NCBI GenBank assembly: GCA_003141195.1
Contig: PLLC01000002.1
Span: 1 to 49,169, forward strand
Direction of reading: 5' to 3'
Origin: Syntrophaceae bacterium
GTDB lineage: Bacteria > Desulfobacterota > Syntrophia > Syntrophales > UBA5619
DNA: 49,169 nt
Shown here: positions 1-49,169 of the stretch, in pieces
Position numbering within the stretch: the first letter of the stretch is position 1
Layout of the letters: every line of letters starts with the position of its first letter
Notes under the pieces: model-generated
What the model was told of the DNA's origin: nothing
What the model saw: only the letters and a program-made list of their open reading frames with translations
The model's database searches: none
Made by a program: the position numbers and the translations under genes

Positions 1-31
1 GCCATCATGTCTAGTCTTTTCAAGACCTCCT

Positions 32-56
32 GGATTCCCGCTTTCGCGGGAATGAC
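32..56. repeat. Dispersed palindromic repeat, short copy
   Basis: The arms GGATTCCCGC and GCGGGAATGAC surround a TTTC-type loop. The same motif occurs in reverse orientation as one half of the longer element at 27563-27624, so this is a dispersed intergenic repeat. It lies downstream of ispD. Confidence 0.7.
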
Positions 57-93
57 AATGCCGGGGTATTTTTCAAGGGGCTCTCTTCACTTT

Positions 94-125
94 CATCCCG
101 TGTTTACGCGCGTCCGCACGGGATG
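94..125. terminator. Stem-loop directly after ispD
   Basis: There is a perfect 9-bp inverted repeat (CATCCCGTG at 94-102, CACGGGATG at 117-125) with a 14-nt loop, just after the ispD stop on the minus strand. No strong T-tract follows, so it may be a weak terminator or a 3'-end stabilising hairpin. Confidence 0.4.
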
Positions 126-126
126 A

Positions 127-831
127 TCAATCCGCCGTTCCACCCGCAAAGCGGCGGATTATTCTCTCGCCCCGCGCAAGATCCTCCGGTGTCGTCATCT
201 TGATATTATCCGCGTCGCCGAGAATCATCCGGACGGGAATCCCCATTCTCTCGACCAGAGAGGCGTCGTCGGTGCCGTAAAACCCGTCCGCCGCGGCCCT
301 CTCATAAGCGGCGAGGATCACTTCTCTGCGGAAGGCCTGAGGGGTCTGCGTGAGCCAGAGACCTTCCCGCAGAACCGTCTTCACCACCCGCCCTGCCGCA
401 TCCACCGCCTTTACCGTATCCCGGACCGGGACGCCGACGGTCACGGCGCCAAACGCCTTCGCCCCGGCGACGGCCCGTTCGATCAGCGCCCCGTTCACGA
501 AGGGCCGGACACCGTCGTGGACAAGGATAATCTCATGTTCGTCGCGCACATACACCAGGGCGTTCCTCACGGAATCCTGTCGCTCCCTACCACCGGCGAT
601 AACAAGGCTGACCCTGGAAAAGTCGTACCGTTCGACCACATCCCGCCGGACTTCCGCGACATCCCCTCCCGGAACCACGAGAAGGATTTCGTCGACGAGC
701 GGGGAGCGTTGAAATCCCTTAAGGGTATGGACGAGGATGGGTATTCCGGCCAGCGACAGGTACTGTTTGGGGATCTCCCCTCCCATACGCCTCCCCGTTC
801 CCCCTGCTGGGATGATCACAACCGTCTTCAT
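127..831 (-). CDS. ispD: 2-C-methyl-D-erythritol 4-phosphate cytidylyltransferase
   Basis: IspD transfers CMP from CTP to 2-C-methyl-D-erythritol 4-phosphate, the third step of the non-mevalonate isoprenoid pathway, in the cytosol. The 234-residue length is normal. The N-terminal nucleotide-binding signature PAGGTGRRMGGEIPKQY is at about residues 8-24. The conserved segments DGVRPF, LTQTPQAF and GTDDASLVE follow in the expected order. The ATG at 831 gives the standard N-terminus. The gene follows the PIN/TRAM protein gene on the same strand, but a terminator-like hairpin (853-881) sits between them, so ispD may depend on read-through or its own promoter. ispF, the usual partner, is not visible downstream; the repeat-bearing window edge begins there. 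Confidence 0.95.
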   Translation of the reverse strand: MKTVVIIPAGGTGRRMGGEIPKQYLSLAGIPILVHTLKGFQRSPLVDEILLVVPGGDVAEVRRDVVERYDFSRVSLVIAGGRERQDSVRNALVYVRDEHEIILVHDGVRPFVNGALIERAVAGAKAFGAVTVGVPVRDTVKAVDAAGRVVKTVLREGLWLTQTPQAFRREVILAAYERAAADGFYGTDDASLVERMGIPVRMILGDADNIKMTTPEDLARGERIIRRFAGGTAD

Positions 832-845
832 GGCGCCGTCCCAGA

Positions 846-881
846 AAAAGAAAGGCCCGGCGATTGCGCATCACCGGGCCT
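846..881 (-). terminator. Rho-independent terminator after the PIN/TRAM gene
   Basis: An 8-bp GC-rich stem (AGGCCCGG at 853-860 with CCGGGCCT at 874-881) is followed, reading on the minus strand, by a T-rich run (TTTCTTTTTC). This is a classical intrinsic terminator 12 nt after the stop codon of the PIN/TRAM gene. Confidence 0.75.
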
Positions 882-892
882 GAATACCGTTA

Positions 893-1912
893 CTACTTCG
901 CGTTACCCCCGTAGGGTTTCTTGTCCGAAATGACCGATTTCAGTTCCGAAAAAATCATCCGTCCGGCGGTGGTCTGCAGAACGCTTGTCACCAGCGCTTC
1001 CACCGTCATCCCCTGGAATTTCTGGGCGTTGTCCACGATGATCATCGTACCGTCGTCCAGATAGGCCACCCCCTGTCCCGGTTCCTTGCCCTCCTTGATG
1101 ATCTTGACGGTCATCAGTTCTCCCGGAAGAACCACCGGTTTCAGTGCATTGGCCAGCTCATTGACGTTGAGGATCTTGATCCCCTGCAACTCGGCCACTT
1201 TGTTCAGGTTAAAATCATTCGTGATGATCTTTCCGTTTGTCTTTTTCGCCAGGGCCACCAGCTTGGCATCCACCCCCTTGATCTTGGGAAAATCGTGGTC
1301 GACCACGTCGATGTAAATGCCGCTGCTCCGCTGCATCCGGTTGAGGATGTCCAGCCCCCTCCGGCCGCGGGCCCTCTTCATCGAATCCGAGGAATCCGCG
1401 ATGTACTGGAGCTCGTCGAGGACAAAGCGGGGGACCATCAGGTTGCCCTCCATAAAACCGGTGTCGCAGATATCGGCGATCCGGCCGTCGATGATGACGC
1501 TGGTATCCAGAATCCGGTAATCGCTCATCTCCTTGGCCGGCCCCCAGCCGAACAGGCTGACCTCCTCCACCTTCTTCGATCCGAGGACAAGCCCCAGATA
1601 ACCCATGATGCCGGTGAGCAAGGCGTAGATCCAGGGCACGACCTGCCTTTTTTCCATGATATTGCTAACAAAACTCAAGCCATAGGCAAATAAGAAAGCA
1701 ATCAGGAGACCGATGATCATCCCCACAACGCCGCCCAGGATCACCCGCAGGGAAACCTTCCGGATGGCCTGTTCGACCTGGATGACAAATATGGCTATCA
1801 ACATACCTAAAAACAGTCCGATCGCCCATTGCCACCACTGGCTATAACTGTGGTAGGCAATCGAATAACCGCTTAAGGAACATGCCAGGATCAAGAGAAT
1901 CTTCACAATCAC
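893..1912 (-). CDS. Membrane-anchored PIN/TRAM domain protein (YacL family)
   Basis: The N-terminus has four predicted membrane segments (about residues 2-20, 29-46, 55-82 and 92-112). A PIN-type nuclease domain starts at the DTSVIIDGRI motif near residue 136, with further acidic residues in the LDELQYIAD and TNDFNL segments. A TRAM RNA-binding domain occupies roughly residues 265-328. This is the YacL architecture. Its in vivo substrate is not established; a role in RNA turnover or stress is only inferred from PIN and TRAM. The start is uncertain: TTG at 1918 lies almost on the strong AGGAGGTGA ribosome site, whereas GTG at 1912 is spaced 9 nt from it and is preferred (339 residues). The carD - yacL-like - ispD order is shared by many deltaproteobacteria and Gram-positives. 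Confidence 0.88.
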   Translation of the reverse strand: MIVKILLILACSLSGYSIAYHSYSQWWQWAIGLFLGMLIAIFVIQVEQAIRKVSLRVILGGVVGMIIGLLIAFLFAYGLSFVSNIMEKRQVVPWIYALLTGIMGYLGLVLGSKKVEEVSLFGWGPAKEMSDYRILDTSVIIDGRIADICDTGFMEGNLMVPRFVLDELQYIADSSDSMKRARGRRGLDILNRMQRSSGIYIDVVDHDFPKIKGVDAKLVALAKKTNGKIITNDFNLNKVAELQGIKILNVNELANALKPVVLPGELMTVKIIKEGKEPGQGVAYLDDGTMIIVDNAQKFQGMTVEALVTSVLQTTAGRMIFSELKSVISDKKPYGGNAK

Positions 1913-2076
1913 ATCCAATCACCTCCTTTCCGATCGATTTTATAAAGCCCCCGTTTTCCGCACCCCGGCAAAGCCGCAGAAAGCGTGCATTCCTGCATAT
2001 TCTTATGAATTCCAAATTGATCTCGGTGCTATTCCCCTTTTCAAAGAACATCTCTGAAAAAAGGGACAGGCAGGCA

Positions 2077-2562
2077 TCATTGCACGGTAAAGATCACCCT
2101 CAGATCCTCTTCGATCTTGGTCTCCTCGGCGTTGCTCGCCACTGAGATCTCTTTAATGAGGAGGTTCTTCGCCGTGTCCATCATTTTTCTCTCCCCGAAG
2201 GAGAGGTTCTTGTCGTTTTTCAGAATGAAGAGATCCCGCAGGACCCGGGCAATTTCAAATACCGATCCCGTCTTGATCTTCTCCAGGTACTCCCGGTACC
2301 GCTTGTTCCAAGTCTGTTTGTCGATCGTGACATCCTTATTCCGGAGGATCGCATAGACCTTGGGGATTTCTGTTTCCAAGATAACTTCGCGCAACCCGAC
2401 CGCTTTCGCGCTATTCATGGGAATCATGATCTTCATGCCATTGCCCATGATCTTCATGATATAGAATAGTTGTTTGCTTCCCCCGACCTCCCGGTTTTCG
2501 ATGGCCTCAATCACCCCGACTCCCTGTGCCGGATATACCGCCAAATCTCCTACCTTGAACAT
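2077..2562 (-). CDS. CarD/CdnL-family transcriptional regulator
   Basis: CarD-family proteins bind the RNA polymerase beta subunit through an N-terminal Tudor-like domain and stabilise the promoter open complex, often at rRNA and housekeeping promoters. This 161-residue protein begins MFKVGDLAVYPAQGVGVI, the family hallmark, followed by the helical C-terminal DNA-contacting domain (about residues 65-155). The size matches CdnL-type proteins. The ATG at 2562 is preferred because it aligns with family members; in-frame GTG and TTG lie 6 and 12 nt upstream. A good promoter (2596-2624) precedes it. The 158-nt gap to the PIN/TRAM gene shows no clear terminator, so the two may be co-transcribed. 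Confidence 0.9.
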   Translation of the reverse strand: MFKVGDLAVYPAQGVGVIEAIENREVGGSKQLFYIMKIMGNGMKIMIPMNSAKAVGLREVILETEIPKVYAILRNKDVTIDKQTWNKRYREYLEKIKTGSVFEIARVLRDLFILKNDKNLSFGERKMMDTAKNLLIKEISVASNAEETKIEEDLRVIFTVQ

Positions 2563-2595
2563 TCTCACACCCAATGAATTTATTTTGAATGTAGG

Positions 2596-2624
2596 ATGCT
2601 ATCAGATTTTGAAGGAATAGTCAA
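2596..2624 (-). promoter_or_regulatory. Sigma70-type promoter of carD
   Basis: On the minus strand TTGACT (2624-2619), a 17-nt spacer and TAGCAT (2601-2596) fit a sigma70-like promoter at 5/6 and 4/6. It lies 34 nt upstream of the carD ATG. Confidence 0.6.
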
Positions 2625-2704
2625 CACGATTTACGATTTGTATCGGATGTCGTATATTTGCCCATTCTGCCCTCGTTACCCGAAATACGCCGGTCTCTCC
2701 CCCC

Positions 2705-3688
2705 TCAGGGAAGAAAGAAGAGGGGATTGCGCGCCTTGTTCTTGTAGCGGATCTCAAAATGGAGATAGGGTTCCTCCTGATCTTCGCCCTTGCCGAGAAA
2801 CGCAATCCGGTCTCCCTTCTTGACCCGGGTTTCCCCCCGGACTGCTCTTATCCCCAGGTGGGTATAGACGGTTGCATACGGATCCTCATGCTGGAGGATG
2901 ATCGTCTCTCCGTAATCCTTGAGGAGGCCGGAGAAGATCACGAGCCCGTCCGCCGCCGCCTGCACGGCCGTTCCCTCGCCCGCCGCAATCCGGATGCCGT
3001 TGTAATACATCCGGTTGGGCTGAATGCCGAAGTGCGAGACGACTTTTCCCTTGACCGGCCAGGCAAAACGCTTCTTGTCAAACTGGATCTGCTCCGCCTT
3101 CCCGCCGCTTTCCTTCGGTATGACCGGCTGATCGGTGGTTTTCTCCGTTTCCGGCTTCCCGGTTGTCCTGCGGGAGGCCGTATCCCTCTCCGTCACCCGG
3201 GAAAGTGCCGCGCGATCTTTCACCATCACGTCGTCCGGCGGCGGCTCCTGTCGCTTTTTCGGCACCACCGCCGCTTCTTTCTTTGGGGTTTCCAGTTTCG
3301 AAACGATCTTTGGTGTCTTTGCGGACTCCTGACCCGCGCCGGGTGCGGACGGGGGAGACTGCGGCCGGGCCGCTGTCATCACGTCGTCCAGGATCTGGTT
3401 CGCATCGGGGATGAAGATCACGCCGTCCATCTCAATCCGGTCGGGATTGCTGATGTTGTTGATCTCCGCAAGCTCCTGAAGATCGACGCGATAGGCCCGG
3501 GCGATAATCGAAAGGGTCTCCCCGCTCTTTACACGATGATAGACCCCGTGTGGCCGGTCGCCTCTGACGGGATAGCCCGAGCAGGAGAGAATCATCAGAC
3601 CGGCCAGAAAAAATCCGATGAGTTTCCGGCAGGGCAGGCAGCATGAGAAAACCGTGGAGAGGGGCTTTTCGCCAGTCAATTTCCCCAT
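2705..3688 (-). CDS. NlpD-like LysM/M23 lipoprotein with degenerate peptidase site
   Basis: The 327-residue protein has a lipoprotein signal sequence with lipobox ILSC near residue 35, a LysM peptidoglycan-binding domain (about 50-95), a long proline/lysine-rich linker and a C-terminal M23/LytM domain (about 210-327). The zinc-binding HxGxD motif of active M23 enzymes is replaced by NGIRIA, while YTHLG and LHFEIR keep histidines. NlpD and EnvC of E. coli are degenerate in the same way and activate cell-wall amidases rather than cutting peptidoglycan, so that is the likely role here. The ATG at 3688 with GGGGAG upstream is chosen over a longer frame that lacks signal-peptide character. It overlaps the pcm stop by 13 nt, matching the pcm-nlpD order known in proteobacteria. 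Confidence 0.85.
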   Translation of the reverse strand: MGKLTGEKPLSTVFSCCLPCRKLIGFFLAGLMILSCSGYPVRGDRPHGVYHRVKSGETLSIIARAYRVDLQELAEINNISNPDRIEMDGVIFIPDANQILDDVMTAARPQSPPSAPGAGQESAKTPKIVSKLETPKKEAAVVPKKRQEPPPDDVMVKDRAALSRVTERDTASRRTTGKPETEKTTDQPVIPKESGGKAEQIQFDKKRFAWPVKGKVVSHFGIQPNRMYYNGIRIAAGEGTAVQAAADGLVIFSGLLKDYGETIILQHEDPYATVYTHLGIRAVRGETRVKKGDRIAFLGKGEDQEEPYLHFEIRYKNKARNPLFFLP

Positions 3689-4332
3689 CCGTGCTCCCCG
3701 ATCAGATCCACGAAACGGCACCCGCCGAGGTCCTCCCGTTTCAGGTCGTTCGGATCCTCCGAAAGACGGGTCAGCTTCAGGAGGGCCTGGGAGTGACGGC
3801 TTCCCACAGGGATCACGAGGCGGCCGCCGATCGCAAGCTGTTCGATCAGAAGCTTGGGGATCCGCGGGGCGCCAGCCGTCACCACAATCGCCGCAAAGGG
3901 GGATTCCTCGCGCCACCCGTAGGTTCCATCGCCCACCCGGATGGCCACATTGTAATAGTCCAGCGCATCGAGGATCCGCCTCGCCCCGGTTGCAAGCACG
4001 GCGATGCGATCGATGGAAAAGACCCTTTCGGCCAACTCTGCGAGGAGGGCCGTCTGATACCCGGAACCTGTCCCGATCTCGAGCACCTTTTCCCGTCCAG
4101 TCAGCGCCATCGCCTCGGACATCAGCGCAACGATATAGGGCTGCGAGATGGTCTGCTGCTGTTCGATAGGAAGGGGATTGTCGTTATAGGCCTGACCGAT
4201 CAGACCTTCATCGACGAAAAGATGGCGGGGAATTTTCTCCATGGCCTTGAGAACCCGCTGATCTGCGATGCCTCTCGCCCGGATCTGGGCATCGACCATC
4301 TTCATCCTCTGTTTCTGATATCGATCCGTCAC
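3676..4332 (-). CDS. pcm: Protein-L-isoaspartate O-methyltransferase
   Basis: Pcm uses S-adenosylmethionine to methylate L-isoaspartyl residues and so starts repair of age-damaged proteins. The 218-residue product shows the family motif GQAYNDNPLPIEQQQTISQP near residues 46-65, SAM motif I VLEIGTGSGYQTALLAEL, and the GGRLVIPVG segment near the C-terminus. The start is GTG at 4332; a downstream ATG (MKMVDAQIRARGI) is possible but lacks a spaced ribosome site. It is translationally coupled to the downstream NlpD-like gene. surE, frequently upstream of pcm, is absent. Confidence 0.93.
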   Translation of the reverse strand: MTDRYQKQRMKMVDAQIRARGIADQRVLKAMEKIPRHLFVDEGLIGQAYNDNPLPIEQQQTISQPYIVALMSEAMALTGREKVLEIGTGSGYQTALLAELAERVFSIDRIAVLATGARRILDALDYYNVAIRVGDGTYGWREESPFAAIVVTAGAPRIPKLLIEQLAIGGRLVIPVGSRHSQALLKLTRLSEDPNDLKREDLGGCRFVDLIGEHGWGN

Positions 4333-4781
4333 GTTACCATCCCGATGATCGCTGCCCCGGCTGCCCCCCGCGCCCTTGAACGGGAATCACGGCATCGCCG
4401 AACGGGACCCGGTGTGTTCCGATACGCGCCGCAACCCGTCCTTCCAGCAAACCCGGTCAGCAAAAATATGCCGGCTATTCATACCATCGAACTTCCGATT
4501 TTTCAAGCACCAAGCTCCTCCCGCGGTGGAATTCAAGAAGTTCGACGGCTTCGCCGCTGGACCCGATTTTGGCGCAGGATCCGATTTCGCTTTACAACTT
4601 ACCCCTCTTCCATTAGAGAATGATCCGGTTGGAGAGGTCTCGCCGGGACAGATTCCGATCCTGTCCCGATTCCGCACGAACGGCCTTCCATGAACGAGAC
4701 AGCCATGGAATCCGACGTACGTCTGCCCCTCGTGGAAACGGTTAGGTCCGCCCACGGACGGAGAGAAAGGGAGAAAAATAC
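4333..4781. other. Non-coding divergent region between pcm and the macrodomain gene
   Basis: These 449 nt separate divergent genes. No convincing reading frame, RNA gene or repeat was found. It must contain the start signals for both flanking genes, but I see no clear sigma70 hexamer pair. Confidence 0.5.
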
Positions 4782-5312
4782 TTGCAAATTGAGATCAATC
4801 AGGGCCTCATCGTCCTCGCCGAGGGGGACATCACCGAAGAGGAAACGGACGCTATCGTCAATGCGGCCAACTCCCGGCTCCGTGGCGGTGCCGGCGTGGA
4901 CGGCGCCATACATCGCGCCGGGGGGCCCTCCATCATGGCCGAATGCCGGCGGATCGGCGGGTGCCTGACCGGTCAGGCGGTCATCACGACCGGCGGAGAG
5001 CTGAAGGCAAAACATGTGATCCATACCGTGGGGCCCGTTTACCGCGGCGGGACGAGGGGCGAGGCGGATCTCCTCCGGAGCGCCTATCTTTCCAGTCTCA
5101 AGCTCGCCACTGCCGGGGGGCTCAAGAGCATCGCCTTTCCCGCGATCAGTACGGGGGTCTACGGTTATCCCCTCGCCGAGGCGGCCCGCATCGCCCTCGC
5201 GACGGCCATCGATTATCTGCGGGATCACACGGATCTGGAGGTCGTCCGCTTTGTCCTCTTCGACCGCCGGACCTACGACGCCTTCGCGGGGGAGCTGAAA
5301 AAATTCATCTGA
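4782..5312 (+). CDS. Macrodomain protein (O-acetyl-ADP-ribose deacetylase type)
   Basis: Single macrodomain protein of 176 residues. It has the ADP-ribose-binding motifs GDITEEETDAIVNAAN (about 15-30), LRGGAGVDGAIHRAGG (about 33-48) and FPAISTGVYGYP (about 119-130), as in the YmdB/AF1521 group that binds or hydrolyses ADP-ribose derivatives. The Asn in NAAN and the GGAGVDGAI segment, which contribute to deacetylase activity in MacroD-type enzymes, are present. The start is TTG at 4782 with an AAGGGAGA ribosome site about 8 nt upstream; no ATG fits the conserved N-terminus. It is transcribed away from pcm and converges with the MoaE-like gene. Confidence 0.9.
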   Translation: MQIEINQGLIVLAEGDITEEETDAIVNAANSRLRGGAGVDGAIHRAGGPSIMAECRRIGGCLTGQAVITTGGELKAKHVIHTVGPVYRGGTRGEADLLRSAYLSSLKLATAGGLKSIAFPAISTGVYGYPLAEAARIALATAIDYLRDHTDLEVVRFVLFDRRTYDAFAGELKKFI

Positions 5313-5335
5313 CGACCGGCGTGGCGCAGGGCTGA

Positions 5336-6264
<929 letters not shown>

Positions 6265-6999
6265 AGATCTCCGCCATCTCCGAGGTGTATCCACCCTGCT
6301 CCTCATGGATGAAAAGCGGCGGCAGAACCTTCAGCCCCTCTCGTCCCTCCTTCACTCCCTCCACGAGAACAAACTCCCCTGAACCGCCGGGGCGGGAATG
6401 GACCAGCCGCAGCCGTTTGGATTCGATCCGGAAGTCCCGCATCCGCGCGAGCAGTTGGACCATCCGGGTCGTGGGATAGATTGCATACACCCGGCCCTCC
6501 GGCCGGAGGGCATAAACGGCGGCGGCGAGAAAATCCGCCGCCGTCCCCGCGATCTCATGCCGGGCGACGGCCTTCTCAGGATCGGGATTCATCCGTCCCG
6601 ACCGGAGGCGCCGGTAGGGGGGGTTGAAGACGGCCGCCGAAAAGGATTGCGGCTCGCAGAGGAACTCCGGGCGGCGGACGTCCCCTCGGCGGATCTCAAT
6701 TTGTCCGGCAAGACCGTTGAGAACGACATTCCGCTTCGCGATTGCGACGAGTTCATCCTGGATGTCGATCCCCAGAACCCGCCCGCAGCGGACGCGTTGC
6801 GCCAAGATCAGGGCGATGATCCCGCCCCCCGTTCCCAGATCGATCAGGTCATCCCCCTCCTGAAGGGCGGCAAAATGTGCAAGGAGGAGGGCGTCGAGCG
6901 AAAAACGGTAGCCCCTCTTCTTCTGGATGATCCGGAGGCGGCCTCCGAGGATCTCATCGACCGTCTCCCCGTCCCGCGGGTTCAGCTCACCGTCCATGA

Positions 7000-8241
7000 T
7001 CACTCCAGGAGATGGACGAACAGGCCGCTCCGGAGTTTCGGTTCGAACCAGGTGGATTTCGGCGGCATGACCTTCCCCTGGTCCGCCACGGCCATCATCT
7101 GCCCCACCGAGGGGGGATAAAGTGAAAAGGCGACAGCGAAACCGGCGCGGTCGACGAGCCTCTCCAACTCCGCCATCCCCCGGATGCCACCGATAAAATC
7201 GATCCGCGCATCCGTTCGCAAATCACGGATTCCGAGAACCGGACCGAGGAGGTTCTCCTGGAGGAGGGAGACGTCGAGGCTGGCGACGGGATCGTGCTCT
7301 CGCAGAATCTCCGTCCGGGCCATCAGACCGTACCAGCCCCCTTTCAGATACATCCCGAATTCATGGGGCCGTTCCGGGGATCTTACGGTAAAATCCTTGG
7401 AGATCACAAAATGTTCGCCGATCTGTTTCAGAAACGCCGCTTTCGTGAGGCCGTTCAGATCCCGGACGGCGCGGTTGTAATCCATGATCCGGAGCTGATC
7501 GTGAGGAAACAGGGCGGCCAGCATGAAATGATGCGCCTCCTCCCCCCGGTCGTCGGGATTCCGGGAGCTGCGGAGGCGGGCGACCATTGCGGCGGCGGCG
7601 GCGCGGTGATGGCCGTCGGCGATGTAGAGGGCCTCGACGGGGGTAAAACCTTCCGCCACCTCCCGGATCTCCGCCGGGTCCCGGATGACCCATACCGTAT
7701 GGACGACGCCATCGTCGGCAGTGAAGTCATATTCAGGCGGCCGTTCCGCAACCTGTGCGGTCAACCGGTCGATCGCCTCTCGCCTGCGGTAGGCGAGAAA
7801 GACGGGTCCCGTCTGCGCCCCGACCGTATCGATGTGCAGCGTCCTCTCCCGTTCCTTGTCCGCCCGGGTGAATTCGTGGCGTTTGATCCGTCCGGTCTCG
7901 TACTCGGCAATGCTGACGCAGGCGACGATCCCCGTCTGGACGCGCTCTCCCATCTGTTGCCGATAGAGATAGAAGGCGGCGGATTCCTCTTGGAAGAGGT
8001 TCCCCTGACGGATTATCCTCTCCAGATTTTCTTTCGCACGCGCGTATATCCGGCGGTCCTCCACGCCGGCGGCATCGGGAAGATCGATCTCCGATTTTTC
8101 CACATGAAGAAAGCTCAGGGGGTTTTCGCGGACCTGCTGCCGCGCCTCCGCTACGTTCAGGACGTCATAGGGAAGGGCGGCCACCCGGCCGACGAATGGT
8201 TTCCCGGGTCTCAGGGCCTGGAACGGAACGACTCTGGACAT
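7000..8241 (-). CDS. DUF1015 family protein
   Basis: This 413-residue protein of the conserved DUF1015 family has no established biochemical function. Recognisable features are the N-terminal PFQALRPGKPFVGRVAALPYDVLN segment region (described in two parts: PFQALRP and ALPYDVLN), the RHEFTRADKERERTLHI segment near residue 139, and the family signature IADGHHRAAAA near residue 205. Homologues are often near amino-acid biosynthesis genes, but none are here. ATG at 8241 has GGAG upstream. The 3' end abuts the tRNA methyltransferase gene. It is a cytosolic protein without signal or membrane segments. Confidence 0.87.
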   Translation of the reverse strand: MSRVVPFQALRPGKPFVGRVAALPYDVLNVAEARQQVRENPLSFLHVEKSEIDLPDAAGVEDRRIYARAKENLERIIRQGNLFQEESAAFYLYRQQMGERVQTGIVACVSIAEYETGRIKRHEFTRADKERERTLHIDTVGAQTGPVFLAYRRREAIDRLTAQVAERPPEYDFTADDGVVHTVWVIRDPAEIREVAEGFTPVEALYIADGHHRAAAAAMVARLRSSRNPDDRGEEAHHFMLAALFPHDQLRIMDYNRAVRDLNGLTKAAFLKQIGEHFVISKDFTVRSPERPHEFGMYLKGGWYGLMARTEILREHDPVASLDVSLLQENLLGPVLGIRDLRTDARIDFIGGIRGMAELERLVDRAGFAVAFSLYPPSVGQMMAVADQGKVMPPKSTWFEPKLRSGLFVHLLE

Positions 8242-8459
8242 GCGTTCTTCTCCTTCCGAAACGGCCCGGCAAGTTGTTGAAGCAGGAATAGGATGACTCC
8301 GGCGGCCGGCCGTCTCCTTTGATTTTTATTTGCAATTTTCTAACACACCGGGATATGGAAAGCAACGGGAAAGGCCCGAACGGTGGTTTCCCCGGGACAT
8401 GCCGCAGCAAAACGACGGCTGCCGGTCCGGAAGAGAATTTCAGAAACAGGGTGAACGAG

Positions 8460-8981
8460 ATGAAAATTTTTACGCGCGTATTCATTCACGGTCTTGACAG
8501 CAGCAGCCGGGGGACAAAGGGAAGCTTCTTCCGGGAGAGATACCCGGGAATGTTCATGGAGGACTACTCCGGCCCTCTCGAGGAGCGGATGGCTCAGCTT
8601 GAGAAGGACCTCTCCGGAACGGAAAATCTGATCCTCATCGGTTCGAGCTACGGGGGCCTCATGGCGGCTCTCTTTGCGTGCGGAAACGAAACCCGCGTCC
8701 GGCGGCTCATCCTCCTCGCCCCGGCCCTCGGCCACGCCGATTTCAAAGCCTGTTCCCGGCGGCCGCTGCAGATCCCCGTCACCCTCTACCACGGACTGTT
8801 CGACGCCGTCGTGCCGCCCGAGCCGACCCGTCAGATCGCGGCCGGGCTCTTCGGGAACCTGGACCACCACCTCGTGGAGGACGACCACAATCTCCACCGG
8901 ATCTTCCCGACACTGGACTGGGACGCCCTGCTGGAGATCCCGGGAAAGGATTTGCTTGACAAGGCGGTGGGCATCCCTTAG
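8460..8981 (+). CDS. YqiA-like alpha/beta-hydrolase (esterase)
   Basis: Small cytosolic alpha/beta hydrolase of 173 residues. It has an N-terminal FIHGLDSSSRGTK oxyanion-loop motif, the nucleophile elbow GSSYGG (Ser near residue 62), an Asp in GLFDAVVPPE and a His in DDHNLHRIF, giving a complete Ser-Asp-His triad. Family members such as E. coli YqiA are esterases on short acyl esters; the natural substrate is unknown. The frame is open from 8319, but ATG at 8460 matches family N-termini and follows AGGGTGA. It precedes the NIL/ferredoxin gene by 33 nt, suggesting co-transcription. Confidence 0.82.
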   Translation: MKIFTRVFIHGLDSSSRGTKGSFFRERYPGMFMEDYSGPLEERMAQLEKDLSGTENLILIGSSYGGLMAALFACGNETRVRRLILLAPALGHADFKACSRRPLQIPVTLYHGLFDAVVPPEPTRQIAAGLFGNLDHHLVEDDHNLHRIFPTLDWDALLEIPGKDLLDKAVGIP

Positions 8982-9014
8982 CATCAGCCGAACTTTCAGG
9001 AGATCATCCGACCA

Positions 9015-9425
9015 ATGTATTCACGAAAAGTGGTCATCCGCTACCCGGCCGATTTTGCGGAAAAGCCCATCATCTATGAGCTGGTCAAGCGTTACGACCT
9101 GCTGTTCAACATCCTCAAGGCGAGGATCTTCCCCCGGCGGGAAGGGGTCATCGTCCTTGAACTGAGCGGCGAGAAGGAAAACTTCGACAACGGCATTCGC
9201 TACCTGAAAGGGCTCGGGCTCAACGTGGATTCTCTCTCCAAGAGCGTGAGCCAGAACATGAACAAGTGCGTCCACTGCGGCGCCTGCACGGCCTTCTGCC
9301 CGACCGGATCCCTCTTCTTCGACCGCGAAACCTGGAAGGTCCTCTTCGAACCGGAGCGGTGCAACGGCTGCGAACTCTGCGTCACAGCGTGTCCCGCCAG
9401 GGCGATGGAGGTCGACCTTTTTTAG
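9015..9425 (+). CDS. NIL-domain 2[4Fe-4S] ferredoxin-like protein
   Basis: The 136-residue protein has an N-terminal NIL domain (about 1-75), a small ligand-binding fold also found at the C-terminus of methionine ABC-transporter ATPases. It is followed by two CxxCxxCxxxCP clusters (CVHCGACTAFCP near residue 85 and CNGCELCVTACP near 118) that bind two [4Fe-4S] centres. In anaerobes this architecture is linked to sulfur or methionine metabolism and the donation of electrons or sulfur; the exact partner is not known. It sits just after the esterase and upstream of mtaB, an iron-sulfur methylthiotransferase. Confidence 0.88.
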   Translation: MYSRKVVIRYPADFAEKPIIYELVKRYDLLFNILKARIFPRREGVIVLELSGEKENFDNGIRYLKGLGLNVDSLSKSVSQNMNKCVHCGACTAFCPTGSLFFDRETWKVLFEPERCNGCELCVTACPARAMEVDLF

Positions 9426-9468
9426 ATCCCTCCGCAGGGCTTTCCCCGGACCGGATTTTCAGAACCAC

Positions 9469-9846
9469 CTACGGCTTCCGACGGTCGCCGGCCTCCTTGT
9501 TCCTGTCCGGGAGTTTCCCGATGTCGCCGGCGGCATCCTTCCCCTTTTCTACCGCGTTTTTCCCCTTGTCGAGCAGTTCCTTCCCTTTCTCGTAAGCCTC
9601 CTTCCCCTGATCCAAAGCCTTACCGGCCCCGGTCCGGGCCTTCTCCACGGCATCCTTGAGGTTGGTGGGTCTGGACTCCGGATGCTGGAAGTAGAAATAG
9701 CCGCCGATCGCCACGGCGACAATGATCAAAATCAGCGCCAGTTTGATCAGTCTCTTGAACAGGAAATAGACGATCAGCAGGACGGCAAAGCAGACTGCCA
9801 TCGCAGCAAGCGGATGTTCGGTCATGGCGCGGACGATCCCTTCCAT
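9469..9846 (-). CDS. Small membrane protein with lysine-rich amphipathic tail
   Basis: I do not recognise a named family. The 125-residue protein has two closely spaced hydrophobic segments (about residues 12-30 and 34-53). A hydrophilic tail follows with an imperfect 11-residue periodicity (KALDQGKEAYE, KGKELLDKGKN, AVEKGKDAAGD) like LEA or apolipoprotein-type amphipathic helices. Such proteins are often envelope or stress related, but no function can be assigned. AAGGAG is spaced 7 nt from the ATG, and a promoter is predicted at 9876-9905. Confidence 0.72.
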   Translation of the reverse strand: MEGIVRAMTEHPLAAMAVCFAVLLIVYFLFKRLIKLALILIIVAVAIGGYFYFQHPESRPTNLKDAVEKARTGAGKALDQGKEAYEKGKELLDKGKNAVEKGKDAAGDIGKLPDRNKEAGDRRKP

Positions 9847-9875
9847 GGCTCATCTCCTTAAGGGTATTGGAAGGC

Positions 9876-9905
9876 ATTCTACTTGAAACGACATTGAAAT
9901 GCCAG
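9876..9905 (-). promoter_or_regulatory. Promoter of the small membrane protein gene
   Basis: On the minus strand CTGGCA (9905-9900), an 18-nt spacer and TAGAAT (9881-9876, 5/6 to consensus) precede the gene starting at 9846. Confidence 0.5.
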
Positions 9906-9918
9906 AAATCCTTTCGCC

Positions 9919-9947
9919 TTGACAAACGGCGCTCCGGGCGATTAGAT
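9919..9947 (+). promoter_or_regulatory. Possible promoter of mtaB
   Basis: TTGACA (9919-9924), a 17-nt spacer and TTAGAT (9942-9947, 3/6) lie about 70 nt before the preferred mtaB start. The -35 is perfect and the -10 is poor. Confidence 0.45.
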
Positions 9948-10015
9948 GCCGTAGAAGAAAAAGTGGAGGAAAGACAAGATTGACGGGGGAAATGGATCAG
10001 AAAAGGGAATCGGGA

Positions 10016-11323
10016 ATGGTTAAGGTCGCCATGGTCACGCTTGGCTGCAAGGTAAACCAGTGCGAATCGGCGGGGATCGCAGAGGCGCTCGCCGCCCGTG
10101 GGATGACCCTCGTCCCGTTCGAGGAAGTGGCGGACGGTTATATCATCAACACCTGCACGGTCACCGGCCGAACGGATTACCAATCCCGCCAGCTTATTCG
10201 CCGGGCGATCCGGAAAAACCCGGCAGCGGCCGTCCTCGTCACCGGCTGCTATGCCCAGAGGACCCCGGAGGAGATCGCCCGGATCCCCGGCGTCCGGTTC
10301 ATCACCGGAAACGCTGAAAAGGAACAAATTCCCGATATCCTCTGTGAAATGACGACAGACGTTCCGCGGATTCTGGTCTGCGACATCCGGAAAGAAAAGG
10401 CGATCTCCCGCCTCGGGGCGACCGTCTTTCCGGGGCACACCCGGGCCTTCCTGAAGATCCAGGACGGCTGTGACGTCTTTTGCAGCTACTGCATCGTCCC
10501 CCACACGCGGGGAGCAAGCCGGAGCCTCCCCCCGGAGGAGGTCCTGGAGAGGATCACTTCGATCTCCCGCGCCGGTTACCGGGAGATCGTCCTCACGGGG
10601 ATCCACCTTGGCGCCTGGGGCCGCGATCTCACGCCGCGGGTGGATCTCGCGACCCTCGTCCGGAGTGTTGTGGACGGGTGCGCCGTGGAACGCCTCCGGC
10701 TGAGTTCGATCGAACCGCGCGAGCTGAACGAGGAAATCATCGCCCTCATCGGGACGTCCGGAACGGTCTGCCGCCATCTCCACATCCCCCTCCAGAGCGG
10801 CGACGACGGGATTCTCGCCGCGATGCGCCGGGATTACGATGCGGCCTTCTTCCGGGACCTCGTCTGTAAGCTTCACGCGACCGTCCCCGGCATAGCCGTC
10901 GGGATCGACGTGATGGCGGGCTTCCCCGGTGAAACGGAGGAGGCCTTTGCGAACACGCTGCGTCTGGTGGAAGAGATGTCCCTCGCCTACCTCCATGTTT
11001 TCCCCTACTCCCGGCGGCCGGGTACGCCCGCCGCGACGATGGCCGGGCAGCTCCCCGAGGAGGAGAAAAAGAGGCGGGCGGAACGACTAAGGGCGGTCGG
11101 GGCGGAGAAGCGGCAGGCGTTTGCCGAAAAGTTCATCGGTACGCCGCTCCAGGTTCTCGTCGAGGGGAGGACCGACAAAAATACCGGTTATCCAGTCGGA
11201 TTCTCCGACAACTACATCCCCGTCGCCGTCCGCGGCGGAGGCGTGACCACCGACCGGATCGTCCGGGTCATGCCGGAAACCTTCCGGGGAGGCTGTCTGA
11301 TCGCAGAGGTCATCCGTGAATGA
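10016..11323 (+). CDS. mtaB: tRNA (t6A37) C2-methylthiotransferase
   Basis: MtaB converts N6-threonylcarbamoyl-adenosine at tRNA position 37 to its 2-methylthio form using radical SAM chemistry and two [4Fe-4S] clusters. The 435-residue protein has the UPF0004 domain with Cys 11, 47 and 78, the radical SAM triad CDVFCSYC (Cys 152, 156, 159), and a C-terminal TRAM domain (about 375-435). The start TLGCKVNQCESAG is diagnostic of MtaB as against MiaB or RimO. ATG at 10016 with AAAGGG 8 nt upstream is preferred; ATG at 9992 and TTG at 9980 are in frame. rnc follows after 37 nt. Confidence 0.93.
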   Translation: MVKVAMVTLGCKVNQCESAGIAEALAARGMTLVPFEEVADGYIINTCTVTGRTDYQSRQLIRRAIRKNPAAAVLVTGCYAQRTPEEIARIPGVRFITGNAEKEQIPDILCEMTTDVPRILVCDIRKEKAISRLGATVFPGHTRAFLKIQDGCDVFCSYCIVPHTRGASRSLPPEEVLERITSISRAGYREIVLTGIHLGAWGRDLTPRVDLATLVRSVVDGCAVERLRLSSIEPRELNEEIIALIGTSGTVCRHLHIPLQSGDDGILAAMRRDYDAAFFRDLVCKLHATVPGIAVGIDVMAGFPGETEEAFANTLRLVEEMSLAYLHVFPYSRRPGTPAATMAGQLPEEEKKRRAERLRAVGAEKRQAFAEKFIGTPLQVLVEGRTDKNTGYPVGFSDNYIPVAVRGGGVTTDRIVRVMPETFRGGCLIAEVIRE

Positions 11324-11360
11324 CAATACAATGGCTTTATTGGACTTTTGAGAGAATATC

Positions 11361-12251
11361 ATGAATGAGGAACGGGTTCAGATCCTGATGGGGTTGGAGG
11401 AACGACTCGGCTGGCATTTCGCGGATATCGCTCTTTTGAACAACGCGCTGACGCACCGGTCGTTCGTCAACGAGAATGTCCCCCTCGCCTGCCGGGACAA
11501 CGAACGGTTGGAGTTTCTGGGCGACGCCGTTCTGGAACTGACCGTCAGCGACATGCTGATGCGGAAATTCCCCGACCATGCCGAGGGACAGCTCTCCAAA
11601 CTCCGGGCCTCCGTCGTCAACGAACAGCCGCTCGCGGAACTGGCCCGGAGGTTCAGAATCGGCGAACACCTTCTGCTCGGCAAAGGGGAAGAGGGTTCCG
11701 GCGGCCGGATGAAATCCTCGCTTCTGGCAAACGCCTTCGAATCCGTCATCGCCGCCATGTACCTCGACGGCGGTTTCGACCGGACCGCCGTCTTCATCGG
11801 TCGGCTCTTCGAACCGCTCATCGAGGAGGGGGAACTCTCCGCCGTTTACCGGGATTACAAAACCGCCGTTCAGGAGATGAGTCAGGTCCTTTTCCGAGAG
11901 ATGCCGCGCTATATGGTGATCTCCGAAACCGGACCGGACCACGACAAGCGCTTCGAGACGAGCCTCATGATCGGCGAGCGGTTGATCGCAACGGGGATGG
12001 GAAGAAGCAAGAAAGAGGCGGAGCAGCAGGCGGCCAAAATGGCCCTGGAAGAGCTCCGGAAGATCGAGTCCGTCTTGGCGACCGGGGCGGAGAATGCCGA
12101 AAAAAAGCTGAGCGCCCATTCTCCTATGGATGCGGAACCGAAGGATGCGCCGGCGGCGGCCACCGGGGAGTCCCTGGAGGCGTCCTCCTCGGGCGGGGGG
12201 AAAATGACCGGGGAATTGGAACCGCCATACCCATCGGAGAAAGAGGCATGA
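11361..12251 (+). CDS. rnc: Ribonuclease III
   Basis: RNase III cleaves double-stranded RNA and processes rRNA precursors. The 296-residue protein has the endonuclease domain with the signature NERLEFLGDAVL (47-58) and the second metal-binding region LLANAFESVIAAMYLDGG. A double-stranded RNA-binding domain covers about residues 164-235. Beyond it is a 60-residue Ala/Ser/Glu/Pro-rich tail that typical enzymes (about 225-235 residues) lack. The gene order mtaB - rnc - radical SAM - era, all on the plus strand with short gaps, suggests an RNA-processing operon. Confidence 0.94.
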   Translation: MNEERVQILMGLEERLGWHFADIALLNNALTHRSFVNENVPLACRDNERLEFLGDAVLELTVSDMLMRKFPDHAEGQLSKLRASVVNEQPLAELARRFRIGEHLLLGKGEEGSGGRMKSSLLANAFESVIAAMYLDGGFDRTAVFIGRLFEPLIEEGELSAVYRDYKTAVQEMSQVLFREMPRYMVISETGPDHDKRFETSLMIGERLIATGMGRSKKEAEQQAAKMALEELRKIESVLATGAENAEKKLSAHSPMDAEPKDAPAAATGESLEASSSGGGKMTGELEPPYPSEKEA

Positions 12252-12273
12252 ATCCGTTTCGCAGGAAGAGACC

Positions 12274-13422
12274 ATGCCGTTGATCATCCCCATTTTCCTC
12301 ATGAACCGGGGCTGTCTCCACCGCTGCCTCTTCTGCAGCGAGCGGCTGACCGCGGGGGATCGCCCGGAGAGGATCACGGAAGCGGCGTTCACCGAAACCG
12401 TCCTCACCCACCTCGACAGCGTGGGACGGAAAAGCGGCCCCGTTCAGATCGCCTTCTACGGCGGGACTTTCACGGGGATGGAACGGGAGGAACAGCGCCG
12501 TCTGCTCGAACTGGCCGCGCCCTTCCTCCGGGAGGGTGCGATCGACGGCATCCGGATCTCGACGCGCCCCGACGGGATCGACGCGAAAGGCCTCGATCTT
12601 CTCCAGACCTCCGGCGTTACGACGGTGGAGGTAGGGGCGCAATCGCTCAACGACGAGGTTCTCCTCCGTTCGCGGCGTGGGCATACGGCGGCCGACACCG
12701 TCCGGGCGTTAGCCCTCCTTCAGGAAAAGGGTTTTGAGACGGGGATCCATCTGATGGCCGGCCTGCCCGGGGACAGCCCCGACCGTTTCGCCGAAACGAT
12801 CGCCCGGGTGATCGTCCTTCGCCCCGACATGGTCCGGATCCACCCCACCATCGTCCTGCGGGACACCCCCCTCGCCGAAGCCTTTCGCGAAGGAAATTAC
12901 CTCCCGCTTGGCCTGGCCGACGCGGTCGATCTCTGTAAAAATGCCCTCAAAAAACTGACCGCGTCGGGGATTCCCGTCATCCGTCTGGGCCTCCAAACCA
13001 CCCGGGAACTGGAAGAACCGGGGGCCGTCGTCGCGGGGCCTTTTCACCCGGCATTCCGGTCGCTTGTGGAAACCGCTCTCTTCCTCGAGATGGCGGCCGC
13101 CCTGCTTTCGTCCGCCGGACGGGGAAGCGGCGCCCCTGCGCTTTCCCACGCAGATACCGGCGCCGGCGGGTTGAGCGTCCTCTTCGCACTTTCCCCGGCC
13201 GACGTCTCCAACTTCTACGGCGCGAAGCGGGAGAACATCAAGGCCTTGCAAGAACGCTTCGGTCTCAGCGGTATTCGCGTCTCGCCCGACCCCGCCCTCC
13301 CCCGGCGGACGCTCATCCTGACGGTCGGAGAGAAGCGACTGAGGACGGATTGTTCCGGGCAGATCACGCAGATCCGATTGCAGGAAAACGCCCGACATGG
13401 TATGGATTACTCTGCGAGTTGA
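12274..13422 (+). CDS. Elp3-like radical SAM protein
   Basis: Radical SAM enzyme of 382 residues with the cluster motif CLHRCLFC (Cys 14, 18, 21), FYGGTFTG near residue 63, and RISTRPDGID followed by VEVGAQSLND, the order seen in Elp3-related and oxygen-independent coproporphyrinogen oxidase-like proteins. There is no acetyltransferase domain, so it is not a full Elp3. The substrate is unknown; its position between rnc and era is conserved in several deltaproteobacteria and suggests an RNA-related role. The start ATG at 12274 gives PIIPIFLMNRGC at the family N-terminus. Confidence 0.83.
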   Translation: MPLIIPIFLMNRGCLHRCLFCSERLTAGDRPERITEAAFTETVLTHLDSVGRKSGPVQIAFYGGTFTGMEREEQRRLLELAAPFLREGAIDGIRISTRPDGIDAKGLDLLQTSGVTTVEVGAQSLNDEVLLRSRRGHTAADTVRALALLQEKGFETGIHLMAGLPGDSPDRFAETIARVIVLRPDMVRIHPTIVLRDTPLAEAFREGNYLPLGLADAVDLCKNALKKLTASGIPVIRLGLQTTRELEEPGAVVAGPFHPAFRSLVETALFLEMAAALLSSAGRGSGAPALSHADTGAGGLSVLFALSPADVSNFYGAKRENIKALQERFGLSGIRVSPDPALPRRTLILTVGEKRLRTDCSGQITQIRLQENARHGMDYSAS

Positions 13423-13465
13423 ATAGACGGGGGATGTTCCCTTTTTTAAAAACCTACGAAACTGA

Positions 13466-13490
13466 GGGGACAGATTTCAAATCTGTCCCC
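13466..13490. repeat. 25-bp palindromic repeat, copy 1
   Basis: Two perfect 12-nt arms, GGGGACAGATTT and AAATCTGTCCCC, flank a single C. Near-identical elements occur at 20334-20358 and 20368-20391. It lies in the radical SAM - era gap, where an RNA hairpin could influence era expression. Confidence 0.85.
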
Positions 13491-13537
13491 ATAAGGCCCT
13501 TTTCTCGGTCATCATCCAGCATAGGAAGGAGACATCC

Positions 13538-14440
13538 GTGTTCAAATCCGGTTTCATCGGCATCGTCGGCAGGCCCAATGTGGGAAAATCGACGCTCCTG
13601 AATGCGATCGTCGGCGAGCGGATCGCCATCACGACCCACAAACCCCAGACGACACGCAACAAGATCATGGGAATCCGCAATCTGGCGGAGCCGCAGCCGG
13701 GACAGATGATCTTCCTCGACACACCGGGCATCCACCGCGCGACCACCCTCCTGAACCGGGCAATGGTGGAGGCGGCAACCGGCACGTTCGGAAGCGTCGA
13801 TCTCCTGCTACTTCTGGTCGAGGCGGGTGCCTCCCCCCACCCGGACGACCGCTACATCATCGAATCCATCGGGGAGACTCCCCTGCCGGTCATCCTCGCC
13901 ATCAACAAGATCGACCTCGTAAACAAGCGGCTGCTGCTGCCCCTCATCGACGTGTTCCAGAGTCTGCACCCCTTCCGGGAGATCATCCCGCTCTCCGCCC
14001 TGAAAAACGACGGCGTGGACCACCTCATCGGAGAGATCTGGAAGGTCCTCCCCGAAGGTCCGCAGTATTTCCCTGAGGAGATGATGACGGACCGCTCGGA
14101 GCGATTCATTGCGGCCGAAATCATCCGGGAGAAGATCACCCTCCTCACCCACAAGGAGATCCCTTATGCAACCGCCGTCGTCGTCGACGCCTTCAAGGAG
14201 GACGAGGCGAAAAACATGATCCGGATCGCCGCCACAATCCATGTGGCCAAGGAGTCGCAGAAAGGGATCATCATCGGGAGGAAAGGGGCGATGCTCAAGG
14301 AGATCGGCACCAGGGCGCGCCTGGAGTTGGAAAAATTCTTCGCTGCGAAGGTCTTTCTTGAACTCTTCGTCCGCGTCGCGAAGGATTGGACCCACGACCC
14401 CCGGATGCTCCAGGAGTTCGGCTACAAGGACAAGGCGTAA
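13538..14440 (+). CDS. era: GTPase Era
   Basis: Era is an essential GTPase that binds the 3' end of 16S rRNA and assists 30S ribosome maturation. The 300-residue protein has G1 GRPNVGKS (10-17), G3 DTPG, G4 NKID, and a C-terminal KH domain with the signature GIIIGRKGAMLKEIG. The start is GTG at 13538 with GGAGA 6 nt upstream. It closes the plus-strand RNA-processing group and is followed 60 nt later by a small zincin-like gene. Confidence 0.96.
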   Translation: MFKSGFIGIVGRPNVGKSTLLNAIVGERIAITTHKPQTTRNKIMGIRNLAEPQPGQMIFLDTPGIHRATTLLNRAMVEAATGTFGSVDLLLLLVEAGASPHPDDRYIIESIGETPLPVILAINKIDLVNKRLLLPLIDVFQSLHPFREIIPLSALKNDGVDHLIGEIWKVLPEGPQYFPEEMMTDRSERFIAAEIIREKITLLTHKEIPYATAVVVDAFKEDEAKNMIRIAATIHVAKESQKGIIIGRKGAMLKEIGTRARLELEKFFAAKVFLELFVRVAKDWTHDPRMLQEFGYKDKA

Positions 14441-14506
14441 ATTGATCTTAACTACTCCGGTATTCCAACCTACCCGGTTGATCATTTATCCGGACTCATT
14501 TTGTCG

Positions 14507-14890
14507 ATGGTCATGAAACTGAATCCGAAGGAGTTCGACAGGGCGGTCCGGCGCGCTTACAAACGCATTCCGACAGAGATCCGGGAGCGGATGGACAACG
14601 TCGTCCTCACCGTGAAGAAGCGGCCGACGCCGGAGATGCTGGAGGAGATGGGCTATCCCCCCGACGAACCGCTCCTCGGCCTTTACTGGGGGGCCTCGCT
14701 TCAGGAACACTCCTTCTTCGCTCCACTACCCCTCTATCCGGACACGATCTACATCTTTCAGGAGCCCCTCGAGGAAATGTGCGAAACCGTCGGGGAGTTG
14801 GAGTGGGAGATCGAAATCACGGTCGTCCACGAAGTCGCCCACTTCCTCGGGATCGACGAGGAGCGTCTGGAGGAGCTGGGGTATGGTTAG
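14507..14890 (+). CDS. Zincin-like metallopeptidase family protein
   Basis: Short protein (about 127 residues) of the minimal zincin family formerly called DUF1025. It carries HEVAHFLGIDEERL near its C-terminus, an HExxHxxGxxD-type zinc motif. The preceding helix-rich half, with KRPTPEMLEEM and DTIYIFQEPLEE, also matches the family. Its substrates are unknown. The start is ambiguous between ATG at 14507, ATG at 14513 and TTG at 14501; none has a convincing ribosome site. Confidence 0.82.
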   Translation: MVMKLNPKEFDRAVRRAYKRIPTEIRERMDNVVLTVKKRPTPEMLEEMGYPPDEPLLGLYWGASLQEHSFFAPLPLYPDTIYIFQEPLEEMCETVGELEWEIEITVVHEVAHFLGIDEERLEELGYG

Positions 14891-15083
14891 CGGTTTTGCT
14901 TGCGGATTCGTTGTAGAAAGGAAAGCGGATGGGACTTGAGATAGGATGAAACCGTTTACCGCTCATAGCGGGAAGATTCCCGGCGCCCGTACGGGAAGCC
15001 CGGCGACCGTCCCGATGGCGCGATGGAAGACCGTTGCGGAAGTCTTCGGGACATAGCAAGCGATCGGGCGCACATAAAAAAAA
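14891..15083. other. Non-coding region with successive inverted repeats
   Basis: Part of a 322-nt gap between convergent genes (14891-15212). No open frame of note exists. Several short stems are visible: CCGCTCATAGCGG, CCCGGCGCCCGTACGGG, and GAAGAC with GTCTTC. They end at the strong terminator at 15073-15119. A structured transcript is possible but unproven. Confidence 0.35.
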
Positions 15084-15119
15084 CCGGTTGACACCGGGCC
15101 GAAGCCTGTTGTCAACCGG
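15073..15119 (-). terminator. Rho-independent terminator of the RRM gene
   Basis: A 10-bp stem (CCGGTTGACA at 15084-15093, TGTCAACCGG at 15110-15119) is followed on the minus strand by eight T residues. It lies about 95 nt after the RRM gene stop. Confidence 0.85.
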
Positions 15120-15212
15120 CATTTTCCCGGGGGATGAAATCGGTGGGAACCCCAGCCGTCTGCAAAAGCGGACCGTGGAGGACTTCCCAGTTTTCCCCTG
15201 ATTATCCCTTAA

Positions 15213-15533
15213 TTAATATCTGCCACGGCCTCCGCCGCCGCCCCGCCCGCCCCGGTCCTGATCCCGCCTTGGGCCGCTGGACTCCGTTTTCGGCCGGGCT
15301 TCATTCACGGTAATCGTTTTCCCGTCGAGATCGCCTCCGTTGAACTTTTTGATTGCCTCCTGGGCGCCCTCCTCGGTCTCCATCTCTACGAAGCCGAAGC
15401 CCCGCGAAACCCCGGAGAACTTGTCCTTGATAATGGCCGCCGATACAACCGTCCCGGCCTCGGAAAAATTTTTCCGCAGGTCGTCATCCGTGACTTTCTG
15501 TGACAGGTTCCCTACATACAGATTTTTGTTCAT
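15213..15533 (-). CDS. RRM-domain RNA-binding protein with Gly/Arg tail
   Basis: Single RNA recognition motif protein of 106 residues. RNP2 is LYVGNL (5-10) and RNP1 is RGFGFVEM (about 44-51), with the aromatic residues needed for RNA stacking. The C-terminus is Gly/Arg-rich like the cyanobacterial and proteobacterial Rbp proteins, which act as RNA chaperones and are often cold-induced. AGGAGG is spaced 6 nt from ATG at 15533, which decides the start within a longer frame. It has its own terminator, so it is probably monocistronic. Confidence 0.92.
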   Translation of the reverse strand: MNKNLYVGNLSQKVTDDDLRKNFSEAGTVVSAAIIKDKFSGVSRGFGFVEMETEEGAQEAIKKFNGGDLDGKTITVNEARPKTESSGPRRDQDRGGRGGGGGRGRY

Positions 15534-15651
15534 GGTTCGCCTCCTAATTCGTTTCGGAATACCCCTCCACTTTTCCCTGGCGAGGGGAAGGAATGGTTCC
15601 GGGGCCTGTTCATGCCGCGCGGCATCCGGCCGGTGCATGAAGGTCTGACAA

Positions 15652-15688
15652 AGAAAAAACCGCCCAGACTCTGAAGAGTCCGGCGGTT
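15652..15688 (-). terminator. Rho-independent terminator closing the left half of the lipid locus
   Basis: The stem AACCGCC (15658-15664) with GGCGGTT (15682-15688) and an inner GACTCT/AGAGTC pairing is followed on the minus strand by TTTTTTCTTT. It is placed immediately after the stop of the 161-residue hypothetical gene. Confidence 0.85.
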
Positions 15689-15692
15689 CACC

Positions 15693-16178
15693 TTACGCTT
15701 CATTCTGTCTATGTGCGGATCCTGCCGGTCTTACCCTGGACGTCCGCCTTGCATCCCCCGGCATTTGGCTGCGCTGTACGCCTAAATACAGGCAAAAGTC
15801 AAGCCATTTCTCCAGCCATTTCTCCGGACGAGACGACAATCCTGCGCTGCGGCGGGCGGCCTTCACGAGCTCCGCGGCATAATCCCGATCACCGGTCCCG
15901 AACTCGTCGCTGCCGCTCCGGATCCGGATCGATCCATCCGCCTCAAAGAAAAGGAATGCGCCCCCCAGTTCGTTCACCTGCGCATCCGTCAGCCCGAGGT
16001 TGAAGACCTCATCCTCCGTGTTCCGGAGAATCTCCCGGTGCCACAGATCCCCCGAACGGAGCTCCGCCAGGCTCTCCTCCCCGACGGCGATCAAAACGAG
16101 GAGAATCTTACCCCGATACCCGTCGGGCAGAATCAGGGCGGGAATCATCTCTTCCAGCCTTCGTTTTTCAGATGTCAT
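15693..16178 (-). CDS. Hypothetical protein
   Basis: I do not recognise this 161-residue protein. It is soluble, without signal or membrane segments. Visible features are an acidic N-terminal half (PALILPDGYRGKILLVLIAVG), a mixed charged centre and a basic tail after residue 130. ATG at 16178 with GGGGA 4 nt upstream is preferred within a longer frame. It lies 126 nt downstream of the LpxL-type acyltransferase gene on the same strand and directly before the terminator, so it may be the last gene of the lipid transcription unit, but no functional link is visible. Confidence 0.6.
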   Translation of the reverse strand: MTSEKRRLEEMIPALILPDGYRGKILLVLIAVGEESLAELRSGDLWHREILRNTEDEVFNLGLTDAQVNELGGAFLFFEADGSIRIRSGSDEFGTGDRDYAAELVKAARRSAGLSSRPEKWLEKWLDFCLYLGVQRSQMPGDARRTSRVRPAGSAHRQNEA

Positions 16179-16304
16179 CTTTCCCCATCGCGATCCTGAG
16201 CCTCGTCCCGGCCCCCCGGCCCGGTCGTTTTTCCTTCCGGAGGAGTCCTGCGATGAACAGAGCGATATTGCCACATGCCCTTGCCGCGGTTGCGCTTCCG
16301 AAGA

Positions 16305-17228
16305 TCAACGATGACCCCGCGATGGATCCGTATTTTCCCCCGCCGCCATGAGGAAAGGTTCGAAGTGATACCACTCATAGGGATGGGACCGCACGGTTTC
16401 GGCCAGCAGATCCGCATAGGTTTGGGCTGCCGTCGCGACGGCCTTGCGACGCTCGGCGCGTGAGGCCGGAACGATACAGAGGGGCGGCTTCGTGATGAGA
16501 TGATACGCCCCCTTTCCCGTGCGATAGCCGAAAAAGATCAAAAGCGGCGCTCCGGACAACATAGCCAGGAGGTAGGGGACCTCGGGAATCCGAGCCTTGC
16601 CGCCGGCAAACCGGACGGTGACGGCCCGCTGCTCCCGGTTCCACAGCCGGTCCCCCGTCAGCGAGACCATCCCCCCCTCCCGCAGGAAATTCAAGCCCTC
16701 CAGGATGTCCATGGCCGAGCCCCCGTTCTCCGGAACAGAAATGACGCGGATTCCGCTCTCTTCGACGCTCTTCTTCTGCCGCCGTTCGATCTGCTCCCGG
16801 TGTTTCGCCCCCAGGTAGAGGAGCAGCCTCATGCGGGGATGTTCCCGGCCCTGATGCCGGAGGAGCCGGGCGGCGATTTCCCAGCTGCCCACGTGGGACA
16901 TGAGGATGATTCCCCCCCGGCCGCTTTCGGCGGCCGCGACGATATGCTCCAATCCCTCGTGCGTCATCACGAGAGCATCGCCTTCCGCCAGGCGGAACCG
17001 GTCCAGGAAGACGTAGACGAAATGGTGATACTGCTGCCAGGCGCACCAAAGGGCATAGCGGCGCCCCCGGTCCGGGAAGAGGCGGCGGTAGAAGCGGACG
17101 CTTACGGCGACGCGACAGGGAAACATGAGGAAATACCCCGTCGCCACATGCCAGGCGATCAGCAGAAAGATCCAATTCCCGAATTTCTTCTGCAGGACGA
17201 CGAGGCAGCGGTAGACAAAATCCTTCAT
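16305..17228 (-). CDS. LpxL/HtrB-type lipid acyltransferase
   Basis: Membrane-associated acyltransferase of 307 residues in the lauroyl/myristoyl transferase (LpxL) family. A hydrophobic anchor lies at about 18-40 and the HX4E catalytic motif is H112-VGSW-E117. A GLNFLREGGMVSLTGDR segment follows, as in the family. In aryl polyene loci an LpxL-like enzyme accompanies a GT2 glycosyltransferase and is thought to attach the polyene acyl chain to a sugar-containing lipid. Here it overlaps the stop of the MMPL-methyltransferase gene by ATGA coupling and follows the GT2 gene by one, consistent with that role. Substrate assignment is inference. Confidence 0.85.
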   Translation of the reverse strand: MKDFVYRCLVVLQKKFGNWIFLLIAWHVATGYFLMFPCRVAVSVRFYRRLFPDRGRRYALWCAWQQYHHFVYVFLDRFRLAEGDALVMTHEGLEHIVAAAESGRGGIILMSHVGSWEIAARLLRHQGREHPRMRLLLYLGAKHREQIERRQKKSVEESGIRVISVPENGGSAMDILEGLNFLREGGMVSLTGDRLWNREQRAVTVRFAGGKARIPEVPYLLAMLSGAPLLIFFGYRTGKGAYHLITKPPLCIVPASRAERRKAVATAAQTYADLLAETVRSHPYEWYHFEPFLMAAGENTDPSRGHR

Positions 17229-20200
17229 GGTTCAGTTCCCTCCGGCAGACGGCGATCGGCGACGAACCAGCACTCCTCTCTCTCCGGCGTGTCCGCCTGG
17301 ATTGCGGCGATATCAAAACCGGCCGTGACGATCATCGTCTCCAGGGAGGCCTGCGTCCGGTACGGGGGATACATATGGTGGAGCTTCAGCCGAAATTCCT
17401 CGATGCGCCGCTTCAGGGACCGGGAATGGTCCGTGGGGATCGTGACCCGGATGACGAGCCGGCCGCCGGGGATGAGCTTTTCGTGCAGAATTCTGAGCGT
17501 CTCGCGCAACGCTGCATCGTCCAGCATGTGGATGACGTCAAGGATCAGGGCCGTGTCGGCCTGGTCCGGCAACTCCGCAAGGTCAGGCGCCCGGCCCGTC
17601 CGGACGTCGCCTCTTTCCCCAAGGGCGGACCGGACGACGCGGACCCGTTCCTCATCCGGATCCAGACCGCACACCGTGGCTGCGGGGAACAACTCCAGGA
17701 GCCAGACGGACGGAACGCCATAGCCGCACCCGATGTCAAGGATGTGTCGGGGGTTCTTCATGAAGGCCGCCAGACGGGGAAACATCGGATCGAGGCGGAT
17801 CTTCCAGAGGGCGAAGAGACGCGGGGTGGTCTCGATGTGACGGTACCGCAGGAGCGTCCGCCCGGTATGGCGGGACGACCCGGCCTCCAGGGCTTCCGGC
17901 GGGAGAGCCACGGGGACGAGCGCCCGTTTCACCAGCGGCGGAACGATCAGAAAAGCCCCGACGAGGGAATAGGCGATCCCCAACAATGATGTCAGGCCAA
18001 TGCTCTTCAGGACCGCGTGCCGGGCCCCGGCCAGGACGCCGAACCCGATCAGGGTAGTCGCCCCCGCCAGGAACATCGCCTGGCGGATCAGACTCATCGA
18101 GGGATGGCGCTCATCGAGATACCGCTGGTAAGAGCAGGTATAGTAGATCCCGTAGTCGATCCCCATCCCCATGATCACGATCCAGAGCATGATCCCGGGG
18201 ATGTCCACCGGATGGCCCAGAAGCTTCAGGGTCCCCAGCGTGCAGACGAGGGCGAAGGCCACCGGCGCCAGTACGATCAGGGAGAGGCGCCAGTCCAGGA
18301 AGAAGACAAAGACGACCAGGACGATCCCGAGGCCCGTGATGAGGGCGATCTCGGTGAAGATCGAAACGAGGACCTCCCCCAGCCGCCGGTTGAAGAGACC
18401 CGCATCGAAGATGCTGACGAGGTTCGTCGCCGCATACCGGGTGAAGAACGGCTCCGCATCATAGGCCGGGCCCGGCGTCACCATGGAGACCTGCACCCGG
18501 GAGGATTTCTCCGCCGCGATGCCCAGGAAACCGGCGAACTTTTCCGGGATCGCCGCGGCGGCCGGAGGCGCCTCGGACAGGGAGTTCACGAAGGCCCCGA
18601 AGGCGTCCGGGGCGAATCCCATCTCCAGGGCCGCCCGGTTGAGTTCCCGCCGGAGTTCCGCCACGCGGCCCGGCGTCCAGAAAGCGTTCCAGTCCGCCGC
18701 ATGGCTCTTTGCCAGCGCCTCCCCGGGGAAGAGGTCGGAAAGGGCGAAGGACGCCCCGACTGTTCCCCGGTTGAGATCGTCCCGGAGCATCCCGGCCAGG
18801 CGGTCGCTTTTGGCCTGAAGATCCGCCAGATTTTCTCCCTCGATCATGAGGTAGACCCTGCTCATCAGATCCCCCCAGATCCGCTGGAGCGTCTTTTCTG
18901 CGGCAACGCTCTCTTCGCTCAGGGAATTCATCGCGTTAATGTCTACCTGAAAAACGGGACGGGCGAAACAGAGCATGACGCCGAAGAAAAGCGCAACCGC
19001 CACGAGTTTCGCTTTTCCCCCCGAGAGCGCGATCCGGTCCAGAATCCGGCTCAGCCATGGGTCCCGGGTCTTCAGGGCCGGCGGCATGACGGGAAAGATC
19101 CGGGGAAAAATCCAGTGGACAAAAAGAAAGGTGAAGGTCACCCCCAGAGCCGCAAAGACGCCGATCTCGGCCAGGACGCGGAACCGGCTCAACAGCAGCA
19201 TCAGAAAGCCGCCGATCGTCGTCAGGGCGGCCAGGATCTCCGCCGCCAGAACCTCACGGGCGGCCTGGCGTCCCGAGACCTCGCAGGGTCGGTCGAGAAA
19301 CAGCAGATAAGCGATCCCCAGATCCACCGTGAAGGCCATGATTGCCCCGCCGAAGCTGACCGCCAAAATAGAGAGGGAGGGAAAGAGGAACGAGCAGACC
19401 AGCAGGGCGAGAATGGCGCCGGCCGTCGACGGGAGCAGGGCCAGAAGCCCGTCGAGGGGCCGCGGAAAGGTGACGATCAGCAGGAAGGCGATCCCAAGTG
19501 TCGTCAGGATGATCGCCATCCTCATGTCCCGCCGGGCAGCATTCTCGTTGTCCAACGCGGCCCGGTAGACCCCCGCCGGCGTCAGAATGAAGCGGATGCC
19601 GCGGGACTGAACCTGGCCGTTGAGCTTCTCCCCGAGCGTCTTGATGAGTATAGGAATGGCCCGGGAATAGGTCGTATCCGTCGCGGAACCTTTGAGTTCC
19701 GCCATGACGAGCAGATGTCCTCCGTCCCGGGAGATCAGCTTCCCCCGATAGAGTTGGGCGTCCCGGCTCGGCAGAAGCTGGGACATCCGGGGCAGGACCA
19801 GGTTTCGGAGGCCTAGGGGGTCGCGGGCGATGAGGTCGGCCTGACCGATCCCTTCGAGCCCCTGCACAACCTTGAGATCCTCCGCCAGAATCCGGCGCAG
19901 CTCGGCCGGGGCGAGGAGCGGCGCGATCTGCGCTTCCATCTGCGGCCCGTCGAAAAGCAGGGGGAGATGACCGACGATGTGGTCTACGAGTTCCGGGAAG
20001 AGCGCTTCGATCTGCTGCATCCCCACCTGCCGGAACAAACTGCTTTCGCGAAGCCCCGCCTCGATCATATCGGCTCCGGCAGCCAGGACGTCGCTGTCTC
20101 CTCCCCGAATCGCAACATCGATGATCAGCCGGTCCTGGATGGGGAGATGGCGGATAACCCGGTGGGCGTCCGCCAGAACCGGATCGTGACGGGGCAGCGA

Positions 20201-20317
20201 TGCCAGGATGTCCGTTTCGATCCGGATACCGTAGGATTCGTAGAGCAGGACGGCCCCCAGGACCGCCGCGACGGCGGCGATCAGGGACCAGCGGAAACGG
20301 TAACGTTGGAAAAACAT
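17225..20317 (-). CDS. MMPL/RND lipid exporter fused to a class I SAM methyltransferase
   Basis: A single uninterrupted 1030-residue frame. Residues 1-800 form an MMPL/RND-type exporter: TM1 about 10-28, the first membrane bundle 266-460 with TVDLGIAY, a large periplasmic domain 465-645, and the second bundle 652-795 with MGMGIDYGIYY. Residues 820-1030 are a methyltransferase with motif I ILDIGCGYG (859-867), the acidic residue in CGLDPDEE and GGRLVIR. APE loci encode both an MMPL exporter (ApeM-like) and a methyltransferase (ApeD-like), normally as separate proteins. The methyltransferase would face the cytoplasm. ATG at 20317 has AGGAG at 5 nt; the open frame upstream crosses a repeat and is not coding. 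Confidence 0.88.
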   Translation of the reverse strand: MFFQRYRFRWSLIAAVAAVLGAVLLYESYGIRIETDILASLPRHDPVLADAHRVIRHLPIQDRLIIDVAIRGGDSDVLAAGADMIEAGLRESSLFRQVGMQQIEALFPELVDHIVGHLPLLFDGPQMEAQIAPLLAPAELRRILAEDLKVVQGLEGIGQADLIARDPLGLRNLVLPRMSQLLPSRDAQLYRGKLISRDGGHLLVMAELKGSATDTTYSRAIPILIKTLGEKLNGQVQSRGIRFILTPAGVYRAALDNENAARRDMRMAIILTTLGIAFLLIVTFPRPLDGLLALLPSTAGAILALLVCSFLFPSLSILAVSFGGAIMAFTVDLGIAYLLFLDRPCEVSGRQAAREVLAAEILAALTTIGGFLMLLLSRFRVLAEIGVFAALGVTFTFLFVHWIFPRIFPVMPPALKTRDPWLSRILDRIALSGGKAKLVAVALFFGVMLCFARPVFQVDINAMNSLSEESVAAEKTLQRIWGDLMSRVYLMIEGENLADLQAKSDRLAGMLRDDLNRGTVGASFALSDLFPGEALAKSHAADWNAFWTPGRVAELRRELNRAALEMGFAPDAFGAFVNSLSEAPPAAAAIPEKFAGFLGIAAEKSSRVQVSMVTPGPAYDAEPFFTRYAATNLVSIFDAGLFNRRLGEVLVSIFTEIALITGLGIVLVVFVFFLDWRLSLIVLAPVAFALVCTLGTLKLLGHPVDIPGIMLWIVIMGMGIDYGIYYTCSYQRYLDERHPSMSLIRQAMFLAGATTLIGFGVLAGARHAVLKSIGLTSLLGIAYSLVGAFLIVPPLVKRALVPVALPPEALEAGSSRHTGRTLLRYRHIETTPRLFALWKIRLDPMFPRLAAFMKNPRHILDIGCGYGVPSVWLLELFPAATVCGLDPDEERVRVVRSALGERGDVRTGRAPDLAELPDQADTALILDVIHMLDDAALRETLRILHEKLIPGGRLVIRVTIPTDHSRSLKRRIEEFRLKLHHMYPPYRTQASLETMIVTAGFDIAAIQADTPEREECWFVADRRLPEGTEP

Positions 20318-20333
20318 CGTGTCTCCTATGATT

Positions 20334-20358
20334 GGGGACAGATTTAAAATCTGTCCCC
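20334..20358. repeat. 25-bp palindromic repeat, copy 2
   Basis: Same arms as the element at 13466-13490 around a central A. It lies between the MMPL start and the GT2 stop, upstream of the MMPL ribosome site. Confidence 0.85.
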
Positions 20359-20367
20359 GTCCCCGTT

Positions 20368-20391
20368 GGGGACAGATTAAAATCTGTCCCC
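20368..20391. repeat. 24-bp palindromic repeat, copy 3
   Basis: The arms GGGGACAGATT and AATCTGTCCCC flank AA. It is a tandem partner of copy 2, nine nt away. The stop codon and last residues of the GT2 gene lie inside this element. Confidence 0.85.
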
Positions 20392-21117
20392 AAAAAGGAG
20401 GATAAGGATCCGCAGGAAGATCAACCGGCTGAATGTCCCTGAATTTCTGCAGAAATCGACGAAGGGCCGGAAATGCGAAACCCGCTTCATCCCGGGTGTG
20501 TAAGATACGTCGACCGGCGCCTCGATGACGGGAATCCCCTGCCACCGCGCCCGGACCAGAATCTCCACCTCGAATTGAAACCGCCGGGCGCGCACGCCCA
20601 GTCCGAGTGCTTCCGGCAGCGGGTAGATGCGCATGCCGCTCTGGGTGTCGGAAAGGACGGGCCCACCCGCAACCCGGACCCAGAAATTGGAGAATTTCCG
20701 TCCGAAGCGGCTCGTCCAGGGGACATCGTCCCCGACCATCCCCTCCCGTCGGCCGATGACAATGGGACGAAGGCCCGTGGGGATGATCCGGATCAAACCG
20801 GAAACATCCTTGGGGTCATGCTGCCCATCCGCATCCAGCGTCACCGCCCAGTCCGCCTTTCCCGCCATGGCCTCAAACCCGGTCAGGAGAGCCGCCCCTT
20901 TGCCGCGGTTTTTCTCGTGCCGCAGGACCGTGATCCCCCCAAAACGTGCGAGGCCCGCCGCCGTCCCGTCCGTCGATCCGTCGTCGACGACCCAGACGGG
21001 CAAATCCAGAGCAAGGACCCGTTCGATCACGGAGACGACCCCCCCGGCGTGATTGTAGACCGGGATCAGGACTGCAAAGCGACCGGCCGGAGTCCCGTAT
21101 GCGCGCTCCTCCGTCAT
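20377..21117 (-). CDS. GT2-family glycosyltransferase
   Basis: Glycosyltransferase of 246 residues in the dolichyl-phosphate-mannose-synthase-like GT2 group. It shows IPVYNHAGGV, the nucleotide-binding VVDDGSTDGT (about 43-52), KNRGKGAALLTG, and the DADGQHDP metal-binding segment (about 94-101). APE loci carry such an enzyme with an LpxL-type acyltransferase, here two genes downstream. ATG at 21117 overlaps the FakA-FakB stop as ATGA, indicating translational coupling. The C-terminus is unusual: its last residues (GDRF) and stop are supplied by palindromic repeat copy 3, so the original end may have been replaced. The C-terminal hydrophobic stretch LIFLRILILLF suggests membrane association. 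Confidence 0.86.
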   Translation of the reverse strand: MTEERAYGTPAGRFAVLIPVYNHAGGVVSVIERVLALDLPVWVVDDGSTDGTAAGLARFGGITVLRHEKNRGKGAALLTGFEAMAGKADWAVTLDADGQHDPKDVSGLIRIIPTGLRPIVIGRREGMVGDDVPWTSRFGRKFSNFWVRVAGGPVLSDTQSGMRIYPLPEALGLGVRARRFQFEVEILVRARWQGIPVIEAPVDVSYTPGMKRVSHFRPFVDFCRNSGTFSRLIFLRILILLFGDRF

Positions 21118-22832
21118 ACTCGTTCCGGCAGAAAGGCCACGGCCCAAGTCCCCGGGCCCATGTGCGCCCCGGAGGTCAGGGACATCGGATGGAGAATGAT
21201 CTCCGCCCTCGGCCAGCGCCGCACGATTTCCGGCTGCACCTTTTTAGTCACCCATGCGAGGTTGTCGGTATACTCGATCATGATCAAGGCTCGCTTGTCT
21301 TTATCCAGCGCGGCGGTCAGTTTCTCCACGGCGAATTTCAACTGTTCTGTCCGGTTCCGGACGACCCCCACCTTCCTGGCCCCTTCGGCGAGGGGACTGA
21401 TCACGGGTTTCATATGTAGCATGTCGCCGAAAAAGGCGCCGGTCCGGGAAAGCCGTCCGCCGGCCGCCAGGTACCGGAGCGTATCCAGAAACACATATTC
21501 CTGACAGCGCGCCACGCCTTCGCGGGCAAAGCGGATCACCGCCTCGGCATCGCGGGTTCCGCGGGCGAAACGGGCCGTGGCCAAAGATAGAAGTCCCAGG
21601 CGTCCCGACGCCGCCCCGCTGTCGATGATCGTGAAGCGCCCCTCCCGGTCGTGCTGCTGCTGCCACGCCAGCGCCTCCCCGCAGTTCCCCGTGAACGCGG
21701 AACCGACGCACAGGTAGAGGACCCGGGGATAACGGTCCAGTACGCTCCGATAATGTTCATGGCGCTCGAAGACGGAGGCCTGTGCGGTGGAGACCTTTAC
21801 CCCCCTGCGCATGGCCGCATAGAGCTCTTCCGCGGCAAAATGGGTCTCGGGGAGCGATCTCTCCCCGACGGTAATGTAGCTGTCCAGGATTGTCACCCCC
21901 AACCCCGCCGTCGTCTCGCGGCTGATGGAACCCGCGGCGTCCGTCATGATATGCATGGCCTGTTCGACCGGCCGCCGGCGAAAGGAACGGACCTGGGCGC
22001 CCAGATCGTCGGCGGACCACCGGACCACCTTTCCGAAGGCGGCCAGATCCCCCCGGGCCTTCCGGCCGTCGCGGGCGTGGAGATGGACCTTCCAATAATC
22101 CCCGTCCCGGAGGACGACGACGCTTTCCCCGACGGCGGAAAGCCTCCGGATATCATCCCCGGCTTCGCCTTTAACCTGGAGCACCATATCCACGCAGCAA
22201 CCCGTTTCCCCTTCCTCCGAAAAGGCCGGAGAGACCTTGAGATAATCCTTGAAGATCTCCGTGACGGGTCTGAATCCGTCGCCGTCTCCCGCAAGGACGC
22301 TGAAAAAACCGTCCAGGTAGATGAAGATGCCCAGGGCGCCGGCATCGACGACGCCGGCCGTTTTGAGCTTCGGCAGTATTTCCGGCGTGGAGAGCACCGC
22401 CCCTTCGAGTCTTTGAAGCACCCGCTCGCGCCATGGCCCGTCAAATGTCGCCGGACCCTCCTCCAGGGCCTCCGCCAGTGCATCGAAGACGGTCAGCATC
22501 GTGCCCTGTTTTGGGTCGTTCACCGCCTGCCAGGCCCGGCCCTGCCCCTGCCGGACGGCGCCGGCGAGGTTTCGAACCGAATCGGCCATGAGGAGGCCGG
22601 AGAAAAACCGCGCGGCGATGTTTCCGGAATTTCCCCGGGCCGTCAGGAGCAGCTCCCGAATGAGCCGCTCCCGCCCCTGAACCGCCTGCCGCAGCGGAGA
22701 GAGGCTGACCACGAGGTTCCGTCCCGTATCGCCGTCGGCCACCGGAAAGACGTTGATCTCGTCCAAGAGGTCCGCCCAGGCGGCGACCCGTTCGAAGCCT
22801 GCGATCAGGGCCTGCGGAAAAGGCGTTTCCAT
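21114..22832 (-). CDS. Fused fatty acid kinase: FakA (DhaL/middle) plus FakB (DegV)
   Basis: The 572-residue protein combines what are normally two proteins. Residues 1-195 are a DhaL-type ATP-binding domain with NVFPVADGDTG (27-37) and TARGNSGN (64-71). Residues about 200-285 match the FakA middle domain (CCVDMVLQV, VHLHARDG). Residues 293-572 are a DegV/FakB fatty-acid-binding domain (MTDAAGSIS, KVSTAQAS, CVGSAFTGNCGEA, RYLAAGGRLS). In Firmicutes FakA phosphorylates a fatty acid bound by FakB to give acyl-phosphate. DAK2-DegV fusions are known in sequence databases, but the reaction here is inferred. It lies 2 nt after a thioesterase gene and is ATGA-coupled to GT2. PlsY, which uses acyl-phosphate, is encoded later in the same locus. 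Confidence 0.85.
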   Translation of the reverse strand: METPFPQALIAGFERVAAWADLLDEINVFPVADGDTGRNLVVSLSPLRQAVQGRERLIRELLLTARGNSGNIAARFFSGLLMADSVRNLAGAVRQGQGRAWQAVNDPKQGTMLTVFDALAEALEEGPATFDGPWRERVLQRLEGAVLSTPEILPKLKTAGVVDAGALGIFIYLDGFFSVLAGDGDGFRPVTEIFKDYLKVSPAFSEEGETGCCVDMVLQVKGEAGDDIRRLSAVGESVVVLRDGDYWKVHLHARDGRKARGDLAAFGKVVRWSADDLGAQVRSFRRRPVEQAMHIMTDAAGSISRETTAGLGVTILDSYITVGERSLPETHFAAEELYAAMRRGVKVSTAQASVFERHEHYRSVLDRYPRVLYLCVGSAFTGNCGEALAWQQQHDREGRFTIIDSGAASGRLGLLSLATARFARGTRDAEAVIRFAREGVARCQEYVFLDTLRYLAAGGRLSRTGAFFGDMLHMKPVISPLAEGARKVGVVRNRTEQLKFAVEKLTAALDKDKRALIMIEYTDNLAWVTKKVQPEIVRRWPRAEIILHPMSLTSGAHMGPGTWAVAFLPERV

Positions 22833-22834
22833 CT

Positions 22835-23254
22835 TTAGAACCCCAGCGCCCGGCTGATCTCTTCCGGAATCGTGTAAACCATCTCCATCTCCGGGGCCAG
22901 GACGGCAGCCTGTTCCGTCGTCCCCCGGGCGCAGATCGTTCCATCCGCAACGAGGCGGATCTCGAAGGCGACGACGATCTTGGAACGGGCATCCTTCACG
23001 GTGGCCCGGCAGATGAATTCGTCCCCCCGCTTCAGCGGGTGGATATGCTTGACGGAACTGCGGATGATCGGAAAGATGTAACGGGTCCGGTCGTGAAATT
23101 CGAAGAGATCCACGCCGAGACCGTCGAAAAGTTCAGAACGGGCGATATCGAAATATTTCAGATAATTACCGTGCCAGACGATCTGCAGGGGATCAAGATC
23201 GAAAAAAGGCACCTTCATCTTTATTTCGTGACTCTGGCGTTTCTGCGCTTCCAT
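22835..23254 (-). CDS. 4HBT hotdog-fold acyl thioesterase
   Basis: Thioesterase of 139 residues with the family motif FFDLDPLQIVWHGNYLKYF (about 17-35), in which Asp 21 corresponds to the catalytic Asp of 4-hydroxybenzoyl-CoA thioesterase-like enzymes. Such proteins (ApeH/ApeK-like) occur in aryl polyene loci and could release product or clear mis-acylated carriers. ATG at 23254 with AGGAG 5 nt upstream is used, giving a 34-nt overlap with the ammonia-lyase gene. The next gene, the FakA-FakB fusion, starts 2 nt after the stop, so free acid release followed by phosphorylation is a natural reading. Confidence 0.87.
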   Translation of the reverse strand: MEAQKRQSHEIKMKVPFFDLDPLQIVWHGNYLKYFDIARSELFDGLGVDLFEFHDRTRYIFPIIRSSVKHIHPLKRGDEFICRATVKDARSKIVVAFEIRLVADGTICARGTTEQAAVLAPEMEMVYTIPEEISRALGF

Positions 23255-24813
23255 CTGTTCTCCTTTGGAAAACCGTTCTCGGAAATCTCGCGGGCCACGG
23301 CCTCGATATCGGCGTCCATGGGCCGGTCTTTGTACGTTGGCGCCGCCAGCCGGCGCAGCTCCTCAAGCCGCAAGGCGAGGCGGGGACGGGCCTCCATGCG
23401 TCCCCGGATCTCACAGGCCTGGGCCGCCGCCAGCAGATGGATGGCCACGACCCGTTCCGCAAGGGTGCAGACGCGGGACGCATCCCGTGCCGCGATGGTT
23501 CCCATGCTGACCTTGTCCTGGTTGTGGGATTCGGTGGACCGGGAGAAGGAGGCGGCCGGCATGGTCGCCTTCAGCGCCTCCGCCGTCAGCGCGGAAGCGG
23601 TGATGGACATGGCCTTGAACCCGTGGTTGTGGAGGCGGGCCTCTCCGGTCACGCGGACGAGGTCGGCCGGAAGCCCGCGGTTCACGTTGGGATTGACCAG
23701 CAGGGCCACCTGCCGGTCCGCCATGTCGGCGACCGACGCCAGCGCCATCTTCAGGGCATCCATCGCAAAGGCGATATGGCCCCCGTAGAAGTTCCCCCCC
23801 GTCAAAGGCCGGTCCATCTCCTCGGCAAAGAGAGGGTTATCGTTGGCGCTGTTCGCCTCGATCTCCACCCACGGACGGAGCCAGGTCAGGGCATCGGACA
23901 GGACTCCCAGGATCTGCGGGGCGCAGCGCAGGGAATACGGATCCTGGAGGGTCTCCGGACCGGTCGCCTCCAGTTGCGTCTCCTTGACCCGAGTGGTCAG
24001 AAGCCGCCGGATCCGGTCGGCAACGTAGATCTGTCCGGGGAAGGGTTTGGCCTCGCCGATGACGCGATGGTAATGGTCTGCCTTGCCCTGCAGTGCGTGA
24101 ACAGAGAGGGCGGAGGCGCCGATGGCCGCCTCTAAAATATGTTCCGCACGGTCGAGGTTCACGGCGGCGATCCCGGTCATGACGGAGGTTCCGTTGATCA
24201 GGGCGAGCGGCTCCTTCGGTCCGAAACGGTAAGATTTCAGTTTTGCCTTCCGCAATGCCCGGACCGCCGGCATACGCTCCCCCCCGTAAAATACCTCCCG
24301 TTCGCCGGCCAGGGCGGCCAGGATATAGGAGAGGGGCGTCAAATCACCGGAGGCGCCGACGGAGCCTTCGCAGGGAACGACCGGGGTGATGCCGGCGTTG
24401 AGAAATGCCGCGAGATGCTCCAACAGCGTGATCGAGACCCCCGAATAGCCGCGGGCCAGACAGAGCAACCGGCAGAGCATGGCCGCCCGCGTTTCCTCCA
24501 CACCCAGCGGCTCGCCCGTCCCGCAGCCGTGAAAGCGCATCAGGTTTGCCCCCCCGTTCAGGACGGATGCCTTCCGCAGGCGGTTCCCGCACGATTTTCC
24601 ATACCCCGTGGTCACGCCGTAAACGGGAACATCGGCCTCGATGGCCGCGTACACCAACCCCCGGGCGCGTTCCATCCGTCCCCGGAAGGCGGCGCTCCCA
24701 ACAATCCGGACGGGAATGCCCCGCCTGGCCACGGCAACGATTCCGGACAGGGAAACCGACCCCTCCCCGATCACCACTTCACGAATCTCCATTTGTTTTG
24801 CGGTTGTTTTCAC
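23221..24813 (-). CDS. HAL/PAL/TAL-family aromatic ammonia-lyase
   Basis: Lyase of 530 residues that removes ammonia from an aromatic amino acid through an autocatalytic MIO cofactor. The MIO triad Ala-Ser-Gly is at 154-156 (GSVGASGDLTP), the catalytic Tyr in VYGVTTGYG (Tyr 65), and ALINGTS follows. At the substrate-selectivity pair, where histidine ammonia-lyases have Ser-His, this protein has Phe94-His95 (LMRFHGCGTG), so histidine is an unlikely substrate; tyrosine or phenylalanine is favoured. No hutU, hutI or hutG neighbour exists. In flexirubin and some APE loci a related lyase makes the cinnamate or coumarate starter. The start is GTG at 24813 with AGGGAG 5 nt upstream. Confidence 0.88.
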   Translation of the reverse strand: MKTTAKQMEIREVVIGEGSVSLSGIVAVARRGIPVRIVGSAAFRGRMERARGLVYAAIEADVPVYGVTTGYGKSCGNRLRKASVLNGGANLMRFHGCGTGEPLGVEETRAAMLCRLLCLARGYSGVSITLLEHLAAFLNAGITPVVPCEGSVGASGDLTPLSYILAALAGEREVFYGGERMPAVRALRKAKLKSYRFGPKEPLALINGTSVMTGIAAVNLDRAEHILEAAIGASALSVHALQGKADHYHRVIGEAKPFPGQIYVADRIRRLLTTRVKETQLEATGPETLQDPYSLRCAPQILGVLSDALTWLRPWVEIEANSANDNPLFAEEMDRPLTGGNFYGGHIAFAMDALKMALASVADMADRQVALLVNPNVNRGLPADLVRVTGEARLHNHGFKAMSITASALTAEALKATMPAASFSRSTESHNQDKVSMGTIAARDASRVCTLAERVVAIHLLAAAQACEIRGRMEARPRLALRLEELRRLAAPTYKDRPMDADIEAVAREISENGFPKENRWKRRNARVTK

Positions 24814-24821
24814 ATCTTCTC

Positions 24822-24858
24822 CCTATGATTGGGGAACCATATTTAAACTCTTTTCCCC
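24822..24858. repeat. Degenerate palindromic element before the ammonia-lyase gene
   Basis: The 14-mer CCTATGATTGGGGA here (24822-24835) is identical to 20325-20338, where it leads into palindrome copy 2. It is followed by an imperfect palindrome ending TTTTCCCC. It looks like a decayed copy of the same repeat, and its edge forms the ribosome site of the downstream gene. Confidence 0.5.
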
Positions 24859-24867
24859 ACATCTCTT

Positions 24868-26160
24868 TCAGCATTTTGTTGTCTCGCCGACCGTCCCCGG
24901 ACCGCCTTCGCGGCCGAAGCGGCGAACGACAAGATCACGCCGCCGGGGACGGAAGGTCTCGTCCGCCTTCTCCTTTTCCACGACCAGTTTGAAGAGCTTG
25001 AACATCTTGTAGTTCTGGGGTTCCTCCCGGTAAAAGGTCTCCCAGGCGTACGCATGTAGTTCCTGGAGACGCTCCGGACTCATCTGCCGCGGCCGGAAGA
25101 CGACGCGGTCGGCCGTGTAGGCGTCCCAGTCGTAGCTGAGAATCCGCTTTTCCCGCTCGAAATCGTCGAACGTCCGGGTATGGGGAAAGGGGGTGAGCAC
25201 GGTGAACTCGGCCAGATCCAGCTCGATCTCCTGGAGGAAATCGACAAGCCTGCGGATGTCGTCCTCCGTCTGGTCGTCCAGTCCCAGCAGAACCGTCCCC
25301 TCCACGGCGATGCCATGGTCGTGATACCGCTTCACCCGGTTGCGGATGTGGTCCGAGGTGTCGAAGACGGCCTGGTAGACGTACCAGGCCCCGGCCCGGG
25401 CAGCCAGGTCGAGGACCTCGTCATCCTCCTCGATGGGATGGCAGCACCACTTCTTTTTCAGGGAGATCATCTCGCGGAAGAGTTCGATCTCCCACTTGCG
25501 GTCCTGGGCCAGGGAGTTGTCCACGATGAACAGGCGGTTGTTGTCGATCGCGGCCATCTCCGCGATCACCCGATCCACGGGTCGTGGACGAAAGCGCCTT
25601 CCCCCGAGGTAGCTGACACAGCAGGGGTAGCAGTTGAACCGGCAGCCCCGTGAGGCATGCACGAGGTCCACCATCTGGATCCCCTTGTAATTGTAGAAAT
25701 CCCGCTTCAGGATGTCGCGTCGGGCGGGACCGATGATCTCCGGCGGCGGCGGTGCGGCGAAGAAGTCGTAGACGGGCTTGAGGCAGTCCTGCCGCCAGTC
25801 GGCAAAGATCTCATCCATCCGACCCTCGGCCTCGCCCAGGAAAACGGCGTCGGCGTGCTGCCTTGTCTCCTCGGCATGGAGCATCGTTCCGATCCCCCCG
25901 CAGATCACCCTGACGCCCCGGCTCCGGTAGTGATCCGCGATCTCCCAACCCCGCTTCACCTGACAGGTCAGCATCATGGAGATGCCGACAAAATCGACGT
26001 CGTCAGAAGTAGGAAGGGATTCCACGTTCTCGTCGATGAACTCCACCTCCCAATCCGGCGGCAGGGTCGCGGCAAAGACCACCGGGCCATGCGGGGGCAG
26101 ATGGAATTCCGTCTGCCGCTCCAGCTTCTGCCAGCGGGGATAGATGAGGCGAAATTTCAT
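24868..26160 (-). CDS. B12-binding domain radical SAM protein (first)
   Basis: Radical SAM enzyme of 430 residues with an N-terminal cobalamin-binding-type Rossmann domain (about 1-130, VGISMMLTCQ and ICGGIGTMLHAEE). The cluster motif is CRFNCYPC (Cys 173, 177, 180). Class B radical SAM enzymes of this type methylate unactivated carbons or perform ring chemistry on lipids, hopanoids, porphyrins and antibiotics. The substrate is unknown; its position between the DUF3261 and ammonia-lyase genes points to the polyene or lipid product. It is ATGA-coupled to the DUF3261 gene upstream. It is not a close duplicate of the second radical SAM protein at 42909-44345. Confidence 0.86.
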   Translation of the reverse strand: MKFRLIYPRWQKLERQTEFHLPPHGPVVFAATLPPDWEVEFIDENVESLPTSDDVDFVGISMMLTCQVKRGWEIADHYRSRGVRVICGGIGTMLHAEETRQHADAVFLGEAEGRMDEIFADWRQDCLKPVYDFFAAPPPPEIIGPARRDILKRDFYNYKGIQMVDLVHASRGCRFNCYPCCVSYLGGRRFRPRPVDRVIAEMAAIDNNRLFIVDNSLAQDRKWEIELFREMISLKKKWCCHPIEEDDEVLDLAARAGAWYVYQAVFDTSDHIRNRVKRYHDHGIAVEGTVLLGLDDQTEDDIRRLVDFLQEIELDLAEFTVLTPFPHTRTFDDFEREKRILSYDWDAYTADRVVFRPRQMSPERLQELHAYAWETFYREEPQNYKMFKLFKLVVEKEKADETFRPRRRDLVVRRFGREGGPGTVGETTKC

Positions 26161-26900
26161 GGAATCCTTTTCCCTTTCTCACTTCCGCTCCCGGGGCCGG
26201 AAGGTTGCCCGCCGGGGAGCGTCGCCGCCGGCGCCGGCCCGGAATCGTTGTCCAGAGCCTCGCTTTCCAGAAGCCTGAGCTTCAGCGTGTAAGGCGGCCA
26301 GCCTCCCCGGATCGTAAGCGTTTCGGCCAGGCCGGGCCTCTGCGGGAGGGCCATTTTTACCCTTTTTCGGACCTCCTGTCCAGTCCCATAAAGGCGGATC
26401 TCCAGGTCGCCGTCCCTGAGCGTCATGACCTCCACCAGCCGCCCATCGGCGCGTTCGAAGCGGCAGACCAGGGCGCCCTCTTCCCCCTCTCCCCAGGCCG
26501 CCGGCTCCCCTCCGGGTGAGAAAAAGGCCAGACGGATATCTTCTGCAAGAGCTGCTGCAAATGCCGGCGCGTCGAAGGGCGGCACGGCCCGGTGGACGGT
26601 CAGCGTCTCCCCCGCTTCCAAGTCGAACAGCACCCACCCCTCAATGGTCATGAGCGCCGTCCGGAAACCCCGTGTCCGGGGATCGGCCACCAGAACCCCG
26701 ACGGCCGTCCCCTTCGTGCCATCGGGCATGACCGTTTCCAGCTCGTGAACGAGACGGTAGCTCCCCGGCAGAAAAGGGCGCCGGCACTCCTCCAGCACGG
26801 AGGTTTTCCGGGCCGGGTCGAGGGGGATCAGGGGCTTCAATCCCGTGCAGGCGTTGACGGTCAGGAGCAGCAAGAGAAGCAGGGCAAGATGGCGTAGCAT
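26157..26900 (-). CDS. DUF3261 outer-membrane lipoprotein (ApeN-like)
   Basis: The 247-residue protein has a classic lipoprotein signal (MLRHLALLLLLLLTVNAC, lipobox VNAC, Cys 18) and a DUF3261 domain. DUF3261 proteins travel with LolA-like and MMPL proteins in aryl polyene loci and are thought to receive the lipid at the outer membrane, by analogy with LolB. The C-terminal 30 residues are Gly/Pro/Ser-rich and look disordered. ATG at 26900 lies 5 nt after the LolA-like stop. The long open frame upstream of this ATG is an antisense-type artefact and is excluded. Confidence 0.84.
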   Translation of the reverse strand: MLRHLALLLLLLLTVNACTGLKPLIPLDPARKTSVLEECRRPFLPGSYRLVHELETVMPDGTKGTAVGVLVADPRTRGFRTALMTIEGWVLFDLEAGETLTVHRAVPPFDAPAFAAALAEDIRLAFFSPGGEPAAWGEGEEGALVCRFERADGRLVEVMTLRDGDLEIRLYGTGQEVRKRVKMALPQRPGLAETLTIRGGWPPYTLKLRLLESEALDNDSGPAPAATLPGGQPSGPGSGSEKGKRIP

Positions 26901-26905
26901 CGCGT

Positions 26906-27670
26906 TTATTCCACGTTCACAAACAGGGAAGCGGGCAAAGGCCGATTGGTCCGGACCTGGCTGAAACTTAGATCGGTGAAGCTGCGTTCGTCCTCCACCA
27001 GCCGGACGCCCTTCATCACGCCGGCCTGCTCCCGGGAAAGGGTCAGTTCGATCCGCCGGATCATCTTGCCCCAGGATGGTTCCCGGGGAACGAGCGTCAC
27101 CCGCGGCTCCGGATCGGTCGACAGCGAGGCCTGAAAATGGGGATCGGCGTCGAATCGGCCCTGCTGCCAGTTCGCGATCTCCTCCAGGACCACCCGCATG
27201 GCGGTCAGTGAGGCGCCGGCATCCTCGCGCCAGCCGCCCGGATCCCGGAGGTAGCGCTTCACGGCGCCGTTGTTCATGATCAGGACGCTCCGGACGGGAC
27301 GGTCGTATTCCCAGCGGAGCTGCGCGGGGGCCTGGTAGAAAAACCGGCCCTCGGAGACAAACGGCCTGGAGAGCATCGGCAGGGTCTTTTTCTGCACGAA
27401 GCGGGCCTCGACGGAGGTGATCCGGCGGGAGGCCTCGCGGAGCCCTTCCCAGCTGTCGGCCCAGGCAATGACGAGGGGCAGCAGAAAGAGCAGCGCGAAC
27501 AGAGGGACGACAGAACAACGCAGTAGTTTGATTTTACTCCGGGAACGAGATAGGTCGAAGTCGTCATTCCCGCGAAAGTGGGAATCCAGAATCGGACTGG
27601 ATGCCGGATCAAGTCCGGCATGACAATTTTTAACATGTTTACTTGCCGGAGCCATAACGACTGTCTTCAT
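26906..27670 (-). CDS. LolA-like outer-membrane lipoprotein carrier (ApeL-like)
   Basis: Periplasmic lipid carrier of 254 residues as read. A hydrophobic signal segment (about 51-70, VVPLFALLFLLPLVIAWA) precedes a LolA-fold domain (TSVEARFVQKKTLPMLSRP, LRWEYDRPVRSVLIMNNG). LolA-like proteins in aryl polyene loci are believed to ferry the product from the MMPL exporter across the periplasm. The N-terminus is odd: residues 15-36 (CHAGLDPASSPILDSHFRGN and flanks) are the translation of the palindromic repeat at 27563-27624, inserted in frame between the start codon and the signal peptide. No ATG, GTG or TTG lies in frame after the repeat and before the signal, so the true start is uncertain. FabG ends 2 nt upstream. 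Confidence 0.8.
   Translation of the reverse strand: MKTVVMAPASKHVKNCHAGLDPASSPILDSHFRGNDDFDLSRSRSKIKLLRCSVVPLFALLFLLPLVIAWADSWEGLREASRRITSVEARFVQKKTLPMLSRPFVSEGRFFYQAPAQLRWEYDRPVRSVLIMNNGAVKRYLRDPGGWREDAGASLTAMRVVLEEIANWQQGRFDADPHFQASLSTDPEPRVTLVPREPSWGKMIRRIELTLSREQAGVMKGVRLVEDERSFTDLSFSQVRTNRPLPASLFVNVE
27563..27624. repeat. Bipartite palindromic repeat inside the LolA-like gene
   Basis: Two hairpins, ATTCCCGC..GTGGGAAT and TGCCGGA..TCCGGCA, are bounded by GTCAT and ATGAC. One half matches the repeat at 32-56. This belongs to the widely dispersed bacterial repeat whose translation contains the peptide HAGLDPAS. Confidence 0.85.
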
Positions 27671-27672
27671 GC

Positions 27673-28401
27673 TTAGAACATCCCCCCGTTCACGGAGATG
27701 ACCTGCCCGGTGATGTAGGAGGCATCGTCGGAGCAGAGAAAGCGGACCACCTTCGCCACCTCCTCGGGCCGGCCGATCCGCCCCATCGGGATCATCTGCT
27801 TGATGTGTTCCATCGGGGCGTCCCGGATCATGTCCGTGTCGACCAACCCCGGCGCCACGACGTTCACCCGGACCCCGAGCCGGGCCACCTCAGAACTTAG
27901 GACGCGGCTGGCGGCGATGAGACCGGCCTTCGCCGCGGCGTAATTGGCCTGCCCCCGGTTGCCGACCAGGGCCGAAACGGACGACAGCGAGACGATGGAC
28001 CCGCTTTTTCGGCGCAGCATTTTGCGCAGGACCGGCTTGGTCATGTTGAAGAATCCGTGGAGGGTCGTATCGATCACCGCGTTCCAGTCCCTCCGGGACA
28101 TCATCAGGAAAAGACCGTCCGCCGTCACCCCGGCGTTGTTCACCAGCACATCGATCCGCTCCAGCCGCCCCACAAGGTCGTTGACCGCGCCTTCCGCCTC
28201 GGCGGCGTTGCCGACATCGAACTTCACCGCCTCACCATGGCCGCCGGCCTCCCGGATCAGCCGCAGCGTCTCCGCCGCCGCCTCGTCGTTGGCCTTATAA
28301 GTGATTACCATTCGATACCCATGCGCGGCCAGATCGACGGCGATGGCCCGGCCGATCCCGCGGCTACCGCCCGTAACGATGGCAATCTGTTGTTCACTCA
28401 T
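27673..28401 (-). CDS. 3-oxoacyl-ACP reductase (FabG/ApeQ-like)
   Basis: Short-chain dehydrogenase of 242 residues reducing 3-oxoacyl-ACP with NADPH. It shows the nucleotide motif TGGSRGIG (10-17), NNAG (88-91) and a complete Ser141-Tyr154-Lys158 catalytic set, ending with the FabG-type ITGQVISVNGGMF. It is the only ketoreductase in the window, so it probably serves all chain-extension cycles of the locus. ATG at 28401 has AGAGGG upstream. It lies between the acyl-CoA ligase (29 nt gap) and the LolA-like gene (2 nt gap). Confidence 0.92.
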   Translation of the reverse strand: MSEQQIAIVTGGSRGIGRAIAVDLAAHGYRMVITYKANDEAAAETLRLIREAGGHGEAVKFDVGNAAEAEGAVNDLVGRLERIDVLVNNAGVTADGLFLMMSRRDWNAVIDTTLHGFFNMTKPVLRKMLRRKSGSIVSLSSVSALVGNRGQANYAAAKAGLIAASRVLSSEVARLGVRVNVVAPGLVDTDMIRDAPMEHIKQMIPMGRIGRPEEVAKVVRFLCSDDASYITGQVISVNGGMF

Positions 28402-28430
28402 GATTCCCTCTCCCTGTGTTTTCCCGGCGT

Positions 28431-29948
28431 TTACGACAACCGTTCCTTCATCTCCTTCTTCAGGATCTTGCCTGCGGAATTGCGGGGGAAATCCTCGACG
28501 AAGACGATCTTCTTGGGAAGTTTGAAAAGGGCGATCCGGTCCCGGATGGCCGCGAGCAGCGCCTCTTCGGTTAGTTGCGTCCCGTCCTTGAGCAGCACAA
28601 AGGCGGCCACGACCTCCCCCTTTTTCCGGTCCGGCATCCCGACGACGGCCGCCTCCCGCACCTCCGGCAGGGCCTGGATGACCCGTTCCACCTCGGCCGG
28701 GTAGATGTTTTCCCCGGAGCTGATGATCATCTCCACCTTGCGGCCGACGATGGTAATGAATCCCTCCTCATCCCGCTGTCCCATATCCCCCGTGTGAAAC
28801 CATCCGCCCCGCATCGCCTCTTCCGTCTCGGCGGGTTTTTTCCAGTAACCGGCGAAGACGTTGGGCCCCTTGACGATGATCTCCCCCGCCTCGCCGGGTG
28901 CCACGTCCCGGTCCTGCTCATCCACGATCCTAAGCTCGACGTGGAGCACCTCCTTGCCCACGGAACCGGCCTTCCGGATCGAATCCTCGAGATCCAGGGA
29001 GGTGAGACGGAAGGTCTCCGTCATCCCATATCCCTGGGCAAAGAAGATCCCCTTCTCCTCCTGGTATTTGCGGATCACCGGCAGGGGCATGGGCGCCCCG
29101 CCGGCGATGAAGAAATGGATGTGGGAAAAATCCGCCTTCTCCCATTCCTCGGTCCGGGTAAGGAGCTGGAACATGACGGGCACGGCAAACATGTAATTGA
29201 TCTTCTCCCGGCAGATGAGGCCGATCACCTCGGCGGCGTTGTAGAACCCCTTGAGGACGAGGGAGCCGCCCGCATAGAGGATCGGCAGGGCCGAGGCGCC
29301 GAGGGCGCCGATGTGGAACAGGGGGGCTACGACGAGAGATTTGTAGGAGCGGTTGATCCCGCAACCGATCACCGTGTTGATCGAACCGAACAGGACATTG
29401 CCGTGCGTCAGCACCGCCCCCTTGGGATCCCCCGTCGTCCCGGAGGTGTACATGATGAACAGGGGATCGACGAGCGTAATCTCTTCCCGTGGGAGCGGTT
29501 CCGCGACCGGAAAGGGGGCAACGGCTTCCACGAGAAGGGGATCGTCTCCGGCAGCTCCGCCGTGACGGAAGCAGTGCGGCAGCCCCGGCAGGAAGGCCTT
29601 CACCTCCCCGACCTTGGCGGTAAAGTCCGCCGAATAGACGAGAACCCGGGGGGCGCTGTCCCGAAAGATGTATGCGAGCTCCGGCACGGCCAGGCGAAAA
29701 TTGACGGGCACCATGATCGCCCCCGTCTTGGCGCATGCGAAAAATATCTCCAGAAACTCCGATGCGTTGGTCATCAGAACGGCCACCCGTTCACCCTTGC
29801 CGACCCCCCAAGCCGTCAGCGCGTGGGCCATGCGGTTCACCCGCTCGTTGAACTCGCGATTCGTGAAGGAGCGCGCTTCCTCCTCCTTCAGGAACAACCC
29901 CTTCGGATAGATCGCCGCCCGCTTGAAAATCCATTCCCCGACATTCAT
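28431..29948 (-). CDS. AMP-forming acyl-CoA (or aryl-CoA) ligase
   Basis: ANL-superfamily adenylating enzyme of 505 residues that activates a carboxylic acid with ATP and transfers it to CoA or an acyl carrier protein. Visible are the P-loop MYTSGTTGDPKGA (about 166-178), QGYGMTE, GWFHTGDMGQRDEEGFI and the catalytic lysine region PRNSAGKILKKE near the C-terminus. It opens the left-half operon; GAGG is spaced 7 nt from ATG at 29948 and a strong promoter lies at 30192-30220. With the ammonia-lyase five genes downstream, activation of cinnamate or coumarate is plausible, but fatty-acid activation cannot be excluded. Confidence 0.9.
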   Translation of the reverse strand: MNVGEWIFKRAAIYPKGLFLKEEEARSFTNREFNERVNRMAHALTAWGVGKGERVAVLMTNASEFLEIFFACAKTGAIMVPVNFRLAVPELAYIFRDSAPRVLVYSADFTAKVGEVKAFLPGLPHCFRHGGAAGDDPLLVEAVAPFPVAEPLPREEITLVDPLFIMYTSGTTGDPKGAVLTHGNVLFGSINTVIGCGINRSYKSLVVAPLFHIGALGASALPILYAGGSLVLKGFYNAAEVIGLICREKINYMFAVPVMFQLLTRTEEWEKADFSHIHFFIAGGAPMPLPVIRKYQEEKGIFFAQGYGMTETFRLTSLDLEDSIRKAGSVGKEVLHVELRIVDEQDRDVAPGEAGEIIVKGPNVFAGYWKKPAETEEAMRGGWFHTGDMGQRDEEGFITIVGRKVEMIISSGENIYPAEVERVIQALPEVREAAVVGMPDRKKGEVVAAFVLLKDGTQLTEEALLAAIRDRIALFKLPKKIVFVEDFPRNSAGKILKKEMKERLS

Positions 29949-30191
29949 CCCGTCACCTCAATCAAAATCCACTGAATGTTTCCCATACCCCTTGTTCAGG
30001 GCGATCGCCCCTGCCTTTCTCATGGGCATCGGAAATGACGCTCCTCCTTTTGAAATCCGAACCTCATTTTTCGCCCAGTAAAATACTCTCATCAGGCACT
30101 TGAGCCCCATCTTTTCCATGCAGGCGGGAAATATGCGGTGCTGCTCAATTAATTGATAATTATTGATAAGGTCTCGCTTTTCTGCTGGGCA

Positions 30192-30220
30192 AGGATACGA
30201 AGGCGGGCCTCGTTTGTCAA
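30192..30220 (-). promoter_or_regulatory. Sigma70-type promoter of the left-half lipid operon
   Basis: On the minus strand a perfect TTGACA (30220-30215), a 17-nt spacer and TATCCT (30197-30192, 4/6) predict transcription from about 30185 into the ligase gene at 29948, leaving a 5' leader of roughly 235 nt. Confidence 0.7.
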
Positions 30221-30294
30221 GGCGATTTTATTGCAGCGTAGTATCGAGATATGGGGCGATTTAAGTTTGAGGCCGCCTCCCGAAGGAGCTCACC

Positions 30295-30369
30295 ATGCCC
30301 ATGAATGAAAGACGACCATTCTCCTCTTCGCGCAAATGGAGCTGCCTCCTCTGGAGAACATTTCGGTAA
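30295..30369 (+). CDS. Candidate 24-residue small ORF
   Basis: ATG at 30295 follows AAGGAG at 6-nt spacing and reads 24 codons (MPMNERRPFSSSRKWSCLLW and four more residues) to TAA. It is divergent from the ligase operon and lies just beyond that operon's promoter; an imperfect TTGTCA / TAGTAT pair with 19-nt spacing precedes it. There is no recognisable family; it may be a chance frame. Confidence 0.22.
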   Translation: MPMNERRPFSSSRKWSCLLWRTFR

Positions 30370-30512
30370 TCCCTTGACAACACCTACTAACAAACGAAAT
30401 CAAGGCGGTTAAAGTTTATCGATTACCGATGGAAATAAGCGATAGCCGCTCCCCGAATTTCACCACCCGTTTTTGATGGCAGGACCGGCGGAAATAGCGG
30501 CAATAATTTAAA

Positions 30513-31253
30513 TCAATAGAAAAAAACGAGCAGTATAAGTAAAATAACAATGACATGCGCGGCATAAATACCAATTGTGTGTCGATGGTAGAATTCAAAT
30601 GCTTTTTGAATACGCTTAAGCCCGCCTAACAAGCGCCGGATTAGCACAAGTGTGGGATACTTGTAATTATCCGAGGTAAAATTATTTTGAAATGCGCACA
30701 TAGGATAAATTGCATAGACATCATCAGTCAGCGGCCGAAATAGAATGTCGTTAACAATGCCCTGCCAGGGCTCATATGCTAAAGTTTCCGCATAATGCCG
30801 ATTTAAAGCGTAGGCATGGCTCAGACTCTGGTAACGAACTTTCTGTACGCACGGATTAGTAGTTTTACGGCTGGAGCGAATTAAAGCTCCGAGAAACAAA
30901 ACTTTCCATTCCGGATGTTGTCTCAAAAATCCAGTGCAACTTCTTAACCGTTGTGGATCAAAGCGGTCAAATTCTACATCGTCTTCAAAAACAACGATAT
31001 TTCTCGCACCTGCCTCCAACCCTTTACGCAGGCACATCATGTGGGATTCATACACTCCCTGCTCAATATTGTACGGATGACGTTCATCAATTACGAACTC
31101 AACTCTATCAGCCAGCCCCACTTTTGAAAATTCTTTGAGCGCCGACTTGCGACGATCTTCACGTTCTTGCAGAGAAATGCAGTACAAACGATCAAAAAAA
31201 TTCCAACCGGAAACCGGATTATTTACGGCAGCGTCTGCATTAACAATATTCAT
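30513..31253 (-). CDS. GT25-family glycosyltransferase with C-terminal membrane anchor
   Basis: The 246-residue protein resembles family GT25 (LPS or capsule glycosyltransferases). It has FDRLYCISLQEREDRR near residue 20, GVYESHMMCLRKGLEAGA, and VVFEDDVEF with the acidic motif near residue 93. The C-terminus ends in a hydrophobic helix (IGIYAAHVIVILLILLVFF). Its codon use and base composition are more AT-rich than the lipid genes on both sides, suggesting separate acquisition. It could glycosylate the locus product or surface polysaccharide; no evidence decides. Confidence 0.8.
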   Translation of the reverse strand: MNIVNADAAVNNPVSGWNFFDRLYCISLQEREDRRKSALKEFSKVGLADRVEFVIDERHPYNIEQGVYESHMMCLRKGLEAGARNIVVFEDDVEFDRFDPQRLRSCTGFLRQHPEWKVLFLGALIRSSRKTTNPCVQKVRYQSLSHAYALNRHYAETLAYEPWQGIVNDILFRPLTDDVYAIYPMCAFQNNFTSDNYKYPTLVLIRRLLGGLKRIQKAFEFYHRHTIGIYAAHVIVILLILLVFFY

Positions 31254-31415
31254 GACCGTCCCTTTCTCGAGCCGAAACCTTTCTTCTTTTTATTGCGGAA
31301 GTAAAAAATGACGTCTTTCGGTCATATTGGATAATTTTCACGCCCATTCTGTAAAACTCAAACTCTCAAAGAGAAATGACTGCATCATCTTGCAGTGGAA
31401 ACGTCCGACAGACTC

Positions 31416-31763
31416 CTAGCGGAGGAGTTTTAGAAAGAGTTTGCCAATGGCATATCTTGTCACGACCCCCATGTAATGGGGGGCGCGGGCGAACCAAGCA
31501 CCGATAAAAAAAACCACGCAGGAAAAACCATAGGTCGTTGGACAGCCGATGATGGCGATCAGGGGCTCGTGCAAATAAACGGCAAGCATGCTCAAGGCGG
31601 TCACGGCCGGCCAGCCGATAATGTAGCTGAATCCCATCAGGATCAGTCCGGCAATCAACTGTGGTGTCAGACGTTCTCGGAATTCCGAGAGATCCGCCGG
31701 ATGCTCAAGGATTCCCCGGATAGATTTCGTTTCGGCAAGGATTCCCGCGATTTTTCGAATCAT
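31416..31763 (-). CDS. Small membrane protein of unknown function
   Basis: I do not recognise the family. The protein has 115 residues: a soluble N-terminal 30 residues, then two or three hydrophobic segments (about 34-48, 50-73 and 76-94). A basic C-terminus ends in YAIGKLFLKLLR. An AGGAAA-type ribosome site precedes ATG at 31763. It lies between the GT25 gene and the MBL-fold gene in the AT-richer stretch. Confidence 0.62.
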   Translation of the reverse strand: MIRKIAGILAETKSIRGILEHPADLSEFRERLTPQLIAGLILMGFSYIIGWPAVTALSMLAVYLHEPLIAIIGCPTTYGFSCVVFFIGAWFARAPHYMGVVTRYAIGKLFLKLLR

Positions 31764-32191
31764 ATAGACAGATCTTTCCTACAAGAGCATGATTACAGTT
31801 GCGGTGGCTTTCTGGACGTATCAGTGCTCATCCTTTCTAGTAGCATAAAAAGTGTAATTCCTGACCAGGAAATGATTGAATTGAGTCAAGTAGACCGGTT
31901 TCTTCTGATGCCACATGCTGAGGTTTGTTTTCTCCTTTTTACCATCTGGTTTCCCGACGTTGTCACAATATTTTAAAAAATGTATCCGTTTGCTCCAGGC
32001 ACCCACATTCAGCAATCAATATTGCCATCATCTTTATCATAATTATTGCGGAAATAACATCAATGATAACGGATTGTAATCCTGCATCTTCGTCAAGATT
32101 GATCATTTATTGACTTCAGAAAGAAAAATGTTTGCTTCTGTCATGGATGAAGTTGTAGATCTCGTTTGAGAAACGTACTACGAATTACCAT
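31764..32191. other. AT-rich intergenic region without genes
   Basis: These 428 nt are the most AT-rich part of the window. Only short overlapping frames without ribosome sites are present, and no repeat or RNA gene was recognised. It presumably holds the promoter for the small membrane protein gene. Confidence 0.5.
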
Positions 32192-33145
32192 CTAAATTCG
32201 GATATATATACCATCCGAGCATTTGATCATGCCTCTTGTGATCAGGTGATCGAGATGTTTTTGAATGGCTTGGGCGTCCCATGCGCGCACCCATTCATCG
32301 ATGAGAAATTTCTTGCCGTAAATCAATCCCATGGAACAAATATCCGCCAAAGGGCGCGGCTCAGCCAGTGCATTCAAGATCGTTTCATCCCGCCTGTCGA
32401 TGATCTCAAGATATCTTTTCAGCCCCGCCTGAAAATCGCTACGAGGTACGATCCCTGCTTCATGGCCGGTTATATATGTTTCCGCATCGAGCTGCGCAAT
32501 CGTCTCCGCCGAATGTATGAAAAGCTCCATATCCCCATCAGCGCCGAAATACCAAGGTCCGAAAGAGGTCAGATCGATATCGCCCGTATACAGGACACCC
32601 TCATCGGGAAAATGGAGACAACAGGTCCCGGCGGAATGGCCCGGCGTTCCGATGATTTCCATTTTTGTGGCACCGAAATCCATCATGTCGCCCCAACCGT
32701 AGGTTCCATCCAGCCTCTCTGTCGAAAGCCACCATTCATGCCGGTTCTGAGGGCTATAGGGGCTCTGGACGCTATCCGGCCGTGAAATTCTGTCAAGCCA
32801 GCCTTGCGCCCATTCATCTCCATAAAAATCCATCATCCCAAGACGTTTCAAAATATTCCGGCGATCCTGAAAGCACTCCCCTTCTATTTCATTCAGATAG
32901 ATCTTGGACTGCCGGAAGAGATAATTATATGCGATATGATCAAAGTGAAAATGCGTGTTGATCACAAGGTCAACATTTACATGATCGCTGACCTGTGTCA
33001 TCAATTCGAGACCTGCGCCGGGATCAATGACGACCTTTATGCCGTCTTGAATCAGGAGGGTATTGCAGAAAGGAAAATGACCCTGGTTCTGTCCTTGAAT
33101 CCATTCAATCTTTCCGAATTTTACACGTTGCATCAAAGGCCCCAT
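32192..33145 (-). CDS. Metallo-beta-lactamase-fold hydrolase
   Basis: MBL-fold protein of 317 residues. It has the metal motif HFHFDH (65-70), the downstream GTPGHSAGTC histidine, YTGDIDL aspartate and ITGHEAG histidine, so the dinuclear site is complete. A C-terminal segment of about 70 residues looks like a winged-helix region, as in MBL hydrolases acting on CoA or ACP thioesters or lactones; the substrate cannot be assigned. It follows the CLF-like gene by 110 nt on the same strand. ATG at 33145 and ATG at 33133 are both possible. Composition is intermediate between the AT-rich stretch and the lipid genes. Confidence 0.83.
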   Translation of the reverse strand: MGPLMQRVKFGKIEWIQGQNQGHFPFCNTLLIQDGIKVVIDPGAGLELMTQVSDHVNVDLVINTHFHFDHIAYNYLFRQSKIYLNEIEGECFQDRRNILKRLGMMDFYGDEWAQGWLDRISRPDSVQSPYSPQNRHEWWLSTERLDGTYGWGDMMDFGATKMEIIGTPGHSAGTCCLHFPDEGVLYTGDIDLTSFGPWYFGADGDMELFIHSAETIAQLDAETYITGHEAGIVPRSDFQAGLKRYLEIIDRRDETILNALAEPRPLADICSMGLIYGKKFLIDEWVRAWDAQAIQKHLDHLITRGMIKCSDGIYIRI

Positions 33146-33255
33146 TTCTGATGTTTCCTTTGTCGAGGAACCTCCTGAATACGTTATGATGGAAGATGGC
33201 CTCTACCCTAAAGGGCACGAGCAGCTTTTTCATCTCCGGAGGCGGGCCTTGAGTG

Positions 33256-34491
33256 TCAAGGAGATTCTGTCGCATCCTTCTCGAACACAAGACAGGCATA
33301 AGTCCCGCCGAAAGAGATCCCGCTCAGAAGCGCCTTTCTCATGGGTCGATGGCGGGCCTCCCCGATGACAAACGGGAGGGAACACATTGGCGTCGTCAGG
33401 CCCACGATGGGCGGAACAACACCTTCCCGGATCGACAGGGCCAGGGCGGCGGCGCGGATCCCGCCGGATGCGAAAATCTCCCCCGTCGCCCCCTTGATCG
33501 ATGTGATAAGCGGTCCGGCGTCGCCCCCGCCGAAAATGCGTTCATACGTCTTCGCCTCCAGCGCGTCGGGCTCGCGGCCGCCGTTGCCCGCCGCCTGGAT
33601 ACAATCGATCTCCGGCGGCGGCGCGCCCGCCATCCGGAGGGCGCGCTCCAGGGACAGCAGGAACCCTCTCGGATTGTCGGGCCACCCTGTCGGCGGCGAC
33701 GGGGAGGAAGCCAGACCCCAGCCGGAAATTTCGCAATAGGGCGCCGCCCCGCGCCCATGGGCCAGATCCCCGGCCTCCAGGCAGACAATCCCGCACCCCT
33801 CCCCCATGACGGGTCCGTTGCGGGCGAGATCGAAGGGCCGGGCGCCCTCCGCGCCGCCGGCCGTCGGGGAGAGGGCGCGGAACCGGCCGAGGGCCTCGTA
33901 GAAGAAAGGAGACAAGATGTCCGCGCCGCCGGCCAGGATCACGTCCGCCGTGCCGCGCCGGATCTCCATGGCGGCGTAGGCGATAGCCGTCTCGGCGGAG
34001 ACGGCCTGATGGTTGACCGTCGTGTTCACCCCGCGGAAACCCAGTTCGATGGAGGCGTGACCGGCAGAGGCATTCATCACCGTGTTGGGCACGTGGATCG
34101 GGTTGACCCTGCCGGGGCCTTCCGTGAACAGGATCCGGGCGCTTTGGACCTTGAGTTCCGTGTTCCCGAAGGCCGTCCCCATGACGATGCCAATTCGGTC
34201 GCGATTCGCGTCGCTCACAGCGATCCCGGCGTCGTCCAGGGCCATCCGGACGGAGGCCGTAACCATGGACGAAAGACGATCCATTTTCCGCAAGTTTTTC
34301 AGAGAGATGAAGTCCCGCGGCTGAAACGCACGGATCTCCGCCCCCAGGTGCGACCCGAAACCTTCGGTCGGGAAGGATGCGATCTCCCGGATGCCCGTTT
34401 CGCCGCGCCACAGGGCTTCACGGAACCGATCTTTCCCCACCCCCAAAGGCGTGACCATCCCGATCCCGGTGACGACAACCCGCCTATCCAC
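33256..34491 (-). CDS. Chain length factor-like ketosynthase without catalytic triad
   Basis: This 411-residue thiolase-fold protein is full length for a FabF-type ketosynthase, but all three catalytic residues are replaced. The active-site Cys position is Ala163 (VNHQAVSAET), the first His is Ala (CIQAAGNGG) and the second is Glu (KGATGEIF). Such inactive partners (chain length factors; ApeC-like in aryl polyene systems) dimerise with an active ketosynthase and shape the chain tunnel. The start is GTG at 34491 with GAGGGGG upstream, overlapping the stop of the active ketosynthase gene by 8 nt. This tight coupling supports a KS-CLF heterodimer. The frame upstream of GTG is not coding. Confidence 0.88.
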   Translation of the reverse strand: MDRRVVVTGIGMVTPLGVGKDRFREALWRGETGIREIASFPTEGFGSHLGAEIRAFQPRDFISLKNLRKMDRLSSMVTASVRMALDDAGIAVSDANRDRIGIVMGTAFGNTELKVQSARILFTEGPGRVNPIHVPNTVMNASAGHASIELGFRGVNTTVNHQAVSAETAIAYAAMEIRRGTADVILAGGADILSPFFYEALGRFRALSPTAGGAEGARPFDLARNGPVMGEGCGIVCLEAGDLAHGRGAAPYCEISGWGLASSPSPPTGWPDNPRGFLLSLERALRMAGAPPPEIDCIQAAGNGGREPDALEAKTYERIFGGGDAGPLITSIKGATGEIFASGGIRAAALALSIREGVVPPIVGLTTPMCSLPFVIGEARHRPMRKALLSGISFGGTYACLVFEKDATESP

Positions 34492-35743
34492 GCCGCACCC
34501 CCTCTTCCCGGAAGCGGCCGAAGATGACCGTCGTGTTGTTCCCGCCGAAGGCGAAGGAGTTGGAGAGGACGACCTCCGGCGCGACGGACCGGGCGCCCGT
34601 CGTGACATAATCCAGGTCGCACTCCGGATCGCGCGTTTCGCAGTGGATCGTCGGGGGGATGAACCCCTCCGTGATGGCAAGGACGGAGACGACCGCCTCC
34701 AGGGCCCCGGACGCCCCCAGGGTGTGGCCATGCATCGATTTCGTCGAACTGACGGGAATTTCCCAGGCCCGCCGACCGAAGACCTCCTTGATCGCCCGTG
34801 TCTCCATGAGGTCGTTGGGCGGCGTCGCCGTGCCGTGGGCGTTGATGTAATCCACCGTCTCCGGCCCCAGACCCGCGTCCGTCAGGGCCGCCCGCATCGC
34901 CCGGACCGCCCCGGAGGCGCCGACGTCCGGCGCGGTCATGTGGTGTGCGTCGCAGGTCACGCCGTAACCCAGCACCTCGGCCAGGATTGGCGCCCCCCGC
35001 TCCCTCGCGCCCATGAGGGATTCCAGGATCAGGATCCCCGCTGCCTCCCCGAGGGTGAGACCCGCGCGGTTTCCGGAAAAGGGCCGGCAGTACTCCGGAT
35101 CTACGGCCTTCAGCGCGTTGAAGGAGGCGAAGGTCATCCGGCAGAGGGGTTCCGTCCCGCCTACGATCATCGCCCGGGCGGCGCCGCTCCGGATCAGGTC
35201 CTGCCCCAGGCCGACGGCCGTCGCCCCCGAAGAACAGGCCGTCATGATCGTCGCCTTGGGCCCATAGAGGTTGAACTGCGTTGTCAGATGGTTGGCCGTG
35301 GCGGCGCAGGATACTGGGGACAGTCGGGAAAAACGGGCGGCCCTCCCCGCCGTGCACAGGTAGTCCTGGAAGAAGGCTTCCGCCTCTAACAGGCCCCCGG
35401 CCCCGCCGCCGATGACGACGCCCATCTCCTCCCGCAGCGCCTCTGGAACGGGATCGAGCCCCGCCTGTGCGAGGGCCTGGAAGGTCGCCGTCAACGCCAT
35501 GAGGTCCGAACGGGACATCCGCTTCAAGGATACGCCGCGGGGGATTGTCGCGCGCGGCTGAAAATCCTTCACCTGGGCGCCGTTATGGGTGTGGAACAGC
35601 GTCGTGTCGAAGAGGGTGATCGGCCCGATGCCGCACACCCCGTTGCGCAGGGCGGCGGCGAATTCCCGGGGATCACCCGCGACGGCGTTCACCGTCCCGA
35701 GACCCGTGATCACCACCCGTTTTTCGTCATTCCCGATCGCCAT
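34484..35743 (-). CDS. Beta-ketoacyl-ACP synthase (KS partner of the CLF-like protein)
   Basis: FabF-type ketosynthase of 419 residues with an intact Cys170-His303-His340 triad (MTACSSGA, NAHGTATPPND, KSMHGHTLG). It elongates an ACP-bound chain with malonyl-ACP. The overlap with the CLF-like gene indicates it is the ApeO-like active half of a KS-CLF pair. ATG at 35743 has AGGA at 7-nt spacing. The PlsC-type acyltransferase gene ends 74 nt upstream. The C-terminal NSFAFGGNNTTVIF is the family end motif. Confidence 0.93.
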   Translation of the reverse strand: MAIGNDEKRVVITGLGTVNAVAGDPREFAAALRNGVCGIGPITLFDTTLFHTHNGAQVKDFQPRATIPRGVSLKRMSRSDLMALTATFQALAQAGLDPVPEALREEMGVVIGGGAGGLLEAEAFFQDYLCTAGRAARFSRLSPVSCAATANHLTTQFNLYGPKATIMTACSSGATAVGLGQDLIRSGAARAMIVGGTEPLCRMTFASFNALKAVDPEYCRPFSGNRAGLTLGEAAGILILESLMGARERGAPILAEVLGYGVTCDAHHMTAPDVGASGAVRAMRAALTDAGLGPETVDYINAHGTATPPNDLMETRAIKEVFGRRAWEIPVSSTKSMHGHTLGASGALEAVVSVLAITEGFIPPTIHCETRDPECDLDYVTTGARSVAPEVVLSNSFAFGGNNTTVIFGRFREEGVRRG

Positions 35744-35817
35744 GAACCATTCCTGTCGCCGATGCGTTCGAACCGATGGACCACTCTACCGTCACGGGGG
35801 GAAAAATCAATTCTTTC

Positions 35818-36591
35818 TTATCCCTCCGCCAGCCGCCTTTCGTAGAGGGACCGGATTTCACGGATTAGTGCGGCAAGGCGGAAGGCGGGATCGCCATAGT
35901 CGGGATCAAAGACGCCGATCCTCTCCACCTCGATGGCGACGGTCATGCGGGTATTGAGCCGGAAGCGTCCCGGCACAAACAGGCGGTTCGTGTTGCGGAT
36001 CATCAGACATTGAATCGGCGCGCGGCAGTACCGTGCGATGCTGAAGGCCCCCTTGTTGAACGGCCCGAGCCGGCCGGTCCGGCTCCGGGTCCCCTCGGGA
36101 AAGATGAAGAGATTGCCGCCGGATGCAAGATATTCTCTGATATTCTCAACATTGTTGATCATGAGCGACGCATAATCGTCTCCCGCCTGCGAGGGGATGT
36201 AACCGGATTGCCGCAGAATCCAGCCAAAGACCGGGACTTTGAAAAAGACGTTCTTGACGATCGTCTTCTGTTTCTCGAACAGTGAGATGAGGAGAATCGG
36301 ATCGAGATAGGACAGATGGTTGCAGATGATGATGGAGGAGCGGATGGTCCGGACCTCATCCCGGATATTCAGGGTGACCCCGGGGGTGATGAGGCGCAGC
36401 AATCGGAAGAACCTTTGGAAGAAAAGGCAATTCAAGCGCTGGAAGGCGGCTTCCCGATCCGCGCGCCGAAGCGTGGCCGCCGCATAACGGGGGGCAAATA
36501 AGAGGACGAATCCCAATGTGAAATAGCCCCACAGCAGGAGCGTCACGATGACATCCATCAGCGGTTTAATATACCTCATGGGAAAAACCAT
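35818..36591 (-). CDS. PlsC-type 1-acyl-sn-glycerol-3-phosphate acyltransferase
   Basis: Acyltransferase of about 257 residues with a membrane anchor (about 10-34), the HX4D catalytic motif NHLSYLD (His 92, Asp 97) and the glycerol-phosphate-binding FPEGTRSRTG. PlsC enzymes place an acyl chain at position 2 of lysophosphatidic acid; related enzymes acylate other alcohols. Here it sits between two ketosynthase genes, so a locus-specific acyl donor is likely. Start candidates are ATG at 36591 and ATG at 36579, neither with a clear ribosome site; it follows the upstream ketosynthase stop by 8 nt and may be coupled. Confidence 0.87.
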   Translation of the reverse strand: MVFPMRYIKPLMDVIVTLLLWGYFTLGFVLLFAPRYAAATLRRADREAAFQRLNCLFFQRFFRLLRLITPGVTLNIRDEVRTIRSSIIICNHLSYLDPILLISLFEKQKTIVKNVFFKVPVFGWILRQSGYIPSQAGDDYASLMINNVENIREYLASGGNLFIFPEGTRSRTGRLGPFNKGAFSIARYCRAPIQCLMIRNTNRLFVPGRFRLNTRMTVAIEVERIGVFDPDYGDPAFRLAALIREIRSLYERRLAEG

Positions 36592-36599
36592 GTCGGGAT

Positions 36600-37838
36600 T
36601 CAGACAAACCTCTTGATCAGCAGGTTCGTATTGACGCCGCCGAAGGCAAAGTTCTGGATGGACGCAACACGTATCGGCTGTTCCCGCAGACGCATGGTAT
36701 GCCGGATCATGGCGCACCGTTCGTCGGGTTCTTCCAGATTGAGCGTCGGGGCGATAAATCCGTCCTGCATCATATAGAGGGTCAGGATGGTCTCGATGGC
36801 GCCGCAGGAACCCATCGTATGCCCCATGTATCCCTTGAGACCCGTTACAAAGGGTCCGCCGCCGTAAACGGCATGGATGGCCTGGGCCTCGATGACGTCG
36901 CCCATCTTGGTTCCCGTGGCGTGGGCGCTGATGAAATCGACCTCGTCGACTCCCAGGGCCGCGTCCTTGAGGCCGAGACGCAGGGTCTCGCTGATCCCGG
37001 CGCGGTTCGGCAGGATGAGATCGCCCCCGTTGTTGTTGCAGGCAAAACCGACGACCTCGCCCAGGATCGCGGCCCCGCGCTTCCTCGCCTGTTCGTATTC
37101 CTCCAACAGCACCGCTCCGGCGCCCTCCCCGACGACCAGTCCGTCACGCTGCCGGTCGAACGGCCGCGGCGTGCACCGGGGACGGTCGTTGAAGGCCGTG
37201 GAACAGGCCATCAGATTGTCGAAGACGGCCACGGTGGTCGTATCGTACTCATCCGCCCCGCCGCAAAGCATCGCGTCCTGCATGCCGTATTTGACCGTCT
37301 CGTAGCCGAAGCCGATGGATTGACTGCTCGTCGTGCAGGCCGTGGAGGAGGAGATAACCCTGCCGGTGATGCCGAACATCTTCGTAATGTTCACCGCCGT
37401 CGTATGGACCATGGACTTGAGGTAATCGACGGCGCCAATGGCGCGAAACTCGGACTGGGCTCCGCCGAAAAAAGTTTTGTAGATCTCCCTCTGGACCGTG
37501 GGGCTGCCGTGGGTGGAGCCGAAGGCCACGCCCAAGCGGCCGGAGGTTACAAATTGCGGCGGCAGGCCGGCCTGATCGAGGACCTCTTTGGCCACCTGAC
37601 AGGCGTAATACGCCACGGGGCCCATGGTCTTGCGGTAAGTGCGCCGGAAGTCGAAATCAACCGGATAATCCACCGTTCCGAAGACCTGAGAGTGGATGAA
37701 CTTTGACAGGAGGTGATCCTCCCGGAGCGGCTTGACGCCGGAGACGCCCCGTCGGAGGCTGTCCACGATCTCCGCGCGCGTATGACCGATGGGCGTTATG
37801 GCCGAACAGGCCGTGATGACGACTCTTCTTCCCTTCAT
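36600..37838 (-). CDS. Beta-ketoacyl-ACP synthase
   Basis: Ketosynthase of 412 residues with Cys168 (SSTACTTSS), His306 (SAHATGTKMGD) and His340 (KGYMGHTMG), so it should be active. It resembles the stand-alone KS (ApeR-like) of aryl polyene clusters more than housekeeping FabF, judging by context and the SAHATGT variant; this is a tentative reading. It lies 48 nt downstream of an acyl carrier protein gene and 8 nt upstream of the PlsC-type gene. ATG at 37838 has an AGGAGG that is rather distant (14 nt). Confidence 0.91.
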   Translation of the reverse strand: MKGRRVVITACSAITPIGHTRAEIVDSLRRGVSGVKPLREDHLLSKFIHSQVFGTVDYPVDFDFRRTYRKTMGPVAYYACQVAKEVLDQAGLPPQFVTSGRLGVAFGSTHGSPTVQREIYKTFFGGAQSEFRAIGAVDYLKSMVHTTAVNITKMFGITGRVISSSTACTTSSQSIGFGYETVKYGMQDAMLCGGADEYDTTTVAVFDNLMACSTAFNDRPRCTPRPFDRQRDGLVVGEGAGAVLLEEYEQARKRGAAILGEVVGFACNNNGGDLILPNRAGISETLRLGLKDAALGVDEVDFISAHATGTKMGDVIEAQAIHAVYGGGPFVTGLKGYMGHTMGSCGAIETILTLYMMQDGFIAPTLNLEEPDERCAMIRHTMRLREQPIRVASIQNFAFGGVNTNLLIKRFV

Positions 37839-37886
37839 GGCCGGACGTACGCCTCCTTCCGCACCGGGACTGATGGACTGAATGTT

Positions 37887-38156
37887 CTATGCATGCGTTT
37901 CCCGCCCCCTCACCCTGACCAACCCCTCGACATAGTCAACGATCTGGTTGATGGTCCGGATTCCCATGGCCATTTTTTTTTCGTCGTGGGTCAGCTCGGA
38001 CTTGAGAAACCGTTCGATTCCCAAGAGCAGTTCGATGGCGTCCACACTGTCGAACTCATAGGTCTCGCGCAGATCGTTATCGAGGCCGGGCTGTTCGATC
38101 TCGAACTCGCGCCTGAAAATATTGAGTATTTCCACGGTGATCTGTTCTCTTGTCAT
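37887..38156 (-). CDS. Acyl carrier protein (first)
   Basis: Acidic 89-residue acyl carrier protein. The phosphopantetheine-accepting serine is in the EFDSVDAIELL motif near residue 42. Helices flank it as expected. ATG at 38156 with GGGA 5 nt upstream is preferred; the frame is open to 38231 but would overlap the oxidoreductase stop region. It is not housekeeping AcpP by sequence (EFDSVDAIE rather than DSLDTVE), so it is probably dedicated to this locus (ApeE/F-like). Confidence 0.88.
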   Translation of the reverse strand: MTREQITVEILNIFRREFEIEQPGLDNDLRETYEFDSVDAIELLLGIERFLKSELTHDEKKMAMGIRTINQIVDYVEGLVRVRGRETHA

Positions 38157-38234
38157 CGGCTTCCCATCTTTAAGGTCCATCTTTGGATCGAATTCGCAAA
38201 GGATTATAATGATTTCTTGGATTGATGGCAAGCC

Positions 38235-39731
38235 CTACTTGCCCGACTTTCCCTTTCCGGCAAAGAGCTCTGCAAAGACCTTGCGGTCAAAGGACTCGTG
38301 ACCCATGATCTGTCGCACAGCCTGAAAAGAGCCCAGAACGGTCCCCAGTATCCCCGGCGCCAGCGCGTTCTGGCCGGCGAAAAAGAGTCCGCCCAGCGGC
38401 GCGCGGTGGAGCGCGGCAGCGACCGGCAATTGACGCACCGACCGCATGATGCCGTATGGCGAACCGTCCGGACTGTTCACCCAGTCCCGAAGTGTCAGGG
38501 GGGTATAGGCGTCGATGATCTTCCCGTCCGCCAAAGACCCGAAAATCTCTTCGGCTTTCCCGAGCAGGCCCTCGGTCCGGCGGATCTTTTCCTTCTGGTA
38601 ATCCTCGCCGCGCCGGCCCGTCGTCGTATCCTCCCACCGGAGCCACTCGGAAAAAGGACTTTGGGTGATCATCATGAGGTGGCTTTGACCTTCCCTGCCG
38701 GCGCGCAATTGATAGAACACACCATCGGAAATCCATCCCTTCCGGTCCGTATGCAACCGGTAGATATTATGCGGCAGGGCGGGGTGGGTCCGGGCGTCCA
38801 CGGCTACATTCGCCGCGAACAGGCCTTCCGTCTCGACAAGGCTTCGGATCCGTCTTGCCTGACGGGGTTTGACGGCCTCCTCCGGCAGCATCGCCAGAAC
38901 CGCCTTGGGATGAACGGCAGCCACGATGCGGGATGCCTTGAGCACCCGCCCGGAGGCCAGCCTCACCCCGGTAACCTCTTTACCTTCGGCAAGGATTTCC
39001 GCCGCCGGATCGTTGCAGATGAGGCTGCCGCCAAGCCCCGCAAATCGTGAGATGAACGCCTCCGCCAGATCCGACCCGCGTCCCCGCAAACGCCAGGCGG
39101 ACAGAAGATAGGAGGTCAGCGCCAGATGGTGGTAGATCACGGGGCAATCATGCTCCGAAAGCCCCATCCATCTCGAAGCGACGCAAAGAACGCTCCGCAG
39201 TCGGGCGGAACAGTTCATCTTCGTCAGGTAGACCGCGAGCGTCGTGAAAAGATCCATGTCGAGGAAAGGGATCGTCGCCGAAGACAAGAAAGATAGGGAA
39301 TTCTGCAGATCGGCGATGGCGCGGAGATTTCCGAGGATCGCCGTGATCGGCCGGAAATCGTCCGGAAACGCCGTTTCCAGCGCCTCGGCGAATGCATCGA
39401 TCCCTTCCGGCAGATCGAACGTACAATCATCGAAAAGGTAACGGTCGATGGGGCCGCCCCGCCCCATCCGCTCCGCCGCCACCGCTTCCGTGACGCCCAT
39501 AAAATCGAACATCCTCCGGAGAGGCTGACCCTCCCCGAAGGCGCCGAAATAATGAACCCCGACGGGGCAATCGACGCCGTCCCGGGTATAACTGCGCATC
39601 AGACCGCCCGGCAGGGGGTTCTTCTCGATGACGGCCACGCGGTGGTGCAATCGGGAAAGGATGATTCCGATCGAAAGTCCCCCGACTCCGGAACCGATGA
39701 TCAGCGCATCAAAAGGCTTCTCTGTTGCCAT
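38235..39731 (-). CDS. CrtI/phytoene-desaturase-like FAD oxidoreductase
   Basis: Flavoprotein of 498 residues with an N-terminal dinucleotide fold (GSGVGGLSIGIILSRL, about 13-28, then VAVIEKNPLPGG). The C-terminal FAD-binding segment GLFFAGQNALAPGILG is typical of the phytoene desaturase/retinol saturase family. Members desaturate, isomerise or saturate conjugated polyenes. There are no other carotenoid genes (no crtB or crtE), so the substrate is more likely the polyene chain of this locus. It lies between two acyl carrier protein genes, an arrangement also reported in proposed ladderane loci. ATG at 39731 is preferred over TTG at 39734. Confidence 0.85.
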   Translation of the reverse strand: MATEKPFDALIIGSGVGGLSIGIILSRLHHRVAVIEKNPLPGGLMRSYTRDGVDCPVGVHYFGAFGEGQPLRRMFDFMGVTEAVAAERMGRGGPIDRYLFDDCTFDLPEGIDAFAEALETAFPDDFRPITAILGNLRAIADLQNSLSFLSSATIPFLDMDLFTTLAVYLTKMNCSARLRSVLCVASRWMGLSEHDCPVIYHHLALTSYLLSAWRLRGRGSDLAEAFISRFAGLGGSLICNDPAAEILAEGKEVTGVRLASGRVLKASRIVAAVHPKAVLAMLPEEAVKPRQARRIRSLVETEGLFAANVAVDARTHPALPHNIYRLHTDRKGWISDGVFYQLRAGREGQSHLMMITQSPFSEWLRWEDTTTGRRGEDYQKEKIRRTEGLLGKAEEIFGSLADGKIIDAYTPLTLRDWVNSPDGSPYGIMRSVRQLPVAAALHRAPLGGLFFAGQNALAPGILGTVLGSFQAVRQIMGHESFDRKVFAELFAGKGKSGK

Positions 39732-39808
39732 CAAACGTTGCCTTCATGAAACATTCATGCCGGTTTGACCGGCAAGGTGAAGCAATGGAGATCCGGAATC
39801 GGAACCCG

Positions 39809-40066
39809 TTATTTCAAACGGTTTTTCCCGACGAATCCGGCCAGGGCGCGGACGGAGGCAAAGGCCTGGACGCCCACGTCCTTGCTTTCGATCTTGACGC
39901 CGTAATCCTTCTCCAACATGAGGACCAATTCCAGAACGTCGATGGAATCGATCCCCAGATCCCCCCCGACGAGCAGGTCATCGTCGCCGATATCTTCCGG
40001 GGCGACATCCAGGAGGGACAGTGTATCAATGATCTTGACCTTCAGTTCCGCGATAAGCGCTTCCAT
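39809..40066 (-). CDS. Acyl carrier protein (second)
   Basis: The 85-residue acyl carrier protein has the phosphopantetheine site DLGIDSIDVLELVLMLE (Ser near residue 41). It differs clearly from the first carrier, so the two probably serve different chains or steps. AGAGG is spaced 6 nt from ATG at 40066. It lies 37 nt downstream of the acyl-CoA dehydrogenase gene and 77 nt upstream of the CrtI-like gene. Confidence 0.9.
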   Translation of the reverse strand: MEALIAELKVKIIDTLSLLDVAPEDIGDDDLLVGGDLGIDSIDVLELVLMLEKDYGVKIESKDVGVQAFASVRALAGFVGKNRLK

Positions 40067-40103
40067 TTTTTACCTCTTCCGAATGATAATGATTCCGGCC
40101 GGC

Positions 40104-41246
40104 TTACAGGCCCAGATGCCGGGCAATGATCCCCCGCATGATCTCGTTTGTTCCTCCCAGGATTCGGGTCACGCGGATGTCCCGCCACGCCCGGGCAATG
40201 GGGTATTCCTCACAATATCCATAGCCGCCAAACAACTGCAGGCAGCGGTCGGCCACCCGGAACGCCATCTCCGTCGTCCAGTACTTGGCCATGGAAACCT
40301 CGGTCACGATATCGCCGCCTTGCAGATGATCGCAGACGAGCCTGTCGATGAAGGTCCGCCCCAGTTTGATCTCCGTGGCCATTTCGACCAGTTCGAACTG
40401 GATATGCTGAAACCGGCTCAAGCTTTTCCCGAAGGCTATCCGCTGCCGGCAGTATGCGAACGTCATTTCGAAGACCATCTCCGCCGCCGCCACGGCGCTG
40501 ATGGCCAGCACCAGCCGCTCCGGCTGCAGGTTCCGCATGAGTTTTTTGAAACCCGTCCCCTTCTCGCCCAGGCGGTTGGCCCGGGGAATCCGGCAATCCG
40601 TGAAGAAGAGCTCCGCCGTGTCCTGACTGTGCCAGCCGATCTTGCGCAGCCGATTCCCTTTGACAAACCCGGGCGTGTCCGCCTCGACCAGATACAGATC
40701 GATCGCCGCATGGGGATTGTCCACCCCCGGATCACGGGCGGCCACGACGAAGAGGTCGCCGTTGATCGCATTGCTGATGAACGTCTTCTGGCCGTTGAGG
40801 ATGAAGGCATCGCCCTCTTCCGTCGCCGTCGTCCGGATGGCAGTTAGGTCGCTTCCCGCCTGGGGCTCGGACATGGCGATCGCCGTGATGCAATCCCCGG
40901 AGACGCAACGGGGAAGGTAGCGTTGTTTCTGTTCCTCCGTGGCAAAGGCGGTGATATAGGGGACAACAACGTTGCCATGCAACCGGGCGGACAGCCCGCA
41001 GTGGTTGGTGCGCGTCATCTCCTCCACCACGATGACCGAATAGAGAAAGTCCGCCCCCGCCCCCCCGTAGGCCTCCGGAACATCCGGGCACAGGAACCCA
41101 TGCTCACCCATCTTTTTCCAGGCGCTGCGGGGGACGATCCCGGCCTCTTCCCATTCCTCCACGAACGGGACGACCTCTGCTGCCAGAAAGGCCTGCAGGG
41201 TCCGACGGAAGATGCGATGTTCCTCTTGATAGGGAATCAGTTCCAT
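40104..41246 (-). CDS. Acyl-CoA (or acyl-ACP) dehydrogenase
   Basis: FAD-dependent dehydrogenase of 380 residues introducing an alpha-beta double bond. It shows AIAMSEPQAGSDL (about 123-135), the FAD-contacting FGGYGYCEEYPIARAWRD and LGGTNEIMRG. The C-terminal catalytic Glu of medium-chain enzymes is Gly here (LGGTNE), but Glu243 in QPERLVLA matches the base used by long-chain and isovaleryl-type enzymes. Next to an acyl carrier protein gene it may act on ACP-bound substrates. No ETF genes are adjacent. Confidence 0.9.
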   Translation of the reverse strand: MELIPYQEEHRIFRRTLQAFLAAEVVPFVEEWEEAGIVPRSAWKKMGEHGFLCPDVPEAYGGAGADFLYSVIVVEEMTRTNHCGLSARLHGNVVVPYITAFATEEQKQRYLPRCVSGDCITAIAMSEPQAGSDLTAIRTTATEEGDAFILNGQKTFISNAINGDLFVVAARDPGVDNPHAAIDLYLVEADTPGFVKGNRLRKIGWHSQDTAELFFTDCRIPRANRLGEKGTGFKKLMRNLQPERLVLAISAVAAAEMVFEMTFAYCRQRIAFGKSLSRFQHIQFELVEMATEIKLGRTFIDRLVCDHLQGGDIVTEVSMAKYWTTEMAFRVADRCLQLFGGYGYCEEYPIARAWRDIRVTRILGGTNEIMRGIIARHLGL

Positions 41247-41275
41247 GGCGTTGGTCGTCTCTTTTGTGAAATCTT

Positions 41276-41698
41276 TCAGGCATTCTCTTCCGGGCGAAAG
41301 GCCTGGATGCTTATGGTGGCCACCACCTCCGTCCCCAGACGCACCGTTCCCTCAAAAACGGCATAGCTTTCCAGGGCGTAATCCCTCCGGGCCTCGGTGA
41401 TCAGCGTGGCGGACAGGGGAATACGCGGCAGACGGAAATCGGCCCCCTTGATTCCCACCAGCCAGCCCTTGGTCCCGCCCCGCTTGGATTGCTGTCGTTT
41501 CCACCCCTCGAGGAGGGCCGCCGTCTGGGCGACGAGTTCGATCGTCACCAGCGCATCGACGGCCCCGTCGTGGTACAGCGGCCAGTCTTCCGTAACGATG
41601 GACGATGTTACCGCCCTGTCGTCGTCGACGGCCAGCACCTCGCCGATCAGCCGCATCCGGTCCCGGTGGGGAATCAGCGCCTCAATGTCCATATCCAC
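41276..41698 (-). CDS. ApeP/FabZ-like 3-hydroxyacyl-ACP dehydratase
   Basis: Hotdog-fold protein of 140 residues with the catalytic-type histidine segment LIPHRDRMRLIGEVL (about 9-23) and ELVAQTAALLEGW, corresponding to the FabZ Glu region. The form with PHRDRMR and WLVGIKGADF is typical of ApeP-like dehydratases. It would dehydrate 3-hydroxyacyl-ACP to the trans-2-enoyl form each cycle. GTG at 41698 has GAGG at about 5 nt; ATG at 41692 is an alternative. It precedes the acyl-CoA dehydrogenase gene by 29 nt. Confidence 0.87.
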   Translation of the reverse strand: MDMDIEALIPHRDRMRLIGEVLAVDDDRAVTSSIVTEDWPLYHDGAVDALVTIELVAQTAALLEGWKRQQSKRGGTKGWLVGIKGADFRLPRIPLSATLITEARRDYALESYAVFEGTVRLGTEVVATISIQAFRPEENA

Positions 41699-41755
41699 AT
41701 TTACCTCGTGGCCCTCATAACAGAAATCCCGCGCCGCGGCAAGACTGTCTTGGAG

Positions 41756-41820
41756 ATATCAAGGGGAGGGAATTTTCCTCTTTGGAAAAGAGGGGTTAGG
41801 GGAGATTTCCATCTCCCTTT
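41756..41820. repeat. Bipartite hairpin repeat upstream of the ApeP-like gene
   Basis: Two adjacent hairpins, CCTCTT/AAGAGG (41777-41793) and GGGAGAT/ATCTCCC (41800-41817), are joined by GGGGTTAG. The pattern is that of a common dispersed intergenic repeat. It separates the cytidylate-kinase-like gene from the ApeP-like gene. Confidence 0.6.
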
Positions 41821-41880
41821 GTGACAGGCGCCGTTATGAGCGTTTCAAATCGTAATGGTCACCCTCTTGCGAGTTCCGGA

Positions 41881-42591
41881 CTACTTATATTGGCGACTCT
41901 TCCACACGGCGAAGGCAGCCTTGACGGCCGCCACGGCGCCCTCGACGCCCATGTAGCTCGTATTTACGATCAAATCGTAGTGGATGGGGTTTTTCCAGTC
42001 GGCGTTGAAATACTTACAGTGGAAGGCATTCCGATCCGCTTCTGTCTTGTAAACATAGCGCTCCGAAGTCTCAAAGTCGACATTCTTGCTCCGCATGACG
42101 TTGCGAATTTGGATCTCCCGGAGGGCAGTGATACGAATGCGGAAGGCCTCTTCAGGGGGCAGTATAAATTGGCCTCCTCGGCCCATTATGATCGCATTGC
42201 CTTGCTTACCAATGGTACCGACAATCTTGCTAAGGTGGCCGAGATATTCATCCGGCCAAATGTGGCGGGTCCGGAACAGGGAATCAATCCAGGAGTCCCG
42301 TAATCGGACTCCCTTTTCGTCCAGGGATTCTATGACCTTCTCGCTCACATCGGCTCGTTCTGCGATCTGCTGGATGATTTTAACACCCATGAGATCCATT
42401 TCAAGGTCTTTCGCCAGGTGACGAGCCACCTCGTCACCGCCGCTCCCCGGATCCCGCGAGATGGTGATGCAGGGAATGGGATGGTGACTATCGGTCTTCT
42501 TCTGCTCGATCCTCCGGCGTTGCCAATTGGCAATTTGCTCCCCAACGATTTGATCCAAGGAACGACTTGTCGCTTTTTGCATAGATACCAT
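41881..42591 (-). CDS. Cytidylate kinase-like family protein
   Basis: P-loop kinase-fold protein of 236 residues with ISRDPGSGGDEVARHLA near residue 44, IIMGRGGQFIL near residue 137 and an Arg-rich lid (RIRITALREIQIRN). This family resembles CMP kinase but its substrate is not known. It has its own predicted promoter (42639-42667), so its presence inside the lipid locus may be incidental or may supply nucleotide-linked phospholipid chemistry. ATG at 42591 or 42582 may be used; GGGAGAGG precedes. Confidence 0.83.
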   Translation of the reverse strand: MVSMQKATSRSLDQIVGEQIANWQRRRIEQKKTDSHHPIPCITISRDPGSGGDEVARHLAKDLEMDLMGVKIIQQIAERADVSEKVIESLDEKGVRLRDSWIDSLFRTRHIWPDEYLGHLSKIVGTIGKQGNAIIMGRGGQFILPPEEAFRIRITALREIQIRNVMRSKNVDFETSERYVYKTEADRNAFHCKYFNADWKNPIHYDLIVNTSYMGVEGAVAAVKAAFAVWKSRQYK

Positions 42592-42908
42592 CCTCTCCCG
42601 GGAATGGGGTTTGATTATAACTCGCCTTCTGTGTTTTCGACATAACAGGAAGAAATTGATGTGTCAACGGGATTCGACTATAGATCATTGTTTCAATCCG
42701 TAATCCATGCACTGAACCTAAACCCGATGTTGCCGACTTGGCTGGTGTTATCCTGAGTCTCCATCCGATAAGTCCGCCGGGGCCTGTGCGAGGGAAAATG
42801 TTGGGTGGAATGCTCCTTCCGGGGCGTAATGCGGTTGGGTGGAGCATCCCCTCATTTCCGGCGAGCGGCGGGACGGCGGCGGATGACCTTCCCGGCGTCT
42901 CTACCCAT
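42592..42908. other. Intergenic region with promoter and stem-loop
   Basis: This 317-nt gap contains the promoter at 42639-42667 and a stem-loop, ATGCTCC (42810-42816) with GGAGCAT (42841-42847). That stem may weakly terminate the upstream radical SAM transcript. A 39-codon plus-strand frame at 42798 overlaps the radical SAM stop and is not considered coding. Confidence 0.45.
42639..42667 (-). promoter_or_regulatory. Promoter of the cytidylate kinase-like gene
   Basis: On the minus strand a perfect TTGACA (42667-42662), a 17-nt spacer and TATGTC (42644-42639) preceded by TGT (extended -10 type) lie 48 nt upstream of the gene. It may also transcribe the ApeP-like gene and those beyond. Confidence 0.6.
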
Positions 42909-44345
42909 CTACCCTGAGATCTTCGCCGGTTCGAAATGGCGGCGGGCAGCAATGAAATCGGGCAGGTGCCTCGCCATATGCCAGAGGCTGTGGCGATGCT
43001 CCCAGAGGCGGTCCCGGAATCTTCGGCGCCAGGAGGGATCAGTGTAAAATCGCTTCACCTGTTCGTTGTAGAGCTGGTCGAGCCGCTCCCGGGAGGCGAT
43101 GCCTTTGGGAATAAAGACAAAGTTGAGGCAGTTCATCAGCCGCCAGTCCTCAACGAATGTCCCCTCCTCCCGGATCGTCTCCCAGATCGGGGCGCCGGGG
43201 AACGGCGTGAACTTCGTCATGTTCATGTCGTCGAGCCCCAGGGAAAGTACGAAATCGCCCGTCCGGCGTATGGACTCCTCCGTTTCTCCCGGCAGCCCCA
43301 TCATGAAGAGCCCCTTGGCCCGGAGCCCCGCCGCCCGGATCATCTCCACCGTCTTGCGGACCTCCTCCAGGGTTACGCCGGCTTTGTGCCGCCGGAGCAT
43401 CTCCGGGTCGGCCGACTCTATGCCGAGAGAGACCATCAGACATCCGGCCGCCTTGAGCATCGCGAGAAGTTCCCGGTCCGTTTGACCGACCCGGACGGCG
43501 CAGTTGAACTGCATCCCCAGGGGGTTCCGGATCAGCATGCCGCAGAGTTCGGCAATCCGCGGCCGGTTGGCGGTAAAGAGATCGTCGTAGATGTTGACGT
43601 GGCGGACCCCGAAGCGGGTCCGGATGTGTCGCATGTGGTCGTAGATATAGGCCGGGGAATTCCAGCGGTAGCCCCGTTTGAACACGGAGCGGTCGCAGTA
43701 AGAACACTGGTAGGTGCAGCCCCGGCTGGTGATCATCGTGGCGCCGGGAAACCGGATGTAACTGAACAGGGGCAGATTGTACCCCCGGGGAAACCCGGCC
43801 AGTTTTTCGTAGGCGGGAAACGGCAGGTCGTCGAGGTCCGGAAGCGGCGCCCGCGGGGCGTTGACGAACACCTCTTCCCCGGCCTTCCAGATCAGGCCGT
43901 CGATTCGGGCCGGGTCTTCCCCCGCCGCAAGTTCGGTCAGCGTCGCCTCCCCTTCCCCCGGACAGAGGTAATCGATATGGGCAAACCGCTCTAACAGCGT
44001 CTTCCCCAGTGCGGAAACGTGGACGCCGCCGAAGACGGTGACGACGCCGGGGCGCGCCTCCTTTACGGCCGCCGCCATCTCCCAGGCGTCGAGGAACCCC
44101 GAGGTCGTCGCGGAAAACCCCACCAGTTCCGGGTCATGCCCGAGGATGAGGCGTACGTTTTCCCTGATCCCGGCGACCGCCCGCGGTCCCAGACCGTCGT
44201 GGACGAAGACCTCGTGGCCTGCACGTTCAAGACAGGCCGCGATGGAGAGCAGTCCCAGGGGGGCCATCCGGTTGGCCGTGGCGGTGATGTCCTTTTTCCC
44301 GGGGACCCAGTTGGAACCGGCGGGGTGGACCAGAACGATCCGCAT
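42909..44345 (-). CDS. B12-binding domain radical SAM protein (second)
   Basis: Radical SAM enzyme of 478 residues. A cobalamin-binding-type domain covers about 1-140 (MAPLGLLSIAACLERAGHEV, VGFSATT, VFGGVHVS). The cluster motif is CTYQCSYC (Cys 210, 214, 217), followed by SLGIESADPEML and KGLFMMGLPGE. It belongs to the BchE-like class B group, whose members methylate or rearrange unactivated carbons; the substrate is unknown. AGGA is spaced 6 nt from ATG at 44345. It lies between PlsY (265-nt repeat-bearing gap) and the cytidylate-kinase-like gene. Confidence 0.88.
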   Translation of the reverse strand: MRIVLVHPAGSNWVPGKKDITATANRMAPLGLLSIAACLERAGHEVFVHDGLGPRAVAGIRENVRLILGHDPELVGFSATTSGFLDAWEMAAAVKEARPGVVTVFGGVHVSALGKTLLERFAHIDYLCPGEGEATLTELAAGEDPARIDGLIWKAGEEVFVNAPRAPLPDLDDLPFPAYEKLAGFPRGYNLPLFSYIRFPGATMITSRGCTYQCSYCDRSVFKRGYRWNSPAYIYDHMRHIRTRFGVRHVNIYDDLFTANRPRIAELCGMLIRNPLGMQFNCAVRVGQTDRELLAMLKAAGCLMVSLGIESADPEMLRRHKAGVTLEEVRKTVEMIRAAGLRAKGLFMMGLPGETEESIRRTGDFVLSLGLDDMNMTKFTPFPGAPIWETIREEGTFVEDWRLMNCLNFVFIPKGIASRERLDQLYNEQVKRFYTDPSWRRRFRDRLWEHRHSLWHMARHLPDFIAARRHFEPAKISG

Positions 44346-44448
44346 GGAAAATCCTGCCTTCCTGTAATTCCCTTTTGCGTTCAGAACGACATTTATGGTT
44401 CGCGTTGTCGGGTCAGATCATTGCGATGCCCGAAAACTCCCTCCCCTT

Positions 44449-44584
44449 TATTCTCAAAGGCATACCCAGCAGGGCACAAGCAAGGGGAGGGTTGGGGTAG
44501 AAATGGGTTTAGCCGGCAGTACGGCCACAAAAAACGACCCATCCTCCTCCTGACCTCCCCCTGGATAGGGGAGGAACAAAACCT
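44449..44584. repeat. Tandem GC-rich palindromic elements
   Basis: Inverted repeats of the CCTCCCC..GGGGAGG type appear twice: CTCCCCTT with AAGGGGAG around 44450-44500, and CCTCCCC with GGGGAGG around 44563-44583. They fill the gap between plsY and the second radical SAM gene and resemble dispersed intergenic repeats. Confidence 0.6.
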
Positions 44585-44610
44585 GCAATAACCCAACCTG
44601 ACACATCTGG

Positions 44611-45189
44611 CTACGCTTTCATTCGCCTCTGTGCAAGGAGGGTGACGATATTTTTCCGGTGGTTGAAGAAAATCAACAGGACCGTTACGACTGTGCCGGC
44701 GATGGAAACCGCCTGGGAATCGCCCGACGATGCCGTCGCCCCCCCAAGGATCAGGACCATGAAAAAGGAGGCAATGAAGGGAATCCGCACGATGCCGTAA
44801 ACAACGACCCAGACGAGGCACGACAGGACGGTCCCCCAGGGGACGATCAGAAGCGTGAATCCTAAGAATGAGGCAACCCCCTTGCCGCCCTGAAACCGGT
44901 GAAAACAGGGAAAACGGTTTCCCGTGACGAGGGCCATTCCGACCCAGGAGACCAGGGCGGCAGGCAAGAAGTACAGGGCCAGCGCCGTCAACCCGACGGC
45001 CCGTCCGGCGTCGAGGAGGAGAACGACCGCCGCCCACCCTCTGCCCGCCTGACGATAGACATTCGTCGTACCGGCATTCCCGCTGAATTTCGTCCTCGGG
45101 TCTTCCTTGCCCAGCAGGCCGAGAAGGATGATGGCGAAATTGATCGAACCGGCGAAATAGGCAAAAAGGAGAATCAGGGCCAGGTGCAT
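44611..45189 (-). CDS. plsY: Glycerol-3-phosphate acyltransferase PlsY (acyl-phosphate dependent)
   Basis: Integral membrane enzyme of 192 residues. It has the three PlsY motifs: YFAGSINFAI..KFSGNAGTTNVYRQAG near 11-48, FPCFHRFQGGKGVA near 93-106, and the C-terminal FNHRKNI. PlsY transfers the acyl group from acyl-phosphate to sn-glycerol-3-phosphate. It starts 1 nt after the PKS-type dehydratase stop, so it is embedded in the lipid operon rather than in a housekeeping context. It may be a dedicated copy for unusual acyl chains. No PlsX is nearby; the FakA-FakB fusion could supply the acyl-phosphate. Confidence 0.93.
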   Translation of the reverse strand: MHLALILLFAYFAGSINFAIILLGLLGKEDPRTKFSGNAGTTNVYRQAGRGWAAVVLLLDAGRAVGLTALALYFLPAALVSWVGMALVTGNRFPCFHRFQGGKGVASFLGFTLLIVPWGTVLSCLVWVVVYGIVRIPFIASFFMVLILGGATASSGDSQAVSIAGTVVTVLLIFFNHRKNIVTLLAQRRMKA

Positions 45190-45190
45190 C

Positions 45191-46069
45191 CTACACCCCC
45201 TCCCTCACCCAGGCGGGGGGGGTCAGTTTCCCCCCAAAGATGTCCCGCATCTTAAGCCCCCGGATCACCTCGACCAGTCGCCGGTCCCGACCATACAGCC
45301 GGACGTCGAAGCGCAGGACGGCGCCGTCGTCGGGAAGGGGCGTGATGCGGCAGGGATATGTTTCTCCGGCCCGGGTCGGGGCAAGGATCTCCCGCCGATC
45401 GAACCCGATGGGGAAAACGACCCGGTTCCGGTATCGCTGCCCCCAGGCACAGGCCGCATGCATGGCCGCATCCAGCGGAAAGGGAGAACCTAGGGGCCCT
45501 GCGGCCTCGGGGAAATCCCCCCCGGAGACGGTTGCCGAGACGCCGGTTTCCGCGAGGAGGACGTCGCCCCGCACATTGCGGTAGGCCGGCCCGAAGGGGA
45601 CGAGCTCGTCGTAAAGACGGCTGTTAGAGACCGTGAACGTCGGGCCTTCGGGCATGATCGTTTCGGCAGGGTCCGGCGGCGGATCCGTACCGCAACCCGC
45701 CTCCTCCAGGCCCTCCGGCATAAAAAAAACGGAGACGTGCTCCATCCGGCGGGTAAATTTCATCTGCAGGCCGGAGCGGAGAGTCGTCAGCCGGGAAAGG
45801 CAGCGACCGTCGGCATACCTCGCATGCTCATGCAGCGCCTGAATCTCTCCGGTCCGGGCATCGATACCGAGAAGATGGTGAAATACGGCCCGCTCCTGCC
45901 GGCAGGGATCGGCGCCCCAGGTCGCCGGTTTCGACCGCGCCACGGTCTGCAGGGCCTCCACGGCGGGCAGAACCACAGAGCCGCCAACGTGATGATCGCG
46001 CAGATAGGCCGGCACCGAAATGGCCAGGGAAATCGCTATCGTTTCTAAGGGTTGGGAAATGTTTTCCAT
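45191..46069 (-). CDS. PKS-type double-hotdog dehydratase
   Basis: Stand-alone dehydratase-like protein of 292 residues. The PKS dehydratase motif HxxxGxxxxP is H26 to P35 (HHVGGSVVLP), and the second-hotdog DxxxH/Q motif is Asp200-His204 (LDAAMHAACAWG). Both hotdogs are therefore present, as in modular PKS DH domains, but the protein is free-standing. It would remove water from 3-hydroxyacyl-ACP, complementing the ApeP-like enzyme. Its start overlaps the thioesterase gene by 25 nt, and PlsY follows after 1 nt. Confidence 0.82.
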   Translation of the reverse strand: MENISQPLETIAISLAISVPAYLRDHHVGGSVVLPAVEALQTVARSKPATWGADPCRQERAVFHHLLGIDARTGEIQALHEHARYADGRCLSRLTTLRSGLQMKFTRRMEHVSVFFMPEGLEEAGCGTDPPPDPAETIMPEGPTFTVSNSRLYDELVPFGPAYRNVRGDVLLAETGVSATVSGGDFPEAAGPLGSPFPLDAAMHAACAWGQRYRNRVVFPIGFDRREILAPTRAGETYPCRITPLPDDGAVLRFDVRLYGRDRRLVEVIRGLKMRDIFGGKLTPPAWVREGV

Positions 46070-46527
46070 AAATGCACGGTCTTGGAATCAACAGCCACCG
46101 GAATCCCCCTGGCGTTCAGGGCGCAATGCTGTGTGAATCCACGACAGACGTCGGCGCCCGTCTCCGCATGGGTGATGATATAATCGAATCGGAGCCTCAC
46201 CCGTTCGAGCTCGCCGGGCCGGGTATGGATCCACATGGGATCGTCGTAGTGCAGGGGCTCATGGAACCGGACGCCCATCTCGATGATCGGATAGACGTAG
46301 CCGCCGGCCTCGATCTCGCGGTACGGATAGGCGGCGTCGCGCATGAGGGAGGCCCGGCCCAGCTCGAAATACCTCAGATAATTGGCATGATACACGACTG
46401 TGGAGCGATCCGTATCGGCATAGAGCGTCCGATTTCCGCAGCGATGCCAGACGAGCCCCGTCGCCGCATCGCGGACATAACGCCCGTCATCGCCGTACGC
46501 CTCCGGCTGAAATGGTTTCGGCTTCAT
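46045..46527 (-). CDS. 4HBT-type thioesterase (second)
   Basis: Hotdog-fold thioesterase of 160 residues. The catalytic-Asp motif YADTDRSTVVYHANYLRYF is near residues 37-55. The roughly 35-residue N-terminal lead before it is longer than in most 4HBT proteins. ATG at 46527 follows the ketosynthase stop by 1 nt with GGGGGA upstream. It is distinct from the first thioesterase at 22835-23254, so the locus probably releases or proofreads two kinds of acyl chain. Confidence 0.85.
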   Translation of the reverse strand: MKPKPFQPEAYGDDGRYVRDAATGLVWHRCGNRTLYADTDRSTVVYHANYLRYFELGRASLMRDAAYPYREIEAGGYVYPIIEMGVRFHEPLHYDDPMWIHTRPGELERVRLRFDYIITHAETGADVCRGFTQHCALNARGIPVAVDSKTVHLWKTFPNP

Positions 46528-46528
46528 G

Positions 46529-47794
46529 TCAGGTCCCCCGGAAAATGATGCAGCAGTTCGTTCCCCCAAAGCCGAAGGCGTTGGAGAGAGCCATCTCACA
46601 GCGACGGTGGCGAACCGTATCGGGCACGCAGTCGATGTCGTCGAAACGGGGATCGGGCCGGTGGTTGATCGTCGGCAGGATGATTCCCTGCTGCATCCCT
46701 TCGATGGTCAGGGCGCCTTCAATGGCCGCCGCGGCGCCGAGGGTATGGCCGATCTGGGATTTGTTGGAGGAAAGGGGGATCTTCCCCAGCGGCTTCCCGA
46801 AGACGGCCCGGAGGCAGTCGATCTCGGCCAGATCGCCCTTCCGCGTGGATGTTCCATGGGTATTGATGTACTCGATGTCCGCGGGTTTGAGCCCCGCGTC
46901 GGCGATTGCCTCCCGGATCGCCCGGATGATCGTTTCCCGGTTCGGACTGGTAAAGTGACAGGCGTCGGAGGTCCAGCCGATCCCCAGGACCTCGGCCCGT
47001 GCCGTAAGCACGTAGCGGGAGAGCATCTCCTCGGCCGCGAGCACGATGACGCCCGCCCCTTCGGACAGGACGAAGCCGCGCCGGTCGATGCTGAACGGGC
47101 GGGAGGCCTGCGCGGGGTCGGTAAAGGCGCGGTCCCCCGGGAGGATCTTGACGGTCGCGTTCATGTTGGTGAATCCGTGGATGATCTCCGGCAGGATGGG
47201 GGTATCCACCCCCCCGGCCAGTACGAAATCGCAATCCCCGTCGCGGATCATCCGGGCTCCGATGCCGATGGCGTGGTTGCCGGAGGCACAGGCCCCTTGG
47301 GGGGAAAAGATCGGCCCGGTGAAGCCGAGTAGGATCCCCGCCTTTCCCGCGGGGAGATTGGCGCACAGGTTGGGCAGCAGATAGGGGCTGATCTTGAGGG
47401 GACCCCGCTCTTGGAAATGGATCATGGCCGTCCGGAAGGCGTCGACCCCATTGATGGCGGAACCGATGAGGCAGGCCGTTCGGGGAGCGGTTTCGTCGTT
47501 CATCGGCAGGCCGGCATGGGCGAGGGCCTCACGGCAGACCGCCATGGTAAGAATGACAAAGCCGGCGTTCCAGTTGTGCGCCTCCTTTTCATCGACGAAA
47601 TCGAGCGCCTGGGGATCCCAATCCGGGATCTCCCCGACCACGTCGCAGACGGACTCGACCTGGCAGCGCGTGACCTTCCGGAAGCCCGCCTCGCCGCGGA
47701 CGGCGCGCGCCCACGTCTCGGCAAAGGTCCGCCCCAGCGGGGTGGCCGCCCCGTAACCGATCACGAAAACACGTCTGTTGTCGGGAGCCCTCAT
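46529..47794 (-). CDS. Beta-ketoacyl-ACP synthase
   Basis: Ketosynthase of 421 residues with Cys169 (SPQGACASGN), His313 (NTHGTSTRKGD) and His350 (NKSQIGHTLG), all intact. The PQGACASGN variant differs from the usual TACSS. It is followed within 1 nt by a thioesterase and then the PKS-type dehydratase, so these three likely act together. The last residues NAFGFGGTNCCIIF are the usual family end. It lies 51 nt downstream of another ketosynthase gene. Confidence 0.92.
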   Translation of the reverse strand: MRAPDNRRVFVIGYGAATPLGRTFAETWARAVRGEAGFRKVTRCQVESVCDVVGEIPDWDPQALDFVDEKEAHNWNAGFVILTMAVCREALAHAGLPMNDETAPRTACLIGSAINGVDAFRTAMIHFQERGPLKISPYLLPNLCANLPAGKAGILLGFTGPIFSPQGACASGNHAIGIGARMIRDGDCDFVLAGGVDTPILPEIIHGFTNMNATVKILPGDRAFTDPAQASRPFSIDRRGFVLSEGAGVIVLAAEEMLSRYVLTARAEVLGIGWTSDACHFTSPNRETIIRAIREAIADAGLKPADIEYINTHGTSTRKGDLAEIDCLRAVFGKPLGKIPLSSNKSQIGHTLGAAAAIEGALTIEGMQQGIILPTINHRPDPRFDDIDCVPDTVRHRRCEMALSNAFGFGGTNCCIIFRGT

Positions 47795-47845
47795 AACGGC
47801 TGCACCGGGTTGATTTGATTCATTCCGACCTTGCCAGTGTTCCTA

Positions 47846-49096
47846 TCAGTCCCCTCGGCGAAACACAAGACACGCATTGCATCCCCCGAATCCGAAGGCG
47901 TTCTTCAGAACAAACTCCTGACTCAACACCCGGGCGCCTTCCGCCACGCAATCCAGGGGAATCTCCGGGTCCGGCCGGTGGTTGATCGTGGGCAGAAGCA
48001 CCCCCCGGCGCATCCCCTCCATCGCCAGGATGGACTCAATCGCGCTGGAGGCCCCCATGGCATGGCCGAACTGCGACTTGCCGGCCGAAACGGGAGGAAC
48101 CCTTCCGGCGAATACCTCCCGAAGGACGTCCGCCTCCACCCGATCCCCGATGTTCGTCGAAGCGGCATGCGCGTTGACCGCATCGATGTCGGCGGGGTCG
48201 ATGCCGGCATGGCGGATGCTTTCCTCTATGCACCTCCGAACCGTCACGGGGTTTGGCGCCACGACGTGATGGGCATCGGCGGTCATGCCCCAGCCGGCCA
48301 GCTCGATCTCATAGGCCAGGCCGTGGGCCGCGGCAAACGCACGCGAACCGATGACGATGCAGCCGGCCCCCTCGGAAACGACGAAGCCGCGCCGGGACAG
48401 GGAAAAGGGACAGCTCGCTGCCTGCGGCGGCAGGGGTTCTTCCCCTTCCCTGGGGCGGTACGCCCCGTTCATCGTCGCAAATCCCGCCACGATCGGCTCC
48501 ACGAGGGGAAAGTCCACGGCCCCGCAGACGGCCACATCGGCCATTCCCTGGGCGATGAACATCGCCCCTAAGATCAGCGAACTGCTCCCCGTGGCGCAGG
48601 CGGTGACGATGGAGGAGATGGGTCCGGTCGCCCCCGTCGCGATGGCGACCTTGCCTCCCACCATGTTGATGCAGGAATTGGGATTCATGAAGGGCTGGGG
48701 AAGCCTTCCCGTGGCCACCAGCGTTCGATCCGCGTCGATCAGGGCATCCAGCCCGCCGATGGCGGAGCTGAACGTGACGGCCACCCGAGGGGCCGTTTCC
48801 GGCGTGATGTCGATCCCGGCCTGCGCAAGGGCTCGCATGACCACGAGCAGGGCGTGTTTGAAGACGGGAGAGGTCCAGTGGGCCATCTCGCGAGGCCGGA
48901 GAAACGGATAGGGGCCGATGTCGATTTCTGCAACCTGACCGGCGATCCGGACCGGAAATCCCTCCCGCAGGGGGAAGCGGGTCAACGCAGATACGCCGCT
49001 CTCCCCCGCCGCGGCCTGGCGCCATTGCGCCTCCAGATCCGTCCCTAGGGGCGATACACAGTCATATCCAAGAATTACGGGTCTATCTTTGTTCAT
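47846..49096 (-). CDS. Beta-ketoacyl-ACP synthase
   Basis: Ketosynthase of 416 residues with Cys167 (VTACATGS), His310 (NAHAASTNIGD) and His345 (GKSQFGHAMG). It has a short insertion of about 15 residues rich in Pro and Glu near residue 215 compared with its neighbour. It is the first gene of the right-half unit in this window. ATG at 49096 gives the family-like N-terminus RPVILGYDCVSPLG but has no ribosome site, and a TATAAT box ends 6 nt before it. The locus may continue beyond the right edge. Confidence 0.91.
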   Translation of the reverse strand: MNKDRPVILGYDCVSPLGTDLEAQWRQAAAGESGVSALTRFPLREGFPVRIAGQVAEIDIGPYPFLRPREMAHWTSPVFKHALLVVMRALAQAGIDITPETAPRVAVTFSSAIGGLDALIDADRTLVATGRLPQPFMNPNSCINMVGGKVAIATGATGPISSIVTACATGSSSLILGAMFIAQGMADVAVCGAVDFPLVEPIVAGFATMNGAYRPREGEEPLPPQAASCPFSLSRRGFVVSEGAGCIVIGSRAFAAAHGLAYEIELAGWGMTADAHHVVAPNPVTVRRCIEESIRHAGIDPADIDAVNAHAASTNIGDRVEADVLREVFAGRVPPVSAGKSQFGHAMGASSAIESILAMEGMRRGVLLPTINHRPDPEIPLDCVAEGARVLSQEFVLKNAFGFGGCNACLVFRRGD

Positions 49097-49102
49097 ACGT
49101 CG

Positions 49103-49132
49103 ATTATACCATACCTGTTTGAAGGCTGTTCA
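49103..49132 (-). promoter_or_regulatory. Promoter at the head of the right-half unit
   Basis: On the minus strand TGAACA (49132-49127), an 18-nt spacer and a perfect TATAAT (49108-49103) with an extended-10 TGG precede ATG at 49096. The predicted first base falls on or next to the start codon. Confidence 0.6.
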
Positions 49133-49169
49133 AAAATGCCCGGATGCAAGGCCCCCGAAATCCTGAGCC

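Follow-up and report, generated by a model that had tools for sequence, protein, structure and literature searches.

A predicted single-chain fatty acid kinase joining FakA-type and DegV/FakB domains in aryl-polyene-type gene clusters

The fusion gene and its cluster

The window, by which we mean the whole stretch of DNA analysed here (49,169 nucleotides), carries on its minus strand a 572-residue reading frame in which FakA-type and DegV domains are combined. Judged from the genes alone, the surroundings form an aryl-polyene-type cluster, with an ApeP dehydratase, ketosynthases, a ketoreductase, a thioesterase, a LolA protein, an exporter and glycosyltransferase and acyltransferase genes. The features are as follows.

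16305..17228, minus strand: LpxL-like acyltransferase
17225..20545, minus strand: MMPL exporter with a C-terminal methyltransferase domain; listed GTG start probably too far upstream
20377..21117, minus strand: family 2 glycosyltransferase; start inferred from an ATGA overlap with the fusion stop
21114..22832, minus strand: predicted single-chain fatty acid kinase (FakA N, FakA middle and DegV/FakB), 572 aa, from profile matches and predicted fold
21126..21956, minus strand: complete DegV/FakB acyl-carrier domain of the fusion (aa 293–569, Pfam)
21987..22199, minus strand: FakA-like middle domain with Cys-His-His C213, H250 and H252 (aa 212–282, Pfam)
22305..22745, minus strand: Dak2/FakA_N nucleotide-binding domain (aa 30–176, Pfam)
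22835..23254, minus strand: 4HBT thioesterase, ApeK-like, 2 nt upstream of the fusion
23221..24813, minus strand: aromatic amino acid lyase of the HAL/TAL/PAL family, which probably provides the aryl starter
26906..27670, minus strand: LolA-like chaperone, ApeL-like
27673..28401, minus strand: 3-ketoacyl reductase, ApeQ-like; best match flexirubin FlxB, below its cut-off
28431..29948, minus strand: AMP-forming acyl ligase, ApeH-like role
33256..37838, minus strand: ketosynthases and a PlsC-like acyltransferase (35818–36717, ApeD-like)
41276..41698, minus strand: ApeP-like dehydratase (Pfam ApeP-like, above cut-off)
44611..45189, minus strand: divergent PlsY glycerol-3-phosphate acyltransferase; clamp residues kept, His92 replaced by Asn
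45191..49096, minus strand: dehydratase, second thioesterase and two ketosynthases; beside PlsY also in locus L107, the dehydratase also in L099

The glycosyltransferase and the LpxL-like acyltransferase together resemble a split ApeJ. Read from its listed GTG, the exporter frame, which joins MMPL and SAM-dependent methyltransferase parts over about 1,100 aa, shares about 170 nt with the upstream gene. The LolA-like frame opens with HAGLDPASS...DSHFRGND, which resembles a dispersed repeat from intergenic DNA translated as if it were coding, and the true start of this gene is probably further downstream. Between the two cluster halves lies a stretch with low third-position GC (0.38–0.48; 30513–31976), possibly an insertion, in which small frames accompany a family 25 glycosyltransferase. 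No repeats were found in the fusion region.

Three Pfam domains score above their cut-offs in the fusion: Dak2 (E 1e-16), FakA-like_M (E 8e-9) and DegV (E 1e-37), the last covering profile positions 2–279 of 280. The NCBIfam DegV model TIGR00762 also matches, at 148.5 bits against a cut-off of 99.7, and the DGDTG and GNSG motifs fall at residues 33–37 and 67–70. The initial annotation had placed these motifs, a FakA-type middle domain and a complete DegV domain in one frame, and every element is borne out, coordinates included, with the gene running on the minus strand from 22832 to 21114. It had also described the protein as FakA joined to FakB; the single chain stands, but the FakA part is not whole. 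Of the two models for the full FakA architecture, the YloV/FakA model TIGR03599 scores 164.5 bits (cut-off 396.1) and NF038248 scores 90.8 (cut-off 975). As the TIGR03599 match covers profile positions 3–337 of 530 only, the FakA C-terminal domain is missing, and the gene lacks the full FakA architecture with its FakB-docking FakA_C. A complete DegV/FakB domain sits where this degenerate C-terminal domain normally stands, and so replaces it.

The fusion ATG follows the thioesterase stop by 2 nt, as had been noted initially, and the fusion stop is overlapped by the start of the glycosyltransferase gene as ATGA. Together, this spacing and overlap suggest one translationally coupled operon.

Conserved residues, fold and carrier content

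Conservation was counted in an alignment of 52 fusion proteins. The ADP-Mg residues of S. aureus FakA (N32, D38, D40, T41, N82 and D185) correspond to N27, D33, D35, T36, N68 and D163 of the fusion, with N27 just upstream of the Dak2 match, and the catalytic Cys240, His282 and His284 to C213, H250 and H252; all are invariant (52/52; FakA residues from PMC9136124). For the carrier half, we considered the FakB1 Thr62-Ser95-His270 carboxylate network together with Arg173 and Arg205 (PMC8892158). Their positions in S. aureus FakB1 were mapped by way of an S. pneumoniae FakB1 alignment and residue spacing, with DegV aligned to 6dke, and on this inferred mapping T349, T381, R460, R492 and H557 of the fusion stand for T62, S95, R173, R205 and H270. 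T381 (Thr in place of FakB1 Ser95), R460 and H557 are present in 52/52 fusions, the T349 position has T in 48 proteins and S in the other 4, and the R492 position has R in 39 proteins and K in the other 13, so that the carboxylate network as mapped is retained. The FakB1 Ser171 position is Gly in the fusion. Loss of the catalytic Asp or of the DegV acyl-binding residues, which the initial annotation had named as grounds for doubt, is thus not what the alignment reveals. The relaxed Arg205 position would agree with loss of the FakA_C docking groove.

The AlphaFold model of the fusion has a mean pLDDT of 91 and a pTM of 0.92. Foldseek ranks chain A of the S. suis FakA-FakB2 complex first among its matches, with DegV proteins that bind fatty acids next. 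In VIA-align comparisons, residues 289–572 match DegV/FakB chains with Z scores of 26–33 over 259–281 residues, which together with the TIGR00762 match places a DegV/FakB fold over the full domain length, and residues 1–185 match FakA_N (7rzk/7rm7) with a Z of about 24.

The same architecture occurs in about 100 relatives from Desulfobacterota, Spirochaetes and SAR324, with full-length fusions at 48–87% identity. Given about 100 full-length loci from many assemblies, chance and an assembly or frame artefact were rejected as origins of the gene. From 202 relatives found, we kept 80 named contigs with the fusion (Syntrophales, Smithella, Desulfobacterales, Spirochaetes and SAR324), and among 61 relatives ranging from the same genus to the same order it is present in 22, in pieces in 2 of these. 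MAGs of other phyla carry the fusion together with parts of the cluster (L087, L091, L104, L105 and L108 from Spirochaetes, L097 from SAR324), which suggests horizontal transfer or else reflects binning error; more than one study agrees on these occurrences.

The fused DegV is the sole DegV found in 42 of 43 fusion genomes, which implies that the fusion must serve as its own carrier. In the window genome it also carries the sole FakA_M. The one exception, genome G015 (locus L174), has the fusion plus a separate FakB-FakA pair that lies beside a PlsY-like gene outside the pigment cluster. Across a phylum sample of 297 genomes, the FakA middle domain is found in 27 (24 fusions, 2 split genes and 1 weak partial match), so the one-piece form is the rule among FakA-bearing genomes of that sample; both split FakA genes adjoin a DegV/FakB gene. 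Taken together, the kept residues, the fold of both halves and the lack of a second DegV in 42/43 genomes strongly support a single-chain FakA-FakB.

Cluster context and a proposed acyl phosphate route

Nearly all well-covered fusion loci are aryl-polyene-type clusters. A thioesterase lies upstream of the fusion in 62 of the 69 loci with enough DNA, and in 52 of 59 loci a glycosyltransferase or LpxL-like acyltransferase lies downstream, at most 3.5 kb away. Upstream cluster genes are also present in every one of seven additional, more distant loci (7/7; identity as low as 41%), which have a downstream acyltransferase wherever there is enough DNA (5/5). The neighbourhood is not uniform: the thioesterase is absent from some fusion clusters, some distant loci have an AMP ligase in place of lyase and thioesterase, and an AMP-forming ligase stands directly upstream of the fusion in clusters without an aromatic lyase (L166, L168 and L169). 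The repeated occurrence inside aryl-polyene clusters suggests how the pigment might be activated before it is fixed to lipid. The constant site of the gene in such clusters also fits the earlier proposal that fusion would tie the enzyme, a putative kinase, to one product.

The fusion, its residue conservation, the folds, the absence of another DegV, cluster membership and the failure to find PlsX in the order-wide sample were all computed here. From these we infer, with a probability of roughly 0.6, a self-sufficient single-chain kinase that would convert aryl-polyenoic acid, once released, to an acyl phosphate destined for a lipid anchor, its catalysis, substrate and acceptor being assigned from known families and from context. 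The tunnel of the DegV half would hold the carboxylic acid, ATP would come from the Dak2 half, and the Cys-His-His of the middle domain together with the DegV arginine would complete the active site, giving an acyl phosphate as known families do. The docking role of FakA_C would not be needed, because the carrier is tethered to the kinase. Most likely, the enzyme naturally acts on completed aryl-polyenoic acid freed by the neighbouring thioesterase. The acyl phosphate would then pass to an acyltransferase of the cluster, in the window genome most likely PlsY, to build the lipid anchor, with glycosylation and export by the MMPL/LolA genes to follow.

Other readings of the same locus deserve consideration. 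A single-chain Fak could instead act on an ordinary (or hydroxy) fatty acid for the other part of the aryl-polyene lipid anchor, a doubtful but by no means negligible option: among the solved DegV/FakB matches, those with a named ligand have ordinary fatty acids bound, and the cluster also holds LpxL-like and PlsC-like acyltransferases and LolA/MMPL export genes. Ordinary acyl chains, however, are already on hand as acyl-ACP, and the steady tie to the thioesterase and the cluster points to an acid made there. It is improbable that the kinase activates a short aryl starter acid of the cinnamate or coumarate type, coming from the aromatic lyase, even though the genes for lyase, thioesterase and Fak follow one another in the window, as they do in many relatives. 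The lyase was searched for in 23 genomes; of the 21 with the fusion, 13 have no lyase, which speaks against the starter acid as substrate and led us to reject the lyase as an obligate neighbour; moreover, AMP-forming ligases in the clusters could activate the starter, and the tunnel family binds long chains. Dak2 and DegV folds are also found in proteins that are not complete kinases, but the nine kinase residues invariant in 52/52 sequences make a lipid-binding or regulatory protein without kinase activity very improbable. Finally, a fused DegV that merely took over FakA_C docking while separate FakB proteins deliver the acid, conceivable in that FakA_C is a degenerate FakB-like domain at the same position (PMC9136124), is already contradicted by the lack of other DegV proteins in 42/43 fusion genomes and by the kept carboxylate network, and was rejected.

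PlsX was not found in any of the 61 relatives of the order-wide sample, in which controls were positive; in most of these genomes PlsY was not found either. PlsY is present in 25 of the 61, split as 19/22 fusion genomes against 6/39 others, and in all 16 fusion genomes that are at least 85% complete. Counted by genus, it occurs in 10/10 with the fusion against 2/25 without (Fisher p 4e-7, with related genomes being non-independent samples). The window PlsY is the sole PlsY found in its genome and keeps the glycerol-phosphate clamp residues S35, R45, K104 and N180 as well as H177 and T41 (residues from PMC5700162) in an alignment whose numbering was inferred from motifs.

The His92 position of this enzyme is Asn in all six sequences of the window PlsY type. 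In 97.8% of PlsY proteins this position, which belongs to the acyl phosphate hole, is occupied by His, and the change of His92 to Asn in Aquifex PlsY lowers activity to about 7% (PMC5700162). Since the Aquifex variant is poorly active, the donor of the cluster PlsY might not be an acyl phosphate. The Asn-for-His92 type marks what appears, by sequence, to be a separate subfamily. Clusters from more than one phylum keep it close to the fusion, and in L107, as in the window, it lies beside the dehydratase, thioesterase and two ketosynthases.

We also considered PlsY as an obligate partner everywhere, which the 297 genomes do not uphold outside the order. In this wider sample, PlsX accompanies the fusion in 15 of 24 genomes, mostly with an ordinary PlsY, and in genome G071 the fusion is present while PlsY was not detected. 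The coexistence of fusion and PlsX and the G071 case mean that PlsY is not a universal partner, and the acceptor enzyme may therefore differ among lineages. PlsY without PlsX is seen in genomes without the fusion too.

In Xenorhabdus the aryl-polyene lipid includes phosphoglycerol, as might be expected if the acceptor enzyme were of PlsY type, which we take as no more than a lead. We tentatively raise the possibility, which we consider somewhat less than even, that in Desulfobacterota and other phyla a whole class of aryl-polyene clusters uses a one-piece acid kinase and an acyl phosphate, in some lineages with a PlsX-independent PlsY of the His92-to-Asn type, to place the pigment on a glycerol-phosphate lipid. 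If so, acyl phosphate would be a further kind of acyl activation in the aryl-polyene pathway, beside thioester and adenylate.

Significance and relation to known systems

Aryl polyenes, which are yellow membrane pigments, rank among the most widespread pigment families of bacteria. How they are joined to lipid is biochemically unsettled, and a conserved putative kinase with a built-in carrier at this point opens activation as acyl phosphate to direct test. A kinase with its carrier in the same chain might, in addition, make it easier to trap the active site that the two share, which is assembled from flexibly tethered parts when kinase and carrier are separate proteins. Each half of the fusion belongs to a known family, whereas the architecture and its pathway setting appear undescribed: we found no published description of a FakA-DegV fusion or of a fatty acid kinase in aryl-polyene clusters, in a search that left subscription papers and preprints largely outside and judged part of the literature by title or abstract.

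The closest comparison is FakA with FakB, as in S. aureus and in S. suis FakA-FakB2 (PDB 7w7h), with which the fusion shares the nucleotide domain, the Cys-His-His middle domain and the Thr/Ser, Arg and His of the DegV carrier. In characterised systems FakA and FakB are separate proteins, as the initial annotation rightly stated (PMC9136124); here they form one polypeptide, the carrier replaces the C-terminal FakB-docking domain and the gene lies in a pigment cluster. S. aureus FakA_C is a degenerate FakB relative that has no fatty acid tunnel and docks FakB, and FakA_N with FakA_L alone is active with a higher Km for FakB, that is, weaker FakB binding (PMC9136124). The single-chain dihydroxyacetone kinase of Citrobacter freundii likewise has kinase and substrate domains in one chain and related Dha parts, but its domain order is opposite, its substrate is different and it has no DegV domain. 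With the PlsX/PlsY route, the proposed pathway would share the acyl phosphate and a PlsY with a glycerol-phosphate clamp; it differs in that PlsX was not found in the order sampled and PlsY, with Asn at the His92 position, lies inside a pigment cluster.

The aryl polyene cluster of E. coli CFT073 (apeA-R) shares with the window a thioesterase, a LolA-like chaperone, an exporter, ketosynthases, a reductase, an ApeP dehydratase, a lysophospholipid acyltransferase and the glycosyltransferase and acyltransferase functions that are one gene there, ApeJ. Its gene list contains no fatty acid kinase and no PlsY (PMC8253772). MMPL-type exporter and methyltransferase functions, which are separate genes in E. 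coli (apeM and apeB), share one frame in the window, whereas the ApeJ functions are found there as separate genes beside the kinase, together with an aromatic lyase.
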